Translations under genes and position numbers: made by a program
Assembly: GCA_006503475.1 (NCBI GenBank)
Contig: RSEH01000051.1
Span: forward strand, 122,505 to 186,504
Length of the DNA stretch: 64,000 bases
Origin: Stentor roeselii
Taxonomy: Eukaryota > Ciliophora > Heterotrichea > Heterotrichida > Stentoridae
Direction: 5' to 3'
In this document: positions 1 to 64,000 of the stretch, one piece after another
Layout: each line of letters starts with the position of its first letter
Position numbering within the stretch: position 1 is the stretch's first letter
The notes under the pieces: model-generated
What the model saw: the letters and a program-made list of their open reading frames with translations, nothing else
Databases searched by the model: none
What the model was told of the DNA's origin: nothing

Positions 1-2104
1 ATAAAAATTCATTTTCAGCGATCATTGTTTCGATCTCATTTTGAAGTTCTTCAATTTTATTATCTTTGCTCATATTTTCTTCTCTGATTTTTTCCATTTC
101 TTCCTCAAGTTTGAAGTTTTCTGTTTCGTACTTCGCAAGGTTCTCGTTTTCTTCTCTTAAAGAAGCGACTTTCGTTTCTAAGTATTTAACTTTTTCTTCT
201 AGTTCTTTACTTGAGTCAGCTTCTTGTAAAAATCTTTGAAACTGCTCATGTTGTCTCTCCATGTCGGTTATTGAGTTAAGTCCAGAAGAGTTTAAAGTTG
301 AGAACCTGGAAGATGATGACTCTTCAATCAACTGACTTTCAGTCAAGGCGTTGAGTTGATCTTCTAACATCAAAACGCGACTTTTTTCAACTTCCAGAGA
401 TTTTTTCAGTTCAATGATGGTTTTTTTTGCAGTGTTGAGCTCTTGTGCGCCGTCAGTTTTGGCTTTTTTTGAGTACTCTTCAAGTAAAATATGCAATTGT
501 TCTCTTTCACTGACACTTTTTCTTAAACTAACTTGAAGCTTTTCAGTGAAGTCAAGATTTTCTTTAAGTCTTGCCCTGACTGAAACTTCTGCTTCTTGCA
601 TTTCTTTTTCCAATGAATTAATCTGGGTCTTGAGTTTCACATTTTCAGCTTTCAAGATAGCGACAGCAGGGTGGTTCTCATTTTCCCTTCTCAAGACTTC
701 AACTTCTTCCTTAAGTGTTAAAATCACCTTTTTTTCTTCAATAGTTTCATTTTTCTGTAATTTTTTCAGTGCCTCGTCTTTAGTTTTTATAAGTTTTCTA
801 TCAGCGCTGATCTTTTTCTCACACTTTTCAAGTGCAGCGTTGAGTTCTTCGATGTAAGAGTCACGGTCGCCAAGTTCTTGTTTCAAGGCAGACTCGCTTT
901 GAAGGCGGATTCGAAGATTTTGCTCTAAAAGGCCTTCAACGTTTTTAATGCGTTCACTGAAGTCAATTGAGAAGCCTTGTCCAGAGTCTTGTTGATTTTT
1001 TAAAATATTTTTAAGTCTTTTGATTTCTTCTCTCAGTTCTGAGACAGTGCCAGTTGTGTCTTCATTGATAATCGCGCGATTTTTTACCAGTTTTGCCCTT
1101 TCAGCGAATCTAAGAGTTGAAAGAGTTTCTCCATAGCACATGAGAGAAGGAGAGATATTTGCAATGATGCAAGTTTTGGAATTCCCTCCTAAAGAGTCTT
1201 TAAGAAGAAAAGTGAGTTTTGAGTCTCTGTAAGGAACATGCCGTTGTTTCCCGTCAGCGATTTCTACTAAAGAGTTAATAACATTGCCCAATGACGAGAG
1301 ACTTTTATTGATCATACTCGCTTCTTTCAGTCGTTCTCCGAAGGTCTCAGCCATTTTCTGCCTCTCTGACCCTGCCAAGTCAATCAAATGAAAAAATGAA
1401 CTTTTGTAGTTAATGATGTCGTCTTTTTTCTCTTTACTCTCAACTTGAAGGGTGAAGACTGAATGTGATCTGGAACTTTCAATGTTCATTGAAGTGGAAC
1501 CAATATGACGATTTTTTATCCCTTTTTCTAATAGTTTAAAAGTATCGTCGAAACTTGTCACAGTCTCCTGATGCAAAGCTTCAACATATGCGCCTTTTTT
1601 TATGTCTTCTCGAATTTGAAGGTTTCGAAGCTCTGGTGCGAGAAGGTCGTTGATTGTTTCGTTGTAGATCTCGAGGAAAGAACCTTTTATCAAGTATTGG
1701 ATTGATGAGTTCTTTTTTAACTCGCGCTTTATACTTGTGAAGATAAATTCTAGGCAACGTGGAAGGATTCCTCGAGACTTGAAGTTTAGGTTTGTCTCCA
1801 TGAAACCTCCCATTATTGTGTAGGTCTTACCTGAACCGGTCTGCCCATATGCGAAAATAGAGCCGTTGTAACCGCATAGGATGCTACTTGCTATTGGCTT
1901 TCCTATGTTGTCGAATAGGTCGTCTTGCGTCATGTCCATGTCGAATACAAAGTCGTAGGCGAAGGTCTTTGTTGAGGAATTTATTGAGATACCAACTGAG
2001 TTCTGGCCTCTATTAACTTGTATGCACTTTTTGTTCTCTGTGCTATGAAGTTCACGAGCGTTAAGTGGTCGAACACGGATTGCCACCTGTATATTGTCAG
2101 ACAT
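1..2104 (-). CDS. Kinesin-12/KIF15-like motor protein, partial (left edge)
   Basis: The frame opens at the ATG at 2104 and stays open to the window edge, giving at least 701 residues without a stop; the C-terminus is missing. The N-terminal motor domain carries the P-loop GQTGSGKT (about residue 88), switch I SSRSH (about 210) and switch II DLAGSE (about 240). The neck reads KNRAIINEDTTG, which resembles the conserved neck of kinesin-12 (KIF15/PAKRP). The rest is a long Glu/Lys/Leu-rich coiled coil, so a dimeric plus-end motor is inferred. Family members act on spindle, cytokinetic or ciliary microtubules; the role here cannot be told. No intron interrupts the visible part. The gene is divergent from the coiled-coil gene at 2234, with 129 bp between starts. 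Kinesin identity is certain; the subfamily is likely. Confidence 0.93.
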   Translation of the reverse strand, partial: MSDNIQVAIRVRPLNARELHSTENKKCIQVNRGQNSVGISINSSTKTFAYDFVFDMDMTQDDLFDNIGKPIASSILCGYNGSIFAYGQTGSGKTYTIMGGFMETNLNFKSRGILPRCLEFIFTSIKRELKKNSSIQYLIKGSFLEIYNETINDLLAPELRNLQIREDIKKGAYVEALHQETVTSFDDTFKLLEKGIKNRHIGSTSMNIESSRSHSVFTLQVESKEKKDDIINYKSSFFHLIDLAGSERQKMAETFGERLKEASMINKSLSSLGNVINSLVEIADGKQRHVPYRDSKLTFLLKDSLGGNSKTCIIANISPSLMCYGETLSTLRFAERAKLVKNRAIINEDTTGTVSELREEIKRLKNILKNQQDSGQGFSIDFSERIKNVEGLLEQNLRIRLQSESALKQELGDRDSYIEELNAALEKCEKKISADRKLIKTKDEALKKLQKNETIEEKKVILTLKEEVEVLRRENENHPAVAILKAENVKLKTQINSLEKEMQEAEVSVRARLKENLDFTEKLQVSLRKSVSEREQLHILLEEYSKKAKTDGAQELNTAKKTIIELKKSLEVEKSRVLMLEDQLNALTESQLIEESSSSRFSTLNSSGLNSITDMERQHEQFQRFLQEADSSKELEEKVKYLETKVASLREENENLAKYETENFKLEEEMEKIREENMSKDNKIEELQNEIETMIAENEFL

Positions 2105-2233
2105 TTATAGCAAATGATTCAAATTAGGTATATTTAATTTTAGTTTAGACTGATAATCCTCCAAATCAAATCCAGGTTTCAAAAACACCTCAATAAAAAA
2201 TCCATAATCACCATCTCAAAATTCTCTGTAAAT
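2105..2233. promoter_or_regulatory. Divergent intergenic region, kinesin / coiled-coil gene
   Basis: This 129-bp stretch separates two start codons on opposite strands and must hold both 5' ends. A TATAAATG context abuts the kinesin start, as at many genes in this window. That it is a shared promoter is inferred from position. Confidence 0.4.
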
Positions 2234-4264
2234 ATGCAAGACTTAAATAGAAACAGTTTTCACCCAAAAGACCTGAAAATCGTTTCAAGAACGCCAACCC
2301 GGAACAAAGACACACAACTAACAAGGCCCAAATTAACCGACCTTCAAAGTCTCAACAATTTCACAGGCAACATCTACAAAATCCGAAGTGTTCCTCTTCT
2401 ACCCGACTCAAAATACGTTGCCCGAACCTGTCCAAAGAAGATCCTAACAGACAAAGAGCGTCTTTACGAGGAAAACCTGAACCTAAAGCAGATGTACAAC
2501 TACATCAACGAGGAAAACCTGAAAATGAGGACAAAAATCCAGTTATTAGAAAAAAACGCTGAAAGTCGCAGTCAAGAAGTGAACAGCTCGTCAAATAAAA
2601 GTTATTCTCTCGTCGATAGCCTTAAAAACGCCATCAAGGACTTGAGAAGTGAAGCCAGGGCGAAAGACAAAGAAATAGAAGACATGAAGAGATATATCAG
2701 GTACACCAAAATGCAAGAACTTGAAGCTGAAGTCCTTCAACTGCAAAGTGAATGCACCAGACTCAAACTTATCATTGACGATATCATCAAACAAAGGGAA
2801 CTACTACCTGATGGCCTTGAAGCTTATAACAACTTGAAAAATGAATTAAAAAGTGTAAAAAATCAACTTAAGCAAAAGGACCTTCGAGAAGAACAGCAAA
2901 GTTTGAGAATTGAAGAACTTGAAAAAAAAAACGATTTTCAAGAAAATTATGAAAAATTCGATGAACTGGTTGAGAGACTTCAGCAGGACCTCAGTGAAAA
3001 AAATCAAAAAATCCAGGAACTTCAAGAAAAAAACAGGATTTTAAATGAAAAGTTAAAAAATCTTCCTGAAAAAAAAGGAAAAAACACTCAAACTTCTCTA
3101 GACTCTTCAAAACCTCCAGTTCTTTTCACGAAAATTCAAGATTTTCTAACGTCTCATCACATTTCTTCAGCTGCCTGGGTGAAGTCAATAACAAAAAACG
3201 ACTTTCTCATCTTTCAAGAGTTCACCAGTGCAGTCATCCAAGACCTTCCCGAGTCAAATGACCAGGAAATCCAAGTCTTCTGGAAAAAATACTCGAAAGA
3301 CGGCAAAATGAGCAGTCAGGTCCTTATTTCTCTTTATTCCGACGAGGAAATCGAAAAGTTGTCGATTTCAGAAATCTTTGAAACGTTTAAGGCCCAGGCG
3401 ACACTTGCAGGGGTGAGCGATCTTCAAGACTACCTCGAAAACGAGCTGCCAGGTCCTGAATTGTCAGAAGTTGACTTGTTCCAGCTCTGTTCGAAGCCGG
3501 TTTTTCATTTAGAAAGCTCTCAAAACATTCAAGTCTTCTTCAAACATCTCCAGCCTTCTTCAATTCCTGTCAGCAGGGAAGAAGTCATCGAAAAGGTCTT
3601 AAAAAATTTCTCACTTTGGGTGCCTCTTCGGAAATCAGAGATTGAAGGAATTTTGAAACGTTTTCAAATTCTTTTATTTGATGTTCATGAAGACCTGACC
3701 TCGAGAATCCAGGAAAAAAGTCGCTTTCAAAGCATTATTTCCATGGAAGATTTGATGAAAGAACTGGCGGCTTATGGAATAATTGACTCTGAAAGCGAAA
3801 TCAGCTGTGCCCGGGCCTTGATTTTTTTTATTTCGAGAAGTGTGAAAAGGGTGGCTTATTTGAAAGTTATTAGTTTTTTAAGTGAGTTGACGGAACATAA
3901 TCAGTTTGTTAGAGATTTGAAGGAAGACTTGCAATTGGATCATGATGAAAACAGTCTGCTTGGCGATAGTTTACATAAGGATAACAGTGAAGAAGTTAAC
4001 AGTGAAGAAGAAGTTAACTATGAGGAAGAAGATACTGAAAATAAAGAAAATGATGAAGTTGATCTGGAGAATAGTCAGGAAATCAAATCACATAAACAGC
4101 AAGTCTTTAAAGTGAAAACAAGCGAACTGGAAGAAGTTATGCTGAGTGAAGGATTTAGACACCAAGAAAAGCAAGAAAAATCTCACAGGCTTCAAGATAA
4201 AAGTAGCTCAAGTTCTAGTAAATCCAGTGACCAGCTAGAAAATCCTGAAAAAGAAGAATATTAG
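2234..4264 (+). CDS. Large coiled-coil protein, function unknown
   Basis: The product has 676 residues. An N-terminal basic, Pro/Asn-rich stretch is followed by a coiled coil from about residue 78 to 280 with dense Glu/Lys/Leu heptads. A helical, apparently globular section (about 290-560) faintly resembles degenerate EF-hand helices (FWKKYSKDGKMSSQVLISL), but no canonical calcium loop is complete. The tail (about 575 on) is very acidic, with repeated NSEE/YEEE blocks, then Ser/Lys-rich. It looks like a cytoskeletal or centriolar structural protein, which is inference from composition only. I do not recognise the family. It shares an upstream region with the kinesin gene. No intron is needed to keep the frame. 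Confidence 0.8.
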   Translation: MQDLNRNSFHPKDLKIVSRTPTRNKDTQLTRPKLTDLQSLNNFTGNIYKIRSVPLLPDSKYVARTCPKKILTDKERLYEENLNLKQMYNYINEENLKMRTKIQLLEKNAESRSQEVNSSSNKSYSLVDSLKNAIKDLRSEARAKDKEIEDMKRYIRYTKMQELEAEVLQLQSECTRLKLIIDDIIKQRELLPDGLEAYNNLKNELKSVKNQLKQKDLREEQQSLRIEELEKKNDFQENYEKFDELVERLQQDLSEKNQKIQELQEKNRILNEKLKNLPEKKGKNTQTSLDSSKPPVLFTKIQDFLTSHHISSAAWVKSITKNDFLIFQEFTSAVIQDLPESNDQEIQVFWKKYSKDGKMSSQVLISLYSDEEIEKLSISEIFETFKAQATLAGVSDLQDYLENELPGPELSEVDLFQLCSKPVFHLESSQNIQVFFKHLQPSSIPVSREEVIEKVLKNFSLWVPLRKSEIEGILKRFQILLFDVHEDLTSRIQEKSRFQSIISMEDLMKELAAYGIIDSESEISCARALIFFISRSVKRVAYLKVISFLSELTEHNQFVRDLKEDLQLDHDENSLLGDSLHKDNSEEVNSEEEVNYEEEDTENKENDEVDLENSQEIKSHKQQVFKVKTSELEEVMLSEGFRHQEKQEKSHRLQDKSSSSSSKSSDQLENPEKEEY

Positions 4265-4773
4265 CCAGATTATAGCTATGGTAATCCTCGATTTTCATAT
4301 AAGATTAAACCAACCAAGTTACTTTCACAATTTCCAATCTAAAACAACCATCACATAAAAAAAATCCATCTAAACCACTCTGATCAAAACCCTTCCATCT
4401 CTTATCACCCAAGAAAATAATTCCCCATTCAAAATACACCCAAAGCATTCTTCACTTTCGACTGATCCTCAAATACCAAAACCTTCCCAAAAAAAACCCA
4501 GATCCAAAAGCCTTAACACCCAAATCAATCTTCCAAAAATCTCAATCCCAAATTCCAAAACATAAAAAAACCTAATCTCAATTCCATTGCAAAACCCTTT
4601 CATATCTTTTTCCCCAGATCTTCCCAGAACCCGAAACTTCTCTAAAACCAAGCCTTAAACAACTTAAAAAAACCATCAAATCATTCCTTTCCAAATCCTT
4701 CAAGAAGCTTCAGTCAAATTTCCAACTGTTCTCAGGTTCATCGCCTTTCAAGTGTGGCTAAAAATGGCTGATA
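4265..4773. other. G-poor 5' flank of the zinc-finger gene
   Basis: No gene is seen. The + strand is almost free of G (A/C/T only over long runs) until about 4690. Such composition recurs upstream of plus-strand genes in this window; see the strand-skew finding. Confidence 0.6.
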
Positions 4774-5229
4774 ATGTTTCAGTGCTATTACTCGGAGTGT
4801 GGCAAGACTTACAAAACAAGATTTAACCTTCGCAGACACATCAACTCCTCACATCTCAAGATCAAAGGCTTCAAATGTCCAGAGTGTAACAAGCCTTTCG
4901 TATCCAAGCAGAACTTGAAAGAGCATCACTACATCCATACAGGGGAAAAGCCTTTTCCTTGTGATGAGCCAGGCTGTTCTAAACGATTCAGACAGGTTTC
5001 TCAGCTTTCAATCCACAAGAGGATCCATTATCGGCAAAGAATCGGAAACAAGACTCTCGTCGAAATCCCTGAGTTTCAGCTAAGCCACTTTTGCAGGATT
5101 TCAAAAATGGCTCCGCAAGTCGAGGAAAGCTTCAAATTCGCTGTTTGTCTCCCGGGGTTCAAAGACTTGACTGACATGGATGGACTCAAGCTTCCTGTCA
5201 TTCCTTGCTTGTTGAGCATGAAAAAGTAA
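4774..5229 (+). CDS. C2H2 zinc-finger protein, three fingers
   Basis: The 151-residue protein starts directly with three C2H2 fingers: Cys4/Cys9/His22/His27, Cys35/Cys38/His51/His55 and Cys63/Cys68/His81/His85. The linker TGEKP at 56-60 between fingers two and three is the canonical DNA-binding linker, so sequence-specific DNA binding is likely. Fingers one and three have the 4-residue Cys spacing seen in TFIIIA- or ZIC/GLI-type fingers. The remaining 65 residues show no known domain. An upstream ATG at 4763 is out of frame, so 4774 is taken as the start. The target and role are unknown. Confidence 0.9.
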   Translation: MFQCYYSECGKTYKTRFNLRRHINSSHLKIKGFKCPECNKPFVSKQNLKEHHYIHTGEKPFPCDEPGCSKRFRQVSQLSIHKRIHYRQRIGNKTLVEIPEFQLSHFCRISKMAPQVEESFKFAVCLPGFKDLTDMDGLKLPVIPCLLSMKK

Positions 5230-5669
5230 TGATAAGTAATAATTTTGAATAAAGTTCAATTGGAGAGCTTTTGGATTTTAAGTGGAAGGTGAATTGAAGA
5301 AGGGATTTTGAAGGATTTTTAGCATCGGAAAAATGAAGATGATTTAAATTGTGAGTTGGGGTGAGTGTTACGAATGAATGAGGAATTTTTATCGAGGGTT
5401 GGGTGGTTTCATTTAAATCGAGGGGTGGGTTCAAAGAGATATGATGAGTTTTAGGTAAATTCTTGAGTTTTTATTGGTAAAATATTTGGATATAGAATAA
5501 TTCAAGTCTTTATTCTTTACCTTATAAATACTTAACAAGTTTTTGCATTTGTTTCAAAGGCCTTTTGAGGTTTAAGTGATTTTCATGGTCTTAAGAATTA
5601 GATAGATTTGATCTGATAGAATCTTGAATGACTTAAACTATTCCATGAAGGGTGTTTCTAGAACTATAA
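5230..5669. other. Intergenic; G/T-rich 3' flank then AT-rich leader
   Basis: No gene is supported. The part just after the zinc-finger stop is C-poor and G-rich (to about 5440), the mirror of the flank upstream of that gene; the remainder is AT-rich and leads into the Aha1-like start, whose context is ACTATAAATG. Confidence 0.5.
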
Positions 5670-6719
5670 ATGGCAGGAGCGGGATCCATCTGGAACACTG
5701 GGAACTGGCACTGGGAAGAAAAGAACTACAAACAATGGGGATCTACCCGAATCAGAGAATTGATTCTCTCACTTTCTCTCTCAAACTCAGGCTTCAAAAT
5801 AACATTTCCGGAAATCACCAAATTGACTGGAGAAGCTGCTGTTAATATACGCAAAGGAAAAACTATTCTTCTTTTTGAGTTCGAAATTGAAGGGAATTGG
5901 AAAGCTGAACTACTTGAATCTCAAGAAGGTGCTGAGCCTTTGACGGGGACTTTTAAAATACATGAATTCAACCAGGAAGAAATGGATGATTTTACTTTAG
6001 AAGCTACAGCAGCTAAAGAATCTGAAGCCAGCTCGAAAATCAGGTATTTTCTTCAAGGCAAGGCTAGGCAAGACCTGACCAGGATTTTTCAGCAGTTTTA
6101 TAATGAGTTTAAAGAACTTGAAAGCAACCAAAAGAAACTCGAGGAAGACAAAAAACGACGAATGGAAGAAGACGAAAAAAGAAAAGCAGCACTCGTACAA
6201 ACAGGAGACCAACAAGCCAAGATCCTAGCAGAAAGTCGAGCACGAGAAGAAGCAATCCGAGAAGAAGCTCTAAAAAAGCGAGAAGCCGAAGAAAACGCCG
6301 GAAAAGGTTCTGTCTGGAACACAGGTTCTTACTTCTGGGAAGAAAAATCAGTAAGCTGGGCCCAAGACCGCCTAAAAGAATTACTAACCGAAAAATCAGT
6401 GTCAATTCCAGAAGGTTCCATAAAACTCACAGTGACCGAAGTGCACGGAGACTCTTCAGTGAGCATTCGAAAAGGTAAGAAAATCGTCGCTTATTGTCAT
6501 GAATTGAAAATAAAATTCGAAGCCCAACAAAATGAACTCAAAGCTGAAGGCGAGTTGCATCTTCCTGACATCAGCGCCGACTCAGCGTATGACATTCACA
6601 TTACTTTTACAAGCAATCATCAGGGACAAGAAGTATTCAAACCTTTTATCGAGTCACAGGTTAAGGATTTCATCAAGGAAGCAATACAAATTTTTGTTAA
6701 TCAATTAAACCAGGTTTAG
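5670..6719 (+). CDS. Aha1-like Hsp90 co-chaperone with two Aha1-N domains
   Basis: The protein (349 residues) contains two copies of the Aha1 N-terminal domain, which in yeast and animals binds the Hsp90 middle domain and stimulates its ATPase. Copy one (about 5-150) has NTGNWHWEEKN and NIRKGK; copy two (about 213-349) has NTGSYFWEEKS and SIRKGK. The RKxK-type basic motif contacting Hsp90 is kept in both. A charged, Glu/Lys/Arg-rich helical linker (about 150-210) joins them. The usual C-terminal AHSA1/SRPBCC domain is absent. This layout resembles a doubled Hch1 more than Aha1. The next gene starts 23 nt downstream on the same strand. Confidence 0.88.
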   Translation: MAGAGSIWNTGNWHWEEKNYKQWGSTRIRELILSLSLSNSGFKITFPEITKLTGEAAVNIRKGKTILLFEFEIEGNWKAELLESQEGAEPLTGTFKIHEFNQEEMDDFTLEATAAKESEASSKIRYFLQGKARQDLTRIFQQFYNEFKELESNQKKLEEDKKRRMEEDEKRKAALVQTGDQQAKILAESRAREEAIREEALKKREAEENAGKGSVWNTGSYFWEEKSVSWAQDRLKELLTEKSVSIPEGSIKLTVTEVHGDSSVSIRKGKKIVAYCHELKIKFEAQQNELKAEGELHLPDISADSAYDIHITFTSNHQGQEVFKPFIESQVKDFIKEAIQIFVNQLNQV

Positions 6720-6742
6720 GAAAGTAACAAGAGTAATAATTG

Positions 6743-7762
6743 ATGGAGTCTTTATCTCAAGACTTGATGTTGAGGGAAATTTTTGGGCTGGGATTGAATA
6801 TTGGGGAAGTCTCTTGTCGGGTCACTGGATTTGAAAGGATTTTTATTGGGAAGAATAGGATTCAGTGGGTCCAGGCTAAGGATAACTTTATTGCTTTTCT
6901 TGCTCGGGCTGGGGGGTTGACCGTTTATAATACTTTAAAGAAATCCGAAGTTTTTCAATCAAACTTACTTGGACAGGTGCTTAAGGTTTGGTTTTTTAAA
7001 GACACCTTGCTAATGATTGTGAAAGTAGATCAAGAAATACTGGTTTACCAGTTACTTTTAAACACATTATCAGTTCAAGATTTTCATGTTCAGAATTTTC
7101 AGAATAATCTAATAAAACTACTTAAAAAACTAGAAATCACAGGAATCGAAGAAATCGACGTGAGCGAAGACCTGATCATCTTGAAAAATTCATCATTTTT
7201 CCAAATAATCAATCTTGATCAAAAATCCTGGAAAATCCAATCCGAAGGCAAATCAAGATACTCCAAAGGTTTCATCCTAAGTGATTTAAACGGTAAAATA
7301 ACGATAATAAACGTGAAAACATTACAAGTCCATTCATTTTTGCCTAATTTTTCCAATATTTTCCACATTGACATCATAAGTTCAACCGTATTCTGTTACA
7401 ACGAAGAAAGCTTCTGTTCTTTCAACTTACATTCAAGATCTTTCAAGGTATTTTCCCGTTGTTTATACAAGTACTTCGAAATTGAAAACTCAGGTGAAAG
7501 TCTTCTAGTTTTTTCAGACACATCAAGTCTGATGACTCCAGAAGAAGTTCAGATCCCTTCATGTGAAGACGTGATTTCACTAACTGACAACAAAGAACAT
7601 ATTTTTATCCTGAATTCTTTTTCCCTTTTCCTAGTGCGAAAAATTGACTACTTAATACAAGTGATTCTGTTGAACTCTCCTTTTTACTTAATAGGCTGCA
7701 ATGAAAACGACTGTGAATTCTTCTTGGCAGATGAAGACTCTTTGAAGATCTGCTTGTTTTAA
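6743..7762 (+). CDS. Propeller-like unknown protein, paralog of gene at 27901
   Basis: The 339-residue product starts at the ATG at 6743 (AATTGATGG). It has alternating short hydrophobic beta-strand-like segments over the full length, as in a degenerate beta-propeller, but no WD or Kelch signature. It aligns with the protein encoded at 27901-29007: NRIQWVQAKDNFIAFLARAG here against DEIVWIGAKENVLITLNCSG there, followed by the pattern LTVYNTL / VVFYNLL. The two therefore form a family within this genome. The role is unknown; such propellers usually serve as protein-binding scaffolds. Spacing to neighbours is 23 and 32 nt. Confidence 0.75.
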   Translation: MESLSQDLMLREIFGLGLNIGEVSCRVTGFERIFIGKNRIQWVQAKDNFIAFLARAGGLTVYNTLKKSEVFQSNLLGQVLKVWFFKDTLLMIVKVDQEILVYQLLLNTLSVQDFHVQNFQNNLIKLLKKLEITGIEEIDVSEDLIILKNSSFFQIINLDQKSWKIQSEGKSRYSKGFILSDLNGKITIINVKTLQVHSFLPNFSNIFHIDIISSTVFCYNEESFCSFNLHSRSFKVFSRCLYKYFEIENSGESLLVFSDTSSLMTPEEVQIPSCEDVISLTDNKEHIFILNSFSLFLVRKIDYLIQVILLNSPFYLIGCNENDCEFFLADEDSLKICLF

Positions 7763-7794
7763 TATATTTAATCATCTTGAACTTTAAATAATAA

Positions 7795-8358
7795 ATGTGG
7801 ATCTCGTCTTTCAAGTCAAAAGCACGATCGTTGAACCTCGGATTAGCCGTCGAGCAAGTTGAAGCTGTTGGACTGCTTCAGGAACTCCAAAGCTTGCTTA
7901 CAAGGGTCAGGTCTACTGTTCAAGGACTTGGATTTAAAGAAATGGTTTCTATCTCGAAGCTGTTGGTCGAAGAAGTTTGGAATGAGGGGAAAAAATTTGA
8001 GGATTTGAGTACTTCGAAGGTCACTTTGCAGAACAGCACTATCAATAAGTCGCAGTCTGGGACTATGAGAAACTCTATTATTAGGAAAATTGAATTTCCG
8101 GTTCCTTCAACTCCTTCGAGATATAAACTGCAAGTAAGTCAAGATCTGGCCTACATGGTAATATCTATTCAGTCCTCCTTCTCCTTCCCTAAAGGCTGTG
8201 GAACATTTTACAAAAGCCGTAAAAACCCGCTTGATAAAATCGGTGAAAGTCCAGGTCCAGGTTCCTATTTCTGTGATCCACGTTCCCTTCACCATTCAAG
8301 ATCATCTCAACTCTCCAACTCCGCACGTAAACTATCAATATCCTTAATAAAATATTAG
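7795..8358 (+). CDS. SHIPPO/STPGP-repeat-like ciliary protein, one 15-nt intron
   Basis: Reading through gives 187 residues; removing the candidate 15-nt intron at 8158-8172 (in phase 0, so transparent to the frame) gives 182. The N-terminal half is helical. The C-terminal half contains GESPGPGSYFCD, a sperm-tail PG-rich (SHIPPO/ODF3) type repeat, preceded by FPKGCGTFYKSRKNP. Such proteins bind or decorate axonemal and cortical microtubules, which would suit a ciliate; this assignment rests on one clear repeat. The stop codon lies 2 bp from the stop of the convergent gene at 8361, so the transcripts' 3' ends must overlap or be extremely short. Confidence 0.65.
   Translation: MWISSFKSKARSLNLGLAVEQVEAVGLLQELQSLLTRVRSTVQGLGFKEMVSISKLLVEEVWNEGKKFEDLSTSKVTLQNSTINKSQSGTMRNSIIRKIEFPVPSTPSRYKLQVSQDLAYMVISIQSSFSFPKGCGTFYKSRKNPLDKIGESPGPGSYFCDPRSLHHSRSSQLSNSARKLSISLIKY
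8158..8172 (+). other. Candidate 15-nt intron (SHIPPO-like gene)
   Basis: GTAATATCTATTCAG has the same 5' GTAAT, A at position 10 and CAG end as the firm introns. It contains no stop and is a multiple of three, so the frame alone cannot prove it. Confidence 0.6.
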
Positions 8359-8360
8359 AA

Positions 8361-9506
8361 CTAGTTATCAAATTCAAAACTAATAGAGCTCTTCATAATC
8401 TGCCTAAGCAGCTGAGGTTTTGCCTTAACAAGTCTAAATAAACCTCACGCTAAAACATTGACTAAAAAGTAAGGACTAGCCCTAAAGTGTCCATTTTGCA
8501 AGACTTCAAGTCCAAGATCCACTAAATTTTTATGTTTCTTCTGCAAATGCTCTCTCAACGACGAGTCTGAAGTAAACTTCGAAGTTTTACAAGCAGGACA
8601 CAAAAACCCTTTCTTTTTAATATTCTGATTAAAAGTCCTTGGTTTCAATTCCTTCGACACGAGTTCAACAAGTTCTTCAACCGGCTTACTCATCATATCA
8701 TCTACTTTTTCATTACTGATCATATCCTGGTTAATTCCAAGTTCTGACAACGAAAGTCCTTTTTCAGTATTTTTCATTTCTGACTGTACCGATTCACCTT
8801 CAGAGCCTTCAGCAACGTCCTTGACTTTATCAAAGCTGCTCTCTGAGTTACTTTCAATCATTTGTTTCAGCTTCGTGTCACAACTGAGAAGTTTTGAAAG
8901 ATGAGTGATTTTATTTGAAGGTTTATTCAACGCGTCTTTGGCGAAATGAGTCTCGATCCTTAAAATTCCTGAATCTTTCGGCCTCTCGAAGCCGCCGGTG
9001 AAGTCTTCAGTTTTGTCCCATTGAGTGTTTTTCCCTGGCGCGTTTTGCTTTTCCTTGTAAAGAGAAATTGACTTGTTCGTGCAAATTATTATGTTCCCTG
9101 CCTGGCCTTCCTTCGCCTGGACTGATATTGAAGAGATGTCTCCGAATTTCACCTCGATTCGACGTTTTTTCTGCTTGTCGTCGGAGTTGCTGTTGTCGGT
9201 GTATTCCCAGATGAACTGCTTCTTTTGGAAGTAGATTTTCGAGATTAGCGCGGAGTTTGAGTCCACCAGGAATGAACCTTGGCTGCCTTGACTGGTTATT
9301 CGTAGGGATTCAGCGTTGATCTCGCTTGGAAGGACTTTACTTTCTGGAAAACCTGCTCGGGAACCTCCTCCGTTGAACTGGTCTTCTTCCAGTTGGGATG
9401 GTGTTGGTTGGGATGGCATCATTTGAGTTGGCAGGCCGGGCTGAATTGTCTTAGGCCTATCAAGGCTTGGGGTATAGTGACGAACTAATCCTCCGAATCC
9501 TAGCAT
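8361..9506 (-). CDS. PH-like/C2H2-like zinc-finger protein, two exons
   Basis: Exon 1 is 9506-8449 and exon 2 is 8433-8361, joined over a 15-nt intron (8434-8448); the product has 376 residues. Without splicing, the frame would stop at a TGA inside the intron; splicing adds a coding-like 24-residue tail. The N-terminus is Pro/Gln/Ser-rich. Residues about 80-140 (KIYFQKKQFIWEY ... RRIEVKFGDISSISVQ) read like the KRKLVWE ... IEIxWSDI pattern of plant TRF-like proteins, a weak resemblance. Near residue 310 there is a C2H2-like finger (CPAC ... HLQKKH). It may bind DNA; this is inferred. It is divergent from the SET gene, with only 16 bp between start codons. Confidence 0.75.
8434..8448 (-). other. 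15-nt intron (zinc-finger gene)
   Basis: GTGAGGTTTATTTAG on the minus strand carries an in-frame TGA; excising it restores an open frame that continues for 24 codons to a TAG. Confidence 0.8.
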
Positions 9507-9522
9507 TTATTATTATATAAAG
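9507..9522. promoter_or_regulatory. 16-bp divergent spacer containing TATAAA
   Basis: TTATTATTATATAAAG is all that separates the ATG of the zinc-finger gene (minus) from the ATG of the SET gene (plus). TAATAA/TATAA directly before the ATG recurs at many starts here, so this may be a core promoter or initiator; function is inferred. Confidence 0.45.
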
Positions 9523-10686
9523 ATGTTCTTTGTTTTTGCCAAGACTTTAGAAGTCATAATCGAAAATCTGGATAGCATTCAAATCAAGAAGACTCCTGAA
9601 ATGGGACTTGGCATCTTTGTTAAAGACCCGATTGAAAGTCTAGGAAAAGTTTTTTGTGTAGATGAAAATCTCGCTATTCACTCTGATGATGCGAATTATT
9701 TACTTGAATTCGTGATGAAATTTAATGATGATGAAAGACTCAAGGCTTATATTCTCTATCATCGTTTTCAGTTGAAAGAAAAGTCAAAAATCTTTAATTA
9801 TCTGAAAAATATCGAAAATGATTTGAATCATCCAGTTTTTTATGAAAAAAGTGATTTTTTAATGATTTCTTCAGTCTTTGAATATATCGATTTGAAAAGT
9901 ATCAAATCTTTAACTGAAAAGTTTCAAAGACTTCTAAAAGTTTTCAAAGGACTTTCAGGATTACCTAAAGAAATGATGCTTTTTGAGAATTATTTATGGG
10001 CAAGTCATATCGTTATGAGCCGCAGCTTAGTGACATTCAACAAAGAAACAAATGACTACTCATATTTATTCATTCCTTACATAGACCTGGTAAACTACTG
10101 GCCAATTGACAAGACCTCTAAAAGACCATCAAACTTTTCCGAAGTGATATTAGAATCTGGCTCTTATTGTTTATACTCATCTCTCAATCTTCAACCAGGC
10201 GACCAAGTCTTTACCGACTATTCAATTTCAGACCTTCCATCATTTTTCTTGAATTTCGGCTTCGTGATTGAATCTGACCCATCACTTTCACTTTCAATTC
10301 ACTTATCAGTCGACCCTTGCTTGAACTGCACCTTTGCCCTGAAGCCTTTCGAAGTCAACTGGCAAGTCCTTCAAACGTTGATGAGACTATCAGGAAAAGA
10401 CTACAGCCCGGAAGTCGCCTTCCGCAAATTCCTTCCAGTGATTAAAGACCTTTACATCTTTCAAGACATTTTGGCAGGTCTTCTCATGTACCGGCTTGAA
10501 ATCAAAGGAATGCTGAACAGTTTACATCTAGGGCTACGAGATTTGCGAAGACAATCAAAAAACACCTCAGGTAAGAAAAAAAACATTTTAAATTTCGGAG
10601 GCACTCTACGATGTTTAATCTACACCCACTTAAAAACCTTAGAAAAAGAAGTGATTTTCGGGTTTTACACATATTTATTCAACTAG
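9523..10686 (+). CDS. SET-domain methyltransferase, SETD3/SETD6/RLSMT type
   Basis: The 387-residue protein has an interrupted SET domain of the class that methylates non-histone proteins (Rubisco large-subunit methyltransferase, SETD3, SETD6). Visible are MGLGIFVKDPIESLGKVF near residue 27 (the GxG-type N-SET strand), WASHIVMSR near 160, IPYIDLVNYWP near 185 (the counterpart of the xDxxNH core) and LQPGDQVFTDYS with FFLNFGFV near 225-245, which correspond to the cofactor and Tyr elements. The NH of the core motif is replaced by NY. A C-terminal substrate-binding-like helical part follows. The substrate is unknown. The start is 16 bp from a divergent gene; the next gene begins 25 nt after the stop. 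Confidence 0.88.
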   Translation: MFFVFAKTLEVIIENLDSIQIKKTPEMGLGIFVKDPIESLGKVFCVDENLAIHSDDANYLLEFVMKFNDDERLKAYILYHRFQLKEKSKIFNYLKNIENDLNHPVFYEKSDFLMISSVFEYIDLKSIKSLTEKFQRLLKVFKGLSGLPKEMMLFENYLWASHIVMSRSLVTFNKETNDYSYLFIPYIDLVNYWPIDKTSKRPSNFSEVILESGSYCLYSSLNLQPGDQVFTDYSISDLPSFFLNFGFVIESDPSLSLSIHLSVDPCLNCTFALKPFEVNWQVLQTLMRLSGKDYSPEVAFRKFLPVIKDLYIFQDILAGLLMYRLEIKGMLNSLHLGLRDLRRQSKNTSGKKKNILNFGGTLRCLIYTHLKTLEKEVIFGFYTYLFN

Positions 10687-10711
10687 CAAGCCTTATATCT
10701 AAAATTAATAA

Positions 10712-11701
10712 ATGGGATGCAAGAACACGAAAGAGCCATCAAGCAGCTTCATGGGGCATAAAGAGTTGTTAAAGAAACAAATAGAAAATGACTTAGTTCA
10801 AATCCCAGTTTCAGACCAAGCGAGTATTTCTTTGATAATAAACGACGAGCTGGCACTAGTGAACAGTATCAAGCTAAATGCATTAGGGTATGCATTATAC
10901 CTGGGAAAATTCAAGTCTTTTCGATACATTCACGAAATCCTCAAAGCCAGCATCAGTGAAATGGAGTCCATGCTTCATCGGCAGGCAGTCAGTCCCTTGA
11001 CCCTCAGTGTCTTCAGTGGAAACCTCGACCTGTTCATTTATTACTTCAAGTTTCACTCCAATGACCAAGACCAGGACTTGCGTAACTCTGAATATCTCAT
11101 CAACAAGCACAAGTCCATCTCCAGTCTTCCCCTCATTCAACAAGCTGTTCTTTCAGGGTCAGTCAACATTGTCGGCCACCTCAACAAATCAGCTGAAAAC
11201 TTAAAACAAGCAAATTTTTCCCCTGGGTATTTTGACGTTCATTACATCAATGAAGACACTGGAGAAAATTCAGCTTTAGTCGCTTGCAGAAGTGGAAAAT
11301 ATGTAATGCAAAAACTTGTTTTTAACTTAGGAGGAAATTTTTTGATTAAAAACAAAAAACAACAGAATGCAATTCAAGTCTTGGCTGAAGAGGACTTGAA
11401 AGACGGAAGAGATACTTTTGAATGTTTGTGTTTTTTGGTGTTTGAAGTGAGGATTGAATTTCGGTATTGCTATGAAGAGTGTCTTATTAACTTCAGAGAT
11501 CCCAGAGCTATTCAGTTGATTGAGAAAGAACTTGAGAAGTTAGGGATTTATGTGACAAAATGCGAAATCGAAGATATTTACAGTGGAAAAGGTCGAATGA
11601 ACCAGGAGTATAAAACTCCTGAATCAGGTGTTATGAGTTTTTTAAGCTTATCAAGCCAGGCGAGTATTTTGGGTTCGTCGACTAGGACGGACAATGTATA
11701 A
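10712..11701 (+). CDS. Ankyrin-like protein with N-terminal acylation signal
   Basis: The 329-residue protein begins MGCKNTK, a good signal for N-myristoylation at Gly2 with palmitoylation at Cys3, so attachment to a membrane is likely. The body has ankyrin-like helix pairs: NALGYALYLGKFKSF, SPLTLSVFSGNLDLF, LPLIQQAVLSGSVNIV and NSALVACRSGKYVMQKL, each with the T/S-x-L-x-x-A-x-x-G pattern. Repeats are degenerate, so the number (four or more) is uncertain. The C-terminus is Ser-rich. It probably serves as a membrane-tethered scaffold, an inference. It lies in a same-strand run with 25-nt gaps on both sides. Confidence 0.78.
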   Translation: MGCKNTKEPSSSFMGHKELLKKQIENDLVQIPVSDQASISLIINDELALVNSIKLNALGYALYLGKFKSFRYIHEILKASISEMESMLHRQAVSPLTLSVFSGNLDLFIYYFKFHSNDQDQDLRNSEYLINKHKSISSLPLIQQAVLSGSVNIVGHLNKSAENLKQANFSPGYFDVHYINEDTGENSALVACRSGKYVMQKLVFNLGGNFLIKNKKQQNAIQVLAEEDLKDGRDTFECLCFLVFEVRIEFRYCYEECLINFRDPRAIQLIEKELEKLGIYVTKCEIEDIYSGKGRMNQEYKTPESGVMSFLSLSSQASILGSSTRTDNV

Positions 11702-11726
11702 ATAGACTTAATCAATAGTCAATAAC

Positions 11727-13754
11727 ATGTCCGACACAAGTATCACTTCAATCTTTTCCGCAGTGATTTTAGACCTGTTAATATTTTCAGTCCTTTTCAC
11801 AGTCTTCCTCTTCTACCGCAAGGTGCGTAGCCCAGTGATTCACCTCGACCATGAAATCAAGTTAAAAAAACCTTCTTTACCTGAAGGCGAGCATGACTTC
11901 CTCCCGCTGCTTCAAAAAGTCTACCAAATGTCCATCGAGTCCGTTTATTTATCAATAGGCGAATGGGGTGCTATCTACTTGACTCTTCATAATTACATCA
12001 TTCAAGTGCTTCTTTCATATGCCTTCATTTCTATTCCAGTGCTTATAACGATTTACCTCCTGGGCAGTTCTGATGTTGATGAAAAATCAAGCAAACTAGG
12101 TATTTCTCATGTGATAGAAAATGAGGATTACTTGATAGCTCCAATCATTTTCATATTCGTTCTGACTTTTTTCATATCTTTTCTCGTTTTTTACTTCTAC
12201 CGAAAAGTGACTTGTGAGAGCTTTCAAGAGATGCAGACTCAGTTGAACGTAGTGAAAATCACCAATATTCCGAAGAACTTTCCTCCTGATTACATCAACT
12301 ACAAGATCAAGAAACTTATGATGAGTCAATATGATGAGAACGTGCAGGGGATTTACACGATTCCTAATTATGAAACTGCTTACAATAGGATGTTAAAAGT
12401 CAAGAGCCTTCAGGAAAAAATGAAAGAATATCAATTTAAACTCAGTTCTACAGGGAAAAGACCCATGGTTCTTAATAAAATGCTTAGAAAAGTAGACGCT
12501 ATTGAATATACACAAGATCGCATTCTTGCTACTCAAGATGAAGTTGCAAGGGCAAAGGACTTAGGAATCTTCTGCAACTCAGGAAAAGCCTTTGTTTTTT
12601 GTAAGACTCATAAAAAAGCTAAGAAAATCATCGCAATGCGCTTTGGAAATGATGAAATTATTAACACAGATTTACTTAATTTTGAAATCGCCTCTAGTCC
12701 TGAAGACGTGATTTGGAAAAATGTTGGAGTGAATTTAAATTTTTCAACGACTTCTCGTATTTTGTATAATTTGTTGTTTGTTTTTCTGTTTTTGATGATT
12801 TTGACACCGACTACTTTTAATTATTTGATTATTTCACTTGTGGAGAGTATTGGAGGAGGGACACTTTTGAAGGGGATTATTGGAGTTTACTTGCCATCGC
12901 TGTTGTTGCTTGTTTATCAGCAGGTTGTGTTACCTGAAGCTGTTGAATTTTTGGTGGCTAGGGAGAATCATTCGTATAAACATGATGAAATCTCGAGTGG
13001 ACTTAGGAAGTACTTGTTTTATCTTGTTTTTTATATATTTTTGTATCCTTTGCTTGGACTCAGGTTTATTGAATTTGTTAAGATTTTTTTTGACTCGAGT
13101 GTGGACTGGGAAGAAGAGTTTGCGAATAGTGTTAATGAAACTGGACAGTTTTTCACTGTTTTTCTTATTCATGAATGTTTCATTAAAAATGGATGGGATT
13201 TAATGGTCACAGGTAAGTACTTCAAATCAAAAGCAAAAGCACTAATAGCCTCAAACGACGAAGAGCGTGCTCTAGCCTTCGAAGCAGAAGACTTTAAATT
13301 TGACTTAGAACTCGCGATATCATTGAACATCTTCATCATAGTCTGCAGTTTCGGTGTAGTTTACCCATTAGTGATAGTTCCAGGTCTCGGTTTTTTCGGA
13401 TTAAGAGTAAGACTTATTCAGTACTTCGTTCACAAGCACAATCTTTTAGCAGTCTTTTACGTGAATCGAAATTCATCAGCCTTTCCTGTTCTTTTCTCAA
13501 TTCTCTGCTCAATCTCAATAGCGATGTTTTCAATGCAAGTGCTGACAGGGGCGACGTTGATTCTATCAGGTGTTGATGATTACCTAGTGATAGCTAAGTT
13601 GATAGTCCCTGCATCTTTTTGTCAACTTGTTCTTTGTATTCTTTATTTCAATAATTTAATCGCCAAGGGCAAGGTCGAAAGGGTCAAGGAAAGTGAAAGA
13701 CTTGTGCAAGTTGATGAAAGAGAGTTTTATCATCCTTTGGATAAAGATGAATGA
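11727..13754 (+). CDS. OSCA/TMEM63 (CSC1-like) mechanosensitive channel
   Basis: The 675-residue membrane protein has an N-terminal segment, two further membrane helices, a cytosolic domain with the RRM-like pattern VVKITNIPKNFPPDYINYKI and GKAFVFCKTHKKAK, and then the channel core. SSPEDVIWKNVGV matches the family's entry into the pore helices. About ten membrane segments are visible, and YFVHKHNLL matches the late conserved motif. Family members are stretch- or osmotically gated cation channels, sometimes with lipid scramblase activity. The protein ends soon after the last helix. Codon choice changes abruptly near 13,205 (T/G-ending to A/C-ending codons); see findings. The stop is TGA. Confidence 0.93.
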   Translation: MSDTSITSIFSAVILDLLIFSVLFTVFLFYRKVRSPVIHLDHEIKLKKPSLPEGEHDFLPLLQKVYQMSIESVYLSIGEWGAIYLTLHNYIIQVLLSYAFISIPVLITIYLLGSSDVDEKSSKLGISHVIENEDYLIAPIIFIFVLTFFISFLVFYFYRKVTCESFQEMQTQLNVVKITNIPKNFPPDYINYKIKKLMMSQYDENVQGIYTIPNYETAYNRMLKVKSLQEKMKEYQFKLSSTGKRPMVLNKMLRKVDAIEYTQDRILATQDEVARAKDLGIFCNSGKAFVFCKTHKKAKKIIAMRFGNDEIINTDLLNFEIASSPEDVIWKNVGVNLNFSTTSRILYNLLFVFLFLMILTPTTFNYLIISLVESIGGGTLLKGIIGVYLPSLLLLVYQQVVLPEAVEFLVARENHSYKHDEISSGLRKYLFYLVFYIFLYPLLGLRFIEFVKIFFDSSVDWEEEFANSVNETGQFFTVFLIHECFIKNGWDLMVTGKYFKSKAKALIASNDEERALAFEAEDFKFDLELAISLNIFIIVCSFGVVYPLVIVPGLGFFGLRVRLIQYFVHKHNLLAVFYVNRNSSAFPVLFSILCSISIAMFSMQVLTGATLILSGVDDYLVIAKLIVPASFCQLVLCILYFNNLIAKGKVERVKESERLVQVDEREFYHPLDKDE

Positions 13755-13773
13755 TTTTTAGTAGGATATTATT

Positions 13774-14016
13774 ATGGAATTTGGATTTGATTGCAGGATT
13801 CAACAGGCTATTCAGGTTGAACTTAGATGTTTCACTGCTAAGGAACTGAGAAGAGTTGTTAAGAAGCAGGTTGAAGTACTGAAAGTTACGGATTCTAGCT
13901 TTTTTTTGTATGTTGTGGGAAAGTTGCAGTGTGGAGGATTTAGATGTATGAAAAAAGTTGAGCTGCAAGGTGTTCTTGGAATGATTTTAATGTATAGATT
14001 AAGTAAGATGATTTGA
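13774..14016 (+). CDS. Small hypothetical protein (80 aa)
   Basis: An ATG preceded by ATATTATT, 19 nt after the channel gene's stop, opens an 80-codon frame. Codon use looks coding (many GTT, GAA, CTG, AAG). The product is basic (KELRRVVKKQVEVLK) with no recognisable domain. A 15-nt segment GTAAGATGATTTGAG at its end could be an intron that extends the frame, but it ends in GAG and the extension is unconvincing. The ORF lies in a G/T-rich stretch typical of 3' flanks here, so it may not be a gene. Confidence 0.4.
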   Translation: MEFGFDCRIQQAIQVELRCFTAKELRRVVKKQVEVLKVTDSSFFLYVVGKLQCGGFRCMKKVELQGVLGMILMYRLSKMI

Positions 14017-16313
14017 GTAATATTGATTATTTTAGATTTTGGATGCTTTTTGTTGATGATTCAGCTGAAATTGCGATCTTTCATTAATATTTCAGCAATT
14101 TGACTAGTTTTTAGCTGAAAGATTGGATTATTTTTAAGTAAGAGAGCTAGCTTAGATTCGCAATGATTAATTATTATAGTGAATTTCTTTAGAAATTAGA
14201 AATTTCATTACCTACAGATGTTAATTAATCACAAATCAGTTAACCTAAGCTATAAAAATAAATGATCACTTCTTCAAATATCCACAGATCATTGATAAAA
14301 ATGACTTAGTACTTTTTCATTAATTAAAAAACTTTATCATTTCCCGCTGAGCAACTTGGTGATTGCATTTTACAAAGCCAGGCACCTTAAAGTTATTTTT
14401 TAACAGCTTGAGTTATTTAAATAGAAAAACTTTACACCTCGTGCAGTTAACTACTATAATAATTAATTTTTGATAAATTTTAGTGTGCTGATCCAAAATG
14501 ATAGATTAAGTATTTCCTTTTATCTTTCTGACTATAAAGTAGAGAAAAAATCAATTGGAAAATAAATCGCTGTCATTAAATACATTGGAAAAAAGACTTT
14601 GTAGTGTGAAATCTATAATTGAGTTGATGAGATAGCATCGGCCTAAGCCTCTATCTTTTCTTTACTTTCAGTCACTTCAATCATTCAATTTTTTGAAATT
14701 TTTTGAGAATGATTCAAGAGATTAATCCAACACGATTATTTTAAATTTTAAAATGACTCAGTTTCTATTCATTCTCTCTTTAAAATTCATTTTTATTCAT
14801 CATATTTCAATTTTTTGAGTCAGAAGACCTCCCATGCTTTAGATTTAAAAATATTTAAGACTATTTTCTTTATTTATATTTATTTCATTCAAAAGCCGAA
14901 TTCAAAATGAGTGTGATTCGCATGCGTCTGTGAATTTTCGATTTACCTTCCTAATTGATAAATCCTTGTAAATACCTAAAAAAATCGATTTTTAGAATGA
15001 ATGAGAAAAACTCCGAATATTAAACTAAAGGTCAAATTTTTTAATTTGTTCTTGTTGTCTGAATTCTTTTGAATTTATTTTGAAATTAGGTGGTCGGATA
15101 TTATTTAAACGTCCAAAATACATTATGGGTTAAATCCTGAATATGTAAAGATAAGCATAATGATACTTAAGTACTTTCCTTGCATATATATCGTTTATTC
15201 AACTATTGATTCTCAGCCAAGTTCTCAAAATTTTTACATGGGAGTTGAATTATTTTAAAACATTAAATTCCTGAAATCAAAGCGATGCTGAGTCCAAAAA
15301 TCTAAAATTTGAAATTCTTTTATAATTCGAACTCATATATAAAATATTTAATCACAATAACATGATAATTTAGTATAAAATTTCAGGATTATTATCATCT
15401 GTAGTACCCGTGTGATTAGAACTAATCATCTTAACCGCCTTGTCTCTCATATCAAGAAAATTCATAATTCTGCACATCGTTCACCTTGAAAATCCACTCA
15501 CTATCCTAGCAACTTCTGTAAACGTAAAGTCGTAGTTCATAGTAAAGCGTTAGATCTTCTTGGGCGTCACTTCCAAATATTCAATCCTCAATAAAATTTT
15601 CTCAAAAGCGGTTGATGTCTTTAATAATTATGCAGATTTTTTCCAGGAGTTCGAAAAATGTCTTCTCTAAACATTCTCTCAGTTATCACTCTTTGAATTC
15701 TGTTGTTTAAGCAACTTCAGATGTTGCTTGGAAGTTTTGATTAGATATTCAAGACCTGTTAGTTATCTTCAGTGATGGAGATCGATTTGAGCATTTCGAT
15801 TCGTAAGATACTTGGATCGGAACTGGTGAAGTTTGATATTTTTGCAGCAGAGAGTTAGAGAAAGTAAAATAAATCAGGGTTTCAGGCTTGAGGAGACATT
15901 TTCTAATAGATGTTTCCTAGATCTTTTTTCAATTAGTCTTGCAAATCCGGATTTTCCTATCTCACAGAAGAATTTTCAACATTCCTAAAATTCCTGAAAA
16001 GTTGTCTGAACTTCAGTATGTTCAAACCTAATAAGTTTACAAATAAATCATTAATTCTAAGTTATTTTCTGTAATAAATTTCATTTTAACCAATCAAAGC
16101 ATATTTCTCAAATTTCCCCATAATTTTTTCACATCTAATTTTTTACTTTCCTTCAATAATTCAAAGTTTCTCAAGTTTCAGATCGTGATTCATTCAATCT
16201 CATTCCAAACTACCGATCAATACTTCCCCCTGTTTATTCTCCCCTAAAACCCACGAAAAATCACCCAATAACCCAAAAAACTCCAAACTAAAAATTCTTC
16301 CTATTAAAAATAT
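14017..16313. other. Gene-poor AT-rich region, 2.3 kb
   Basis: No intact gene, tRNA or rRNA is recognised. The only coding-like trace is the relic on the minus strand at 15370-15640. The rest is low-complexity AT-rich sequence. Confidence 0.5.
15370..15640 (-). pseudogene. Possible decayed coding relic
   Basis: One minus-strand frame reads through about 90 codons with only two stops. The part before the first stop includes FEKILLRIEYLEVTPKKI; after it come MNYDFTFTEVARIVSGFSR and MRDKAVKMISSNHTG. The second stop (TGA) lies in a possible 15-nt GTGAACGATGTGCAG intron; the first is not removable. The pattern of short amphipathic helices vaguely recalls DUF4476-type repeats, but I cannot assign a family. 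It may be a relic or chance. Confidence 0.3.
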
Positions 16314-17000
16314 CTATAAAAACTTCCTACTAGAGCTAGTCGTGGGCTGCATATATCTCGGAGTCAATTGTCGACTATTATTTTCTTTTAAATACCCTGA
16401 CCTCTCCGTATTCCTAGAGTTTCTCAAACTATTATCAAAAGTCGCAAAAACATTAGAAATCCTTGGTTTCGGTGTGATTTTTGAATGATCTCTGACATCA
16501 AAACCTCGATTTTTAAGTTTCAACACAAGTTCATCTTTATCATTTTTACTCGGAAAGCTGCGAATTACGATTTTTCCTTGTCCAGTGCAGATGCCTTTAA
16601 CGTTGTCGAATTCAGTGTTGACTTCAACGACATGGTACTTCTGTGCAATGTCTTTCAAAACTTCTTCATTGTCATAAGGACGAAGTCCTGAAATTTGAAT
16701 CGTTTCCACTTTGGCCTCTTCTGGCTTTGGGAAATTTTCAGTCGAGAAATAGTTTAAATCCAGTTGTTTTCGCTGTCTTGGAGTCATCATTTCTCCGATT
16801 GACTGAGATCGGGCTGAGATTGAAGGGCGTGTGTCTATTTTTGAGTTAACTGACACTTGATTCAAATTTAGTCGGGGGTTTGTAAAACTTGAGTTACGGT
16901 TTAATGATCTTCTTACTGGATTTATTGAACTTGGGTGACTTTCCAAGGAAAATATTGAACTGGATAGTTGGCTTAAGAGACGTTTACGGGATTCGTTCAT
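16314..17000 (-). CDS. Unknown protein with RRM-like fold segment
   Basis: The ATG at 17000 (MNESRKRLLS) is taken as the start; upstream in-frame codons contain no ATG. The product is 228 residues. The first 80 are Ser/Asn/Arg-rich and disordered. The segment ETIQISGLRPYDNEEVLKDI ... GKIVIRSF ... ELVLKLKNRGFDV (about 100-170) has the beta-alpha-beta spacing of an RRM-like fold, although the RNP aromatic residues are not conserved. The tail is again Ser/Arg/Asn-rich. RNA binding or a cytoskeletal role is possible; neither can be shown. Third positions look coding. Confidence 0.65.
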   Translation of the reverse strand: MNESRKRLLSQLSSSIFSLESHPSSINPVRRSLNRNSSFTNPRLNLNQVSVNSKIDTRPSISARSQSIGEMMTPRQRKQLDLNYFSTENFPKPEEAKVETIQISGLRPYDNEEVLKDIAQKYHVVEVNTEFDNVKGICTGQGKIVIRSFPSKNDKDELVLKLKNRGFDVRDHSKITPKPRISNVFATFDNSLRNSRNTERSGYLKENNSRQLTPRYMQPTTSSSRKFL

Positions 17001-17359
17001 TTTTTCTAACGGAATTATGAAGGGTTCTGAGGGAATGTGGAACACTGGATTGATATACAATTTGACTGAATGAATAAAATCGATGCATTCATTTCAGCCG
17101 CTTTAAATTTCCAACTTATTTTAAAGTAAATGATTTTTTCCTGTTTGTTGAAACTTTGCTCATTAACATCAGATAAAAAGATTCAAACTTGAAGTAAACA
17201 TCCCCAAATTCTATTCAAAAACTTGAATAATTAATTCAAACCAAGTTCATCCAACATAAATTTACCTAAACCTAAAAAAATTTACCCAAAAATAATCCAA
17301 ATAATTCTCCCAGTTTAATATCTTCATCATTAATCAATCCTCAAGCCGAATTAATCTAT
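17001..17359. other. Intergenic, no feature seen
   Basis: A 359-bp spacer lies between two minus-strand genes. The half nearer 17340 is A/C/T-rich with little G on the + strand, which here is the 3' flank of the gene at 17360. Confidence 0.5.
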
Positions 17360-17839
17360 TTAGTTAAACACCAAGGCACTATCATATCTTCTTCTTGGAT
17401 AAGGAGAAGAGTTCACAGTGGCAGTCTTTTGAATATCATCCTCATTCTCTTCATCAGACTTTTCTTCGATCACGAACTGGTAATATTTATACCTTTTATG
17501 GTTTAAATATGGAAGTTTACTTCCATAAAACCTTGATTTTTCCCGTTTCTTATCCAAGGCGACTTTTTTCAGGTTCGTTTTGTACAAGTTTTTGAATGAA
17601 CCTTCTTCTTCACCTTCTCTAGGCAAGGAAAATCTTTGATTTAGTTGCTGGTTGTTGAATTTCACAGAAGGCAACCAGGAGTTCTCGATGAAGTCATTTT
17701 CTGTGAGAGACTTGTGAGTTCTTTTTGATACTCGATCTATTTTCAAGTGGTCTGGGATGTCAAAAAAGGTTTTTAAATCATTTGTACAGAATTTTTTACA
17801 GTTTTTTACCTGGTCACTTGTAAACTGGTTTAATGACAT
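17360..17839 (-). CDS. Unknown basic protein (159 aa)
   Basis: The frame begins at an ATG in the context TCTTATAAATG, typical here, and ends at TAA. The product is rich in Lys, Arg, Asn and Tyr (KRYKYYQFVIEEKSDEENEDD) with an acidic patch and a C-terminal SSPYPRRRYDS. No domain is recognised. It could be a ciliate-specific cortical or axonemal protein, but nothing in the sequence shows that. Confidence 0.65.
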   Translation of the reverse strand: MSLNQFTSDQVKNCKKFCTNDLKTFFDIPDHLKIDRVSKRTHKSLTENDFIENSWLPSVKFNNQQLNQRFSLPREGEEEGSFKNLYKTNLKKVALDKKREKSRFYGSKLPYLNHKRYKYYQFVIEEKSDEENEDDIQKTATVNSSPYPRRRYDSALVFN

Positions 17840-18054
17840 TTATAAGACCTGAGCAAGATTTTGGTAAAGCAGCTGTTTCTATGTCTTGTTTTTGATTATT
17901 TTTAGTGAAAAAAAACGAATTTAAGAATGATTCTTGATTTATCTTAAGAAAGGTTTATTAGCGGGGAATAACAGTTTTAATAAAAATGATAATTAAAGAG
18001 TAAGAATTATCTTCGAATTAATTGCTTCTAATACACTACTCATATTAACATTAT

Positions 18055-19776
18055 TTATGAATAAGCATCTTCTTTCAAACAAAACGCTTTTTCAAGCTCA
18101 TCGAGATAGGCTTGGCTCACTTCGTACTTTAAAATTTCTTTGGTTAACGAGCTGCAGTCAACACCTGCAGCGAAAACTTGCAAAGTCCCTTCTAAGTCGC
18201 TGCCTAGAACGTACGGCTGGAAAATGCTGAATAATCCAAGACAAGCTGATATTAAAGCAGGCCAGCCATTGACTAAAAAGAAGTCCCAAATGCTTTGAAC
18301 TATCAAGACACTTACTCTTTTACCTATAAGACAGGTAAAAACAGTAAGCAGCCAAGGTGTAACAATAACATCAAGCCTAACCTCAATCCTCTTCAAATGC
18401 CTAGCAAAAAACGGTAGTTTAAGCTTAAGCAGGTACTTCAACTGAAAAATCGCAAGTTTAAGTCTAGTAAATCCAGTTTTCCACAAATCCCCCAAATAAA
18501 AAGGAGGTCTAAGCAAATTAAGCAAAGCACCTAAGACCTCATTACTATCCCTAAAAGCTCCAAGCAAAAAATGCGCAACTTGTTGCATTCCCTGACAATA
18601 CCCAACATTAGGAAAAAGTGCACAAACTCCAATTAAAATTTCTTCAACCTCTTCAAACTGCCCAGGTACTCCTCTATTAACATCTTGCTTAATTTCCTCA
18701 ATGACCTCAGGTAAGACCTCTTGCCCCATGGCAGCGATTTCCGTATCATAAAACTTATTCACATAGACCCTCCAACTGATTCTTCTCGGTACAAGTCCAG
18801 CTCTAGCAATTTTTTTCCAGTTTTTTTTACTTCCCCATTGCGCCAGAGTCAATCTTCTAAGCCTCGAGGAAACCGCGCAAAGTTTCAATTGTTCCGAAAA
18901 ATTCAAAAAAGTGAGAATTTTTTTCCAAGGGTCGCCTTCAAAATGCTGGGTGTTAAGAACTTGTAGATGTTTATTAACTGAAGTAAAAGATTCGTTTAAA
19001 GCTTGAATTTCTTGATCTTTTTGTTGAAGAGATCGCACTAGGTTCCCTTGAGTTTGCTTTAAAAGAAACTTGTCGCCGATTAGGTTTACTACTTTTTTTT
19101 CTAGTTCGGTTAAAACGGTTTGATGAGAAAAAAGCTCGACTTTACTGACCAGGTCGTTTAGAAGAAGCTTTATTGATTCTTTTTCGAAGACTTGAAGTTC
19201 CCGCTCGAAGTACCTTACTCGAAGCCATTCGCGATACTGGGTTTCTCGAAGTTTTATTATTTCTTCTTCGTTTTCTTTATTGCGGATTGCGGAATCTACG
19301 TATTTTCTTAGGCCGACTGAGGAAAAACACTCTTTTGCGTATTTTAGAAGGATTAAGGAATTGGTGTACCATAAGTCTCGGTCTGAAAGGCTTTTACTTG
19401 CAAGAAGAAGGTTTTTTCGACGTGTTTTTAAAGTGATTGGGTAGAGAAGGTCGTTTTCCCGCTTTACTTGAATGCAGGAACCGGAGGAAATGTCTAAAAT
19501 GTCGGGCGTGAAGATCTTTTTTAGACGATTTTTTTCGGTTGATAGGTTTAGGATGTTTAGAGAGTCGTTGAAGTACACACGACTTGAGATCTTCTGACCT
19601 TTAGAGGAAAAAAATATAAACATGTGGTGCTTTGTTAGGTAGCTTATCACTTTTTCAAGAGGAATGCTGTCTGAGGTTATCGAGGACACGTGCTCTTCTG
19701 TGCTTAGGTCACTGTAGCTACCTATGCTGCCTGAGTTGGAACTCTTGTGATTAGTCGTTGTCGTAGTTCGATCCAT
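18055..19776 (-). CDS. TBC-domain RabGAP with F-box-like segment
   Basis: The 573-residue protein has an N-terminal PH-like part (about 45-150: VYFNDSLNILNLS ... LLLASKSLSDRDLWYTN), a coiled coil (about 165-275), an F-box-like helix set (DPWKKILTFLNFSEQLKLC, about 283) and a TBC domain from about 330. Both catalytic fingers are kept: the Arg finger in IKQDVNRG (about 364) and the Gln finger in YCQGM (about 394), so GAP activity towards a Rab is expected. IWDFFLVNG marks the last conserved block. The Rab partner is unknown; a Rab gene lies 10 kb away. F-box-like plus TBC is an uncommon pairing in animals. Confidence 0.9.
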   Translation of the reverse strand: MDRTTTTTNHKSSNSGSIGSYSDLSTEEHVSSITSDSIPLEKVISYLTKHHMFIFFSSKGQKISSRVYFNDSLNILNLSTEKNRLKKIFTPDILDISSGSCIQVKRENDLLYPITLKTRRKNLLLASKSLSDRDLWYTNSLILLKYAKECFSSVGLRKYVDSAIRNKENEEEIIKLRETQYREWLRVRYFERELQVFEKESIKLLLNDLVSKVELFSHQTVLTELEKKVVNLIGDKFLLKQTQGNLVRSLQQKDQEIQALNESFTSVNKHLQVLNTQHFEGDPWKKILTFLNFSEQLKLCAVSSRLRRLTLAQWGSKKNWKKIARAGLVPRRISWRVYVNKFYDTEIAAMGQEVLPEVIEEIKQDVNRGVPGQFEEVEEILIGVCALFPNVGYCQGMQQVAHFLLGAFRDSNEVLGALLNLLRPPFYLGDLWKTGFTRLKLAIFQLKYLLKLKLPFFARHLKRIEVRLDVIVTPWLLTVFTCLIGKRVSVLIVQSIWDFFLVNGWPALISACLGLFSIFQPYVLGSDLEGTLQVFAAGVDCSSLTKEILKYEVSQAYLDELEKAFCLKEDAYS

Positions 19777-19872
19777 TTTAGGTTAATAACAGCGGATTTA
19801 AATAAATTGACTAACTGATTATTTTTAGGAAATTGATTTGAGGCTAGATTAAAATAAGGGATTTAATAATTC

Positions 19873-20565
19873 ATGGAGTTCGAATATGAAGACCTCATTT
19901 ATCTTGCAAGGATTGCTGAACAAGGCGAAAGATTTGATGAAATGATGGATTTTGTAAAACAATTACTAAAAAGATGCGAAGATATTGGAGCGCAAGAAAG
20001 AAACCTGTTGTCAGTCTCATTTAAAAATGCTGTCAATAAACGAAGAAGCTCTTTAAGGATTTTAGATAATTTCGACCTAAAAGATGACAGAAAAAACATG
20101 AGCAAAGACATAATTTTAAAAAAGCAACGTACTTTAATAGACCAAGAACTAAAATCCATCTGTAAAGACGCTATCGAAACAGTAGAGCACTTACTCGAAA
20201 GAACTGAAGAAGTAGAAAACCAAGTCTTTTTACTAAAGATGAAAGCAGACTACTTCAGATACATGTGCGAATATGACAGAACTGACACAAAATCTTCTTT
20301 AATCATGCGAGCTGAAGAATTTTATAAAAAAGCTTTGAAATCAGCTGAAAGTCTCAGTGAAGCCAACCCGATCAAACTAGGACTACTGCTCAACTTGACT
20401 GTTTTTTATTATGAAGTCATGGATGAACGAGACAAAGCTTGTGAAATGGCGAGAAAGACACTTGATGAAGGAATTGCTGACCTTGAAAGAATTCCAGAAA
20501 CTTCACATAAAGAATCTTCGATGATTCTTCAACTTTTTCGGGATAATTTATCAATCTGGGCATAA
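19873..20565 (+). CDS. 14-3-3 protein
   Basis: The 230-residue product matches the 14-3-3 family over its full length. The signature RNLLSVSFKNAVNKRRSSLRI region sits near residue 42, the LKMKADYFRYMCEY block near 125, and NPIKLGLLLNLTVFYYEV near 165. The Lys/Arg/Tyr phosphopeptide pocket residues appear kept. Usual members are dimers that bind phosphoserine/threonine motifs. It ends at SIWA, so the acidic, variable C-terminal tail is nearly absent, somewhat shorter than the usual 245-255 residues. It is divergent from the TBC gene (96 bp) and convergent with the ACP-like gene (13 bp between stops). Confidence 0.95.
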   Translation: MEFEYEDLIYLARIAEQGERFDEMMDFVKQLLKRCEDIGAQERNLLSVSFKNAVNKRRSSLRILDNFDLKDDRKNMSKDIILKKQRTLIDQELKSICKDAIETVEHLLERTEEVENQVFLLKMKADYFRYMCEYDRTDTKSSLIMRAEEFYKKALKSAESLSEANPIKLGLLLNLTVFYYEVMDERDKACEMARKTLDEGIADLERIPETSHKESSMILQLFRDNLSIWA

Positions 20566-20578
20566 TAATCCTAACTAG

Positions 20579-21130
20579 TTAAACTACGTATCTATCCATA
20601 GTCAGATACCCGACGACGTCTTCCAAAGTTTTCAAATTATCAAAAACATTATCTTCAAAAACAGTTCCAAACTCCTGCTCAACAGAAGTCAAAAATGCGA
20701 TTCTTTCATAATCATCAAACTTAAGTCCCTGCAACAAAGTCGCTTTCCAATCCAATTTCCTCAAATCAACCTGCTGAAAATGTCTCAAAATATGAAAAAT
20801 CCTTGTTTTAATCTCACTGACAGGTACAGTCTGATTATTCGGGTCATAGTCTCCCAAATGGTTATTCCTTGTTTCAGCATCAAGAATTTTAGTAATATTT
20901 TTTCCTTCAGAGTCAATATCACGTTGCCACATAATCCTAGGAGACTTTTCCCAGTTCTTACTATTTTCAATATCATGAGCTGATTGCTGATATCCTCTTT
21001 CTTCCGGAGTCTCATCTCCAAAAACATTAGAATCCGCATAATGCCACCAGTTAACAGTCCATCTTTCAGACTTATCTTCAAAGCCGTAAAACCTGCATAA
21101 TGCTCTTGCTTTAGTGAAACGAGAAAGCAT
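20579..21130 (-). CDS. Acyl-carrier-protein-like, lacking the attachment serine
   Basis: The 183-residue protein has an N-terminal 100-residue extension that begins with a basic, mitochondrial-like leader (MLSRFTKARALCRFYGF), followed by a C-terminal ACP fold: EIKTRIFHILRHF ... GLKFDDYERIAFLTSVEQEF ... LKTLEDVVGYL. In ACPs the D-S-L motif carries the phosphopantetheine; here the equivalent is D-D-Y, with Asp140 where the serine should be, so it cannot be a normal acyl carrier. A structural ACP-like subunit in a mitochondrial complex (complex I, ribosome or LYR-protein assembly) is plausible but inferred. It starts 26 bp from a divergent gene. Confidence 0.8.
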   Translation of the reverse strand: MLSRFTKARALCRFYGFEDKSERWTVNWWHYADSNVFGDETPEERGYQQSAHDIENSKNWEKSPRIMWQRDIDSEGKNITKILDAETRNNHLGDYDPNNQTVPVSEIKTRIFHILRHFQQVDLRKLDWKATLLQGLKFDDYERIAFLTSVEQEFGTVFEDNVFDNLKTLEDVVGYLTMDRYVV

Positions 21131-21156
21131 TTTTATTAGGGTTTTGATAGAAAATT
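21131..21156. promoter_or_regulatory. 26-bp divergent spacer
   Basis: Only 26 bp separate the start codons of the ACP-like gene (minus, CCCTAATAAAAATG) and the small coiled-coil gene (plus). Promoter function is inferred from position. Confidence 0.4.
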
Positions 21157-21507
21157 ATGGAAATTCAAGTCAAACAGGCTGTCGGAGAAGCTGATGAAGA
21201 TGAGGAAAATGAAACGGGTCTTGAGGGACTTCCACCTGAAGAGGCTTTGGAGAAGGAAATTGAAAATTATCGGTCTGCTGATGTTGCAAGGATTCATCTT
21301 GAAATACATCAGATTGACTTGGCTCAGAATCAAAAAATTCAGGGTGTTAAAATTTCTGAGATTCAGTTTGCGGAAATTGAAAAGTATCTTGAAAAACTTC
21401 AGAAAGTTGTGGAAAGGAAAAATCTTTTGGATAAAAAAGCGAATGGAATTAGAAAAAGATTTTCTAAGGTTGTTGAGGTACTTAGGAAGAAAAAGGTTTT
21501 TAAATAA
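21157..21507 (+). CDS. Small coiled-coil protein (116 aa), unknown
   Basis: An acidic N-terminus (EADEDEENETG) is followed by a continuous charged helix (ALEKEIENYRSADVARIHLE ... EIEKYLEKLQKVVERKNLLDKK) ending in a basic KRFSKVVEVLRKKKVFK. Size and shape resemble small subunits of BLOC/BORC-type or dynein-associated complexes, but I see no diagnostic motif. It is convergent with the aldo-keto reductase (72 bp). Confidence 0.7.
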   Translation: MEIQVKQAVGEADEDEENETGLEGLPPEEALEKEIENYRSADVARIHLEIHQIDLAQNQKIQGVKISEIQFAEIEKYLEKLQKVVERKNLLDKKANGIRKRFSKVVEVLRKKKVFK

Positions 21508-21579
21508 GGGTGGAATAATAGGTTAGATTTTTTTGGGTTTGGGGGATGGAAGGATTGGTTTTGAATGGGGTTGCTTAAC

Positions 21580-22497
21580 TTACTTAAAAATATTGAACCC
21601 ATAAAACTTAGAAGGGTCAAGATAAGTCCCTTGATCAGGAATTGCATTGATCTTCTCAATATCCTCATCATCTAAAACCAAATTCCTACTTTCTAAATTT
21701 TCTCTCATCCTACTTTCATTTAAAGTCTTACAAATAACAGCACATTTTCTACTCAAGCACCAAGCGATAAGTACCTGAGCAGGACTACGGCCATGCTTTC
21801 TAGAAATCTCTAAAACAACTGGGTCATCCATGATGCATTTGTCCAAATTGGTAAGATGATCAAGTTTACTTCCATAAATAACCCGATAAGCGACAGGCAA
21901 GATTGAATTTCGCTGACAGAACTCAACAAGTTCGACTCTTTTGTTATATGGATTGATTTCTAGTTGGTTAATATCTGGTATTATGTTGGCATAGCCAAAC
22001 ATATCATTTAATAGAGCGACGGTCCAGTTGGAGACTCCGATTGAGCGAACTAGACCTTCTTGCTTCACTTGTTCCATTTGGGCCCAGACAAGATGCAAAG
22101 GGTACCTATCAAGTTTTGGTTTCTCTACAAAAGGAGGAGGCTCAATATCAGTAGGCTCAGTTGCGAATGGCCAATGCAAGAGATACTGGTCCACATATGT
22201 TACCTGCAGTCTTTGAAGACTATAAATAAGTGCTTCTCGCACTTTTCTATATCTCGATATGAAGCATTTCGTTGTGATGAAAATTTCTTCCCTTCTTTTC
22301 TCTCCAGATGTGAAAAGCTCGTTGAGTGCTTCTCCTACTTCGGACTCGTTACCGTAAACTGCTGCTGTGTCGATATGGGTGAAACCTGCTTGAATCGCAG
22401 ATATGACTCTTGATTTTGTTTCAGATTTTGGGATTCGTGAGACTCCGAATGACATAGTTGGCATCTTGTGGCCTGAACGTAGTTCTAGTTCATTCAT
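21580..22497 (-). CDS. Aldo-keto reductase
   Basis: The 305-residue protein covers the family's full TIM barrel. The catalytic tetrad is complete: Asp43 and Tyr48 in HIDTAAVYGNE, Lys77 in FITTKCF and His108 in YLLHWP. GVSNW near 157 and the late NADPH-binding region VICKTLNESRMRENL are present. It should reduce aldehydes or ketones with NADPH. In the usual late motif IPKS/T, the Lys is present in ICKT. The substrate cannot be told. The start context is AACAATAAAAATG. Confidence 0.94.
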   Translation of the reverse strand: MNELELRSGHKMPTMSFGVSRIPKSETKSRVISAIQAGFTHIDTAAVYGNESEVGEALNELFTSGEKRREEIFITTKCFISRYRKVREALIYSLQRLQVTYVDQYLLHWPFATEPTDIEPPPFVEKPKLDRYPLHLVWAQMEQVKQEGLVRSIGVSNWTVALLNDMFGYANIIPDINQLEINPYNKRVELVEFCQRNSILPVAYRVIYGSKLDHLTNLDKCIMDDPVVLEISRKHGRSPAQVLIAWCLSRKCAVICKTLNESRMRENLESRNLVLDDEDIEKINAIPDQGTYLDPSKFYGFNIFK

Positions 22498-24612
22498 TTT
22501 TATTGTTTAATTAAAGATGATGAGAGAGAGTTCGGGTAAGGTATTATTATGCAGATGTGATTAATTATAATAAAAATGCTTGTTTTTTATAGATTTGGAT
22601 TTTTTGTTTTACTGAAACTAGAAAATTTATTGGGTAAACTATTTCCTGATGTATTTCTGAATGTTATATTGAAATGAAATCAAGTTTAAAGTGAAATTTC
22701 TGAAATTTAATTGACTGAAAACTAAAGAATTATTATTTTTCTTATGAAAATCTATGACTCAAGTTGATTTCATGGTATAAAACCAATTAAGAGTTTCTTT
22801 TAATAGTTAGGTTTTACTCACTTCAGTAGATTCATATTTAAAGTTACTTGAGTTTAAGATTTTGGAATGAAATTTTTTTAAAACCAATCATTTATTATAT
22901 TTAAATTGAATGCTTCGAATTCTTGATTTTTAATGAAGAAAATGACTCTGAATCTACTAATCCAATTTTTTTCTTTATTCCTGCTCACTATTTCAAAATT
23001 TCTTTTATAAAATCTTCAATCTCTGTTTCAGTGAATCCATAATGTTCACTAAATTTACTATAAAATGATTCTTTTACTGAATCATGGAAGAGAGTGTTGA
23101 TCCCCGAAAAGATCTCCTCTTTAGAAGGTTGGGTTTCCCCTTTAAATACTGACAGCTGAACTAAATTAGTGTAATTTTAATACAGAAATGTATTTCTGTA
23201 GAATTCACAAGCATAGTCATACAAATCGAACTCTTGATTTGATATTAACTTATATTTGCCCAACCCCCTTGGTGCTATTACAAGTTCAACTTCATGTTTC
23301 ATCAAATTTTTTATAAGAGAGATTTATCAAGTAAAGGGCAATTATCTAGAATTTTCTAGTCTAAAAATTCTCGGGAAAGGATTATTTGTCGAGAATCTCT
23401 TTCTGATAGCTTTGCCAGAGTATATAGCACTCCTAGTTAACCATTTTAACATTATAAAAATCCCTAACATACTGAAATTATACTTTCTACCTTATTAAAA
23501 TTTAACTAAGTATAATTAATCTTTGAAAAATCCAATCATACTGAAAAATTTTGATTAGGTATTGATTTTTGCTTAATTATTTTATATTCCCTGGCTTTTT
23601 TAATAAACACTTTGAAAATATTTGTTTAGTTTATTTGCAACAAGCTTTAATAATCAGAAGTCTTACTGATTAGAACATATTTTTATCTAAGTATCAATTT
23701 ATCTTGATAATTTCTATTACCTTAAAGAATATGATTTTCCAAATATACCTAGATTTTGATTAAATATTGAAAAAATTGATATAGGAATTCTTAATTCTTA
23801 ATAGAAACTAAGGCCTAGCTATTAGTAGATATGATCTTCAAAAGGTTTAATAAAAAATCAATCAATTGTAGAAATTTTAAATGATAGGCACCTGAAATTT
23901 TGAATAATAAGATATAATTTTGAGGACTAGTCCTTAATATTTGTTGTTTACTTCCGAAAAAGTCTATTAACTACAAAAACAATTAGTTGTTCAAAAAAAA
24001 TCGAAAATGATAAGTTCACTTATACTGCAATGAAATCTAATGGGATGTAATTCTGACTGAAAATAAGAGATTTACAGATAGCTTTTATGTATATCTGTGA
24101 CCAAGTTTGAAATCGATAATTTGAGATAGCCTGGCCGAGAGTTTAACTGAGCGTTTAATCATAATATTTTAATTTAAATTATTGGCATCTAAGAACGAAA
24201 CTTGGTTTTAAACTACTTTCATTTATAAAATTTCTGAAGTATTTGGATTTAAAGATATTTTCACTAATGATTCATTAAACACTTCATTTAAAATTTTCTA
24301 AAAATAAATCAAGGTTCAAGTTGTAATCAATGTGAATATTTCATACATTTTCAAACCTTGTTGTCTAGACAAAATGAAATAGGTGTTGAATTTCGATTTT
24401 TATTAAGAATGGATTTCAGTCACAATCAAATCTACTTGAAATTCATTTTCCTAAAGTGTTAAATCACCTTTCTGCCTTATTTATATCAAGACATCAAATA
24501 AAAACTTTCCTTACATAAATTTATAAACTTTATTCGATAGATTAACATATACTTCATTCTAAAATATTCAAAATTCAACTCACTAATAATTAATGACTAT
24601 AGATATTCCTCG
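22498..24612. other. Gene-poor AT-rich region, 2.1 kb, with relic A
   Basis: Apart from the relic at 22988-23302 I see no coding, tRNA or repeat signal. Sequence from 23,500 to 24,600 is AT-rich and low in complexity. Confidence 0.5.
22988..23302 (-). pseudogene. Relic A: decayed 104-codon gene, related to relic B
   Basis: A minus-strand frame of 105 codons runs from an ATG at 23302 to a TAG, broken once by TAA at 23177-23179. It encodes MKHEVELVIAPRGLGKYKL, then DLYDYACEFYRNTF, the stop, then FKGETQPSKEEIFSGINTLF and a C-terminal YGFTETEIEDFIKEILK. No 15-16 nt GT-AG intron removes the TAA, so a disabled gene is the simplest reading. The DNA matches relic B on the opposite strand near 40.2 kb. 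The family is not recognised. Confidence 0.6.
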
Positions 24613-26070
24613 CTAATACCCCAACATCGGATATCTCTTCCTAATTCTCTCCACAACTTCTCTCGCCGCATCTTTAACCCCAGGTCTCTCTAAAAAAAAG
24701 AACTGCGGCAAGAAAATCCCTTTTCCAAACTTCAACTCTTCCTGAATCCATGCAAAATCGACATCAATCCTTAAAATCCTTGCCAAATCTCTAACATAAC
24801 TAAAATGATCATAAGGTTGTTTAAGTCCTCTAAAAGTCCTGATATATTCCTCATCCCTTATCCCCTGATCAATTTCATCAGAAGATATCAAAAGATTTCC
24901 CATCATAAAGCTGAATCCGAGTTCAGCTTCCATTTCATATCTCGCCAAAACTCCAAAAACATAATTTCCAACAAAGCAAAACCTTGGAAGTTGAGGATGA
25001 AAGACTGATCGAAACAAAACAGTTGCTAAAAGTCTTGAAGACTTATCAAACTGAATAATCTTTAAAATATCTTCAGATAAAAAGGAATAATCCGAGTTAT
25101 ACCCAGTGCTCACTAAGACCACCTCAGCTTCAACAAGTCGCCCATCATTTAAAACCACTCCTTTTTCATAAAAATGACTGACTTCCCCTTGAATACATCT
25201 AATTTCCTTATTAAATACTGCCTTTTGGTAATCCTCTCCTAAAACATACATGTTTACAAAGTTTGACTTGAGAAACTCTTCTGAAATTTCCCATTCAGGA
25301 AGGATTTTTCCAGGATTTCCTAAAAATCCGAGAAGATCTTCACTTATCTTCGAACTTCTTTCAAGTGACGGAAGGATTTGATAGTCATTTTTTAGTTCTT
25401 CAAGTTTGTAATAAAAGAACTCATAAGGGATTTCATTTAAGTACTTAGGCATGCAGATACTTGCTTGTTTATAAACTTGTGTCACACTCGCTGCTGTTCG
25501 AAGCGCATCAACAGCGACGTCTGAAGCAGTCGAGCTTTTTCCAATAGACAAAACATTTTTTCCTTGAAAAACTTGAGGATCTCGATACTTGCCTCCAGCG
25601 ACAATAATACCTTGAAAGCTTTCAGCATTAGGAAAAGGATTTATTTCTTCTGAGTACTTCCCTGAAGCGACTACTACAAATTTAAAGATTTTTTCATGAA
25701 AATTTCCAGATTCTTCCCATCGGACGAGATAATCTTCACCATTTTTTTCAACTCGCAGTACCTGCGAGTTAAGATGAATGTATTGGTCTAGGCCGTGTTT
25801 AGCGGTGTAAAGACAGAGGTACTCATAAACCTCGTCTCTTTTTGGGTAGTCTTCGTGAGTTGAGGGCCAGGGCATGTCAGAAAAAGACATAAAATCTTTA
25901 AAAGTGTTTGTGTGCATCGAGTCCCATGCACCGATGTTGGAAGGAAGACAGTTCCAGATACCTCCTTTTCTTGAAGATTTTTCGAATATCACTGGGGTTA
26001 GACTCAAGTCGAGACATTTTTTACCTGATGCGATTCCTGAGAACCCTGCACCAATGATGCAAACTTCCAT
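24613..26070 (-). CDS. Flavin-containing monooxygenase, diverged NADPH site (copy 2)
   Basis: The 485-residue FMO-like protein begins with the FAD dinucleotide fold (IIGAGFSG, residues 5-12), followed by GGIWN and the conserved FSDMPWP stretch. In the second (NADPH) Rossmann motif, GxGxxG is replaced by GKSSTAS (177-183), and the FMO identifying motif FxGxxxHxxxY lacks its His (FQGIIVAGGKYR). Full FMOs oxidise soft nucleophiles (N, S) using NADPH; the altered cofactor site suggests changed or lost activity. It lies 18 nt downstream of the better-conserved paralog and is evidently a tandem duplicate. Confidence 0.87.
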   Translation of the reverse strand: MEVCIIGAGFSGIASGKKCLDLSLTPVIFEKSSRKGGIWNCLPSNIGAWDSMHTNTFKDFMSFSDMPWPSTHEDYPKRDEVYEYLCLYTAKHGLDQYIHLNSQVLRVEKNGEDYLVRWEESGNFHEKIFKFVVVASGKYSEEINPFPNAESFQGIIVAGGKYRDPQVFQGKNVLSIGKSSTASDVAVDALRTAASVTQVYKQASICMPKYLNEIPYEFFYYKLEELKNDYQILPSLERSSKISEDLLGFLGNPGKILPEWEISEEFLKSNFVNMYVLGEDYQKAVFNKEIRCIQGEVSHFYEKGVVLNDGRLVEAEVVLVSTGYNSDYSFLSEDILKIIQFDKSSRLLATVLFRSVFHPQLPRFCFVGNYVFGVLARYEMEAELGFSFMMGNLLISSDEIDQGIRDEEYIRTFRGLKQPYDHFSYVRDLARILRIDVDFAWIQEELKFGKGIFLPQFFFLERPGVKDAAREVVERIRKRYPMLGY

Positions 26071-26088
26071 TATTAGGAATAAAGATTA

Positions 26089-27558
26089 TTATAATTTTGC
26101 TGTTGAGGATTTAAAGTCTTTTGTGAAATTTTCGCAGATTTTTGATTGGCCTTTGCGATCTGTGAATAAAAAGTAAGGGACGAAGGGACCTGAGGAGAGA
26201 CCGAGAGTTCCTTTTATGTAGTCGAGGTTTGGATTGTGTTTTAAGATTCGTAGACATTCTTTTAAGTAACCTAGAGGATCGTAGTCGGAATAGAATTTTG
26301 AAAGGTTTTCACGAATCCAGTGCTCTTGGTTTATACCTTGCCATTGATGGTGAATGCTCAAGTTAAGTACTCCTGAAAAAACCCTAACAACAATTTCAGC
26401 CTGCAATTCAAACCTTCCCGCTCCTCCAAAAACAAACCCAACAAATCCAAGTCCAGGTAAATCCGGATGCAAGACTCTCCGATAAGCCAAAAAAGGACAC
26501 AATCGATTTTCCCTCTGATACTTTAAAACATTCTTAATCCCCTGAGACAAAAACTCTAAATTGACACAATACCCAGTGCAAAGTACGACAACATCCGCAA
26601 GAACAATTTTTCCATTTTTCAAAACAACAGCATTTTCATTGAATCTTTCGACATCGCCTTGAAAACATCGAATTTTTCCTTTCTTTACAGCGTCGACATA
26701 CTCCAAACTACAAGAATGCTGCCCATGTTGACCTTTTTCAGCAAGTTCTTCATCACTTATATGCCAATCTTTCAGTATTTCTCCAGGATTTCCTACAGTT
26801 TTCATCAATTTCGCCTGGTTTCCAGGAACTGTGTCTGGAAAATTGATGAAATTTCGAAAAGATGAAAAATTACTGACTGTGTTAAAAATATAGTCATATG
26901 GAGCATTTTTCACGGTTTTTGGAATTATGATCATTTTGCTTCGCCAGATTTGGGTCACTTGTTCTGATGTTTTTGAAGCTTCTAAAGAGATTTCAGAACC
27001 TGAGACTCCTTTTCCGATGCAGACTACTTTTTTGTCTTTGAATAGGGAAGGGTTGCGGTACTCGCTTGAATGAAGGATAAGTCCTTTGAATTGGGATGAA
27101 CCTGGAAAGCGTTTTGAGGATGGAGGCTGTTGGAAACGCCCGGTAGCGATGATGACGAACGGAAAGTGCTTTGAAAATGTTTCAAGACCTGTTCTCCAGA
27201 AAACTTGATACCCTGGGTTAGCGAATTCCACTGAAACCACTTCAGATGAACCTTGAAAGTAACGAGACAGGTCGTGCTTTAAGATATAAGAGTCCAGATA
27301 AGCAGTAAAACGATCTCCTTTTGGAAACGCCGCGTCTGATAAGGGCCAAAGATGATCTGAGTAGCCTGCAAGATGCTTACTTCCGTTTAAATGAAGAGAA
27401 TCCCAAATACCTGCATCTTTTGATTTATTTTTCCAAAGTCCTCCTAGATTTGATGATTTGTCTAAAATTGTTGGATGTAAATTTTGGCTTAAAGCTACTT
27501 TGCAGGAAATGATTCCAGAATACCCTCCTCCTATTATGCAAACTTCCATTTTTATCAT
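26089..27558 (-). CDS. Flavin-containing monooxygenase (copy 1)
   Basis: This 489-residue paralog keeps both dinucleotide motifs: IIGGGYSG near residue 8 and IGKGVSGSE (181-189), and the FMO motif FKGLILHSSEYR (157-168) with its His. GGLW and FVIIATGRFQQP follow the family pattern. It should be an active flavin- and NADPH-dependent monooxygenase. The start may be M1 or the ATG at codon 4 (MEVCIIGGG), which matches the start of the tandem copy. Codon skew changes near 26,380. Confidence 0.9.
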   Translation of the reverse strand: MIKMEVCIIGGGYSGIISCKVALSQNLHPTILDKSSNLGGLWKNKSKDAGIWDSLHLNGSKHLAGYSDHLWPLSDAAFPKGDRFTAYLDSYILKHDLSRYFQGSSEVVSVEFANPGYQVFWRTGLETFSKHFPFVIIATGRFQQPPSSKRFPGSSQFKGLILHSSEYRNPSLFKDKKVVCIGKGVSGSEISLEASKTSEQVTQIWRSKMIIIPKTVKNAPYDYIFNTVSNFSSFRNFINFPDTVPGNQAKLMKTVGNPGEILKDWHISDEELAEKGQHGQHSCSLEYVDAVKKGKIRCFQGDVERFNENAVVLKNGKIVLADVVVLCTGYCVNLEFLSQGIKNVLKYQRENRLCPFLAYRRVLHPDLPGLGFVGFVFGGAGRFELQAEIVVRVFSGVLNLSIHHQWQGINQEHWIRENLSKFYSDYDPLGYLKECLRILKHNPNLDYIKGTLGLSSGPFVPYFLFTDRKGQSKICENFTKDFKSSTAKL

Positions 27559-27900
27559 TTTAGAGAAGGTGATTTGGTGTGGTTCGTTCTTTTTAGTTGA
27601 TTTGTATGGATTTGAAGAAGAATCAATAATTTTTCAGAGATTTTTTTAATTTAATCTCATCTTTAATGTTAATATTGAAGTTAAATTAATTTTAAGTATC
27701 TTCATCTAAGCATCTAAATATCGCTTAAATTTTCTCTTAAAAAAAAATTTTCATAATTTCCTCTTATTTAATTCACCCATAATAATTTTCTAAAAATCTA
27801 TAGACTTTTCATATTCTTAAAGTCATTAAAAACATTATCTAATTCATGATAAAGACTAATATTCAATTATTTTTTTTAATTTCTATAAAACCTAATTAAT
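27559..27900. other. Intergenic, no feature seen
   Basis: This AT-rich 342-bp spacer separates two minus-strand genes; no coding or RNA signal is visible. Confidence 0.5.
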
Positions 27901-29007
27901 TCATTCATAAATGAAAATCTTTCCTTGACTAACAACATAAATTTCCCCTGTATCCGCATTGCTCCCAATAGTCTCTATTTCCACAAGTCTCGTCTCAAAA
28001 ATCTGCAACTTTCCCTCAACAATCTTCCCAATTTTTCCTAAAAAATCACAAAAAACAACCTGACCTTGCGATTCACAGACCCAAACATCACTAAAAATTC
28101 CAGCATCAACAATTTTATTCGAATTAAAGTTAACCATGCAGCTTCCATCTTGAAAAACAGTAAAAATCCTATCAGATACTTCAAGTTCAGTCAAAAATCT
28201 AGGAATCTTATCAAAAATCACTTTACATTTCAAAGTTTTTAAGCAAATCTGTTGAAAATTGCATTTCATGATACCCAAAATCAAGAATTCTTTAAAAACA
28301 TGAGAAAAGTAAATATTTTCTTGAGTTTTTAAAGTAAAATTCACAGTTTTGGAACTTTTCGTATTAAAAACTCCTACTCGAGTTTCATTTTTTTGCTTTA
28401 CCCAGAAAATGAAATGATTTCCTGAATATTTATAAGAAATTTGAGGACTTACAGGAAAAGAAAATTCGCATTGTTCTGTCAAAAGGTTCCAAATTTGAAT
28501 ATTTTCCTGTCCTTTTATCACGATTTTACATGAATTCGTGTGAATCTCAATAAGTTCTGCATATTTCAGAATAAGCCCAGGAAGAGCCTGGGTCCTGACA
28601 GGGTTGTTGTTTTGAAGAGACTTGAGAGGAATTAAGTAGAAATGAATGTTTTCTGAGTCTTTTGGTTTAACTGACAGAATTAAATAATCAAGTGCGAAAA
28701 AAGCTTTTAATGCACTTTCCTGACAAGTGTTTAAGGTTATCCTGATTTCTTTGACTAGCAGATTGTAAAAAACTACTTGCCCTGAACAGTTGAGTGTAAT
28801 CAGAACGTTTTCTTTTGCTCCAATCCAAACAATCTCGTCATTCTTGTTGACGAGATGATTACCGAAAATTTCCAAGATAGATGGAAGGTGAGAAGAGGAA
28901 AAGACCCCAGAAGTCTCTGTTCTTCCAACGGATCGCATTTTAGGCAGTCTGTCGATGATGCCTTTTTCTCTATCGAAAATAGCGGAGGAAAATGATTCTT
29001 CTATCAT
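27901..29007 (-). CDS. Propeller-like unknown protein, paralog of gene at 6743
   Basis: The 368-residue product shows regular beta-strand pairs over its whole length, like a seven-bladed propeller without WD signatures. It shares DEIVWIGAKENVLITLNCSG ... VVFYNLL with the protein at 6743-7762, and both end in a similar short strand (KIFIYE / LKICLF). The N-terminal 40 residues are unrelated and basic. One segment, ENIQIWNLL, has a WD-like IWNL. Function is unknown; a scaffold role is only inferred. The stop is TGA. Confidence 0.75.
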   Translation of the reverse strand: MIEESFSSAIFDREKGIIDRLPKMRSVGRTETSGVFSSSHLPSILEIFGNHLVNKNDEIVWIGAKENVLITLNCSGQVVFYNLLVKEIRITLNTCQESALKAFFALDYLILSVKPKDSENIHFYLIPLKSLQNNNPVRTQALPGLILKYAELIEIHTNSCKIVIKGQENIQIWNLLTEQCEFSFPVSPQISYKYSGNHFIFWVKQKNETRVGVFNTKSSKTVNFTLKTQENIYFSHVFKEFLILGIMKCNFQQICLKTLKCKVIFDKIPRFLTELEVSDRIFTVFQDGSCMVNFNSNKIVDAGIFSDVWVCESQGQVVFCDFLGKIGKIVEGKLQIFETRLVEIETIGSNADTGEIYVVSQGKIFIYE

Positions 29008-29332
29008 TTTATACCTATTTATAACAACAGGTGAAAAAACATAATTATTCTTTCGAAGTAGAAAAATAGAAAAGAAATTAAAGGAAATTATTAGTCAAGG
29101 CTTCCATTTTCACCATATATATCCAGACTTAAAAAACATTTAATATTGAAGGAATTTTATCCATGTTTTCTTAAAATTTTGTCTAAAGACTCGAATTTTC
29201 TAGTATGGAAAGTTCAAAATTAAGATAATTTAACTGGATATAAAGAAACTACTTCTATAATTTTTTATGCACTTCATGAAGAGTTTTCAGAAAACTCGGA
29301 AAAGAATGAAAAGAATGAAAAATTAGACAGGT
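29008..29332. other. Intergenic, no feature seen
   Basis: A 325-bp AT-rich spacer between two minus-strand genes; no coding or RNA signal is recognised. Confidence 0.5.
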
Positions 29333-29578
29333 TTAAAATTTGGTTTTTTTTAACAATTGCTGTTGACAAGATTTCAAATTTTCGAAAATTTTTTCAAAAG
29401 TTGCTTTTTTTTGTGACAAGAAAAATTCGATTTCGTCTCCTTGACAATTAAGACTCTCGATATACTGAACAGCATTTTGAATCACTTCAAACAACTTTTC
29501 GAAGTTCCTTAAAATGATCTCCCTGTGTTGATCTTCAAAAGATTGCAAAATTCTACTAAGATCTTCAATATCAAACAT
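29333..29578 (-). CDS. Small coiled-coil protein (81 aa)
   Basis: The frame starts at ATG in CATATAAATG, a typical context here. The product is one long amphipathic helix (LSRILQSFEDQHREIILRNF ... EIEFFLSQKKATFEKIFENL) ending in basic residues. It may be a small subunit of a larger complex; no family is recognised. It is divergent from the Rab gene (67 bp). Confidence 0.6.
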   Translation of the reverse strand: MFDIEDLSRILQSFEDQHREIILRNFEKLFEVIQNAVQYIESLNCQGDEIEFFLSQKKATFEKIFENLKSCQQQLLKKTKF

Positions 29579-29645
29579 TTATATGATGAAAAATCTAGTA
29601 TCATTAAAGTAGCTATTTTCTTATTCAACTTTTACATTAGAAAAT

Positions 29646-30263
29646 ATGATTTTGAATAGGTATCCAATAGATAGCGATGTCAAGTTCAAAGTAGTCATTG
29701 TCGGTGATACAAATGTCGGAAAGTCTTGCATTATTCGTCGGTTTGGCTGTTCTACCTTCGTGAATGACATTCAGTCTACTGTTGGAGTTGATTATTTGGA
29801 AAAAGTGGTTTCTTATGACAATTCTGAATGCAAATTACAAATAGTAAACTCAAATTAGTGGGATACTGCTGGGCAGGAAAGGTTTAGGACTATTATTGCT
29901 GGATATTATCGAGGCGCCGACTCAGTTATCTTTGTTTTCGATAAAACCGGAAGAAAAAGCTTTGAAAATGTTGATGAATGGGTGAGGGAAGTAAGCGAAT
30001 ACACAAGCGAAAAAGTAATCAAAGTCCTGGCAGGTAATAAAAACGACTCCAACTCTTTAATCACTGATAGTGAAGGATACGCAAAAGCCAATAATCTTGG
30101 CCTTCAGTACTTTAGTGTAAGTGCGAAAACTGGAAATGGAGTCAACTCTCTATTTGATTATATTACTAAGGAATTGATTGAAAAAAGTAAGAAAATCAAT
30201 GGCCAGACAGCTGGAATTAAACTTGGAGGGAATCAGTCTTATTCTAAGAGTTGGTGTTGTTAA
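29646..30263 (+). CDS. Rab-family small GTPase, one 15-nt intron
   Basis: Exons 29646-29843 and 29859-30263 encode 200 residues. G1 is GDTNVGKS (20-27), switch I has STVGVDY, G3 WDTAGQERF spans the exon junction directly after, G4 is GNKND and G5 is SVSAK. The C-terminus SWCC is a double geranylgeranylation signal. Without splicing the frame stops inside the intron, just before WDTAGQE. The YYRGADSVIFVFD block is typical of Rab1/8-type secretory Rabs, but the exact subclass is uncertain. It would regulate vesicle traffic and need a GAP such as the TBC protein in this window. Confidence 0.96.
29844..29858 (+). other. 15-nt intron (Rab)
   Basis: GTAAACTCAAATTAG ends with an in-frame TAG; excision joins KLQI to WDTAGQERF, the invariant G3 motif. 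Confidence 0.95.
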
Positions 30264-31258
30264 ATTGTGTAAATGAAATTTGAAATTTTAACAGGTTCTG
30301 CTTAAAAGAGGTGAAAATTCGTGTTTTATTTTAAATTTTAGGTTTATACTTAGGTTTAGGATACTTTTGTATAAATTAACGTCTGGAATATTACAATCCC
30401 TTCAAAAATCATGAATTTTGTTATAAGTTAACTTCGGTTTAGAACTCTTAGAATGATTTCAACCTATCATGAAATGCATAAATCATCAAGAATATCAGAC
30501 TTAAGATCTTTGCAAATAATCATTATGAATACCCAATTCTATCTAAAATTCATCTTCGATTGCACCAAGGCTAATTTAAACTTCTGATTCTAATTAAAAC
30601 TGAGTTTTGTAGGTCCTATGTGAATAAAAAGAATTTCCTCAACAAGTCACTCTTCTAAAATTCCAAAAATTAAATGACAATCGTTTTCAAGTTGAATAAT
30701 TACAGCCAAAAGTTTCTTAGGTGATTCAATCACGGAATAACTAAAGATAAGTTAATTAAGCATCTCTTGTGAACACTCTCTTCAAAGAATACACGCGACT
30801 TATTCTTTTTTGAATATTGAGAAAATCGTGTTATTTTGTATCAAATTAATCACCCCGTATCTCTAATTCCATCCAAACTACTTAGAATTAAGAATCTAGA
30901 ACTAAAATTGTCATAATTAGAAAATCTGATGAAGGGAAACACTATTAAATCAGGATATAAATGTCAGAAGGAGTCTTAGGTTAAATGGCGTGGTTTCAAA
31001 AAGTATAATTTGGCAAATTAAATAAACCAAGACATCTTAATAAATATTTTAAATCTTTAATATTCCTTAAAAACAAGCTTAATCGAGAATTACGAATTAA
31101 ATCTTCTCAAAAGACAAGTCTTGATACATAGACAACTTCTTAGCTTCTAAATTATAAAACTTAGACATTATTTCGACTAAAGCTAAAAAATTCTGAATCT
31201 TCGACTGTCATGATCAAGTTCAGATCATATAATGCATTAGAATAATAGTTCATAATAA
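30264..31258. other. Intergenic, about 1 kb, no firm feature
   Basis: AT-rich. Two open runs of about 35 codons occur on the minus strand near 31,000-31,200 (one includes MSKFYNLEAKKLSMYQDL), but in different frames without a splice path. I do not call a gene. Confidence 0.45.
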
Positions 31259-32464
31259 ATGGATGCTGATAGTTCATTAATAGTTTACATGAATTCCTGT
31301 CTTTCGAAACTTTCAAGATTCTTCTACCGATTCAATTCTAGAATACATAAAAGTAAAAACAGAAGACTATATCGAATATCTTTCAAAAAGACCTCTGGAC
31401 TCTCTGAGACGTTTATAATTTTGAAATCTAAGCAAAAGGATGTTACAAAACAAATGAAATTTTCTCTTGTGTTTAATGAGTACTACATAGAAGTCTGGTT
31501 AAGTCCTACTTCAGAGTTTAGCATAATGCAAAAGTCAAATTTCTTTCTAGTTGACTCTTTTCCCCAAATTCTGAATTCTGAAGGGAAACTCGTGAATTTC
31601 ATACCAGAACCAAAGACTTACAAGTCATTCAAAATGAGTCCTAAAATATTTCGGAGTTTTAACACAAACTATTACCTTGACAGCTCAGGTTGTTCCGTCG
31701 GTAAATTATTTTACCTAAACGAAGACGCATTTTTCAACAACGAGTACGCATTAGGAGTCGCAGACGGTATCGGGTCATTAAAAAGTGAGTTCGGTATATC
31801 AAGTCGTGACTTTTCCCACGAGCTGATGGTAAAATGCGATCAATTTTCACGCATAAGAGCAGAAAGTCTAAGCAAGAAACTTCTAACTTGCAAAGAAATA
31901 ATAAAACAAGCTTACAATTCTTTAGAGTCCGGAGGTAGTTCGACCTTTTTATTGGCAGTCCTTTCAGGTCGACAAATAAATATTTTGAATTTAGGAGACT
32001 GTGGACTTATCTTACTTCGTTTCGACTGTTCTTTCAAAGTAGTTTTTCAGACAACTGCGAAAGTTCATGCTTTCAACACACCTTATCAACTGACTAGAAA
32101 GTTTTCCTTGAAACAACTCACCGAAGGAAAGACTTCGGTGAGAAATATCGACAAAAGTGATGATATTAATGATGCGGATGAATTTGTAATCACGACTCTT
32201 CCAGGAGACTTTGTTGTGATGGGCTCGGATGGACTTTGGGATAATTTGTATCCTAATGAAATTGTTAAGATTTTTGAACAGTATCAAATGGAACCTGTTC
32301 ATAAAATCGCCACGATTATCACGAAAATAGCAAAAATTAGAGCTATTGGGATCAGTAAAACACCCTTTTCGAATAGTCTTAGGGTTGCTTATGGAAAAAA
32401 TAACTATGTTGGAGGGAAAATCGATGATATTACTGTTGTTGTGGCGAAAGTACTGGTTAGGTGA
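31259..32464 (+). CDS. PP2C-type phosphatase, PTC7-like
   Basis: The 401-residue protein has a basic N-terminal extension of about 130 residues, then a PP2C domain. Metal-binding Asp motifs are visible: NEDAFF (about 157), GVADGIG (about 166), LGDCG (about 246), MGSDGLWDN (about 321) and DDITVVVAKV near the end. The compact domain lacking the classic RxxMED start resembles PTC7/PPTC7, which in other eukaryotes is mitochondrial (for example coenzyme Q regulation). Location here is uncertain. Convergent with the gene at 32496 (31 bp). Stop is TGA. Confidence 0.9.
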   Translation: MDADSSLIVYMNSCLSKLSRFFYRFNSRIHKSKNRRLYRISFKKTSGLSETFIILKSKQKDVTKQMKFSLVFNEYYIEVWLSPTSEFSIMQKSNFFLVDSFPQILNSEGKLVNFIPEPKTYKSFKMSPKIFRSFNTNYYLDSSGCSVGKLFYLNEDAFFNNEYALGVADGIGSLKSEFGISSRDFSHELMVKCDQFSRIRAESLSKKLLTCKEIIKQAYNSLESGGSSTFLLAVLSGRQINILNLGDCGLILLRFDCSFKVVFQTTAKVHAFNTPYQLTRKFSLKQLTEGKTSVRNIDKSDDINDADEFVITTLPGDFVVMGSDGLWDNLYPNEIVKIFEQYQMEPVHKIATIITKIAKIRAIGISKTPFSNSLRVAYGKNNYVGGKIDDITVVVAKVLVR

Positions 32465-32495
32465 GTTTTCGAATGATTAATTATTTAAGATTAAA

Positions 32496-33017
32496 TTAGG
32501 TGTCGAGGTCTTCGTAGTTTAGGGATGATCGCTGGTTTTTTATGACTCTTGTAAAGTCACCCGCCCAAGCCTTATTTTGAGGCGACCTTTTCGATTCTTT
32601 CCTACTAGATTTTTTCCTAAGATCAGTCTGATACCAAAAATCGACCATTTTCGGTCTATTCTGACTTAAAGCCGGTACCTCTTCATGACTTTCTTCAGTA
32701 CTCCTAACCGACTCAGGTCGATAAACAAGTCTATCTTCAAGTTCCGCAATTTCTTTCTTCAAACATCCAAGTTTTTGTTTAAGTCCAGGAATATAATCCT
32801 CAACTTGTTTAAAATTCTGAGTTTTTCTAACTTTTTCTTCAATATCAGCGACAGTGGCTCTTTTATTATTCATGAAATCAAGACTTTGTATTCCATACAA
32901 AAGAGTACTCGAAAGAACAGAAGGCCATTCATCACTTCTAAACTTCAAAAAAAACTCCTTAACCAAAGGAAATCTAAACAAAAAATCCACAAGTGTTTGT
33001 TCGACAAACCCAGACAT
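32496..33017 (-). CDS. Unknown protein with short coiled coil (173 aa)
   Basis: The N-terminus (TLVDFLFRFPLVKEFFLKFR) forms an amphipathic helix pair, followed by a coiled coil (PGLKQKLGCLKKEIAELEDR, about 82-105) and a basic Ser/Lys/Arg tail. No domain is recognised. It lies 29 nt downstream of the UEV gene on the same strand, so the two may share a transcript or simply have minimal flanks. Confidence 0.65.
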   Translation of the reverse strand: MSGFVEQTLVDFLFRFPLVKEFFLKFRSDEWPSVLSSTLLYGIQSLDFMNNKRATVADIEEKVRKTQNFKQVEDYIPGLKQKLGCLKKEIAELEDRLVYRPESVRSTEESHEEVPALSQNRPKMVDFWYQTDLRKKSSRKESKRSPQNKAWAGDFTRVIKNQRSSLNYEDLDT

Positions 33018-33046
33018 ATTACTCTATATTTAAAATAAGAAATACA

Positions 33047-33760
33047 CTATCCAAGTTTCGACAATAAAATCACGAGTTTTTCTTTTTTCCTATTCAATAT
33101 GAAAAGGTCATGATACTTTTTTTTCAGTTCAATGATGACTTTTGAAGGGTCATCTGGACTTACTTCTAAATAAAGACAGTTCTGGTGAATGTCTTCTTCG
33201 AGGTACTTGATTCTTTCTTCCATTTCAAAGTAAACTGCATGGCAAGGGTTTTGTCTGGTTACAACAAAATGATGAGAAGGTTGAGTCGTGTTCAGGTCCG
33301 GGTAAGGTCCTGTGTTTCTTACCGGCGCAGAGGCGACGATGGGGAAGAACTGCTCGAAAGACTTGGAGACTTCTCGAAGGACGTTTGAAAGACTTGACTT
33401 TTTGCTGTCCCAAGATGAAAGAGCTGGATGACAGACAAGACCTTCAGGAGACAAGTAACAGGAAGGCTGTAATGATGTATTCGAAGGGTTCCTCACGTAT
33501 ATCACTGGAGAAGAGTAAGGGTAACGACAGGGAAGGATACAAAGGATTGGAACTCCGTAGGACCTGGAGTTGTAAGAAACTCGCATTTGACCTTCTAAGG
33601 CTGTCACTTTGTTTACTTGGGTATTTTCGCGGAATGTCGTGTGGGTTAGATGAAGCGAAGGGAATTGCATCAGGTTTGCTTGAAGATCGTTTTTTATTCG
33701 AGGACGCAGCTCGACTGGGTGGTTTGATGCGAGAACCCATCTTTCTACCTCTTTTTCCAT
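33047..33760 (-). CDS. UEV-domain protein, TSG101/Vps23-like (ESCRT-I)
   Basis: The 237-residue product has a UEV domain at about 10-148: EGQMRVSYNSRSYGVPILCI, RYPYSSPVIYV, GLVCHPALSSW and LREVSKSFEQFFPIVA follow TSG101 closely. In TSG101 the E2 active-site Cys is Tyr110; here it is Cys110, an unusual return. A short helical region follows (MEERIKYLEEDIHQN) and the C-terminus has a steadiness-box-like helical end (LIVLSKLG-type), but the protein is much shorter than TSG101 (about 390). It likely works in endosomal sorting of ubiquitylated cargo. Confidence 0.83.
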   Translation of the reverse strand: MEKEVERWVLASNHPVELRPRIKNDLQANLMQFPSLHLTHTTFRENTQVNKVTALEGQMRVSYNSRSYGVPILCILPCRYPYSSPVIYVRNPSNTSLQPSCYLSPEGLVCHPALSSWDSKKSSLSNVLREVSKSFEQFFPIVASAPVRNTGPYPDLNTTQPSHHFVVTRQNPCHAVYFEMEERIKYLEEDIHQNCLYLEVSPDDPSKVIIELKKKYHDLFILNRKKEKLVILLSKLG

Positions 33761-34817
33761 TATTATTGCAACTGGATTTGATTTTTTATTTGGATTCAGA
33801 GATTTTTTTTAGGGATTAGAGTTTTTGGTGTTATGGATGGATTTTATTATTTTATTAGATTTCTGGAAGATTTGTTTTGATTTTTGATTTTTGATTTTTT
33901 ATGAGGGTTTTAAAGAGATGGGTAATTTGAAGATAAAGTATTTATATCTGGCAAGGTAGGTGAATGTTAGGCTTTATTGATATTATTATATAGGGCAATC
34001 ATATCGAGAATTCAATTAATATTATGAATTTCTTTAAGATGACTCTAAAGACTGTGTATAGTAGGCTAAAAATTTTAGTTTTATATATAAATCAACCTCT
34101 GAAACTAATTTTTTATTTAATTCATATAATTAATTCCATAAAAATATTCATATATACAATATTCATATATAAAATATTCATATAGAATATTGATTACTAA
34201 CAGAATCAAATACATGCTCTATTTGAATCATTATGATTTAAAAAGATAGATGAAAAATTATCTTGAATCACAGTTATGCTTGATTAACTAAATTAGATGA
34301 TTATTTTAAGGGACTCCTAAACTTTCAGATAAACCAATTAATTATTAAAACAATGATTATTATATAATGATTGAGCAGTAAATTTTGTATTAGAGTTAAT
34401 ATCTTAGATAATTGAATCTAAATGCTCAAATAACTAGTTTATAATTATTAATAAGATGAATTAAACAAAATTATCACTAAATTTGAGTAAATTTCATGAG
34501 GGTTGAGAAAACTATAGGAATATATAAAATTTTCGATTGTTTTATTCGAAGTTATGATTTTCTATAAATCATCAGAATATCTATAGTAATAATATTTTTT
34601 AATTACAACTATATTCCAGCTACTGCAATGAACTACTCAATAAATCTGAATAATATCCTAATACGAATAAAACATTTAATAATTCTTACTAAATAATAAA
34701 CCATAAAATCTTCTTCTAATAACTATCTCTAAAACCTATTCTAAATATTATTCCTCATAAACCTCCCAAAAAACCCGTTCAACAATCCATCACCAAAAAC
34801 AAAATCCATAATAATCC
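33761..34817. other. Intergenic, 1.06 kb
   Basis: The stretch next to the UEV start (to about 33,960) is G/T-rich on the + strand and the stretch before 34,818 is A/C-rich, matching the orientation of each neighbouring gene. Between them is AT-rich sequence with a small tandem repeat at 34141-34185. Confidence 0.5.
34141..34185. repeat. Three imperfect 15-bp tandem units
   Basis: AAAATATTCATATAT, ACAATATTCATATAT and AAAATATTCATATAG follow each other directly, differing at single positions. No function is evident. Confidence 0.7.
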
Positions 34818-35648
34818 ATGTTCGTTTCAGGAGACTCTCACGAGATCAAGTCCCTTTCAACGCTATACCCATTCATCCCATCCTCTCTAAGTTCAAATCC
34901 TGATTTCCAATACCTTCGCTCAAAAGTAGAAGACTTTTCAAAATCATCTCAAACAACATCTCCAATCTACCTAACACTTAACCGTCTCTTAACCGAGGTG
35001 AGTTTTACCTTCAGCGAGCCTCTCCAAAAGCAAATGCTTTTAAAGATCCTAAACTGGTACCATTCAAAAGTCCCTGAATTAAAGCGAGTATCTCCAACTT
35101 ACCCAGTCCAAATCCATGAAAAAACTTCAGAAAATTCAGAATTTTTCCAAAAAACTTCAGTTGTTCCTAAAATTCCTTACATTCCAAAGAAGTACTTTTC
35201 AACTGGAAAGAAAAAAACCAGGACAGAAGATGATTTAAAAGGAAGTCCTAATGAAACTTCAAATACGAGAGCTTCAAGTTCAGAGCCTAGTCAAGTTGAC
35301 AGAAGAAGAAGAATGACTCAAAGTCCTGGGATAATTAAATGCATTGTGAACAACTTTGTGAAGAATAAAAGAACGAAGATGTATAATTTTACATTGGATG
35401 CTTTTCTTGATGGTAACAAAGTCAACCCGCAGAGAAGAAGGCATCGACCTTTGAGCTCGATGATGAAAAAGCAGATTCATGAATTGCAGGGGATTAAAAG
35501 AGTTTTGTCTAATCAGGGTGTTAATTGTGAAATGAATGAATTGTATCATGGGTATGTACTTGATGATAGGGATCATAGTGATGGATTTACTTTTCCTTCT
35601 GGAGGTGAAAGACTTATTAGGAAGAAATTGAAATTTAAGAAGAAGTAG
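34818..35648 (+). CDS. Unknown basic protein (276 aa)
   Basis: The protein is rich in Ser, Lys and Arg. An N-terminal helical part (about 25-85: YLRSKVEDFSKSSQ ... QKQMLLKILNWYHSKVP) is followed by a disordered basic linker (KKKTRTEDDLKGSPNETS) and a C-terminal part with QRRRHRPLSSMMKKQIHELQ and a final KKLKFKKK. No known domain is seen. The C-rich, G-poor upstream flank and the ATG context support a real gene. Confidence 0.68.
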   Translation: MFVSGDSHEIKSLSTLYPFIPSSLSSNPDFQYLRSKVEDFSKSSQTTSPIYLTLNRLLTEVSFTFSEPLQKQMLLKILNWYHSKVPELKRVSPTYPVQIHEKTSENSEFFQKTSVVPKIPYIPKKYFSTGKKKTRTEDDLKGSPNETSNTRASSSEPSQVDRRRRMTQSPGIIKCIVNNFVKNKRTKMYNFTLDAFLDGNKVNPQRRRHRPLSSMMKKQIHELQGIKRVLSNQGVNCEMNELYHGYVLDDRDHSDGFTFPSGGERLIRKKLKFKKK

Positions 35649-36065
35649 AATAATTATTAAAAGTTTTAGCATTTGAGATTTAACTTAGAAGATTAATGAT
35701 TTTTTAGTTAGATAATCAAGGATTTTTGTATAAACAGTTATTTTCATTGATTTAGATAAAATGATTATTTCCTCTCACCCCTGAACCATCTAATCACTCT
35801 CCACCTCCAAAAAATCATTCAACTTAACAAAAACCAATTCAATCACCAAAAAAATAATCATTCCCTCCTATCCAAACCATTTCCTCCTTCCCAAATCTTC
35901 CAAATCTCCTCCATAATCCTAAAAATCCCTAACACCCTCCCCACCAAAAAAAAAATCCATTCCAACAAACCCCTTAAATCTGTTAGATCCCTACCAGAAA
36001 AATCCTTAAACCCTTTTCAACTTAAAACCTATTCCAACTTCAAACCTTTCTTATAATATATTCAA
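35649..36065. other. Intergenic with G-poor 5' flank
   Basis: After a short G/T-rich 3' flank, from about 35,770 to 36,060 the + strand almost lacks G (long A/C/T runs), like other plus-gene upstream regions. No gene is seen. Confidence 0.55.
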
Positions 36066-37073
36066 ATGAAAAAACAAGTGTAATTTCCATTCAGTATCTA
36101 CGCAAAGTGCAGTACCTGGGCGCGAGACTCTCACATGTTATTCGACTACGAAAACAAAGACGTGACTCGCAAAAGTCTCAAAATAGTTTCGAACTGTTTC
36201 ATTTCCCGAACCTCTCGCGACGTGGAAGCCACTCAAGAGGCGACATCAGAGACTTTGTTAGGAATAACTCAAGATTCAGGTTTTTTAGTCTCTTCAATTC
36301 ACCAGCCTCTTTGGCAGGTGATTCGAAATGCGCGAGGTGCTCCTGCAAAGCTTTTTTCACTGCGACAAGGAACAGTGATAAAGTTGGGCAGGTTGCAATT
36401 TGAGGTAAAAGCTCTGAAAAGTAAAGAAGACTATCTTCAAGAAGTAGAAACTGTACGAATCAAAGACTTGAGCAAGACTTGTCGGATTTGTTTCGTTGAA
36501 GATCAATTTGATGACCCTTTGATTTCGATTTGTAAGTGCTCAGGGTCGATTGAAGGGCTTCATGTTAAGTGTCTTCAGTCTTGGATCCTTTCGAAGATCA
36601 CCACGTCTGGCGAAAGTTCAGTCATGAAGTTTTTAAGGTCCATTCATTGTGAACTGTGTAGAGAAAAACTGCCTTTTATTGTGAAAGTTGAAAATGTTGT
36701 TTATGATATGCTTAAGGGACATAAACCGAAAGTTCCTTTTCTTATTCTTGAAGGGATTCAAAGTGAACAGAGGGAACCTGGAGTTTATTTGATTAGCTTT
36801 GCTGATAAACAGTCGGTCATGCTTGGAAGGGGACATGACTCGGATGTCAGAATTCCTGATATTAGTGTCTCAAGGTGTCATGCGAAAATCAGCTTTGTTG
36901 GGAATGAGTTCTTTGTGGAAGATAATCTTAGCAAGTTTGGAACTTTGGTTAAGATTGATACACCTTTTGTACTTGATGGAAAAATCACTTTGCAGTGTGG
37001 AAGGACTGTTGTTGAACTTTCAAAAACTTCGAATGGAAAGGATGATAAGTTTGAGTGGGAAGTAGATGGATAA
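36066..37073 (+). CDS. RING-CH (RINGv) plus FHA domain protein, one 15-nt intron
   Basis: Exon 1 (36066-36079, MKKQ plus two bases) and exon 2 (36095-37073) give 330 residues. The reading is favoured over a start at 36135 because removing GTAATTTCCATTCAG links an ATG to an otherwise open frame. The middle has a C4HC3 RING-CH domain (CRICFVEDQFDD ... CKCSGS ... HVKCLQSWI ... CELCREKLPF), typical of MARCH-type E3 ligases. The C-terminal third is an FHA domain (VMLGRGHDSDVRIPD, SVSRCHAKI) that binds phosphothreonine. The N-terminal part ends in an FHA-like strand (GTVIKLGRLQFEVK), so a degenerate second FHA is possible. No membrane helix is seen, unlike most MARCH ligases. Confidence 0.87.
36080..36094 (+). 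other. 15-nt intron (RING-CH/FHA gene)
   Basis: GTAATTTCCATTCAG follows MKKQ and contains an in-frame TAA; the A is at position 10 and the 3' end is CAG. Confidence 0.8.
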
Positions 37074-38035
37074 TTATAGGATTGTTAATTTGATTGTTGG
37101 AGGATTGATTGAAAAGTTTAGGGGTTGTGGAGTGTGGATGTTGAAGAAATGTTTTTGGTTGCATTTATCATTTTAATGTTATTTAGATAAAAGTTTAATC
37201 AAATTATAAACGATCACAATATAAACTAGATTTAACTATTCAAACCTATAAAGCATTAAAATAAAAAAGCAAGATCACTAATTATTGAGTCATCACAAAC
37301 ATATTAATAACTCGAAATGGCCTGAAGACAAATTTAAGGTGCCTTGTTTGTAAATTCCTAAGAATGATTGATATTTGATTTTTATCCCTTTAATCAATCT
37401 TATTATCTTAAATTGACCAAAAGTTTTTAAAAGCGAAATTCTATATCAATGCTTATCAATCTTTAATCAAGATTATTTAAGTATTAAATCCTTTTAGTGA
37501 ATTTAAATTCACTACATAATTGATCCTATATTCAAAAATCTGCAACCTAAACTTTAAAGTTATTTACTTAATAAATTCAAGTAATTTTTAAGTGTCTATC
37601 AAAAGCAAGAGAACTTGAATATTTAATCAACATTAATATTTATCAAGATGAGCTTATTAATCAATTATCATAGAATCATAATTAACTGATATGAACTTTT
37701 TAATCTTAGGCAATTAAAAACATGGAAAATTAATCAAGAATAACTTTAATTATAAAATTACTATCGAGAAATAAGACAAAATAAAACATCCATTTGCTTT
37801 ACAAGCTCCGATATACTCCAAATAAAGCTGAATGCAAGATAAGAGTAGATAAATCCGATTCATCAATAATAAAAGACAGCCGTTCACCGAGCTCAGCTTT
37901 TCCACTAATTCCAAAATGATTTACTCTTGTTTTCACAATTTTTCTAATGATAAATAAACTCTTTTCATGATAAATAAAATCATCTAAGCATCCTGTATCC
38001 TTTCTAAAAAAATCATAATAATCCCTAAATTAACA
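37074..38035. other. Intergenic, about 1 kb, no feature seen
   Basis: AT-rich sequence between convergent genes. No ORF, RNA or repeat could be supported. Confidence 0.5.
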
Positions 38036-38971
38036 TTAAATCATGGTACTCTGCCCAGAAGCATCAGAATCCTTTAAACTCATCAAAAAGAACTCAAAAC
38101 AGCTCTCCATAGGTTCAACACAATACAAGTCAATAATCCACAAATGAGCAAACAAATCCTTCACCTTGGACTCAATCAGATGATACCAAGCCAACCCCTC
38201 ATCTTTTCCAGTAAAAAACTGTTTTAAACTCATCAACTTCTCAAATTTTTCAGCAGGACTCTCTGAAACTGCTAAGTCTCTGAAAGTTTCAACGACTTTT
38301 TGATCAATTTCAAAATTTTCTTCTTGAATTCGAGATTTTAACAAAAAAAACTCGTCATTAGCGGATTTTGAACTTTTTATTGCGAGGTCGTAAATTATTC
38401 GATAAAGGTCACCAGAGACGATGAGAGTCAAAATCATTCCTCGAAGTTCAGTCATTTTGCCTTTGAAGACTTTTCCCAGGCAAGAGTAGAAATTTAAACA
38501 AGCCTTTAAGACTATTTCTGTGACTTGTTTTATATCATCTGATACGCGAAGACTCAGATTTTTCGCTTCTGAAGAGTCTGAAGATAGACAAGCGTCTGTT
38601 ACTTCGTCGTGGAGTTCGAAGGTGTAACTGTGGATGAACTGGACGATTACTACCCCGATTGGATTTCGACTGTCTTTTAAATCATTTTCTAGATCTTTGA
38701 ATAAATTTCTCTTTTCTGATTTGGAAGGATAGTCGAATGAGACCTGGTCTGCTTCTTTTGAGAGGTAAGGCTGCCATCGACTTGGACTTCTAAATGTCTT
38801 GTCTAGTCGACTATCCCAAAGAATTAGAATCGAGCAGACCTGTTCAGCCCATTTTTGCCCTTTTCTGTATAGTGACTCGAATTCTTCAGAAAATTGGTTT
38901 TTCCAGCTCTCAGCGACAGCTGATCGTTCTCGAGGACGCATGCATGTGCATCCTTGTTCAGAATTTCCCAT
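38036..38971 (-). CDS. VPS9-like protein with N-terminal acylation signal
   Basis: The 311-residue product begins MGNSEQGCTCM, a good N-myristoylation signal with nearby cysteines for palmitoylation. The C-terminal half resembles the helical VPS9 domain of Rab5-type exchange factors: LYRIIYDLAIK, FFLLKSRIQEENFEID, VSESPAEKFEKLMSLKQFF (matching the family's P-x-x-K-L stretch) and MESCFEFFLMSL at the end. The conserved Asp/Tyr exchange residues cannot be assigned with confidence, so activity is open. If right, it would be a membrane-tethered Rab activator. Confidence 0.6.
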   Translation of the reverse strand: MGNSEQGCTCMRPRERSAVAESWKNQFSEEFESLYRKGQKWAEQVCSILILWDSRLDKTFRSPSRWQPYLSKEADQVSFDYPSKSEKRNLFKDLENDLKDSRNPIGVVIVQFIHSYTFELHDEVTDACLSSDSSEAKNLSLRVSDDIKQVTEIVLKACLNFYSCLGKVFKGKMTELRGMILTLIVSGDLYRIIYDLAIKSSKSANDEFFLLKSRIQEENFEIDQKVVETFRDLAVSESPAEKFEKLMSLKQFFTGKDEGLAWYHLIESKVKDLFAHLWIIDLYCVEPMESCFEFFLMSLKDSDASGQSTMI

Positions 38972-41159
38972 AATATTAGCTTTGGATGAAAATGAGAGTT
39001 GAGTTGAATATGAATAAATATGAGGCAGGTTAAATAAATGAAAAATTTTGAATTGTTTTTAGGTTTAGAGGATTTTAACTATTTTTTTATTATCACTAAT
39101 AAAGAAAAATTTTGGTAGAAGAGTTTGATTGAATTTTAGAAAATTTTCAAAAATAAAGTGGTTGATTTTTAAGATGAAAGATTTTTTATTTAAATCAAGA
39201 GTTATTGTAGATGAGGTAATAAAGTAAGTTAGAAATATTATGATCAAATATTAAGTTCAAACTCTGGACTGATACAATTTGTGTTATTGATTTCGAAGTT
39301 TAGCTACAGATTTGGATGAGAAATATTATTTTTTCTTTTTTACTCTTTTTGGTTTATAAAATTTTACTTTACACCTCACTTCGTTATATTATAGTATTTA
39401 GACATATATATAGGAAGAATGTTAACATATCAGTTTTCCTGCTCAGTTATAAAATGCTTTATAATAAATTCATCAAATTCTTTAAGACAATAATCATCAG
39501 AATTATAACTTAATAGCTTTAAAAGATGTAAAATAACTTTCAGAGTCTGGATTTTTATATTGATATCATTTATATTAATTTTCAATAACTTCGATGAACT
39601 TCTCAGCTATAAGTTCAACAAAGTTTTCTTAAATTAATAAAAACTTCAAAACACTGTTTTCAATCTTTAATCTAGATCTACGAATATTTGAAGTATAAAA
39701 TATTCAAATTTCAAAGTATGTATTAAAAGCCAGGACTAAAAATACATATACAAGTATGAGGCATATCAAAATTAATCAGTAGTCTTGATTTTCAATAACT
39801 ATTTATACTTATCTAATTTGACACAGTAGAAAAATATACTTTCAGCATATCAGACTTTCTTTAGAATGTATTTGGTAAACTAGGAATGAGATCTCCTCTG
39901 TGAAAGCTATCAGAAAGAGGTTCTCGACATATAATCCTTTCACTAAATAACATATAGAAATATTACTCGAAATTTGAATACTTTCAATATCTAGTAGTTA
40001 AATTCAACCTTAAAGTAGATAAATCTCTCCTAATAAAAGATATGATCAAAGAAAAACTGTATTTTAAGAAGGCCAAGGAGTTGAGGTAAATCACTGAACA
40101 CTAAGATGCTCGAAAGTTTAAATTTCTTTACTTTTCACACAGGTTATAAACAAAGAAAAAGTTAAAATCATGGCTATGTTTGTAAATTCTACAAAAATAC
40201 ATTTGCTATTTCAAAACAGAAACATTTGAAATGCAACTGCCACTGCTTGCAGGGTTTATCAGAATTTTAAAAGAGGACATCTTTTCAAGTGCCAAAAATT
40301 TCTTCTATGATTCAGTTTGAATTATTTGTTAGTATAATTTAAAATAGTTAGATAAATATAAAACTAATCTTTAATATTATTCAATTCGGATTTTCTTGAA
40401 TATAAATCAATTATAGCAATTCTTATTTATAATAGATTTATATAAGTTTCACAAAGTGATTAAAATTAGTGATAAACATATTGTATTTTTAATGATACTG
40501 AAGCAGATATTGCAGAATTTATCGAAGGATTAAAAAATTACATAATGCCGGTCAGGTTAAGATTATATTAAAAAAAAACTAACTCTATTATATTAGTGGC
40601 ATAGGCATACATAGTATTATTTATTATCCTTTGTTAGTTTTGAATTGCCCCTATCGTCTGGTTTTAGTTTAAATATCATTATAAAGTTATTGGGTAAGTA
40701 CAGGAAATAGAAAAATTGGGACTCTCTTTTCAAGTTTATTACAATAATTATTTTAATAATTAAAACTTGATTCATTTTCCTAGACACTGTCGTAAAAGCA
40801 ACCAGTTTTTAGAATTTACAAACATCACAATGATTATAGATATCCTTATAAATACTATAATCAAATCTACCTAAACCAACCCCACACATCACTTTCTTCA
40901 CATAAAATCCCTAAATCATTGAGCCTAACAAAATTTAACAAAGCCAAAACTTCCCAGATTATCTAAAATCTTCCCTATAATCCCCTAACCCTTTCAATAA
41001 AAATCCTAAAAAAACTATATAAAAATAATCCAACCAATTACTAATCCCACTTTTCTAAAACTATTCAAAAACCTTCCAAATACAAAATCACCCTTCAAAA
41101 ACCTAAAAAATTCTCAAAATAAAACCTTTCCAACCAAAACCTTCTAAAAATAATCCTAA
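38972..41159. other. Gene-poor AT-rich region, 2.2 kb, with relic B
   Basis: Two short ORFs of 60-65 codons (near 39.1 and 39.4 kb) are Ile/Phe/Lys-rich and look like chance. The only coding homology is relic B. From about 40,860 on, the + strand becomes G-poor ahead of the YbaK gene. Confidence 0.5.
40165..40360 (+). pseudogene. Relic B: decayed copy related to relic A
   Basis: Plus-strand DNA reads GYVCKFYKNTF in one frame and, after a 2-nt shift, EDIFSSAKNFFYDSV in another. These match YACEFYRNTF and EEIFSGINTLFHDSV of relic A, with nearly equal spacing (66 against 68 nt) between the two blocks. Nucleotide similarity continues past the TGA. The copy is frameshifted and has several stops, so it is dead. 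Confidence 0.6.
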
Positions 41160-41627
41160 ATGGAAGACGAAAGCACCTTCAACCAACTCACCTCTCTTCT
41201 CTCCTCAAAGCAAATTCAAATTTCAAGCCACGAAGCGACTCGAACAAGTGAAGAATCGGCAAGTATCCGAGGAACATCCTTAGAAAGCGGTGCAAAAGCA
41301 ATGCTTTTAAAAGACGGTGTAAATTTCGTCTTAGCCGTAATGTCAGCAAGTCGTAAGCTCGACTCAAACAAGTTCAAAAAGCTGATAAAATGCAAGAACT
41401 TGAAATTTGCAAGCGAAGAAGAAGTCTGGAGCGTGACAAAGTGTCTTCCAGGTGCAGTTCCTCCATTTGGAAGCATTTGGGGAGTTCGGACTTTTATGGA
41501 TGAATCTTTAAGAACCCAAGGCGAAAGTATTAATTTTAATGCAGGGCTTCGAACTCGTTCAATGTTTTTAACAGTCCAGGACTACCTCGACGTGGAAAGA
41601 CCGATAATAGGAGAATTTACCAAATAG
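41160..41627 (+). CDS. YbaK/ProX-type aminoacyl-tRNA deacylase
   Basis: The 155-residue protein matches the YbaK/EbsC editing domain: HEATRTSEESASIRGTSL, KAMLLKDGVNFVLAVMSASR, the conserved Lys in SNKFKKLI and VTKCLPGAVPPFG. Free-standing members hydrolyse mischarged tRNAs such as Cys-tRNA(Pro) or Ala-tRNA(Pro). Near-full length; the first 20 residues are extra. The substrate is not decided by sequence. Convergent with the Pumilio gene (19 bp between stops). Confidence 0.9.
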   Translation: MEDESTFNQLTSLLSSKQIQISSHEATRTSEESASIRGTSLESGAKAMLLKDGVNFVLAVMSASRKLDSNKFKKLIKCKNLKFASEEEVWSVTKCLPGAVPPFGSIWGVRTFMDESLRTQGESINFNAGLRTRSMFLTVQDYLDVERPIIGEFTK

Positions 41628-41646
41628 TTAATAAACTAATTATTAG

Positions 41647-42741
41647 TTAAGGACTTGCTCCACTTAGACCTGTCAAGATTTCTCTCCATAAAGGTCGCAG
41701 TTTGGGGTAACTTGAATGATGAAAGATTTTTTCTGCTGTTGAAATTAGATCAGCTTTGATGGAAACTTCGCAAAATGATGAAAAAGTACGTAAAACAAAA
41801 CAACCGTATTGGTTTTGAAGTAATTCCTCGAATTTTACTTTTGTGAATATTTCTTTTATGATGAATCCTCGAAGGGTCTCGAGTTTTACTGCTTTTTCTA
41901 TCACGTTTGATGCGAATTTTTGAAGACAAAGCTGAGTGATTCGACCTGAAATGCAGGAAAATAACTCGAAGGAGATTTCGTCTCCCCAGCTTTCGATTAT
42001 GTATTGAACTGAGTAGTTACCGAATGGATGTTGCATTAGAAAAAGAGCATTTTCGATGATCTCGGATGTGATTTCTGGGTTTTTTACACATTTTTTTAGG
42101 ACACATACTCCGAACTTATCGGTTGCTAGGTCTTTAACTCTTCCTTTGACCTCCTTCACGAAGAAAAAGTTCGAGTCCAATACACCCAGAAGTTTCTGCA
42201 CTACATGAGAAGCATTAATATCTTTGCTCATATCAATCAACTTTCCTTTGAACTCTTCCACGTAAAACTTTTCTTCTTCTTTTAAACTTGCTAAAGATAT
42301 CAAGTTTTGTAAAGCGTGAGTCCCGCGAGGAGATTTAGAAATTCTCACAAGATGGCCTTTCATTGATTGTAAAAGTTCTAATCTTTGTTCAGCCGAGCAT
42401 GAATGAAAGATAGTCTGGCAAATATAGTTGCCATAAAGGTCAACCATTAGTTCTGACATAACAGGATGGATGGATTTCAACAGTTTCTTTAGTTTTTCAG
42501 CACTTGCTTTAGAGATCTGCTGTTGCAAGCTACGACTGAAGGTTTTGTTTAATGGGAATGGTGGAATTAGTGATAAAGGTTCTAATGACTTGTCTTCAAA
42601 ATGAGAAGACATGAAGGACCCCTGAGAACTTATGCTTGTGCTCAGTGACTCAAGCATCGATTCTGAAGATACCCCTTCAGAAGAATCATCTGAAAACTTT
42701 CTCTTGGTTAGGGTGTATGTGATCTCGCTGCGTTTTTCCAT
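41647..42741 (-). CDS. Pumilio/PUF-family RNA-binding protein
   Basis: The 364-residue product has an N-terminal Ser-rich region (about 100 residues) and a PUF repeat array. At least seven repeats show the core helix: GNYICQTIF, GTHALQNLI, ASHVVQKLL, GVCVLKKCV, GNYSVQYII, ASNVIEKAV and GCFVLRTFS. Repeats with N-Y..Q, S-H..Q and similar triplets should recognise U, A or G in target 3' UTRs. PUF proteins repress translation or stabilise mRNAs. It ends right after the array, like small PUFs in other protists. Confidence 0.93.
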   Translation of the reverse strand: MEKRSEITYTLTKRKFSDDSSEGVSSESMLESLSTSISSQGSFMSSHFEDKSLEPLSLIPPFPLNKTFSRSLQQQISKASAEKLKKLLKSIHPVMSELMVDLYGNYICQTIFHSCSAEQRLELLQSMKGHLVRISKSPRGTHALQNLISLASLKEEEKFYVEEFKGKLIDMSKDINASHVVQKLLGVLDSNFFFVKEVKGRVKDLATDKFGVCVLKKCVKNPEITSEIIENALFLMQHPFGNYSVQYIIESWGDEISFELFSCISGRITQLCLQKFASNVIEKAVKLETLRGFIIKEIFTKVKFEELLQNQYGCFVLRTFSSFCEVSIKADLISTAEKIFHHSSYPKLRPLWREILTGLSGASP

Positions 42742-43523
42742 TTATATCAGAAAGCCACTATGGAGAGATGTTGAATTATTTATAATAAGTTTAATTAATT
42801 AAATTTCAAAAATTCGTCAAAATTTTCTCAATACACAAAAGTTGATCATTACTAAACGGTTTTTAGTTTAGTTTGCAATTGATTTACATTATTTAGCTTT
42901 TTACATACTTAGAATGATGAGTTAATTCTAGAATTTAGCGAAATTTTGAAAATTTTGACTACTGATGATATGCATTTTTACTCCAGTATGATGAAAATGG
43001 ATTTTAATGTTATTGTAGACTTATTTAATAGAGTTTTTTATTTTTGAAGGGAGAAAAGGAAATTGTTTTAAAGATATTTTGAGTTTCTTTTGCTTAATTT
43101 TTTGCTTTATTTGTTGCCTTAAAAATTTCCCAAGAAATGTTTAATATTGAACAAAGTTAAATTTCGAATAAATGGCAGATGAAGTAAACTAGTCAACTAG
43201 ATGTTTCGATAAAATTTCAGAAATCTATGAATTATTCACTTCTAATAACTAACAATCAAGATAAGACCAACCTTAATCCGATTTATTAAATTTATAAATT
43301 TTCAAAATCGTGATTTTGAATATCGAACTCGGTTTTTTACTTTTGCTTAATTGGATTGATTAACCAACTCCTAAAAAAAATTCTGCTTTACTTATATCTT
43401 ACTATCTAAATGCATTACTTTTACCATATTTAAAATAATAAATTTATATATTTTCGAATGATTATTTAAACCTGACAACATAGAATGCGACCTTGACTAT
43501 AGAGTATAAATTAAAGAAAACAA
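42742..43523. other. Intergenic, 0.8 kb, no feature seen
   Basis: AT-rich sequence between two minus-strand genes; no coding, repeat or RNA signal. Confidence 0.5.
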
Positions 43524-44021
43524 TTAATATTGTATAAATATGCTGCATTCACGAATAGCCTCTAAGATCTTTTTAATCGATTTCTGTGACATCTTTTTCA
43601 ATCTTGAATGAAACATAAGTAAAAGAACTGTATTTGCCATAAAAAGAATCATAATAGTGATAATTGATTTTTTAAACTCTCTAAGAAAATTATTGTTCAC
43701 TAAAATAACAAAGCCACGCCAAAAAACCTGACAATTCATCAAAATATAAAACATGACCAAGTTTTTTTTAAGGAATTTCAAGCCAAAGTATCCAATCACT
43801 TCGAAAGCGCATAAAGGAAGGTAGGATAATGAGAAAGATATATTATAAAAAATCAAATCAGCAAATATTAGGGCTACACAAATTTTCAGTAGTAAAAAAA
43901 AGATAATCATTCTCTTAAGCACTTGCAAAATCAACACAAACATAAACTTGTTAACAGACAAAAAGCAATTTTTCGGTTTAATGACTTGATCAGCATCAAT
44001 AATAATTTTATCATCTTCCAT
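43524..44021 (-). CDS. Unknown membrane protein, about four helices
   Basis: The 165-residue product has a polar N-terminus (MEDDKIIIDADQVI) and then hydrophobic helices near 25-60, 65-80, 90-108 and 120-136. The C-terminus is basic. No family is recognised. The AT-rich codons (Phe, Ile, Leu) make such ORFs easy to find by chance, but the start context and length support a real gene. It is divergent from the Na+/H+ exchanger (100 bp). Confidence 0.6.
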   Translation of the reverse strand: MEDDKIIIDADQVIKPKNCFLSVNKFMFVLILQVLKRMIIFFLLLKICVALIFADLIFYNISFSLSYLPLCAFEVIGYFGLKFLKKNLVMFYILMNCQVFWRGFVILVNNNFLREFKKSIITIMILFMANTVLLLMFHSRLKKMSQKSIKKILEAIRECSIFIQY

Positions 44022-44121
44022 TCTAAAATTATAAAAAAATCACATCCTCCAATTAACTCATCCTAAAAAAAGTCCCATTTAAATTTTTCCACTTCAACCC
44101 ATCTAAAAAACTCCAAATAAA

Positions 44122-45573
44122 ATGCAAGGTTTTTTAGGCATCGAGGTGCTCTTAGTAGTATTCTGTCTAACCCTTTACATCCTATTCGCAGAGTACCTAG
44201 AAAAGCGTAAAATCGAGTACATAAACGAAAGCACCCTGGCGATCTTCCTCGGTCTTATAATCGGTTCCGTAATCCTTCTAATGGGAGGAAAAACTGACCA
44301 ATTTTCAAGCGCAGTAGTTTTTTACTTCCTTCTTCCTCCAATAATATTCTCAGCAGGTTACACCCTGAACACTTCAAGTTTCTTTCAAAACTTCAGCTAC
44401 ATCTCTCTCTACGGACTCATCGGAACCTTCACAAGTTTCACCGTGATCAGTCTGATGACAGTTCTCTTCGGCCAGGCAGGTCTAAGTACAAAAGAATGCT
44501 TGTTACTTGCGAGTATCTTATCAGCAACAGACACAGTGGCAGCCATAACAGTAATAAAAGAAAACAAATACCCTCGACTTCATAGTGTCCTCTTCGGTGA
44601 AGGCGTTTTAAACGACGCTGTCAGTATTGTTTTGTACAGAACAGTTGAAAACATTGGAGACGATTTAGGACTCTGGACTTCTTTTGAATTTCTTTTGAGT
44701 TTTTTAGTCTCTACTTTTTTTTCTATTGGAGTTGGTGTCGGGACTGGACTTCTCGCGGCTTATGTGTTTAAAAAGAACCAAGACTTGCAACAACACCCTG
44801 AAAGAGAAGTTGCTTTAATTGTGCTTGTTGGGTACTTGTCGTATATTTTCTCGGAACTTGTTCGACTTTCAGGGATTATGGCGATTTTCTGCTGTGCTGT
44901 TACGATGGCGTATTATACAAGTCAAAATACATCGAAAACATCGCAACAGGCGACTGGGTTGATTTTTACTGTCATGTCTCAGGGCGCTGAAGCTTTTACT
45001 TTCACGTATTTAGGAATGAATTTGATCACTTTTGCATGGAAGGACTGGAATGTTGGGTTTAGTGTTTATTTGTTAGTTGCTATTGTCATTGGAAGGGCAT
45101 TTGCTGTGTTTTTTAACTCGTTTTTGGTTTATTTTATGAAAAATAGAAGTTTTGGACTTGATCGATCAAGTCTTTGTGTTATTTGGTATGCTGGGCTTAT
45201 TAGAGGTACTATTGCTATTGCACTTGCTTTGCAGATTAAATCGGAAAGTCAGCTGGTGATCGTTTCAACCACTTTGGCCATATCATTATTCACCACCCTA
45301 TTTTTCAGCAACTTCGTTTCAGCTTTCAGCAGATACGTAAAACTAGAATCCAGTTCAAGTCAGAAGTACTTTGACCTGATGCCGAACCAAGACATGCCAG
45401 ACCATTACTGCCTTAGAATCTGGAGCAACATCGACAAAAACTATTTCCAAAGGTGGGTAGGCAAAGAAGAAAAAGAAAACGACGAAATGAATTCATGGAA
45501 GAAAGTTTGGGACGAAGAAGACGTGAGTCTTAACCAGCTTGACACGACCTGTAATAAGTTATCAAATAATTAG
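44122..45573 (+). CDS. Na+/H+ exchanger (NHE/CPA1)
   Basis: The 483-residue protein has eleven to twelve membrane segments and the CPA1 hallmarks: YFLLPPIIFSAGY (amiloride-site helix, about 75), SATDTVAAITVI with YPRLHSVLFGEGVLNDAVSIVL (about 133-170). The ND pair at the transport site is typical of electroneutral exchange. A late GLIRGTIAIALAL helix with Arg matches eukaryotic NHEs. The C-terminal regulatory tail is short (about 70 residues). It would trade Na+ for H+ at the plasma or an organelle membrane. Codon choice flips near 45,255. Confidence 0.95.
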   Translation: MQGFLGIEVLLVVFCLTLYILFAEYLEKRKIEYINESTLAIFLGLIIGSVILLMGGKTDQFSSAVVFYFLLPPIIFSAGYTLNTSSFFQNFSYISLYGLIGTFTSFTVISLMTVLFGQAGLSTKECLLLASILSATDTVAAITVIKENKYPRLHSVLFGEGVLNDAVSIVLYRTVENIGDDLGLWTSFEFLLSFLVSTFFSIGVGVGTGLLAAYVFKKNQDLQQHPEREVALIVLVGYLSYIFSELVRLSGIMAIFCCAVTMAYYTSQNTSKTSQQATGLIFTVMSQGAEAFTFTYLGMNLITFAWKDWNVGFSVYLLVAIVIGRAFAVFFNSFLVYFMKNRSFGLDRSSLCVIWYAGLIRGTIAIALALQIKSESQLVIVSTTLAISLFTTLFFSNFVSAFSRYVKLESSSSQKYFDLMPNQDMPDHYCLRIWSNIDKNYFQRWVGKEEKENDEMNSWKKVWDEEDVSLNQLDTTCNKLSNN

Positions 45574-45631
45574 TTTAAAACTTTTAAAGTTTCATTATTT
45601 TTAGTATAGTGATTTGATTAATAATTCAATT

Positions 45632-46933
45632 ATGGAATCAAGGTCTCCAGTCAAAATTCCAATCAACTGGCTTCAGGAACCTCGAATTAAGACGCAAAGT
45701 GAATTGGTCGCTTCGAGAAGAAATGAAAATAAACCGGATATTTCATTTGACCTTGATAATGATGGAGTCGTTGGAGCTCATGATCTTGTACTTGGGTCAC
45801 TTTTTGATAAGGATAAAGACGGAAAACTTAATGAGGAAGAAATGAAAAATGCTAGAAGAGCATTGTCGCAAGGGTATTCTTCTAACTTCATGTGGGGATG
45901 TGAGTCTTCAGGACTTAACCGTTCTTTTAGGCTTGTTCAAAAAAGAGGTTTAGTGATTAATGATGAAGACTTTGGGAAAATAAGAGACACTTATCCGGAT
46001 ACTCTAAGCAATACAACAAGAGTCTGGACTAAAACCCTTCTTGACCAGCAAAGAAAAGCCCAAGACCGATCAGAATCAAAGAAAAACGAGGGCAGAATCT
46101 ACACGACAACTAAAAAAGAGCTAGAAATGAACGACTTCCTATCAAAAGAAAACTACATCGAATCACCTCGATACTTCTCAATCTCAGGAAAACGTGCACT
46201 CGAAAAGCAACAAGCTCGAGTAAAAGTCGGTCTTACTTCAGACCCTCAAGACTTAAAAGCAGAAGAAGTGACTTTCAGTTACAAAGAAGACCCAAAAAAT
46301 TTAAGTTTTTCTGACATGCGACAAAAACAACGCCTAAGCCAAATCCAAGACCTTAACTCCTCAGCTGATTACTCTCACGTCACTTTTTACTCAAAGGTCG
46401 AGAAAGAAAAAGCTTTTCCTTCGAAAACTGGTAAGAATTTGAAAGACGTTTTAAATGAACGTCGAAAAAAAGATATCAGTCATTTAGAAGAAGCTTTTAC
46501 TTTCAGAATCACAGGCATTCATGGAAAAGAACTTCCAAAATTCGAACAAAATATTAAACCTGTAAAAACTCCTCCATTTGAAAACTTTGAAAAAAATGTG
46601 AAAACTGTGAAAAATCTTCAGAAACATGAAGAAAAAAAAGAAATTCCTTTGAAACCCACCCAGGTTGAACCTGAAGCGGGTACTTTAGAAGGGAAAAATA
46701 TGATAAATTCGAAGTTTTCTGATTATTACTCGCAGTTTATACCACATGCTGGGAAAAGCTTTGAAAGTATTCAAGAAAAAATGAGACTTGCTCAGTTGAA
46801 GATACCTGAAAAGAAACACTTCAGGTTTTTGAGTCATAATGAAGTCACCCCGCCCATCACTCAGAGACTTGCTTTAAAAGCTACTAGTCCCAGGTACAAA
46901 AGTATTACTTCGACTGGTTTTATTTATAAATAG
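45632..46933 (+). CDS. EF-hand protein with long disordered region
   Basis: The ATG at 45632 (AATTATGGAATC) is chosen; upstream codons in frame lack ATG. The 433-residue protein has two canonical EF-hand loops near residues 40-80: DLDNDGVVGAHDL and DKDKDGKLNEEEM, both with full Asp/Asn ligands. The remainder is Lys/Glu/Ser-rich with no domain, although SDYYSQFIPHAGKSFE near 385 is a compact motif. It may be a calcium-responsive cytoskeletal protein, an idea suited to a contractile ciliate but not shown. Confidence 0.85.
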   Translation: MESRSPVKIPINWLQEPRIKTQSELVASRRNENKPDISFDLDNDGVVGAHDLVLGSLFDKDKDGKLNEEEMKNARRALSQGYSSNFMWGCESSGLNRSFRLVQKRGLVINDEDFGKIRDTYPDTLSNTTRVWTKTLLDQQRKAQDRSESKKNEGRIYTTTKKELEMNDFLSKENYIESPRYFSISGKRALEKQQARVKVGLTSDPQDLKAEEVTFSYKEDPKNLSFSDMRQKQRLSQIQDLNSSADYSHVTFYSKVEKEKAFPSKTGKNLKDVLNERRKKDISHLEEAFTFRITGIHGKELPKFEQNIKPVKTPPFENFEKNVKTVKNLQKHEEKKEIPLKPTQVEPEAGTLEGKNMINSKFSDYYSQFIPHAGKSFESIQEKMRLAQLKIPEKKHFRFLSHNEVTPPITQRLALKATSPRYKSITSTGFIYK

Positions 46934-47498
46934 TTTAATTGAGTAGTTTTTGTTTAATTAGGTTGGTTCTTTTTGGGATTTGGAATTTTTTATGAGAATT
47001 TCAAGTGATTGAGTATTTTGAGGAAAGATTTCAGGTATTTTTAGAGCCTTTGGGGAATTTATGGGAACTTGGAGAGATGTGTGAAGATTTATCGAAAAAT
47101 TTTTCTTGTAGTAGTTGGAAGAGTTTTAGAATGATTTGGAGAAATTGGATGAAAATGAAACTGCTGAAAATTTCAAGATATAAGAAGTTAGTTTTGAGGA
47201 AGAGTGTTTTGTATGCATAAAATCTTATATTAGTTTAAGGTACCTTTATCAATCAAATTTATAAAACATTAAAAATCAGATTTTGATAACCGATTTTAAA
47301 ATTATCCAATCCTTCACAATCTACTTTCAAACAAAAATTCCAACCTCAACCAATAAATCTAAATCATCAACCTTAAAACATCTAAAAAACTCCTTAACTC
47401 ACTAAAATCCTCATCCTTATTCAAAACTCCCTTCAAACTTATCCAAAACTCTAAACATTCCATAATCCTTCTTTCTCTTTAAACATTAGCTAAAATAA
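46934..47498. other. Intergenic with clear skew switch
   Basis: The first half (to about 47,220) is G/T-rich and C-poor and has an ATG-less open run of 71 codons that I reject; the second half (47,280-47,498) is A/C/T with almost no G. The boundary lies near 47,250. Confidence 0.55.
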
Positions 47499-47870
47499 AT
47501 GACATCCTATCACAAATCTTCAAATTCCATAAAAAATCAGCGAAGCACGCCTCGACATCAAGACTTTACGACCTACAAAGACTTCACCTCAGACAAATCT
47601 CTCGAATCAGCCGATTTCGACGACTCTTTCAGGGAAGTTAATCATTCATTTTACTCGAGCAGCAATGAAGAACATGCTGATAGTATTTTAATGAACCTAC
47701 AACCGCATAAAGAAATTAATCCTGAGAGAAAATCAAAAAATAAAGAAGAAGAGACGAATTATACTGTTAAACCTGTTCTGATATTGGATAAGGAAGAGAT
47801 CAAAAAGTCACTTTGGTGTGGAAATTGCATGTTTAGAGGAAACAACAGTCATGGTTGTTTGAGTTTTTAG
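47499..47870 (+). CDS. Small unknown protein (123 aa)
   Basis: The start lies in TAAAATAAATGACATCC. The product is Ser/Asp/Glu-rich (TSDKSLESADFDDSFREV) with a C-terminal Cys motif (SLWCGNCMFRGNNSHGCL) that might bind zinc or be modified. No family is recognised. The G-poor 5' flank and G/T-rich 3' flank match those of certain genes. Confidence 0.62.
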   Translation: MTSYHKSSNSIKNQRSTPRHQDFTTYKDFTSDKSLESADFDDSFREVNHSFYSSSNEEHADSILMNLQPHKEINPERKSKNKEEETNYTVKPVLILDKEEIKKSLWCGNCMFRGNNSHGCLSF

Positions 47871-48145
47871 TTAATAATTTTTAGGAGGGTTTTTGGAAGA
47901 AATTGTGTTTTGGTTATTGATTAGGGAGTATGAGAGGATTGATGTGTTTGGATTCGAATAAGATATAGAGAATTTTTTGGTTGGGATTTATTTGGAGAGT
48001 TTTATGGAAAGATTAGGAAAATTTTAGATATTGATGGGTGGAGGAAAAAACTTCTAGCTTCGTTGACTATAAGAGAAATAGTCCTAATCAAAAGCATAAA
48101 CATTAAACCTTGATATTAGTGAATTGTGGACTAGCTTATAATAAA

Positions 48146-48325
48146 ATGGCCAAGAGCAAGAATCACACAAGTCACAACCAGAATAGGAAAAACCATAGAA
48201 ACGGGATTAAAAAGCCCCGAAAACAAAGGTACGAATCCTTGAAAGGATGCGACTTGAAGTACAGAAAGAACCGAAGATTTGCTCAACTTCATGATCCGAA
48301 TATCAAGAAACAAGTAGTAGCTTAG
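48146..48325 (+). CDS. RPL29: Ribosomal protein eL29 (RPL29)
   Basis: The ATG at 48146 starts [20 protein letters not shown], followed by [31 protein letters not shown], a near-perfect eL29. The 59-residue product matches the short lower-eukaryote form of this 60S subunit protein, basic throughout. An in-frame stretch upstream lacks ATG, and TAATAAAATG precedes the start. It is among the surest small genes in the window. Confidence 0.97.
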
Positions 48326-48733
48326 TCTAAGTCGTTTATTTCTAGTCCCTTAAGACTACTTGAATAGTTCAAACTAATGAAAATCTTAAGATTTTCGTGA
48401 AGAAAAAGAATCTCTTGTGCAGGAATTTTCAGAACCAGAGATCTAACAACTGAACATCCTTATTGAAGGAATTTTTAATCATATAGATAGAAAGGTGTCA
48501 CTATTAGAATATTCAACAATAGATGTTAGATGTTCACTAGTAAAATCCAAGATAAAGGGAAATAATTTTAAAGAAATCACTCAATCATCTATTAGAATAT
48601 CTCATTTCAATAATCTTCTTTAACTTGCATCACTGGGAATAATCAAACCCAAACAAATATCTTGATTATCCCAAACCAACAATTCTCTAAATTCACTAAA
48701 ACCCTAACCCAAAACAATTAGGCAAATAACTAA
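48326..48733. other. Intergenic, no firm feature
   Basis: A 59-codon open run without ATG lies on the plus strand at 48447-48623, ending in TAA; it looks weakly coding (EGIFNHIDRKVSLLEYS) but no homology is recognised. Confidence 0.4.
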
Positions 48734-49492
48734 CTAAAAAAAAACTGCAACTTTCCCCTCCTCTTTCTTTTCACACCTAATGGCATTATCAAGTGCAAGT
48801 CTATAAATGGGAGCACAGTTAACTTTCAAGTCAGCCCCAAAGACATGAGAATGATCTCCATCAAAGCTAAGCAAATGATTTTTCCATTTCATTTCACTCA
48901 TATAAAAAATTCCATCATTCCACTTATAAATACTTTCTTCATCATTTCCATACATCATCCTCGAAGTTTTCAATAAAAGTTCACTAGTATCTTTATTAAG
49001 TCTCCAAGAAGAACTACAAAAAATCTGAACTTTATCATTCGGGTAAATTCGATTCAAATTCTTCATTTTTTCAGTCTGAAGCTCTGCAAGTCCAAAGTAA
49101 GGCAGTCCAAGAAGTTTAAGCACCGGGTCGATAAACTCAAACTTTTTCTCAGTAGTCGATGCACAGTCAGCAAAAAAACTTCCATGATGCGGCGAAGAGA
49201 CTGTGAAAAGAGTTTTCATGGGAGTAGACAAATAAGCTGCTGCGATTCTGCAGTCAACTCCTGAAACACTCAAGCCGATCACATGAGCTGGTCCTACTGA
49301 TCTGAGTTTTTTATCGATTTGTTCTGCTCTTCTTTCAATGTGCGTGTATTTTGAATTCCTGACTGGAAAGAGAATGCATTTTTGGCCTTCTTGCTCGAAG
49401 ATGAGCCGGAAATGGTCGAAAAGACGTGTCCCGAAGGCAGAGAACTGGTCTTCGAGGATATTAAAAACAAAGACCAGGGGATATTTAAGCAT
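48734..49492 (-). CDS. Alpha/beta-hydrolase, lipase-like
   Basis: The 252-residue protein has the nucleophile elbow IGLSVSG (Ser75 in GxSxG), then TVSSPHHGS, the oxyanion/lid region common to triacylglycerol lipases, and a late DGDHSHVFG with the likely catalytic His. An Asp in NDGIFYMSE may complete the triad. No signal peptide is seen, so an intracellular lipase or esterase is likely. The substrate is unknown. Its ATG lies 17 nt after the AMPK stop on the same strand. Confidence 0.8.
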   Translation of the reverse strand: MLKYPLVFVFNILEDQFSAFGTRLFDHFRLIFEQEGQKCILFPVRNSKYTHIERRAEQIDKKLRSVGPAHVIGLSVSGVDCRIAAAYLSTPMKTLFTVSSPHHGSFFADCASTTEKKFEFIDPVLKLLGLPYFGLAELQTEKMKNLNRIYPNDKVQIFCSSSWRLNKDTSELLLKTSRMMYGNDEESIYKWNDGIFYMSEMKWKNHLLSFDGDHSHVFGADLKVNCAPIYRLALDNAIRCEKKEEGKVAVFF

Positions 49493-49509
49493 TTATATGG
49501 TTATAAACA

Positions 49510-50925
49510 TTAATTAATATTCGGGTACCAAAGGTTGAGTGCTTGGTAAATACCTGCCAGGTATTCAAAGATAACCAAGGCAGGTCCTGCTTTGTCACAA
49601 ACATCGAGGACCAGAGACTCTTGAAACTAAATAACTCTTACTTTGTACACCCTTATATCAAACCTCACTAAACATCTACCGTTCACAGGCCTGACCCTCA
49701 AAAAAAAATTATCAATAATCCGCCATTCTAAGCCATTTTCCTTCAAAGCTACAAAAAGTCGCTCCATTAAAATCAAAGCTTTCGAGTTCCATCGAATTCC
49801 ATAAACCCAGTTATTCGGAGTAACAGTTTTATCATTTTTTAAGATTTTCGGGTAACTTCTACTTCTTTTCTTGAAAACTGCCGGGTCTTCTGAATTCAGT
49901 GATTTTTTTTCCATGTCAAGTAAAATTTTATAAGTTGTTGAAAAATCGTTTTTCATTCCTTGCTTTAAAAGCTGAACTGCCTGTGAAGTGGTTAGTTTGG
50001 TGAAAGGCTCTAAAGTAAGACACTTTGCAAGAACGGACTTGTTCAGGCCTAATGAAAGTCGAATTGTGGGAAAGGGTCTTTCAAGTGAAGTGAAAAGCCA
50101 AGGATGTGACTTTAGCTGATTGACAGTGATTCGAGTGATCGGGTCAGGCACGAGCATCCTACAGATCAAATCTGTCAATTCAGGTGAAAAAGTATGAGGA
50201 ATTCGAAACTTTCCAGCTTTTTATCTCTTACTCTTTATCTTGTTGAATAAAATAGGAATACTGCTCTCGTCGAAAGGAAGGACTCCTGCAATGATCGCGT
50301 ATAAAATCACTCCAAGTGACCAGATGTCTACTTCAGTCCCGCAGTACTTCTCACCTGAGATTATCTCTGGAGAGGCGTAGTTCGGAGACCCGCAGGAAGT
50401 CTTTAGAAAGTCGCCGTCACGGATGAAGTTCGCAAGGCCAAAATCGCAGAGTTTTAAAATGTTTCGCTTGTCGACTAAGAGGTTCTCAGGTTTTATGTCT
50501 CGATGAGCGATTCGGAAAGAGTGGCAGTAGTCGATCGCTGAAAGGATTTGACGGAAGTAGTCTTTCGCTTCTTCTTCGGAAAACCTTCCACGTCTTTCGA
50601 GAAGATTGTAAAATTCTCCGTCACTTGCGTACTCAGTCACGAGGATTGTGCTTTTTTCGGTCTCGATCACTTCGTAGCTATGAAGGGATTACAGACGGAT
50701 TATGTTTGGGTGGTGGAACTTTTTTAGGATCTTGATTTCTCTTTTTATTTTAGAGTCGTTTGATATGTCTGACGTGCTTGACCTTTGAATGAATTTTATA
50801 GCGACTTTTGCGCATGTTGGGATGTGAACAGCTACTAAGTAATTATTACGTTTTACTTTGCCGAATGAACCTGCCCCTAATGGTTTTATTATTTTGTAGT
50901 TTTCTAAACCTGGTTTTTGGGACAT
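49510..50925 (-). CDS. AMPK/SNF1-type protein kinase, four exons with 15-nt introns
   Basis: Exons 50925-50693, 50677-50232, 50216-49642 and 49626-49510 join to 456 codons. The kinase has GAGSFGKV, VAIKFI, HRDIKPENLL, DFGLAN and the activation loop LKTSCGSPNYASPE with the LKB1-site Thr. Junction sequences restore NIIRL-YEVIET and KIK-TGKFRIPHTF, both AMPK hallmarks. PDPITRITV ends the kinase. A C-terminal KA1-like domain (NWVYGIRWNSKALILMERLF ... VRFDIRVYK) is completed only by the last exon (FQESLVLD ... YLAGIYQALNLWY). It acts as energy-sensing catalytic alpha subunit. The stop sits 17 bp before the lipase-like start. Confidence 0.95.
49627..49641 (-). other. 15-nt intron 3 (AMPK)
   Basis: GTAAGAGTTATTTAG on the minus strand ends with an in-frame TAG; splicing adds a 38-residue KA1 end. 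Confidence 0.9.
50217..50231 (-). other. 15-nt intron 2 (AMPK)
   Basis: GTAAGAGATAAAAAG contains an in-frame TAA; excision restores the TGKFRIP block at the end of the kinase C-lobe. Confidence 0.93.
50678..50692 (-). other. 15-nt intron 1 (AMPK)
   Basis: GTAATCCCTTCATAG puts an in-frame TAA after NIIRL; excision gives NIIRLYEVIET. It is the only one of eight without A at position 10 (A at 12). Confidence 0.93.
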
Positions 50926-51093
50926 GTTAGAATTTTATAAGCTTTGAGTTGATGAAGTACTGGTTAAATGGGTATGGATGGTGAGATTGCTAGGAAAGTG
51001 CAGGAAAGGTTTAGGATTCTCTTATAGAAAAAAAAAATTGCAGGAAGATTTAAATATCCACAAAACACCTAAGACCCAAACATAAGTCCATAA
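50926..51093. promoter_or_regulatory. Divergent region, AMPK / myosin
   Basis: The 168-bp spacer between two start codons is G/T-rich on the AMPK side and A/C-rich on the myosin side, with the switch near 51,020. Promoter function is inferred. Confidence 0.4.
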
Positions 51094-54000
51094 ATGGAAG
51101 TTAAGGATTTAATTCATTCACAAAAAGCGAACAAATCAAATACCCCTGAATCATTAGCAAGAGACTATTTCGAGTCCCAAGACCCTCAAAGCGACTCATC
51201 AGGCCTAAAATTCCTTCAAGACTCAGCGAACCTGTTAAACTGTGAAGAAAAGACAGAATCCGGGATTCTCAAAAGTCTCAACAAGCGTATTTCAATGGGA
51301 GTGCCTTACACTTCAATAGGCAAAGACCTGATCGCTGTAAACTGCGACTACCCAGGGAGTTGGTTCTTCAACAAGGAAGTGAAATCAAACAACTTGAAAT
51401 CAAAGCCGCATCCTTACAGCATCAGTCAAAATGCGTACTCGAAGTTAAAAGAAACTCAAGAAAACCAGGTCATTACTATGCTGGGCACTTGCGGGGCAGG
51501 AAAGACTTTTAATGCTATTCATGTACTTGACCATCTTATTAAGTTATCTACTGAAGAGTTCATGTTGGAGGATGATATTTGTTTGAATCTTTTTGAAAAT
51601 ATGCATAAAAGTATTCAACTTCTGCATATCATGGCTTCGGTTTGTAAGAAAAGGAATCTTGAGTCTACTACTTGTGCTTTTGATATTAGTCTTACTTTTG
51701 ATTCTAGCTTTCGATGCACAGGTGGAAACGTATCAGCAAGTCTCCTCGACATCTCTCTACCAAGTGCTAAAAAAGGCCGAACATACCAACTTCTGCACTC
51801 CCTAATGTACTGCGACCCAAACACCATAAAAATTTTAGGTCTAAGTCCAAAACTCCCTCACAAGATCTTCGAAAACATCCAAAGCGACTTAAACTTCAAA
51901 ATATTCGACACCGAAGTAAACCAAAGATTTTTCGAATGTCTTTCACTTCTCGACATCACCTTAATCGAAAAAAAGTCCTTTTTAGAAGTACTAACTTCAG
52001 TAATCAACCTCTTCGAAGTAGAATTCGTGCGGAAAGGCAAGTCACTCGAGCCAAAAAATCGTTGGGTGTTACGAAAAATCTGCAAAAGTTTAGGAATCAG
52101 CGAAACAGTCTTCTGCGACAAGTTCTTGAAATTTTCTTCTAAAGACGAATGTGAAGCTCACTGTAAAGACCTTGCTCGTTGTTTATATTCAAAAGTTTTC
52201 GACTGGTTAGGAGTAAAAGTGAATAAAAGACTTAAAAGAATTTCTGAGTTTTTAGTCGATCAACGAAAAATGTTCTTAAGCCGAGACTCGACTGGAGACG
52301 TGACTGAAGAGCTTAACCCGAAGTACTCGATAAACATTTTAGACTTTCCTGGATTTAACAAGGAAAAAACCCTTGGCGGGCTTATTAAAAACTTGGCTTT
52401 CGAGTCTTTAAACTACTACTGCTCTGGAAATCATATGAAATTGATGCAACAACTGAGCAGTGAAAAAATCCGCATGCAGGGGTTGAAAGAAAGCAAATGT
52501 AAACAGGTCATCGAGTTCTTCTTGCAGGAAAATTCAGCTTTGTCGAGTCTTTTCGCTTCAGAAAAGGAATTTCGTGCAGTCTGGCAGAAGGTCAGGACTC
52601 GACAGGTCCCTGACCTGTTTCAATTCATATCAGATGATGAGTTCGTCGTGGACTTCACAAATGGCAGCGTCAGGTACAGTTTAAAATCGCTTCGGTCTTC
52701 AGCGACTCAGATTTTTTTCAATGATTTTCATGATGACTTCTTAAAAGCCTGCACTTTAGACATTTTAAGTAAGAAAAAAACGAAACCTGTTGGAAAAATT
52801 GAAGAAGTTTTCACTGGAAGCTTGAAAAAAATCCTTTTTCCTTACCTGGACCAAACTCCTTTTATTATCTACTGTTTGAAAAGTGACTCTCGAAGCATTA
52901 ACAAGCCTTCAGTGCAGTTCCTTCGAAATTCGACAGTGATTCCGAATCTTCTTTGGAACTGGTTCGGTTTTTCTCACTGGCTTCGAAGTGAAGACGTTGC
53001 AAAAGAACTAGGCCTGGGTGCATCTTCAGTTACGGAAATAAAACAAGAACTGATCAAGAAGTTCGGGTGGAAGACAGTGCAAACCAGTGAGAACTTCTTT
53101 TTATTAAAGACAAGTCAAATGAAAGATTTCAAGTCGTTCATAAGCCGCTCGTGTAAGCCTCCAGAAGCTTCTGTTTCTGACATCAGCATGTCGCTCAGTC
53201 TTTTTTCACTTGCTGCTGACCAGGACTTCCAGTTCACAGTTCATGAAGACTCAACACGAAGAAGTCACCAGGCCTCGAAGCCTACTGTGATCAGTCATTC
53301 TTTCACATTTGTTGATATCGACTCGGTGCCTGATGATTGTGAGACTTTGACTCAAGCCACCAGCAAATCAGGAAAATCGAAAAATTCTTTAAATGGAAGT
53401 TTCAATGATTCAGTCATTTTAATGAAGCCTAACTCGAAACCGCAAGTCTTGAGGACTGTGAACTTCAAGAAAATTGATTATTCTTATTGCCAGGCACAGG
53501 TTCTTTGTATACAGAAAATCTGGCGTGGGTGGAAGGATCGGAGTTATGTTAGGGCTTTGAAAGATCTTCATGTCAAGGCCGCTTTGATTCAGGCTGCTTG
53601 GAGAGGGTTCCTTACAAGACAGAACTACGGCCCTGTCCTGGTCTTTCAACATGCTGCCTTCGTCATTCAAAAGTACTGGAAACTTTTCTGCATCAGGAAA
53701 AAAATCGCTGCAAGAGTCATTCAAAGATGGTTTCGATGGACTCATAAAAAATCGAAGTCTTCTAAAAAATCGTCTTATCCTAGCTCTAGAAAAATGCTTA
53801 AAGACAACATCAATAAACATGCAAAACGACTCAAACAAAAAATCGATAAAAAAATCAACTCTTCGAAAAACCCTGAAATTTTAGAAGAAACTCAAAAATC
53901 TCTCAATCAGCTCAGAGCGAAAAAAATTGATGGAAAAAGTGAAAGTTTCACAAAAGTCATTAAAAAAAACTTGTCTAACAATGAAACCTGGGAAAAATCC

Positions 54001-54705
54001 GAGAGTAATTCTTCTCCTTCTTTAAAGTCAAACACATCGAAACCCAACACGACCCAAATGAACTCATCCTCAAAATCTCCAAATTCAAGTTTCACGTCTT
54101 TTAAAAGCTACTCAAGTACTTCAAAACCTGAAAAATCTTATCAAAACATGCCAAAACTTTCAAAAAACTCTCAAAACCTAGCAAATAAAAAACTTTCCCA
54201 ATTTTCTGACCTTTCTCTCGTCGACCGTTTCAAGATCCTCGAAGCGAACCGAATGGAAAAAATCCACAAAATGAGACAAGAGAAACTTGAATCTGAGACT
54301 TATTCTCACGTTCCTGCAGTTCACAAAAACGAGATGATCAGGAATTCCTTTGCAGAAAGACAGGAAAAGTACTTGAAAAGTGCAAAGGCGAAGATTGAGC
54401 TTCTTCAAAAGTTTGATGTGAAGGAAGAGTTTCAGTTCACCCCGAAAATAAAGAAAAGTGGAAGAAGTAGAAGTCCTAATCAGACTATTGATGAACTTTA
54501 TCGATGGGCTAAACTTAAGGATAAGAAAATTGACTTGGCTCGCGAGGCAAAGATTGAAAAGGAAGAAAGTGAAATGGGGAGGTACCAGGTCGGCGATAAT
54601 AGTTTGGCTTATTCGTTGGTGAAGAAGTTCAAGGCTCAGGAAGGAGCTGCTCTAAGCGAACGGGAAAGAAACACCAATAGTCCTTACTGGCCACGAGAGA
54701 GTTAA
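51094..54705 (+). CDS. Highly divergent myosin heavy chain
   Basis: The 1203-residue protein has a myosin-like head (about 60-690), IQ motifs (about 800-880: LCIQKIWRGWKDRSY, ALIQAAWRGFLTRQNY, FVIQKYWKLFCIRKK, RVIQRWFRW) and a basic Ser/Lys-rich tail without long coiled coil. PHPYSISQNAY and the P-loop GTCGAGKT (about 130) are clear. Switch I (usually NxNSSRFG) is not recognisable, and switch II is LDFPGFN (about 416) in place of DIxGFE. PFIIYCLKSDS corresponds to the HFIRCIKPN block. ATP binding is likely kept, but hydrolysis may not be. It may be a structural or pseudo-motor. The gene shows an abrupt codon shift near 51,715. Confidence 0.85.
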   Translation: MEVKDLIHSQKANKSNTPESLARDYFESQDPQSDSSGLKFLQDSANLLNCEEKTESGILKSLNKRISMGVPYTSIGKDLIAVNCDYPGSWFFNKEVKSNNLKSKPHPYSISQNAYSKLKETQENQVITMLGTCGAGKTFNAIHVLDHLIKLSTEEFMLEDDICLNLFENMHKSIQLLHIMASVCKKRNLESTTCAFDISLTFDSSFRCTGGNVSASLLDISLPSAKKGRTYQLLHSLMYCDPNTIKILGLSPKLPHKIFENIQSDLNFKIFDTEVNQRFFECLSLLDITLIEKKSFLEVLTSVINLFEVEFVRKGKSLEPKNRWVLRKICKSLGISETVFCDKFLKFSSKDECEAHCKDLARCLYSKVFDWLGVKVNKRLKRISEFLVDQRKMFLSRDSTGDVTEELNPKYSINILDFPGFNKEKTLGGLIKNLAFESLNYYCSGNHMKLMQQLSSEKIRMQGLKESKCKQVIEFFLQENSALSSLFASEKEFRAVWQKVRTRQVPDLFQFISDDEFVVDFTNGSVRYSLKSLRSSATQIFFNDFHDDFLKACTLDILSKKKTKPVGKIEEVFTGSLKKILFPYLDQTPFIIYCLKSDSRSINKPSVQFLRNSTVIPNLLWNWFGFSHWLRSEDVAKELGLGASSVTEIKQELIKKFGWKTVQTSENFFLLKTSQMKDFKSFISRSCKPPEASVSDISMSLSLFSLAADQDFQFTVHEDSTRRSHQASKPTVISHSFTFVDIDSVPDDCETLTQATSKSGKSKNSLNGSFNDSVILMKPNSKPQVLRTVNFKKIDYSYCQAQVLCIQKIWRGWKDRSYVRALKDLHVKAALIQAAWRGFLTRQNYGPVLVFQHAAFVIQKYWKLFCIRKKIAARVIQRWFRWTHKKSKSSKKSSYPSSRKMLKDNINKHAKRLKQKIDKKINSSKNPEILEETQKSLNQLRAKKIDGKSESFTKVIKKNLSNNETWEKSESNSSPSLKSNTSKPNTTQMNSSSKSPNSSFTSFKSYSSTSKPEKSYQNMPKLSKNSQNLANKKLSQFSDLSLVDRFKILEANRMEKIHKMRQEKLESETYSHVPAVHKNEMIRNSFAERQEKYLKSAKAKIELLQKFDVKEEFQFTPKIKKSGRSRSPNQTIDELYRWAKLKDKKIDLAREAKIEKEESEMGRYQVGDNSLAYSLVKKFKAQEGAALSERERNTNSPYWPRES

Positions 54706-54808
54706 CGTGAGTTTTAGATATGTTTAAAAATCATAAAAGAATGTTTTAATGTTAAGATTGAAATATCATTTTAATGAGATAGTTAAAGTAATAAAATAAC
54801 TAAGCTAG

Positions 54809-55546
54809 TTAAAGTGAAGCGTAGGTTAATCCTGAAGCTGTTATATCGCCGTTTGCATCGAAAAAAGATGATGTTCCCACTTCTGAATCATGCCAAGCGT
54901 ACCTCTGGATGAAAGAAGTCGATTCCATCCACTGGCTTGTCTTAATGATGAAGTTGTCAACAGCGTCCTGAGTAAATTTGGTGGGGTTGGCGTCGGCACT
55001 GCTGGCAGTTTGAGGAGCGTATTCAGTCACCCAAATAGGAAGCTTGTAGGTGTTGTAAATACTTGTCATGTCTGATTTGAACTTGGCAACGTCAGCGCCT
55101 TTGTACCAGTGAACACAAATGAAATCGACTTTTGGAAGGGCAGCCATGAACTTAGGCAGCCAATCACCTGTCACTGGATTTCCTGCCATTGCAGGGCCTC
55201 CTATGTAAGTGGCTTTTGTTACCAGCTGAGGCCAGTATTGAAGAGCCTCTTCGACTAACATGTTGGATTGCTTTATGTTGTCAGGCTCGTTGAAGCCAAG
55301 AACGTAGCTTCCTTTGATTGGATAACTAATTCGATTATCAGAGTAAATCATTGGAACGAAGGGAATAGTTGTCGAAACAATTGTGGATGCACCCCAATTG
55401 TAGTACCATTTCACATTCAAAAGGGATAACTGCTGAAGACCTAGACGGCTCTCTGGAAGCCCGAAGCCTTTCTTTGTCGCTTGCTGAGCTGATGAAGGAT
55501 GCAAGAGAGTTAGACAGAGCAATGCGAGAGCAAGCACGGATTTCAT
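54809..55546 (-). CDS. Secreted GH128/Asl1-like glycoside hydrolase (copy 1)
   Basis: The 245-residue protein starts with a signal peptide (MKSVLALALLCLTLLHPSSA) and contains the glycosyl-hydrolase catalytic core: WYYNWG, FVPMIYS, LGFNEPD (acid/base Glu87), HWYKG and WVTEYA (nucleophile Glu175). These match GH128-type endo-beta-1,3-glucanases, a fungal and bacterial family that is uncommon in animals. Secretion and digestion of fungal or algal beta-glucan is the likely role, for a ciliate that feeds on microbes. It is a tandem duplicate of the gene at 55994; gene origin by transfer is possible but not shown. Confidence 0.85.
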   Translation of the reverse strand: MKSVLALALLCLTLLHPSSAQQATKKGFGLPESRLGLQQLSLLNVKWYYNWGASTIVSTTIPFVPMIYSDNRISYPIKGSYVLGFNEPDNIKQSNMLVEEALQYWPQLVTKATYIGGPAMAGNPVTGDWLPKFMAALPKVDFICVHWYKGADVAKFKSDMTSIYNTYKLPIWVTEYAPQTASSADANPTKFTQDAVDNFIIKTSQWMESTSFIQRYAWHDSEVGTSSFFDANGDITASGLTYASL

Positions 55547-55993
55547 TATTAGCCATTGTTTTTAGTGTGGAAAAGGTTAGAGAAGATGAAAAAAAGAAAG
55601 GGAAATTATTTGATTTTTGAATTTTATTTTTCAAGTTGGAGTCAATTCTTAAAGAAATTATTTAAACTTCAAAGGAATCAACATAGTTGGCATAACAGAC
55701 ATTTTTATATATATTGATTTATCTTTTACTCCAGGAGTTACAAGAGGTATCTAAAAATATTCAAAGATCTTTGAAATGAGAAAAATTTTACTTTAAGTTC
55801 ATTGAAAATCTAAAAATGCAGATATGCAAAAATTGACTTTCAAAGCCTTGCTGAATCTTTCAAAATAAAAAAAGATAAATCAAATAAGAAAATCAAGTCA
55901 AAAAAATTTCCTAGATTTATTCTCAATCCTCTAAAATCATTTCTAAATAAGATCTCAATCATTCCTACCTTATTCAAATTTAATGATATCTAC
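55547..55993. other. Spacer between glucanase copies
   Basis: A 447-bp AT-rich spacer lies between the two tandem genes on the minus strand; no coding trace or repeat is seen. Confidence 0.5.
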
Positions 55994-56734
55994 CTAAAGT
56001 GAAGCCCAAGTCTTTCCCCCAGCAGTCAAAGCTCCATTGCTATCAAAAAGTGCTGAAGTTCCAACCCCTGAGTCATGCCAAGCATATCGATGCATATAAG
56101 AAGTCTGTTCCATCCACTGACTAGTCTGTTTCATGAAAGTATTAACAGTATCCTGGCTATACTTATAAGGGTTGGTCTGTGAGTCTCCATTAGTCTGAGC
56201 AGCGTATTCCGTGACCCAAACAGGTAAATTATAAGTGCTATAAACCGCCTGCATGTCCGACATGAACTTAGTCAGATCAGGTCCTTTATACCAATGAACA
56301 CAAACAAAGTTGACCCTCGGCTTGGCAGCCATGAACTGAGGAAACCAAGTCCCAGTCACTGGGTTTCCGGCCATTGCAGGACTTCCAACTGTTGCTGCTT
56401 TCGCAGCAACTGAAGGCCACAACTGAAGAGCTTCTTGAACTGACATGTTTGACTGGTTTGCATTGTCAGGCTCGTTGAAGCCCAAGACGAAATTGCCGGA
56501 AGTCGCGTCGTTTATGTGGTTTTCTGAGTAAATCATTGGCACGAAGAGAATCGATGTTGATAGTCCTGTGCTTGAACCCCAGTTGTAGTACCATCGAGCG
56601 TTTAGCGATGTTAACTGTTGAAGGCCTAAACCTCGGGACTCTGCAAGGCCTACTCCTTTTTTCGTTGTTGATTGACTCGCTGTTGGATCCAGGCAAAGCA
56701 GTAACATGATTGAAAGGGTTCCAAGGATGTTCAT
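55994..56734 (-). CDS. Secreted GH128/Asl1-like glycoside hydrolase (copy 2)
   Basis: The 246-residue paralog has a signal peptide (MNILGTLSIMLLLCLDPTAS), WYYNWG, LGFNEPD (Glu88), HWYKG and WVTEYA (Glu176). RYAWHDSGVGTSALFD matches copy 1 closely, so the duplication is fairly recent or constrained. Both catalytic Glu are kept. A third, dead copy lies upstream on the same strand at about 57.3-57.7 kb. Substrate assignment (beta-1,3-glucan) follows from the family. Confidence 0.85.
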   Translation of the reverse strand: MNILGTLSIMLLLCLDPTASQSTTKKGVGLAESRGLGLQQLTSLNARWYYNWGSSTGLSTSILFVPMIYSENHINDATSGNFVLGFNEPDNANQSNMSVQEALQLWPSVAAKAATVGSPAMAGNPVTGTWFPQFMAAKPRVNFVCVHWYKGPDLTKFMSDMQAVYSTYNLPVWVTEYAAQTNGDSQTNPYKYSQDTVNTFMKQTSQWMEQTSYMHRYAWHDSGVGTSALFDSNGALTAGGKTWASL

Positions 56735-57284
56735 TTTTATTATTGGTTATTGGAGAGTTTCGTTATTTGGGTTAATTTTTGGTTTAGGGTTTGGATTAAT
56801 TTTGGAGAATTTTTTAAGTTTGGTGATTCTTGGATTTTAGGATGATCCTTTTTTGTTTTGATTGGGACTTGGATTTAGATTGATGAGGATTACTTGAATT
56901 TGTAAAGCTGAGAATTTTCATGTCTTTATTATAATGGTTTTTTTTGATTTCAATACTTGAGTGTAGATGGCTTAGTTGAATGAGGCGAGATGAACTTTCG
57001 TTTGGAGGAAACATTCGGAGATCTGTGGATTGGTTTAAAATAATCATCGAGATAATTAAATAAACTATTAAACAAAATTATAACTAGTTTATGCTGTGAC
57101 ATTTTAGAATAAAATCTGAGATGATGAGAATTCTAATCAAGGGTCTTTTTAATTCTAAGTAATTAAGAGAAACTTCTACGCTGCATCTCTTGAAATATCT
57201 TGAATTATATCATGCTTTCAAAATATTATTAGCCTGTCTAAATTAAAAGCATTCTAACATCCTGAAATTCGACATGTTCTCTAA

Positions 57285-57730
57285 TAACCCTATTCTAACT
57301 AAAGAGAAGCCCATGAACTTCCAGAATATTGAAATCTCCAGCTATCAAAAACTATATAAGTTCCAATTGATGGTTATATCAAGCATATCGCCTCATATTA
57401 AAATTTTGATGTATCCACTGACTGATCAGCTTCATGAAAGCATTGATCATTGCCTTAATATATTAATAATAGTGATTAAGTAAGTCTTTGATATCCAGAG
57501 CAGCGATTTTAGTGATCCATAATGCCAAATGATAAGAATAAAAAGATTTTCATTTCTGAAAAGGAATTTCCAAATTGTCTCATTAGTACGATAAACATAA
57601 AGAAAATAACTCTTGGCTTGACAGACAAAAAATGTTAGATATCGGATACTGACTTGCCTACCAGGAATGATTGCAAATCTCCAACAATGATCAGCCATTC
57701 TCTTAACAGAGTGGATCTCAAAAATCCTTC
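57285..57730 (-). pseudogene. Decayed third copy of GH128-like gene
   Basis: Plus-strand sequence here aligns base by base with the 3' half of the gene at 55994: CTAAAG.GAAGCCCA, then CTATCAAAAA, AAGTTCCA, AAGCATATCG, ATCCACTGACT, TTCATGAAAG and GAGCAGCG occur in the same order and spacing. The minus-strand frame still reads ITIINILRQ, NLFILIIWHYG (for NLPVWVTEYAA, nucleophile Glu lost) and KSYFLYVY (for VNFVCVHWY). It is degenerate, with no start or signal peptide seen. Confidence 0.75.
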
Positions 57731-59010
57731 AAATCTCCAGCAGGTCTTTATACCTAAGCGAACCAATTCTTGCTTCTCAAGTTAAAAACATGCTGTTTTT
57801 TACAATTTAAATCACAGGGATTAGTTTGTTATAATATTTTTGGATTTTTTCTAAAAAGATTTTACTGTGTTTTTAATAAGGGCTGAGTGGTCCCCGTTTG
57901 AATGAACTCAATAAGTTTTAAAAATTTTTACGGGTGTGTAATATTTTTTCCTTGCTCAGATGATATCTAGTATAAAACAGGTTAATTCTTTCTGGTTATA
58001 TTATTAAATCTCAGTCCAGGCTTCGAATTCGAAAAGCTATTCGCTTGTTAACAATTTATCTGATAGGCACTAACTTCCTGAATATATTTCTATTTTTTCA
58101 GACCTGCTATGCATAATGATGAACTTCGAAATAATTTGCAGCTTTTGATTTCTCCTGAGTTTATTGTGCTATATTTATATAGAATCAGAACTCTTTTCTT
58201 AATGACTCTTGGAGTGGAAAGCCCTATTAAAGGGAATTAAGTTTCTGGTTGAGAAAGTATCATGATATTCCTTTTTCTTTCAGTAATCCGGCTTAGTATG
58301 AGACTGATATTTTATTTTTACTTTGTGATGTGTTTAGTTGAAATATTTTACTATTAATAGATTATTTGTGCTTGAAGTATTTTTCCGTAAGTATATTAAC
58401 TAATCACTACTTTAGGAGGTTATCTGAAGTGAGATATCCTTTACGATTCAATGATCTTTTATGCTATATAATTGAAATTAATTGATTTTTACTAGAGATA
58501 TTCAATATAATAATATTTACTTTCTCTAAAACTTACTTTTGGCAAAAATAATTATCATGTATAAGTTGTCAAATAATATTACACATTTCATATATTAATT
58601 ACTTATCTTGATCTGAAAAAATATTTATGCATTTATCTTTCATAAACATTAGCCGATTCCTTCATACATATGATTAGAAATCTTTAATAAAATGAATGTG
58701 ATTTTTATTAACTATAGAGATTGTTTGCTTAAAAGTCCTACCGATATGATAAGTTCTCAATTAAATCACTGTTATACTAGGTTAATGATCCTTTAATATT
58801 AAGACAGCAAGCACTACAGATTGAGTGTATATTGTAGATATCATGGAAATTCTTTCATTATAGTCTTATCAAATATAAGCAGAGCCTTAAGTCTTCCTCT
58901 GGTTGAATAGGATTGCATGATCCTCCAATTTTTCATTTAAAAATAATAAATCAGATCGGCTCAAATTAATAAAATATATAGTCAATTATTTGAGGAGTCT
59001 GTCACTATCA

Positions 59011-59061
59011 AAAGTGATTTAGTTTCCAGTTTTTAATACTAATTAAAAACTAAATCACTTT
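59011..59061. repeat. Perfect 15-bp inverted repeat, 21-nt loop
   Basis: AAAGTGATTTAGTTT (59011-59025) and its exact reverse complement AAACTAAATCACTTT (59047-59061) flank a loop that itself holds GTTTTTAAT and ATTAAAAAC. It lies about 100 bp before the cAMP-receptor-like gene. Confidence 0.8.
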
Positions 59062-59164
59062 AGCTTATAAATGGAAATCAATGATATAAGAAGCCTTTTG
59101 TATGAAGAATTATTCAGGTTTCAGTTAGTTTAACAAAAATTAAAGGATTTGATTTAGGTTATAA

Positions 59165-60064
59165 ATGGAAACAGTTCCAATTGATATTCAATACTATCTT
59201 ATGATAATCTGTAGCATTTTAAGTATAGCAGGGAGCATTTTTATTCTGTTTACAAGTGTTTTCAAGTCTGAAATACAAGTATTTTACACCAAAATTGTAA
59301 TAATGATCGCATGCTCTGACATAGTGCGTTCAATTTTATTCATGATTCCTTGTAACAAGTTATCAAGCGAGCTAGGAATAAACCTGATCGCAATTGCAAT
59401 AGACTCCTCATTTCTGATCACAATATTGTGGTCAACCTACATATCACTAGCACTTTACATAGTAGTAGTAAAGTCACGAGTAGACTTCGATAATAACTAC
59501 AAATATTGGTTCTTTACAAGTTACTTCCTCATCCCATTGTTAAACATTTTCCCATCATTCACCGAAAGTCACGGAATATCAGGAACGATCTGCACATTGA
59601 CTCAAGACAAGGCAGGAGACATCTGGCGATACTCAATAATGTACATTCCAGCCTGGGTGATGATCATGATATCATCATTTGCGTGTCTGTCAATTTACTC
59701 AGAGATTCAGTCAATAAAACTAGATGAAATTCAAGAATATCTCGTAAAAAAGCTTATTTTGTACCCGGTTATCCTTATTTTGGAGTTTTTACCAACAACT
59801 GTTTGCACTGTTCTTCAAACTTTTGAAATACTTGAAGATGCTTCTGTGATTTGTGTCATTACTTTGAACCTTTTTGTCTTGCATGGAGCGAGCAATTCAG
59901 TTATTTTCGCAATCAACCTGGACAAGTTCAGAGATGAAAGAGAAAGACTTAAGAGTTTGAAGGTTATTACGGCAAAGATTGATACGAGAAGTTTTAATAC
60001 AGAGAATTTGCTTTTGGGAACTTTTACTGAATGGACTTCGGAATCGAGTAAGGGTGGGAAGTAA
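59165..60064 (+). CDS. cAMP-receptor-like (class E) GPCR
   Basis: The 299-residue protein has seven membrane helices. The pattern follows Dictyostelium cAR/GCR1-like receptors: GSIFILFTSVF in TM1, MIACSDIVRSI in TM2, ILWSTYISLALYIVVVK in TM3, WRYSIMYIPAWVMIMISSFA in TM5, VILILEFLPTTVCTVL in TM6 and LHGASNSVIFAINL in TM7. The C-terminal tail is short and Ser/Thr-rich. The ligand is unknown. It is convergent with a GPCR-PIP kinase gene (620 bp), so two receptor types sit side by side. Confidence 0.85.
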   Translation: METVPIDIQYYLMIICSILSIAGSIFILFTSVFKSEIQVFYTKIVIMIACSDIVRSILFMIPCNKLSSELGINLIAIAIDSSFLITILWSTYISLALYIVVVKSRVDFDNNYKYWFFTSYFLIPLLNIFPSFTESHGISGTICTLTQDKAGDIWRYSIMYIPAWVMIMISSFACLSIYSEIQSIKLDEIQEYLVKKLILYPVILILEFLPTTVCTVLQTFEILEDASVICVITLNLFVLHGASNSVIFAINLDKFRDERERLKSLKVITAKIDTRSFNTENLLLGTFTEWTSESSKGGK

Positions 60065-60684
60065 GAAGTCTAGTTAGTTAAGTTTTGATTGCAGGATAAA
60101 GGTTATTTTTTTTAGAATTTGGAGAAAGAAGTTGGATTAAATTTTAAATTATGATATCAATCTTTAGTTATTTATTATTTAAGATTATTAGAAGTTTCAA
60201 ATGATCCTTAGATTTGTATTAATTATGATATGTTCGAGCATTAAAATTTCCTTAATTTTAGATTGATTATTAGTTTTCTATATTACTATTTTGAAGTTAG
60301 GAGGTCTTTCAAACGATAATTATTCGGATAAGGAATATAAATTCAACTAGATTCATCTTACATGAAAAAATGATGAAATCTTTAACTAAAGAACTTAAAT
60401 AAGTAAATCTATCTTTGAGATAAAACTTTTAAAGAACTTATGAAATTAGTCTAAATACAAAGAATAAAATTGTTTTAACATATTTACATTATGATTCAAA
60501 TTAAAGTAGAAGGGAAAGTTACAAGAAGGTTTTATAGTACTTAATATTGGATTTTCTTCTTAATCTTCGAAATAAAAAGCAAGAATAATTATCTATTTAT
60601 CGATCTTTTCTAAAATGATATTCAGAGATTCTCCCTATCATTTACACATAATTCATTAAATCTTATAATAAGCTTAAATATCCT
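60065..60684. other. Intergenic, 620 bp, no feature seen
   Basis: AT-rich spacer between two convergent receptor genes. Confidence 0.5.
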
Positions 60685-62637
60685 CTAATTCTTTGAACCC
60701 TCTGATCTATATGTTTCCTCAGAATCCTCTTCAGTGATTGATATAAGATATTTTTTGATTCTTTTAAAGTATCGATTAGGAGACATAGTGCTAATCCCTT
60801 TGTCCTTTCTTAAAATGCATCTTTTGAAGATTCTTTCCATACTTTTCTTAAACCCATACCTCTGAAAGAAGTCGATAATCGCCAAAGAGTACCCATCCCC
60901 AAGCGCATATCTTAAATTAGGACTGAAATTATAAACCCCGACTAGCATTGAATAATCCATAAGTCGACAGCGTCTAAGAATTTTCATATCCTTGATAATC
61001 GAATTGATAGCAGCATCTCTATTTTTTATTCTAATTTTTTTGTTAACTTTCGTGAAGTTCATATCTTTCAAAACCAAGCCGCAAGGTGGGAATTCACAGT
61101 CAGTTACATTCACATATCTATCAACAGTGCTTCCTTTCAAATCGTAAATCAAGCAGCCATGTCGTTTAAGTATCGCGTTTTCCATGATGATGAAATCCTG
61201 CATATGAGGCAAGATTCTAAAAAGACCGAAAATTCTTACCAGTTTGGACTCAGGGTGATAGAAAACCCGTTTACTATATTTAGGAAGAAACTTGAGAAAG
61301 CTGAGACATTCTTGGTTGTCAATTGTTTTTATAACTATCTTTTCATTTGATGATGTATAAAAAAATGCGTTGCTTCTTCCACCTTTGTTTTCGATTTGAG
61401 AAAGTGCACTTAGGTTCTCGTAGCTTAGAAGAGATTCGATCATATTAATTCGAGAAAATCCTGATGATTTTCTGATTGCTTCGAAAATACCTGACTCGTA
61501 TTCTAACAGGTAAACTTGAGGAGAATACACTTTCTCGATGAAGGGCATGGAAAGGTCGTGAGCCAGGTGAATGTACATTGATTCATCGAACTCTTTTTTT
61601 TCTTTTCTTCCTCTGAACCTTTCAATAGCTTGGTTCAGGTCTAGGCAATGGTCTTCATCAATTTTATACTTTATTGTTAGAAGGATAAGTATCTGGATTA
61701 GAATCTTATGTCCTAACCGCTCGAACATATCAGAGAGGTCATCTGAAGTTGCATCAAATGAGGATTTTAGGATTACTTTTAACATATCGTCTTGATTTTC
61801 TTCGGGAATCTTAAGTTCTGGCTTTTTTGTTTTAACTCTTTTTGGACACAATTCTCGAAGTTTAGAACGGATTTTTGGATGAAGTATTCGTAAAAGGGCA
61901 ACTATAGAGGAGCAAGTCATAGAAGAAATCGCTCCCAATACTATTGTCGGGGTAGTATCTCCATGTAAGTAAACTTTTTGCAATAGAAGGAGCAATGAAA
62001 AGCATCTGCTAAATATTACTGTCAATACATAGATTAAGATGATATGAGTCAAATGATGAAAGGCTCGAGAGTACCGACCTCCGAGTTGCTTTTTAATAAG
62101 AATATAAATAATAATCAATAAAACTATCAGGGCAGAACTGAAACTAAAGTCAAGATACCTACCGATGCTATCTTTTGATATAAAACAACTCTTAAAGAAT
62201 GTTTCTCCAATAGAGTCAGTGAGGTAAAACGCAAAGACAAGTAAAGCTGAGAAAATAAGAGCAAAGATATTATAGATTCTCAAACGAACTTTCGCACTGG
62301 TGTAAGCTTTATATCTTAATATTATATAGACTTCTAAATACAAGAATAGTATATAAAACCATCCAGCATAGTAAAAAAATATTGAAATCATTCCTATCAT
62401 CTTGCATGAATCCTTTGAAAGGTCCCTAAATGTTGTTTACATGGTTTTATTTGGGTTAATTATAAACCAGTGAGCCAATACTACAATCTCGCATAACATG
62501 TGAACTAAAATAAGGGACCCTGGATGTTTTAAGAGCATTGGAAGAGACAAATGAAGGACCAGAGATAATATGTTCAATGCGATGCCTACTGATGCAACTG
62601 CGCAAATACAAATGTAAATTGTACCATCAAAAACCAT
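60685..62637 (-). CDS. GPCR-PIP kinase fusion, one 15-nt intron
   Basis: Exons 62637-62441 and 62425-60685 encode 645 residues. The first exon supplies TM1-TM2 (IALNILSLVLHL, LVHMLCEIVVLAHWF) and the second TM3-TM7. From about residue 265 a type I/II-like phosphatidylinositol phosphate kinase follows: EDHCLDLNQAIERF, GGRSNAFFYTSS (G-loop), IVIKTI (Lys), YDLKGSTVDR (MDLKGS), MDYSMLVGVYNF and LAIIDFFQRYGFKK (IID motif). This GPCR-PIPK layout is known from Dictyostelium RpkA and oomycetes. It likely couples an external signal directly to PIP2 production at the membrane. Catalytic residues appear kept. Without the intron the reading starts inside the receptor, at TM3. Confidence 0.92.
62426..62440 (-). 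other. 15-nt intron (GPCR-PIPK)
   Basis: GTAAACAACATTTAG places a TAA after NKTM; excision joins TM1-TM2 to the rest of the receptor and restores seven helices. Confidence 0.92.
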
Positions 62638-63176
62638 TTTGTTAAGATTAGAAATAGGATTATACTGTTCTAGATGATTATGATAGATTTTTTTGTTTCT
62701 AATACATAGAATATTATAAAAATTCTCTTTTTTTTGAATATTTTTTTATAATCCTTTTTCTTACTAGTCTTTAAGTTTTTAATATTTACCTTATAGCTAA
62801 CTACTTGAATTTAATATGATGATTAAAGGATATTCAGTCTAAATATTTCATCATGTTTAAGTTTTGCAAATTTATGCTTTTTATAAAATGCTTTACACAA
62901 AAACATTACAATGAAAAGAATACACCAGTTACTATTTATACTTCAACGATTAATTTGTACAATTTACTATTATATCAATAAGTTTCAAATCTCTTTCTAA
63001 ATAGTATGATTACGGTTCTAGGAGTAAAAATTTACTCTCTCTATTGAATGAACCAAAAACTTTGCTTGGAATTTTATCCAATAGTTTTCAGTTATAGTTA
63101 AGCCTATTATCAAGGCTACACATTAAACATGTTTGCTATTTCCCAGCTGCTAGCCATTCCTTTAAGCAAACTGAAC
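62638..63176. other. Intergenic, 539 bp, no feature seen
   Basis: AT-rich spacer between two minus-strand genes. Confidence 0.5.
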
Positions 63177-64000
63177 CTATTTTTTAAACAACTGGCGATA
63201 AGCATCAACTATTTCTCTACAATCCTTTCCAGAAACTTCAGAATATTTCCCAAAGTCCCTTCTAGTCCCCTGCAGCGAGTCAATGAGCAAGACAGTAACA
63301 ACATCTCTAACATTATCATCCCCCTTAATCATCTCAGACTCTTCCAAGTCATCAAATGTATTCAAAATATTTTCAATTTCACGACTATTCATTTCAAATC
63401 CTTCAGCAAATCTGATATCAAGTTTCTGTCTATGAGTCAAAGGAAAGACTTTGCGACTCTGCTGCTTGACCAGTTCATAAACCTTAAGAATCTTGTTCTT
63501 ATTAACTGAGCACTCCCTTACCAGCTCTGACAAGTCAAAAGGATATCGAAACTTGCGACAAGTGATGAAAATGCAGATACATAGAATAACCATCTGACTT
63601 TTTCCTTCGTTGAACAACTCGAATAAACCTTTTTGAATAGTTTTTTACATTTTTCGCTTAAAGAACTAGAAAAACTCAAAGAAGAACTGATCCGATCCAT
63701 CTCTTTGAAGGTCTTTATCAAGGCTGAGTCGCTTGAGGATCGTTGAGACCGCTGGGCCTATCGTTTCAGGTAACTTTCTGATATCGTTGTGCCTTGTCCG
63801 CGGTCGGTCAGAAGGTCCTTGTTTGGCATTCCGAATCTTCTTGGGTCACGGCCGTCGTTGTCTTCGAAGTCACGCCACTCGGCTGACTCGTCGATTACTT
63901 TGAAGCTGTTCACTATTCCGCGGTCGCAACAGACGATGTTGCCTTCTGATTCATCGAAAATTAAACTGTTTTCCTTGGAACATTCGATGCAGACTTCCAT
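63177..64000 (-). pseudogene. TFIIB-like gene, damaged (zinc ligand lost, in-frame stop, frameshift)
   Basis: The reading starts at an ATG on the window edge (64000). It has a TFIIB zinc ribbon and B-reader/linker (MEVCIECSKEN ... FKVIDESAEWRDFEDNDGRD), then cyclin repeat one (SSSDSALIKTFKEM, KCKKLFKKVY, SQMVILCICIFITCRK) and cyclin repeat two (KLDIRFAEGFEMNSREIENI ... FGKYSEVSGKDCREIVDAY). Three lesions appear. The last ribbon Cys is Arg27 (CCDRG for CxxCG). An in-frame TAG follows SESYLKR. A one-base frameshift lies near 63,630, in a run of A. A 14-nt GT-AG segment could explain the last but not the TAG. It is a pseudogene or a divergent paralog with assembly errors. Confidence 0.7.

Follow-up and report, generated by a model that had tools for sequence, protein, structure and literature searches.

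To our knowledge, the 15-nt introns of heterotrich ciliates are the shortest class of spliceosomal introns. For Stentor coeruleus, the main text of Nuadthaisong et al. 2022 (PMC9505925) gives a length of 15 nt for 8173 of 8806 annotated introns (92.81%), the rest being 16 nt, with A at position 10 (A10) in 8005 introns, an AT content of 75.63%, and a predicted lariat of 10–11 nt with a 5-nt tail. Across heterotrichs, ∼95% of introns are described as being 15 bp long (PMC11441545), and the branch-point proposal is credited to Slabodnick et al. 2017 (in PMC10946202). Blepharisma stoltei, as described for its genome of 41 Mb and 66% AT, likewise has mainly 15- and 16-bp introns (PMC9942806). Very short introns are also described in the karyorelict Loxodes magnus, from the sister group of the heterotrichs; unlike here, their mode is 17 bp, introns below 16 bp are negligible, and lengths divisible by three (3n) are depleted (PMC11441545).

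We analyzed a 64,000-nt stretch of a Stentor roeselii contig (hereafter, the window), together with a genome of 44.4 Mb in 522 contigs. A sequence-only reading of the window had described eight introns of exactly 15 nt, beginning with GTAA or GTGA, ending with AG, and in seven cases carrying A10; it gave coordinates for the intron in a Rab gene, and the other seven were matched here by description. All eight segments are present in the window at exactly 15 nt (Rab, three AMPK-like, PIPK, RING-CH/FHA, TRF2/HOY1, and SHIPPO-like), with GTAA in seven, GTGA in one, AG in all eight, and A10 in seven, the exception (50678–50692) having T10. The A10 tally stays at seven of eight if this segment and the silent, that is stopless, segment 50835–50849 are both counted among the three AMPK introns of that reading. 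The expectation that further silent introns may lie hidden in long ORFs was borne out by two additional segments in the window (50835–50849 and 13407–13421). We regard the eight-intron observation as confirmed, and its interpretation in terms of a fixed branch point and silent introns as supported at the level of sequence. The putative introns, each 15 nt long, are as follows:

8158–8172, + strand: silent intron of a SHIPPO-like gene, phase 0, GTAATATCTATTCAG, A10.
8434–8448, − strand: candidate intron toward the 3′ end of a TRF2/HOY1 PH-like gene, phase 2, GTGAGGTTTATTTAG, A10.
13407–13421, + strand: silent intron of a TMEM63/OSCA-like channel gene, phase 0, GTAAGACTTATTCAG, A10.
29844–29858, + strand: intron of a Rab GTPase gene, phase 0, between KLQI and WDTAGQ, GTAAACTCAAATTAG, A10, TAG in frame.
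36080–36094, + strand: candidate intron of a RING-CH/FHA gene, phase 2, near the 5′ end, GTAATTTCCATTCAG, A10.
49627–49641, − strand: candidate intron of an AMPK-like kinase gene, phase 0, near the C-terminus, GTAAGAGTTATTTAG, A10.
50217–50231, − strand: intron of the AMPK-like kinase gene, phase 1, GTAAGAGATAAAAAG, A10, TAA in frame.
50678–50692, − strand: intron of the AMPK-like kinase gene, phase 2, GTAATCCCTTCATAG, T10, TAA in frame.
50835–50849, − strand: silent intron of the AMPK-like kinase gene, phase 1, GTAATAATTACTTAG, A10, no stop in frame.
62426–62440, − strand: intron of a PIPK gene, phase 2, GTAAACAACATTTAG, A10, joining two frames.

In the unspliced translation, the Rab intron appears as an exact five-residue insertion relative to solved Rab1 chains. 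Its removal scored highest among all excisions of 9–24 nt (+11.2 bits), and its site and phase are common to nine further Rab paralogs, grouped by eye. In the AMPK-like kinase gene, 50678–50692 and 50217–50231 each correspond to an exact five-residue gap against AMPK alpha and each also joins two frames. The silent segment 50835–50849 corresponds to a five-residue gap against AMPK alpha chains; its excision raised the Pkinase score from 257.2 to 267.3 bits and left that of PK_Tyr_Ser-Thr nearly flat (141.9 to 141.4 bits), and its site and phase match those of stop-bearing introns in two other kinases (L033 and L034). This segment is, to judge by these alignments, the fourth intron of the gene, additional to the three described previously. 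Removal of 49627–49641 gains 38 open codons downstream, and the residues upstream of it align to the AMPK C-terminal domain; the basis of this candidate is frame, motif, and coding score. With A only at positions 3, 4, 12, and 14, 50678–50692 (GTAATCCCTTCATAG) is the sole homology-supported intron without A10.

For the PIPK gene, whose GPCR part is a label of the sequence-only reading, a 15-nt GT..AG stretch occupies the same site as 62426–62440 in two close paralogs, L096 and L097. Between the same landmarks, three more distant paralogs without an intron have 18, 17, and 15 residues, and the window gene has 18 residues when spliced and 23 when unspliced. The gene (60688–62745, − strand) belongs to a large family, with 55 genome matches, many of which contain at least one in-frame TAG or TAA. 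The SHIPPO-like label was likewise taken over and has weak support; at the site identical to 8158–8172, a paralog of this gene (L041) has a stop-bearing counterpart, GTAAGGATTATTTAG, in which a TAG is in frame. Excision of 13407–13421 from the TMEM63/OSCA-like gene raised the RSN1_7TM score from 62.6 to 74.9 bits; the gap in the TMEM63A alignment comprises four residues and is placed a few residues upstream of the segment, not exactly there. Further stopless 15-mers lie in the window at 51242, 42075, 18200, and 8702.

The introns of the window had been said to be placed by domain restoration, which holds for some of them and not for two: what the RING-CH/FHA intron connects is just a short stretch at the N-terminus, and the TRF2/HOY1 intron adds no more than a 3′ extension. 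The former, on the basis of frame and motif, connects the ATG at 36066 with a long exon. The best 18 non-self matches of this gene start at residues 2–9 of the downstream ORF, the first ATG of which is residue 18. Because these matches start before that ATG, coding extends upstream of it, as the intron model requires, and continues at least into the vicinity of the 3′ splice site of 36080–36094. The gene (36066–37070, + strand) has 80 genome matches, 30 of them above 100 bits (self included). We matched the TRF2/HOY1 gene to what had been called a zinc-finger gene, a C2H2-like finger having been identified by eye. Joining the frames across 8434–8448 drops a TGA and gains 23 codons with a positive coding score, and the basis of this candidate is frame join and motif only; a search of the genome for a second copy of the gene gave no further match. 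We infer splicing at the RING-CH/FHA and TRF2/HOY1 junctions and treat both, with the removal of 49627–49641, as candidate splice events. Elsewhere in the window, adjacent FMO-like monooxygenase genes (24616–26085 and 26092–27633, − strand) and neighboring glycosyl hydrolase (PF11790) genes (54812–55561 and 55997–56746, − strand) look like local duplications.

The length of 15 nt stands out in a scan for frame joins, that is, GT..AG stretches whose removal joins two otherwise blocked coding frames. The sample of 275 kb comprised the window, 11 short kinase loci, and kinase matches with their surroundings in 20 further regions, each of 10 kb. It contained 24 joins at 15 nt and at most 6 at every other length from 8 to 40 nt, and the numbers of 15-nt joins for seven control pairs of dinucleotides were 2, 2, 4, 0, 2, 2, and 0. 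At lengths of 41–60 nt, the number of joins climbed to no more than 11, and that of the controls climbed too, up to 18. A10 was found in 21 of the 24 joins at 15 nt; 6 of the 24 lie in loci chosen for holding a stop. Apart from the T10 intron of the window, A10 is missing from two joins (L019 and L025), both of which may be false. The scan contained two 16-nt joins, both weak, and, unlike in S. coeruleus, no 16-nt intron was established here, in sampling that is blind to most of them. For weak scores or want of a domain, we set aside the window joins at 14003–14017, 26879–26893, 29598–29612, 4462–4476, and 19135–19149, as well as the 16-nt joins at 26162–26177 and 21583–21598; A10 is present in 26879–26893 and 29598–29612.

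Excision scans, which presupposed neither length nor A10, were carried out on protein families across the genome. For Ras/Rab loci, each stretch of 9–24 nt was removed at each position, 20 bases at either end excepted, and the translation was scored against a profile; kinase loci were treated in the same way with lengths of 12–18 nt. The Ras sample comprised 45 of 150 matches, namely 14 of the 15 with stops (C119:62238-62705, with four stops, was left out), 16 stopless matches of at least 495 nt, and 15 of 486–489 nt. The Ras profile was seeded from four seed-only loci and from L068 and L070, which were also scanned, so that an intron in these two could be masked. The kinase sample comprised 23 of 135 matches (all 12 with stops and 11 stopless), and 8 of the 135 served as seeds. 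A GT..AG excision was preferred if its score was no more than 3 bits below the highest, which set L051–L053 one base from the best register; the GT..AG ends are thus partly given by construction, and position 10 is not.

In 21 of the 45 Ras/Rab loci the optimum lay at 15 nt and was a GT..AG stretch (one base off in three), and the 12 stop-bearing kinase loci yielded 13 introns. The best excision length was 15 nt for 32 of these 34 introns and 18 nt for both introns of the kinase locus L035, where the 18-nt excisions beat the 15-nt ones by 0.5 and 2.3 bits. The gain in profile score on excision was 6.6–13.9 bits. A10, which played no role in placement, is present in all 34. No 15-nt GT..AG excision was found in the other 24 Ras loci scanned, nor any intron in the 11 stopless kinase loci at 12–18 nt. 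In 9 of these 24 Ras loci (L063, L065, L072–L075, L083, L091, and L094) a non-GT..AG excision gained 6.1–9.1 bits, the top length being 12 nt in six and 10, 18, and 22 nt, respectively, in the remaining three. Gains of this kind look like natural loop differences, and similar second-round gains were seen in L051–L053, L057, and L059. Since the scanned loci were chosen with one frame matching throughout, 16-nt introns, which shift the frame, are invisible there. The Rab-like locus L058 (G000:C458:2451-3060) combines a 15-nt intron with an in-frame exonic TGA that a 15-nt intron does not explain, and is perhaps a pseudogene. A tandem run of Rab-like matches (G000:C119:58721-62705) includes one copy with four in-frame stops (1 TGA and 3 TAA) that may also be a pseudogene.

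We pooled the 34 excision-scan introns with ten others: the four of the AMPK-like gene, those of PIPK and its two paralogs, those of the SHIPPO-like gene and its paralog, and that of the TMEM63-like gene. Within these 44 introns, 49627–49641 is supported by frame, motif, and coding score rather than by homology at the junction, and stop-bearing loci are over-represented by design. All 44 are 15 nt, 43 begin with GTA, and 43 have A10; by comparison, A fills 102 of the 352 places at positions 5–9 and 11–13. The nominal binomial P for the enrichment of A10 is ∼2e-22, a value that ignores kinship in a set in which many introns are paralogs. Unlike in S. coeruleus, with its 75.63% (PMC9505925), the AT content of the introns is ∼70% here (463 of 660 bases). 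Phase 0 accounts for 32 of the 44, a marked skew that stems partly, and perhaps not wholly, from ascertainment. We also considered whether T13 is favored in phase-0 introns as a phase-dependent stop signal; it occurs in 23 of 32 phase-0 introns and in 7 of 12 others (Fisher P 0.48), and we make no claim from so few introns, among which stop-bearing loci are over-represented.

Introns of paralogs fall into groups, drawn up by eye, that share site and phase: ten Rabs between KLQI and WD, five between GVDF and KIKT, four kinases between QLYE and IIET, and four smaller groups. These groups give 71 same-site paralog pairs that are not independent of one another, and none of the 71 differs at position 10. 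Positions 3 and 4 agree at 0.87 and 0.90, and the remaining positions at 0.23–0.62; positions 1, 2, 14, and 15 are also identical but were used for placement. Splice sites together with a branch adenosine would be expected to be conserved in this way, which suggests that position 10 is such an adenosine. The proposal of a fixed branch point there, made from the eight window segments, agrees with the scanned introns and with these pairs.

The spliceosomal RNAs are consistent with such introns. One match each above the gathering score was obtained for U1, U2, U5, and U6 snRNA, and the motifs of U1 (ACUUACCU), U2 (GUGUAGUA), and U6 (ACAGAGA) and the U5 loop (GCCUUUUAC) are canonical. Similar to what is described for S. 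coeruleus (PMC9505925), the system here combines a length of 15 nt, GT..AG ends, A10, AT-rich introns, and canonical U1, U2, and U6 motifs. The segments are almost certainly U2-type spliceosomal introns such as heterotrichs have, nearly all of exactly 15 nt. U1 would recognize GTAA at the 5′ end of the intron, and U2 would position the adenosine at position 10. Branching at A10 would then form a lariat with a loop of 10 nt and a tail of 5 nt that terminates with AG; the exons would be joined. The constant length and the constant A10 would reflect the one geometry that the spliceosome permits. Removal from the RNA and the role of A10 as nucleophile are what we infer from these regularities.

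Stentor uses the standard genetic code, and the standard stop codons are seen here. This bears on the possibility that the segments are translated, with in-frame TAG, TAA, and TGA read through or reassigned and five extra residues kept. Such a reading would account for introns that are all 3n, which is partly a result of how they were found, and for the 11 of 44 that have no stop; we nevertheless consider it very unlikely, as TAA, TAG, and TGA each end long ORFs (65, 47, and 14 of 126, respectively), the in-frame stops sit within 15-mers with fixed GT, A10, and AG, and excision restores gapless domains with the gains in bits given above. A10 is moreover constant across three reading phases, which would not be expected from coding drift and already contradicts translation. 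None of the 135 kinase matches listed contains an internal TGA, and the termination of 14 of the 126 long ORFs by TGA is unlike Blepharisma, where UGA is described as encoding tryptophan (PMC9942806). Stop-codon use and telomere repeats together suggest a heterotrich other than Blepharisma, most likely a Stentor-like one.

The segments might instead be internal eliminated sequences (IESs) at the DNA level, or germline remnants in the assembly, and not RNA introns. Ciliates do excise short DNA, some IESs being described as near 26–28 bp; against this origin, which we judge to be highly improbable, stand the GT..AG ends, the fixed inner A, and the sites kept between paralogs. The telomere repeat (CCCTAACA)n, the unit of which is also that described for B. 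stoltei (PMC9942806), gave 547 overlapping three-repeat matches genome-wide and none with the reversed control. Among the matches listed, it lies no more than 80 bases from the start of a contig or, for contigs of known length (C11, C59, and C69), at the end, and telomere repeats at contig ends suggest that the genome is already macronuclear. Finally, the idea that chance GT..AG 15-mers were chosen during frame repair is hardly credible: GT..AG at a given spacing is indeed common in AT-rich DNA and the joins in L019 and L025 look chance-like, but the 15-nt peak with its controls, the excision scans, and the conservation of sites between paralogs refute it for the set as a whole; for the TRF2/HOY1 junction it could still hold.

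Splicing of 15-nt segments has a particular consequence for the silent ones. As 15 is a multiple of three, stopless introns look like insertions of five amino acids. In-frame stops are absent from the 11 stopless introns among the 44 homology-supported ones and from 7 of the 21 in the Ras/Rab set; because ascertainment was not random, the former is a rough share. Among paralogs, one site can hold a silent intron in one gene and a stop-bearing intron in another, as in the AMPK-like gene compared with L033 and L034 and in the SHIPPO-like gene compared with L041, and the silent introns are, we believe, real. In other ciliates, 3n introns are described as under-represented and as carrying an excess of in-frame stops, as though nonsense-mediated decay had to police retention (PMC5014332). 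Because nearly all introns found here are 3n and a sizeable share of them are stopless, heterotrichs may have escaped such a nonsense-mediated “spell-check,” either through accurate splicing with a single geometry or through tolerated retention of five residues; we offer this tentatively, as a possibility that we ourselves doubt somewhat. Some of the forms that retain an intron might also serve as functional isoforms.

Since the pattern has already been published for S. coeruleus, the introns of the window are a rediscovery of known biology. What is already known concerns 15-nt introns with A10, and silent introns are less discussed: in-frame stops within 15-nt introns are not taken up in the main text of PMC9505925 or in the titles and abstracts found, a search whose scope ended short of the supplements and the 2017 paper. 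The raw sequence alone confirms such introns, with one fixed geometry, in this genome. Gene models built without RNA evidence would keep silent introns as false five-residue insertions in conserved domains, the families affected here being Rabs, AMPK, TMEM63, and the SHIPPO-like genes. The share of stopless 3n introns makes a possible role of translation-coupled surveillance in shaping such introns testable.
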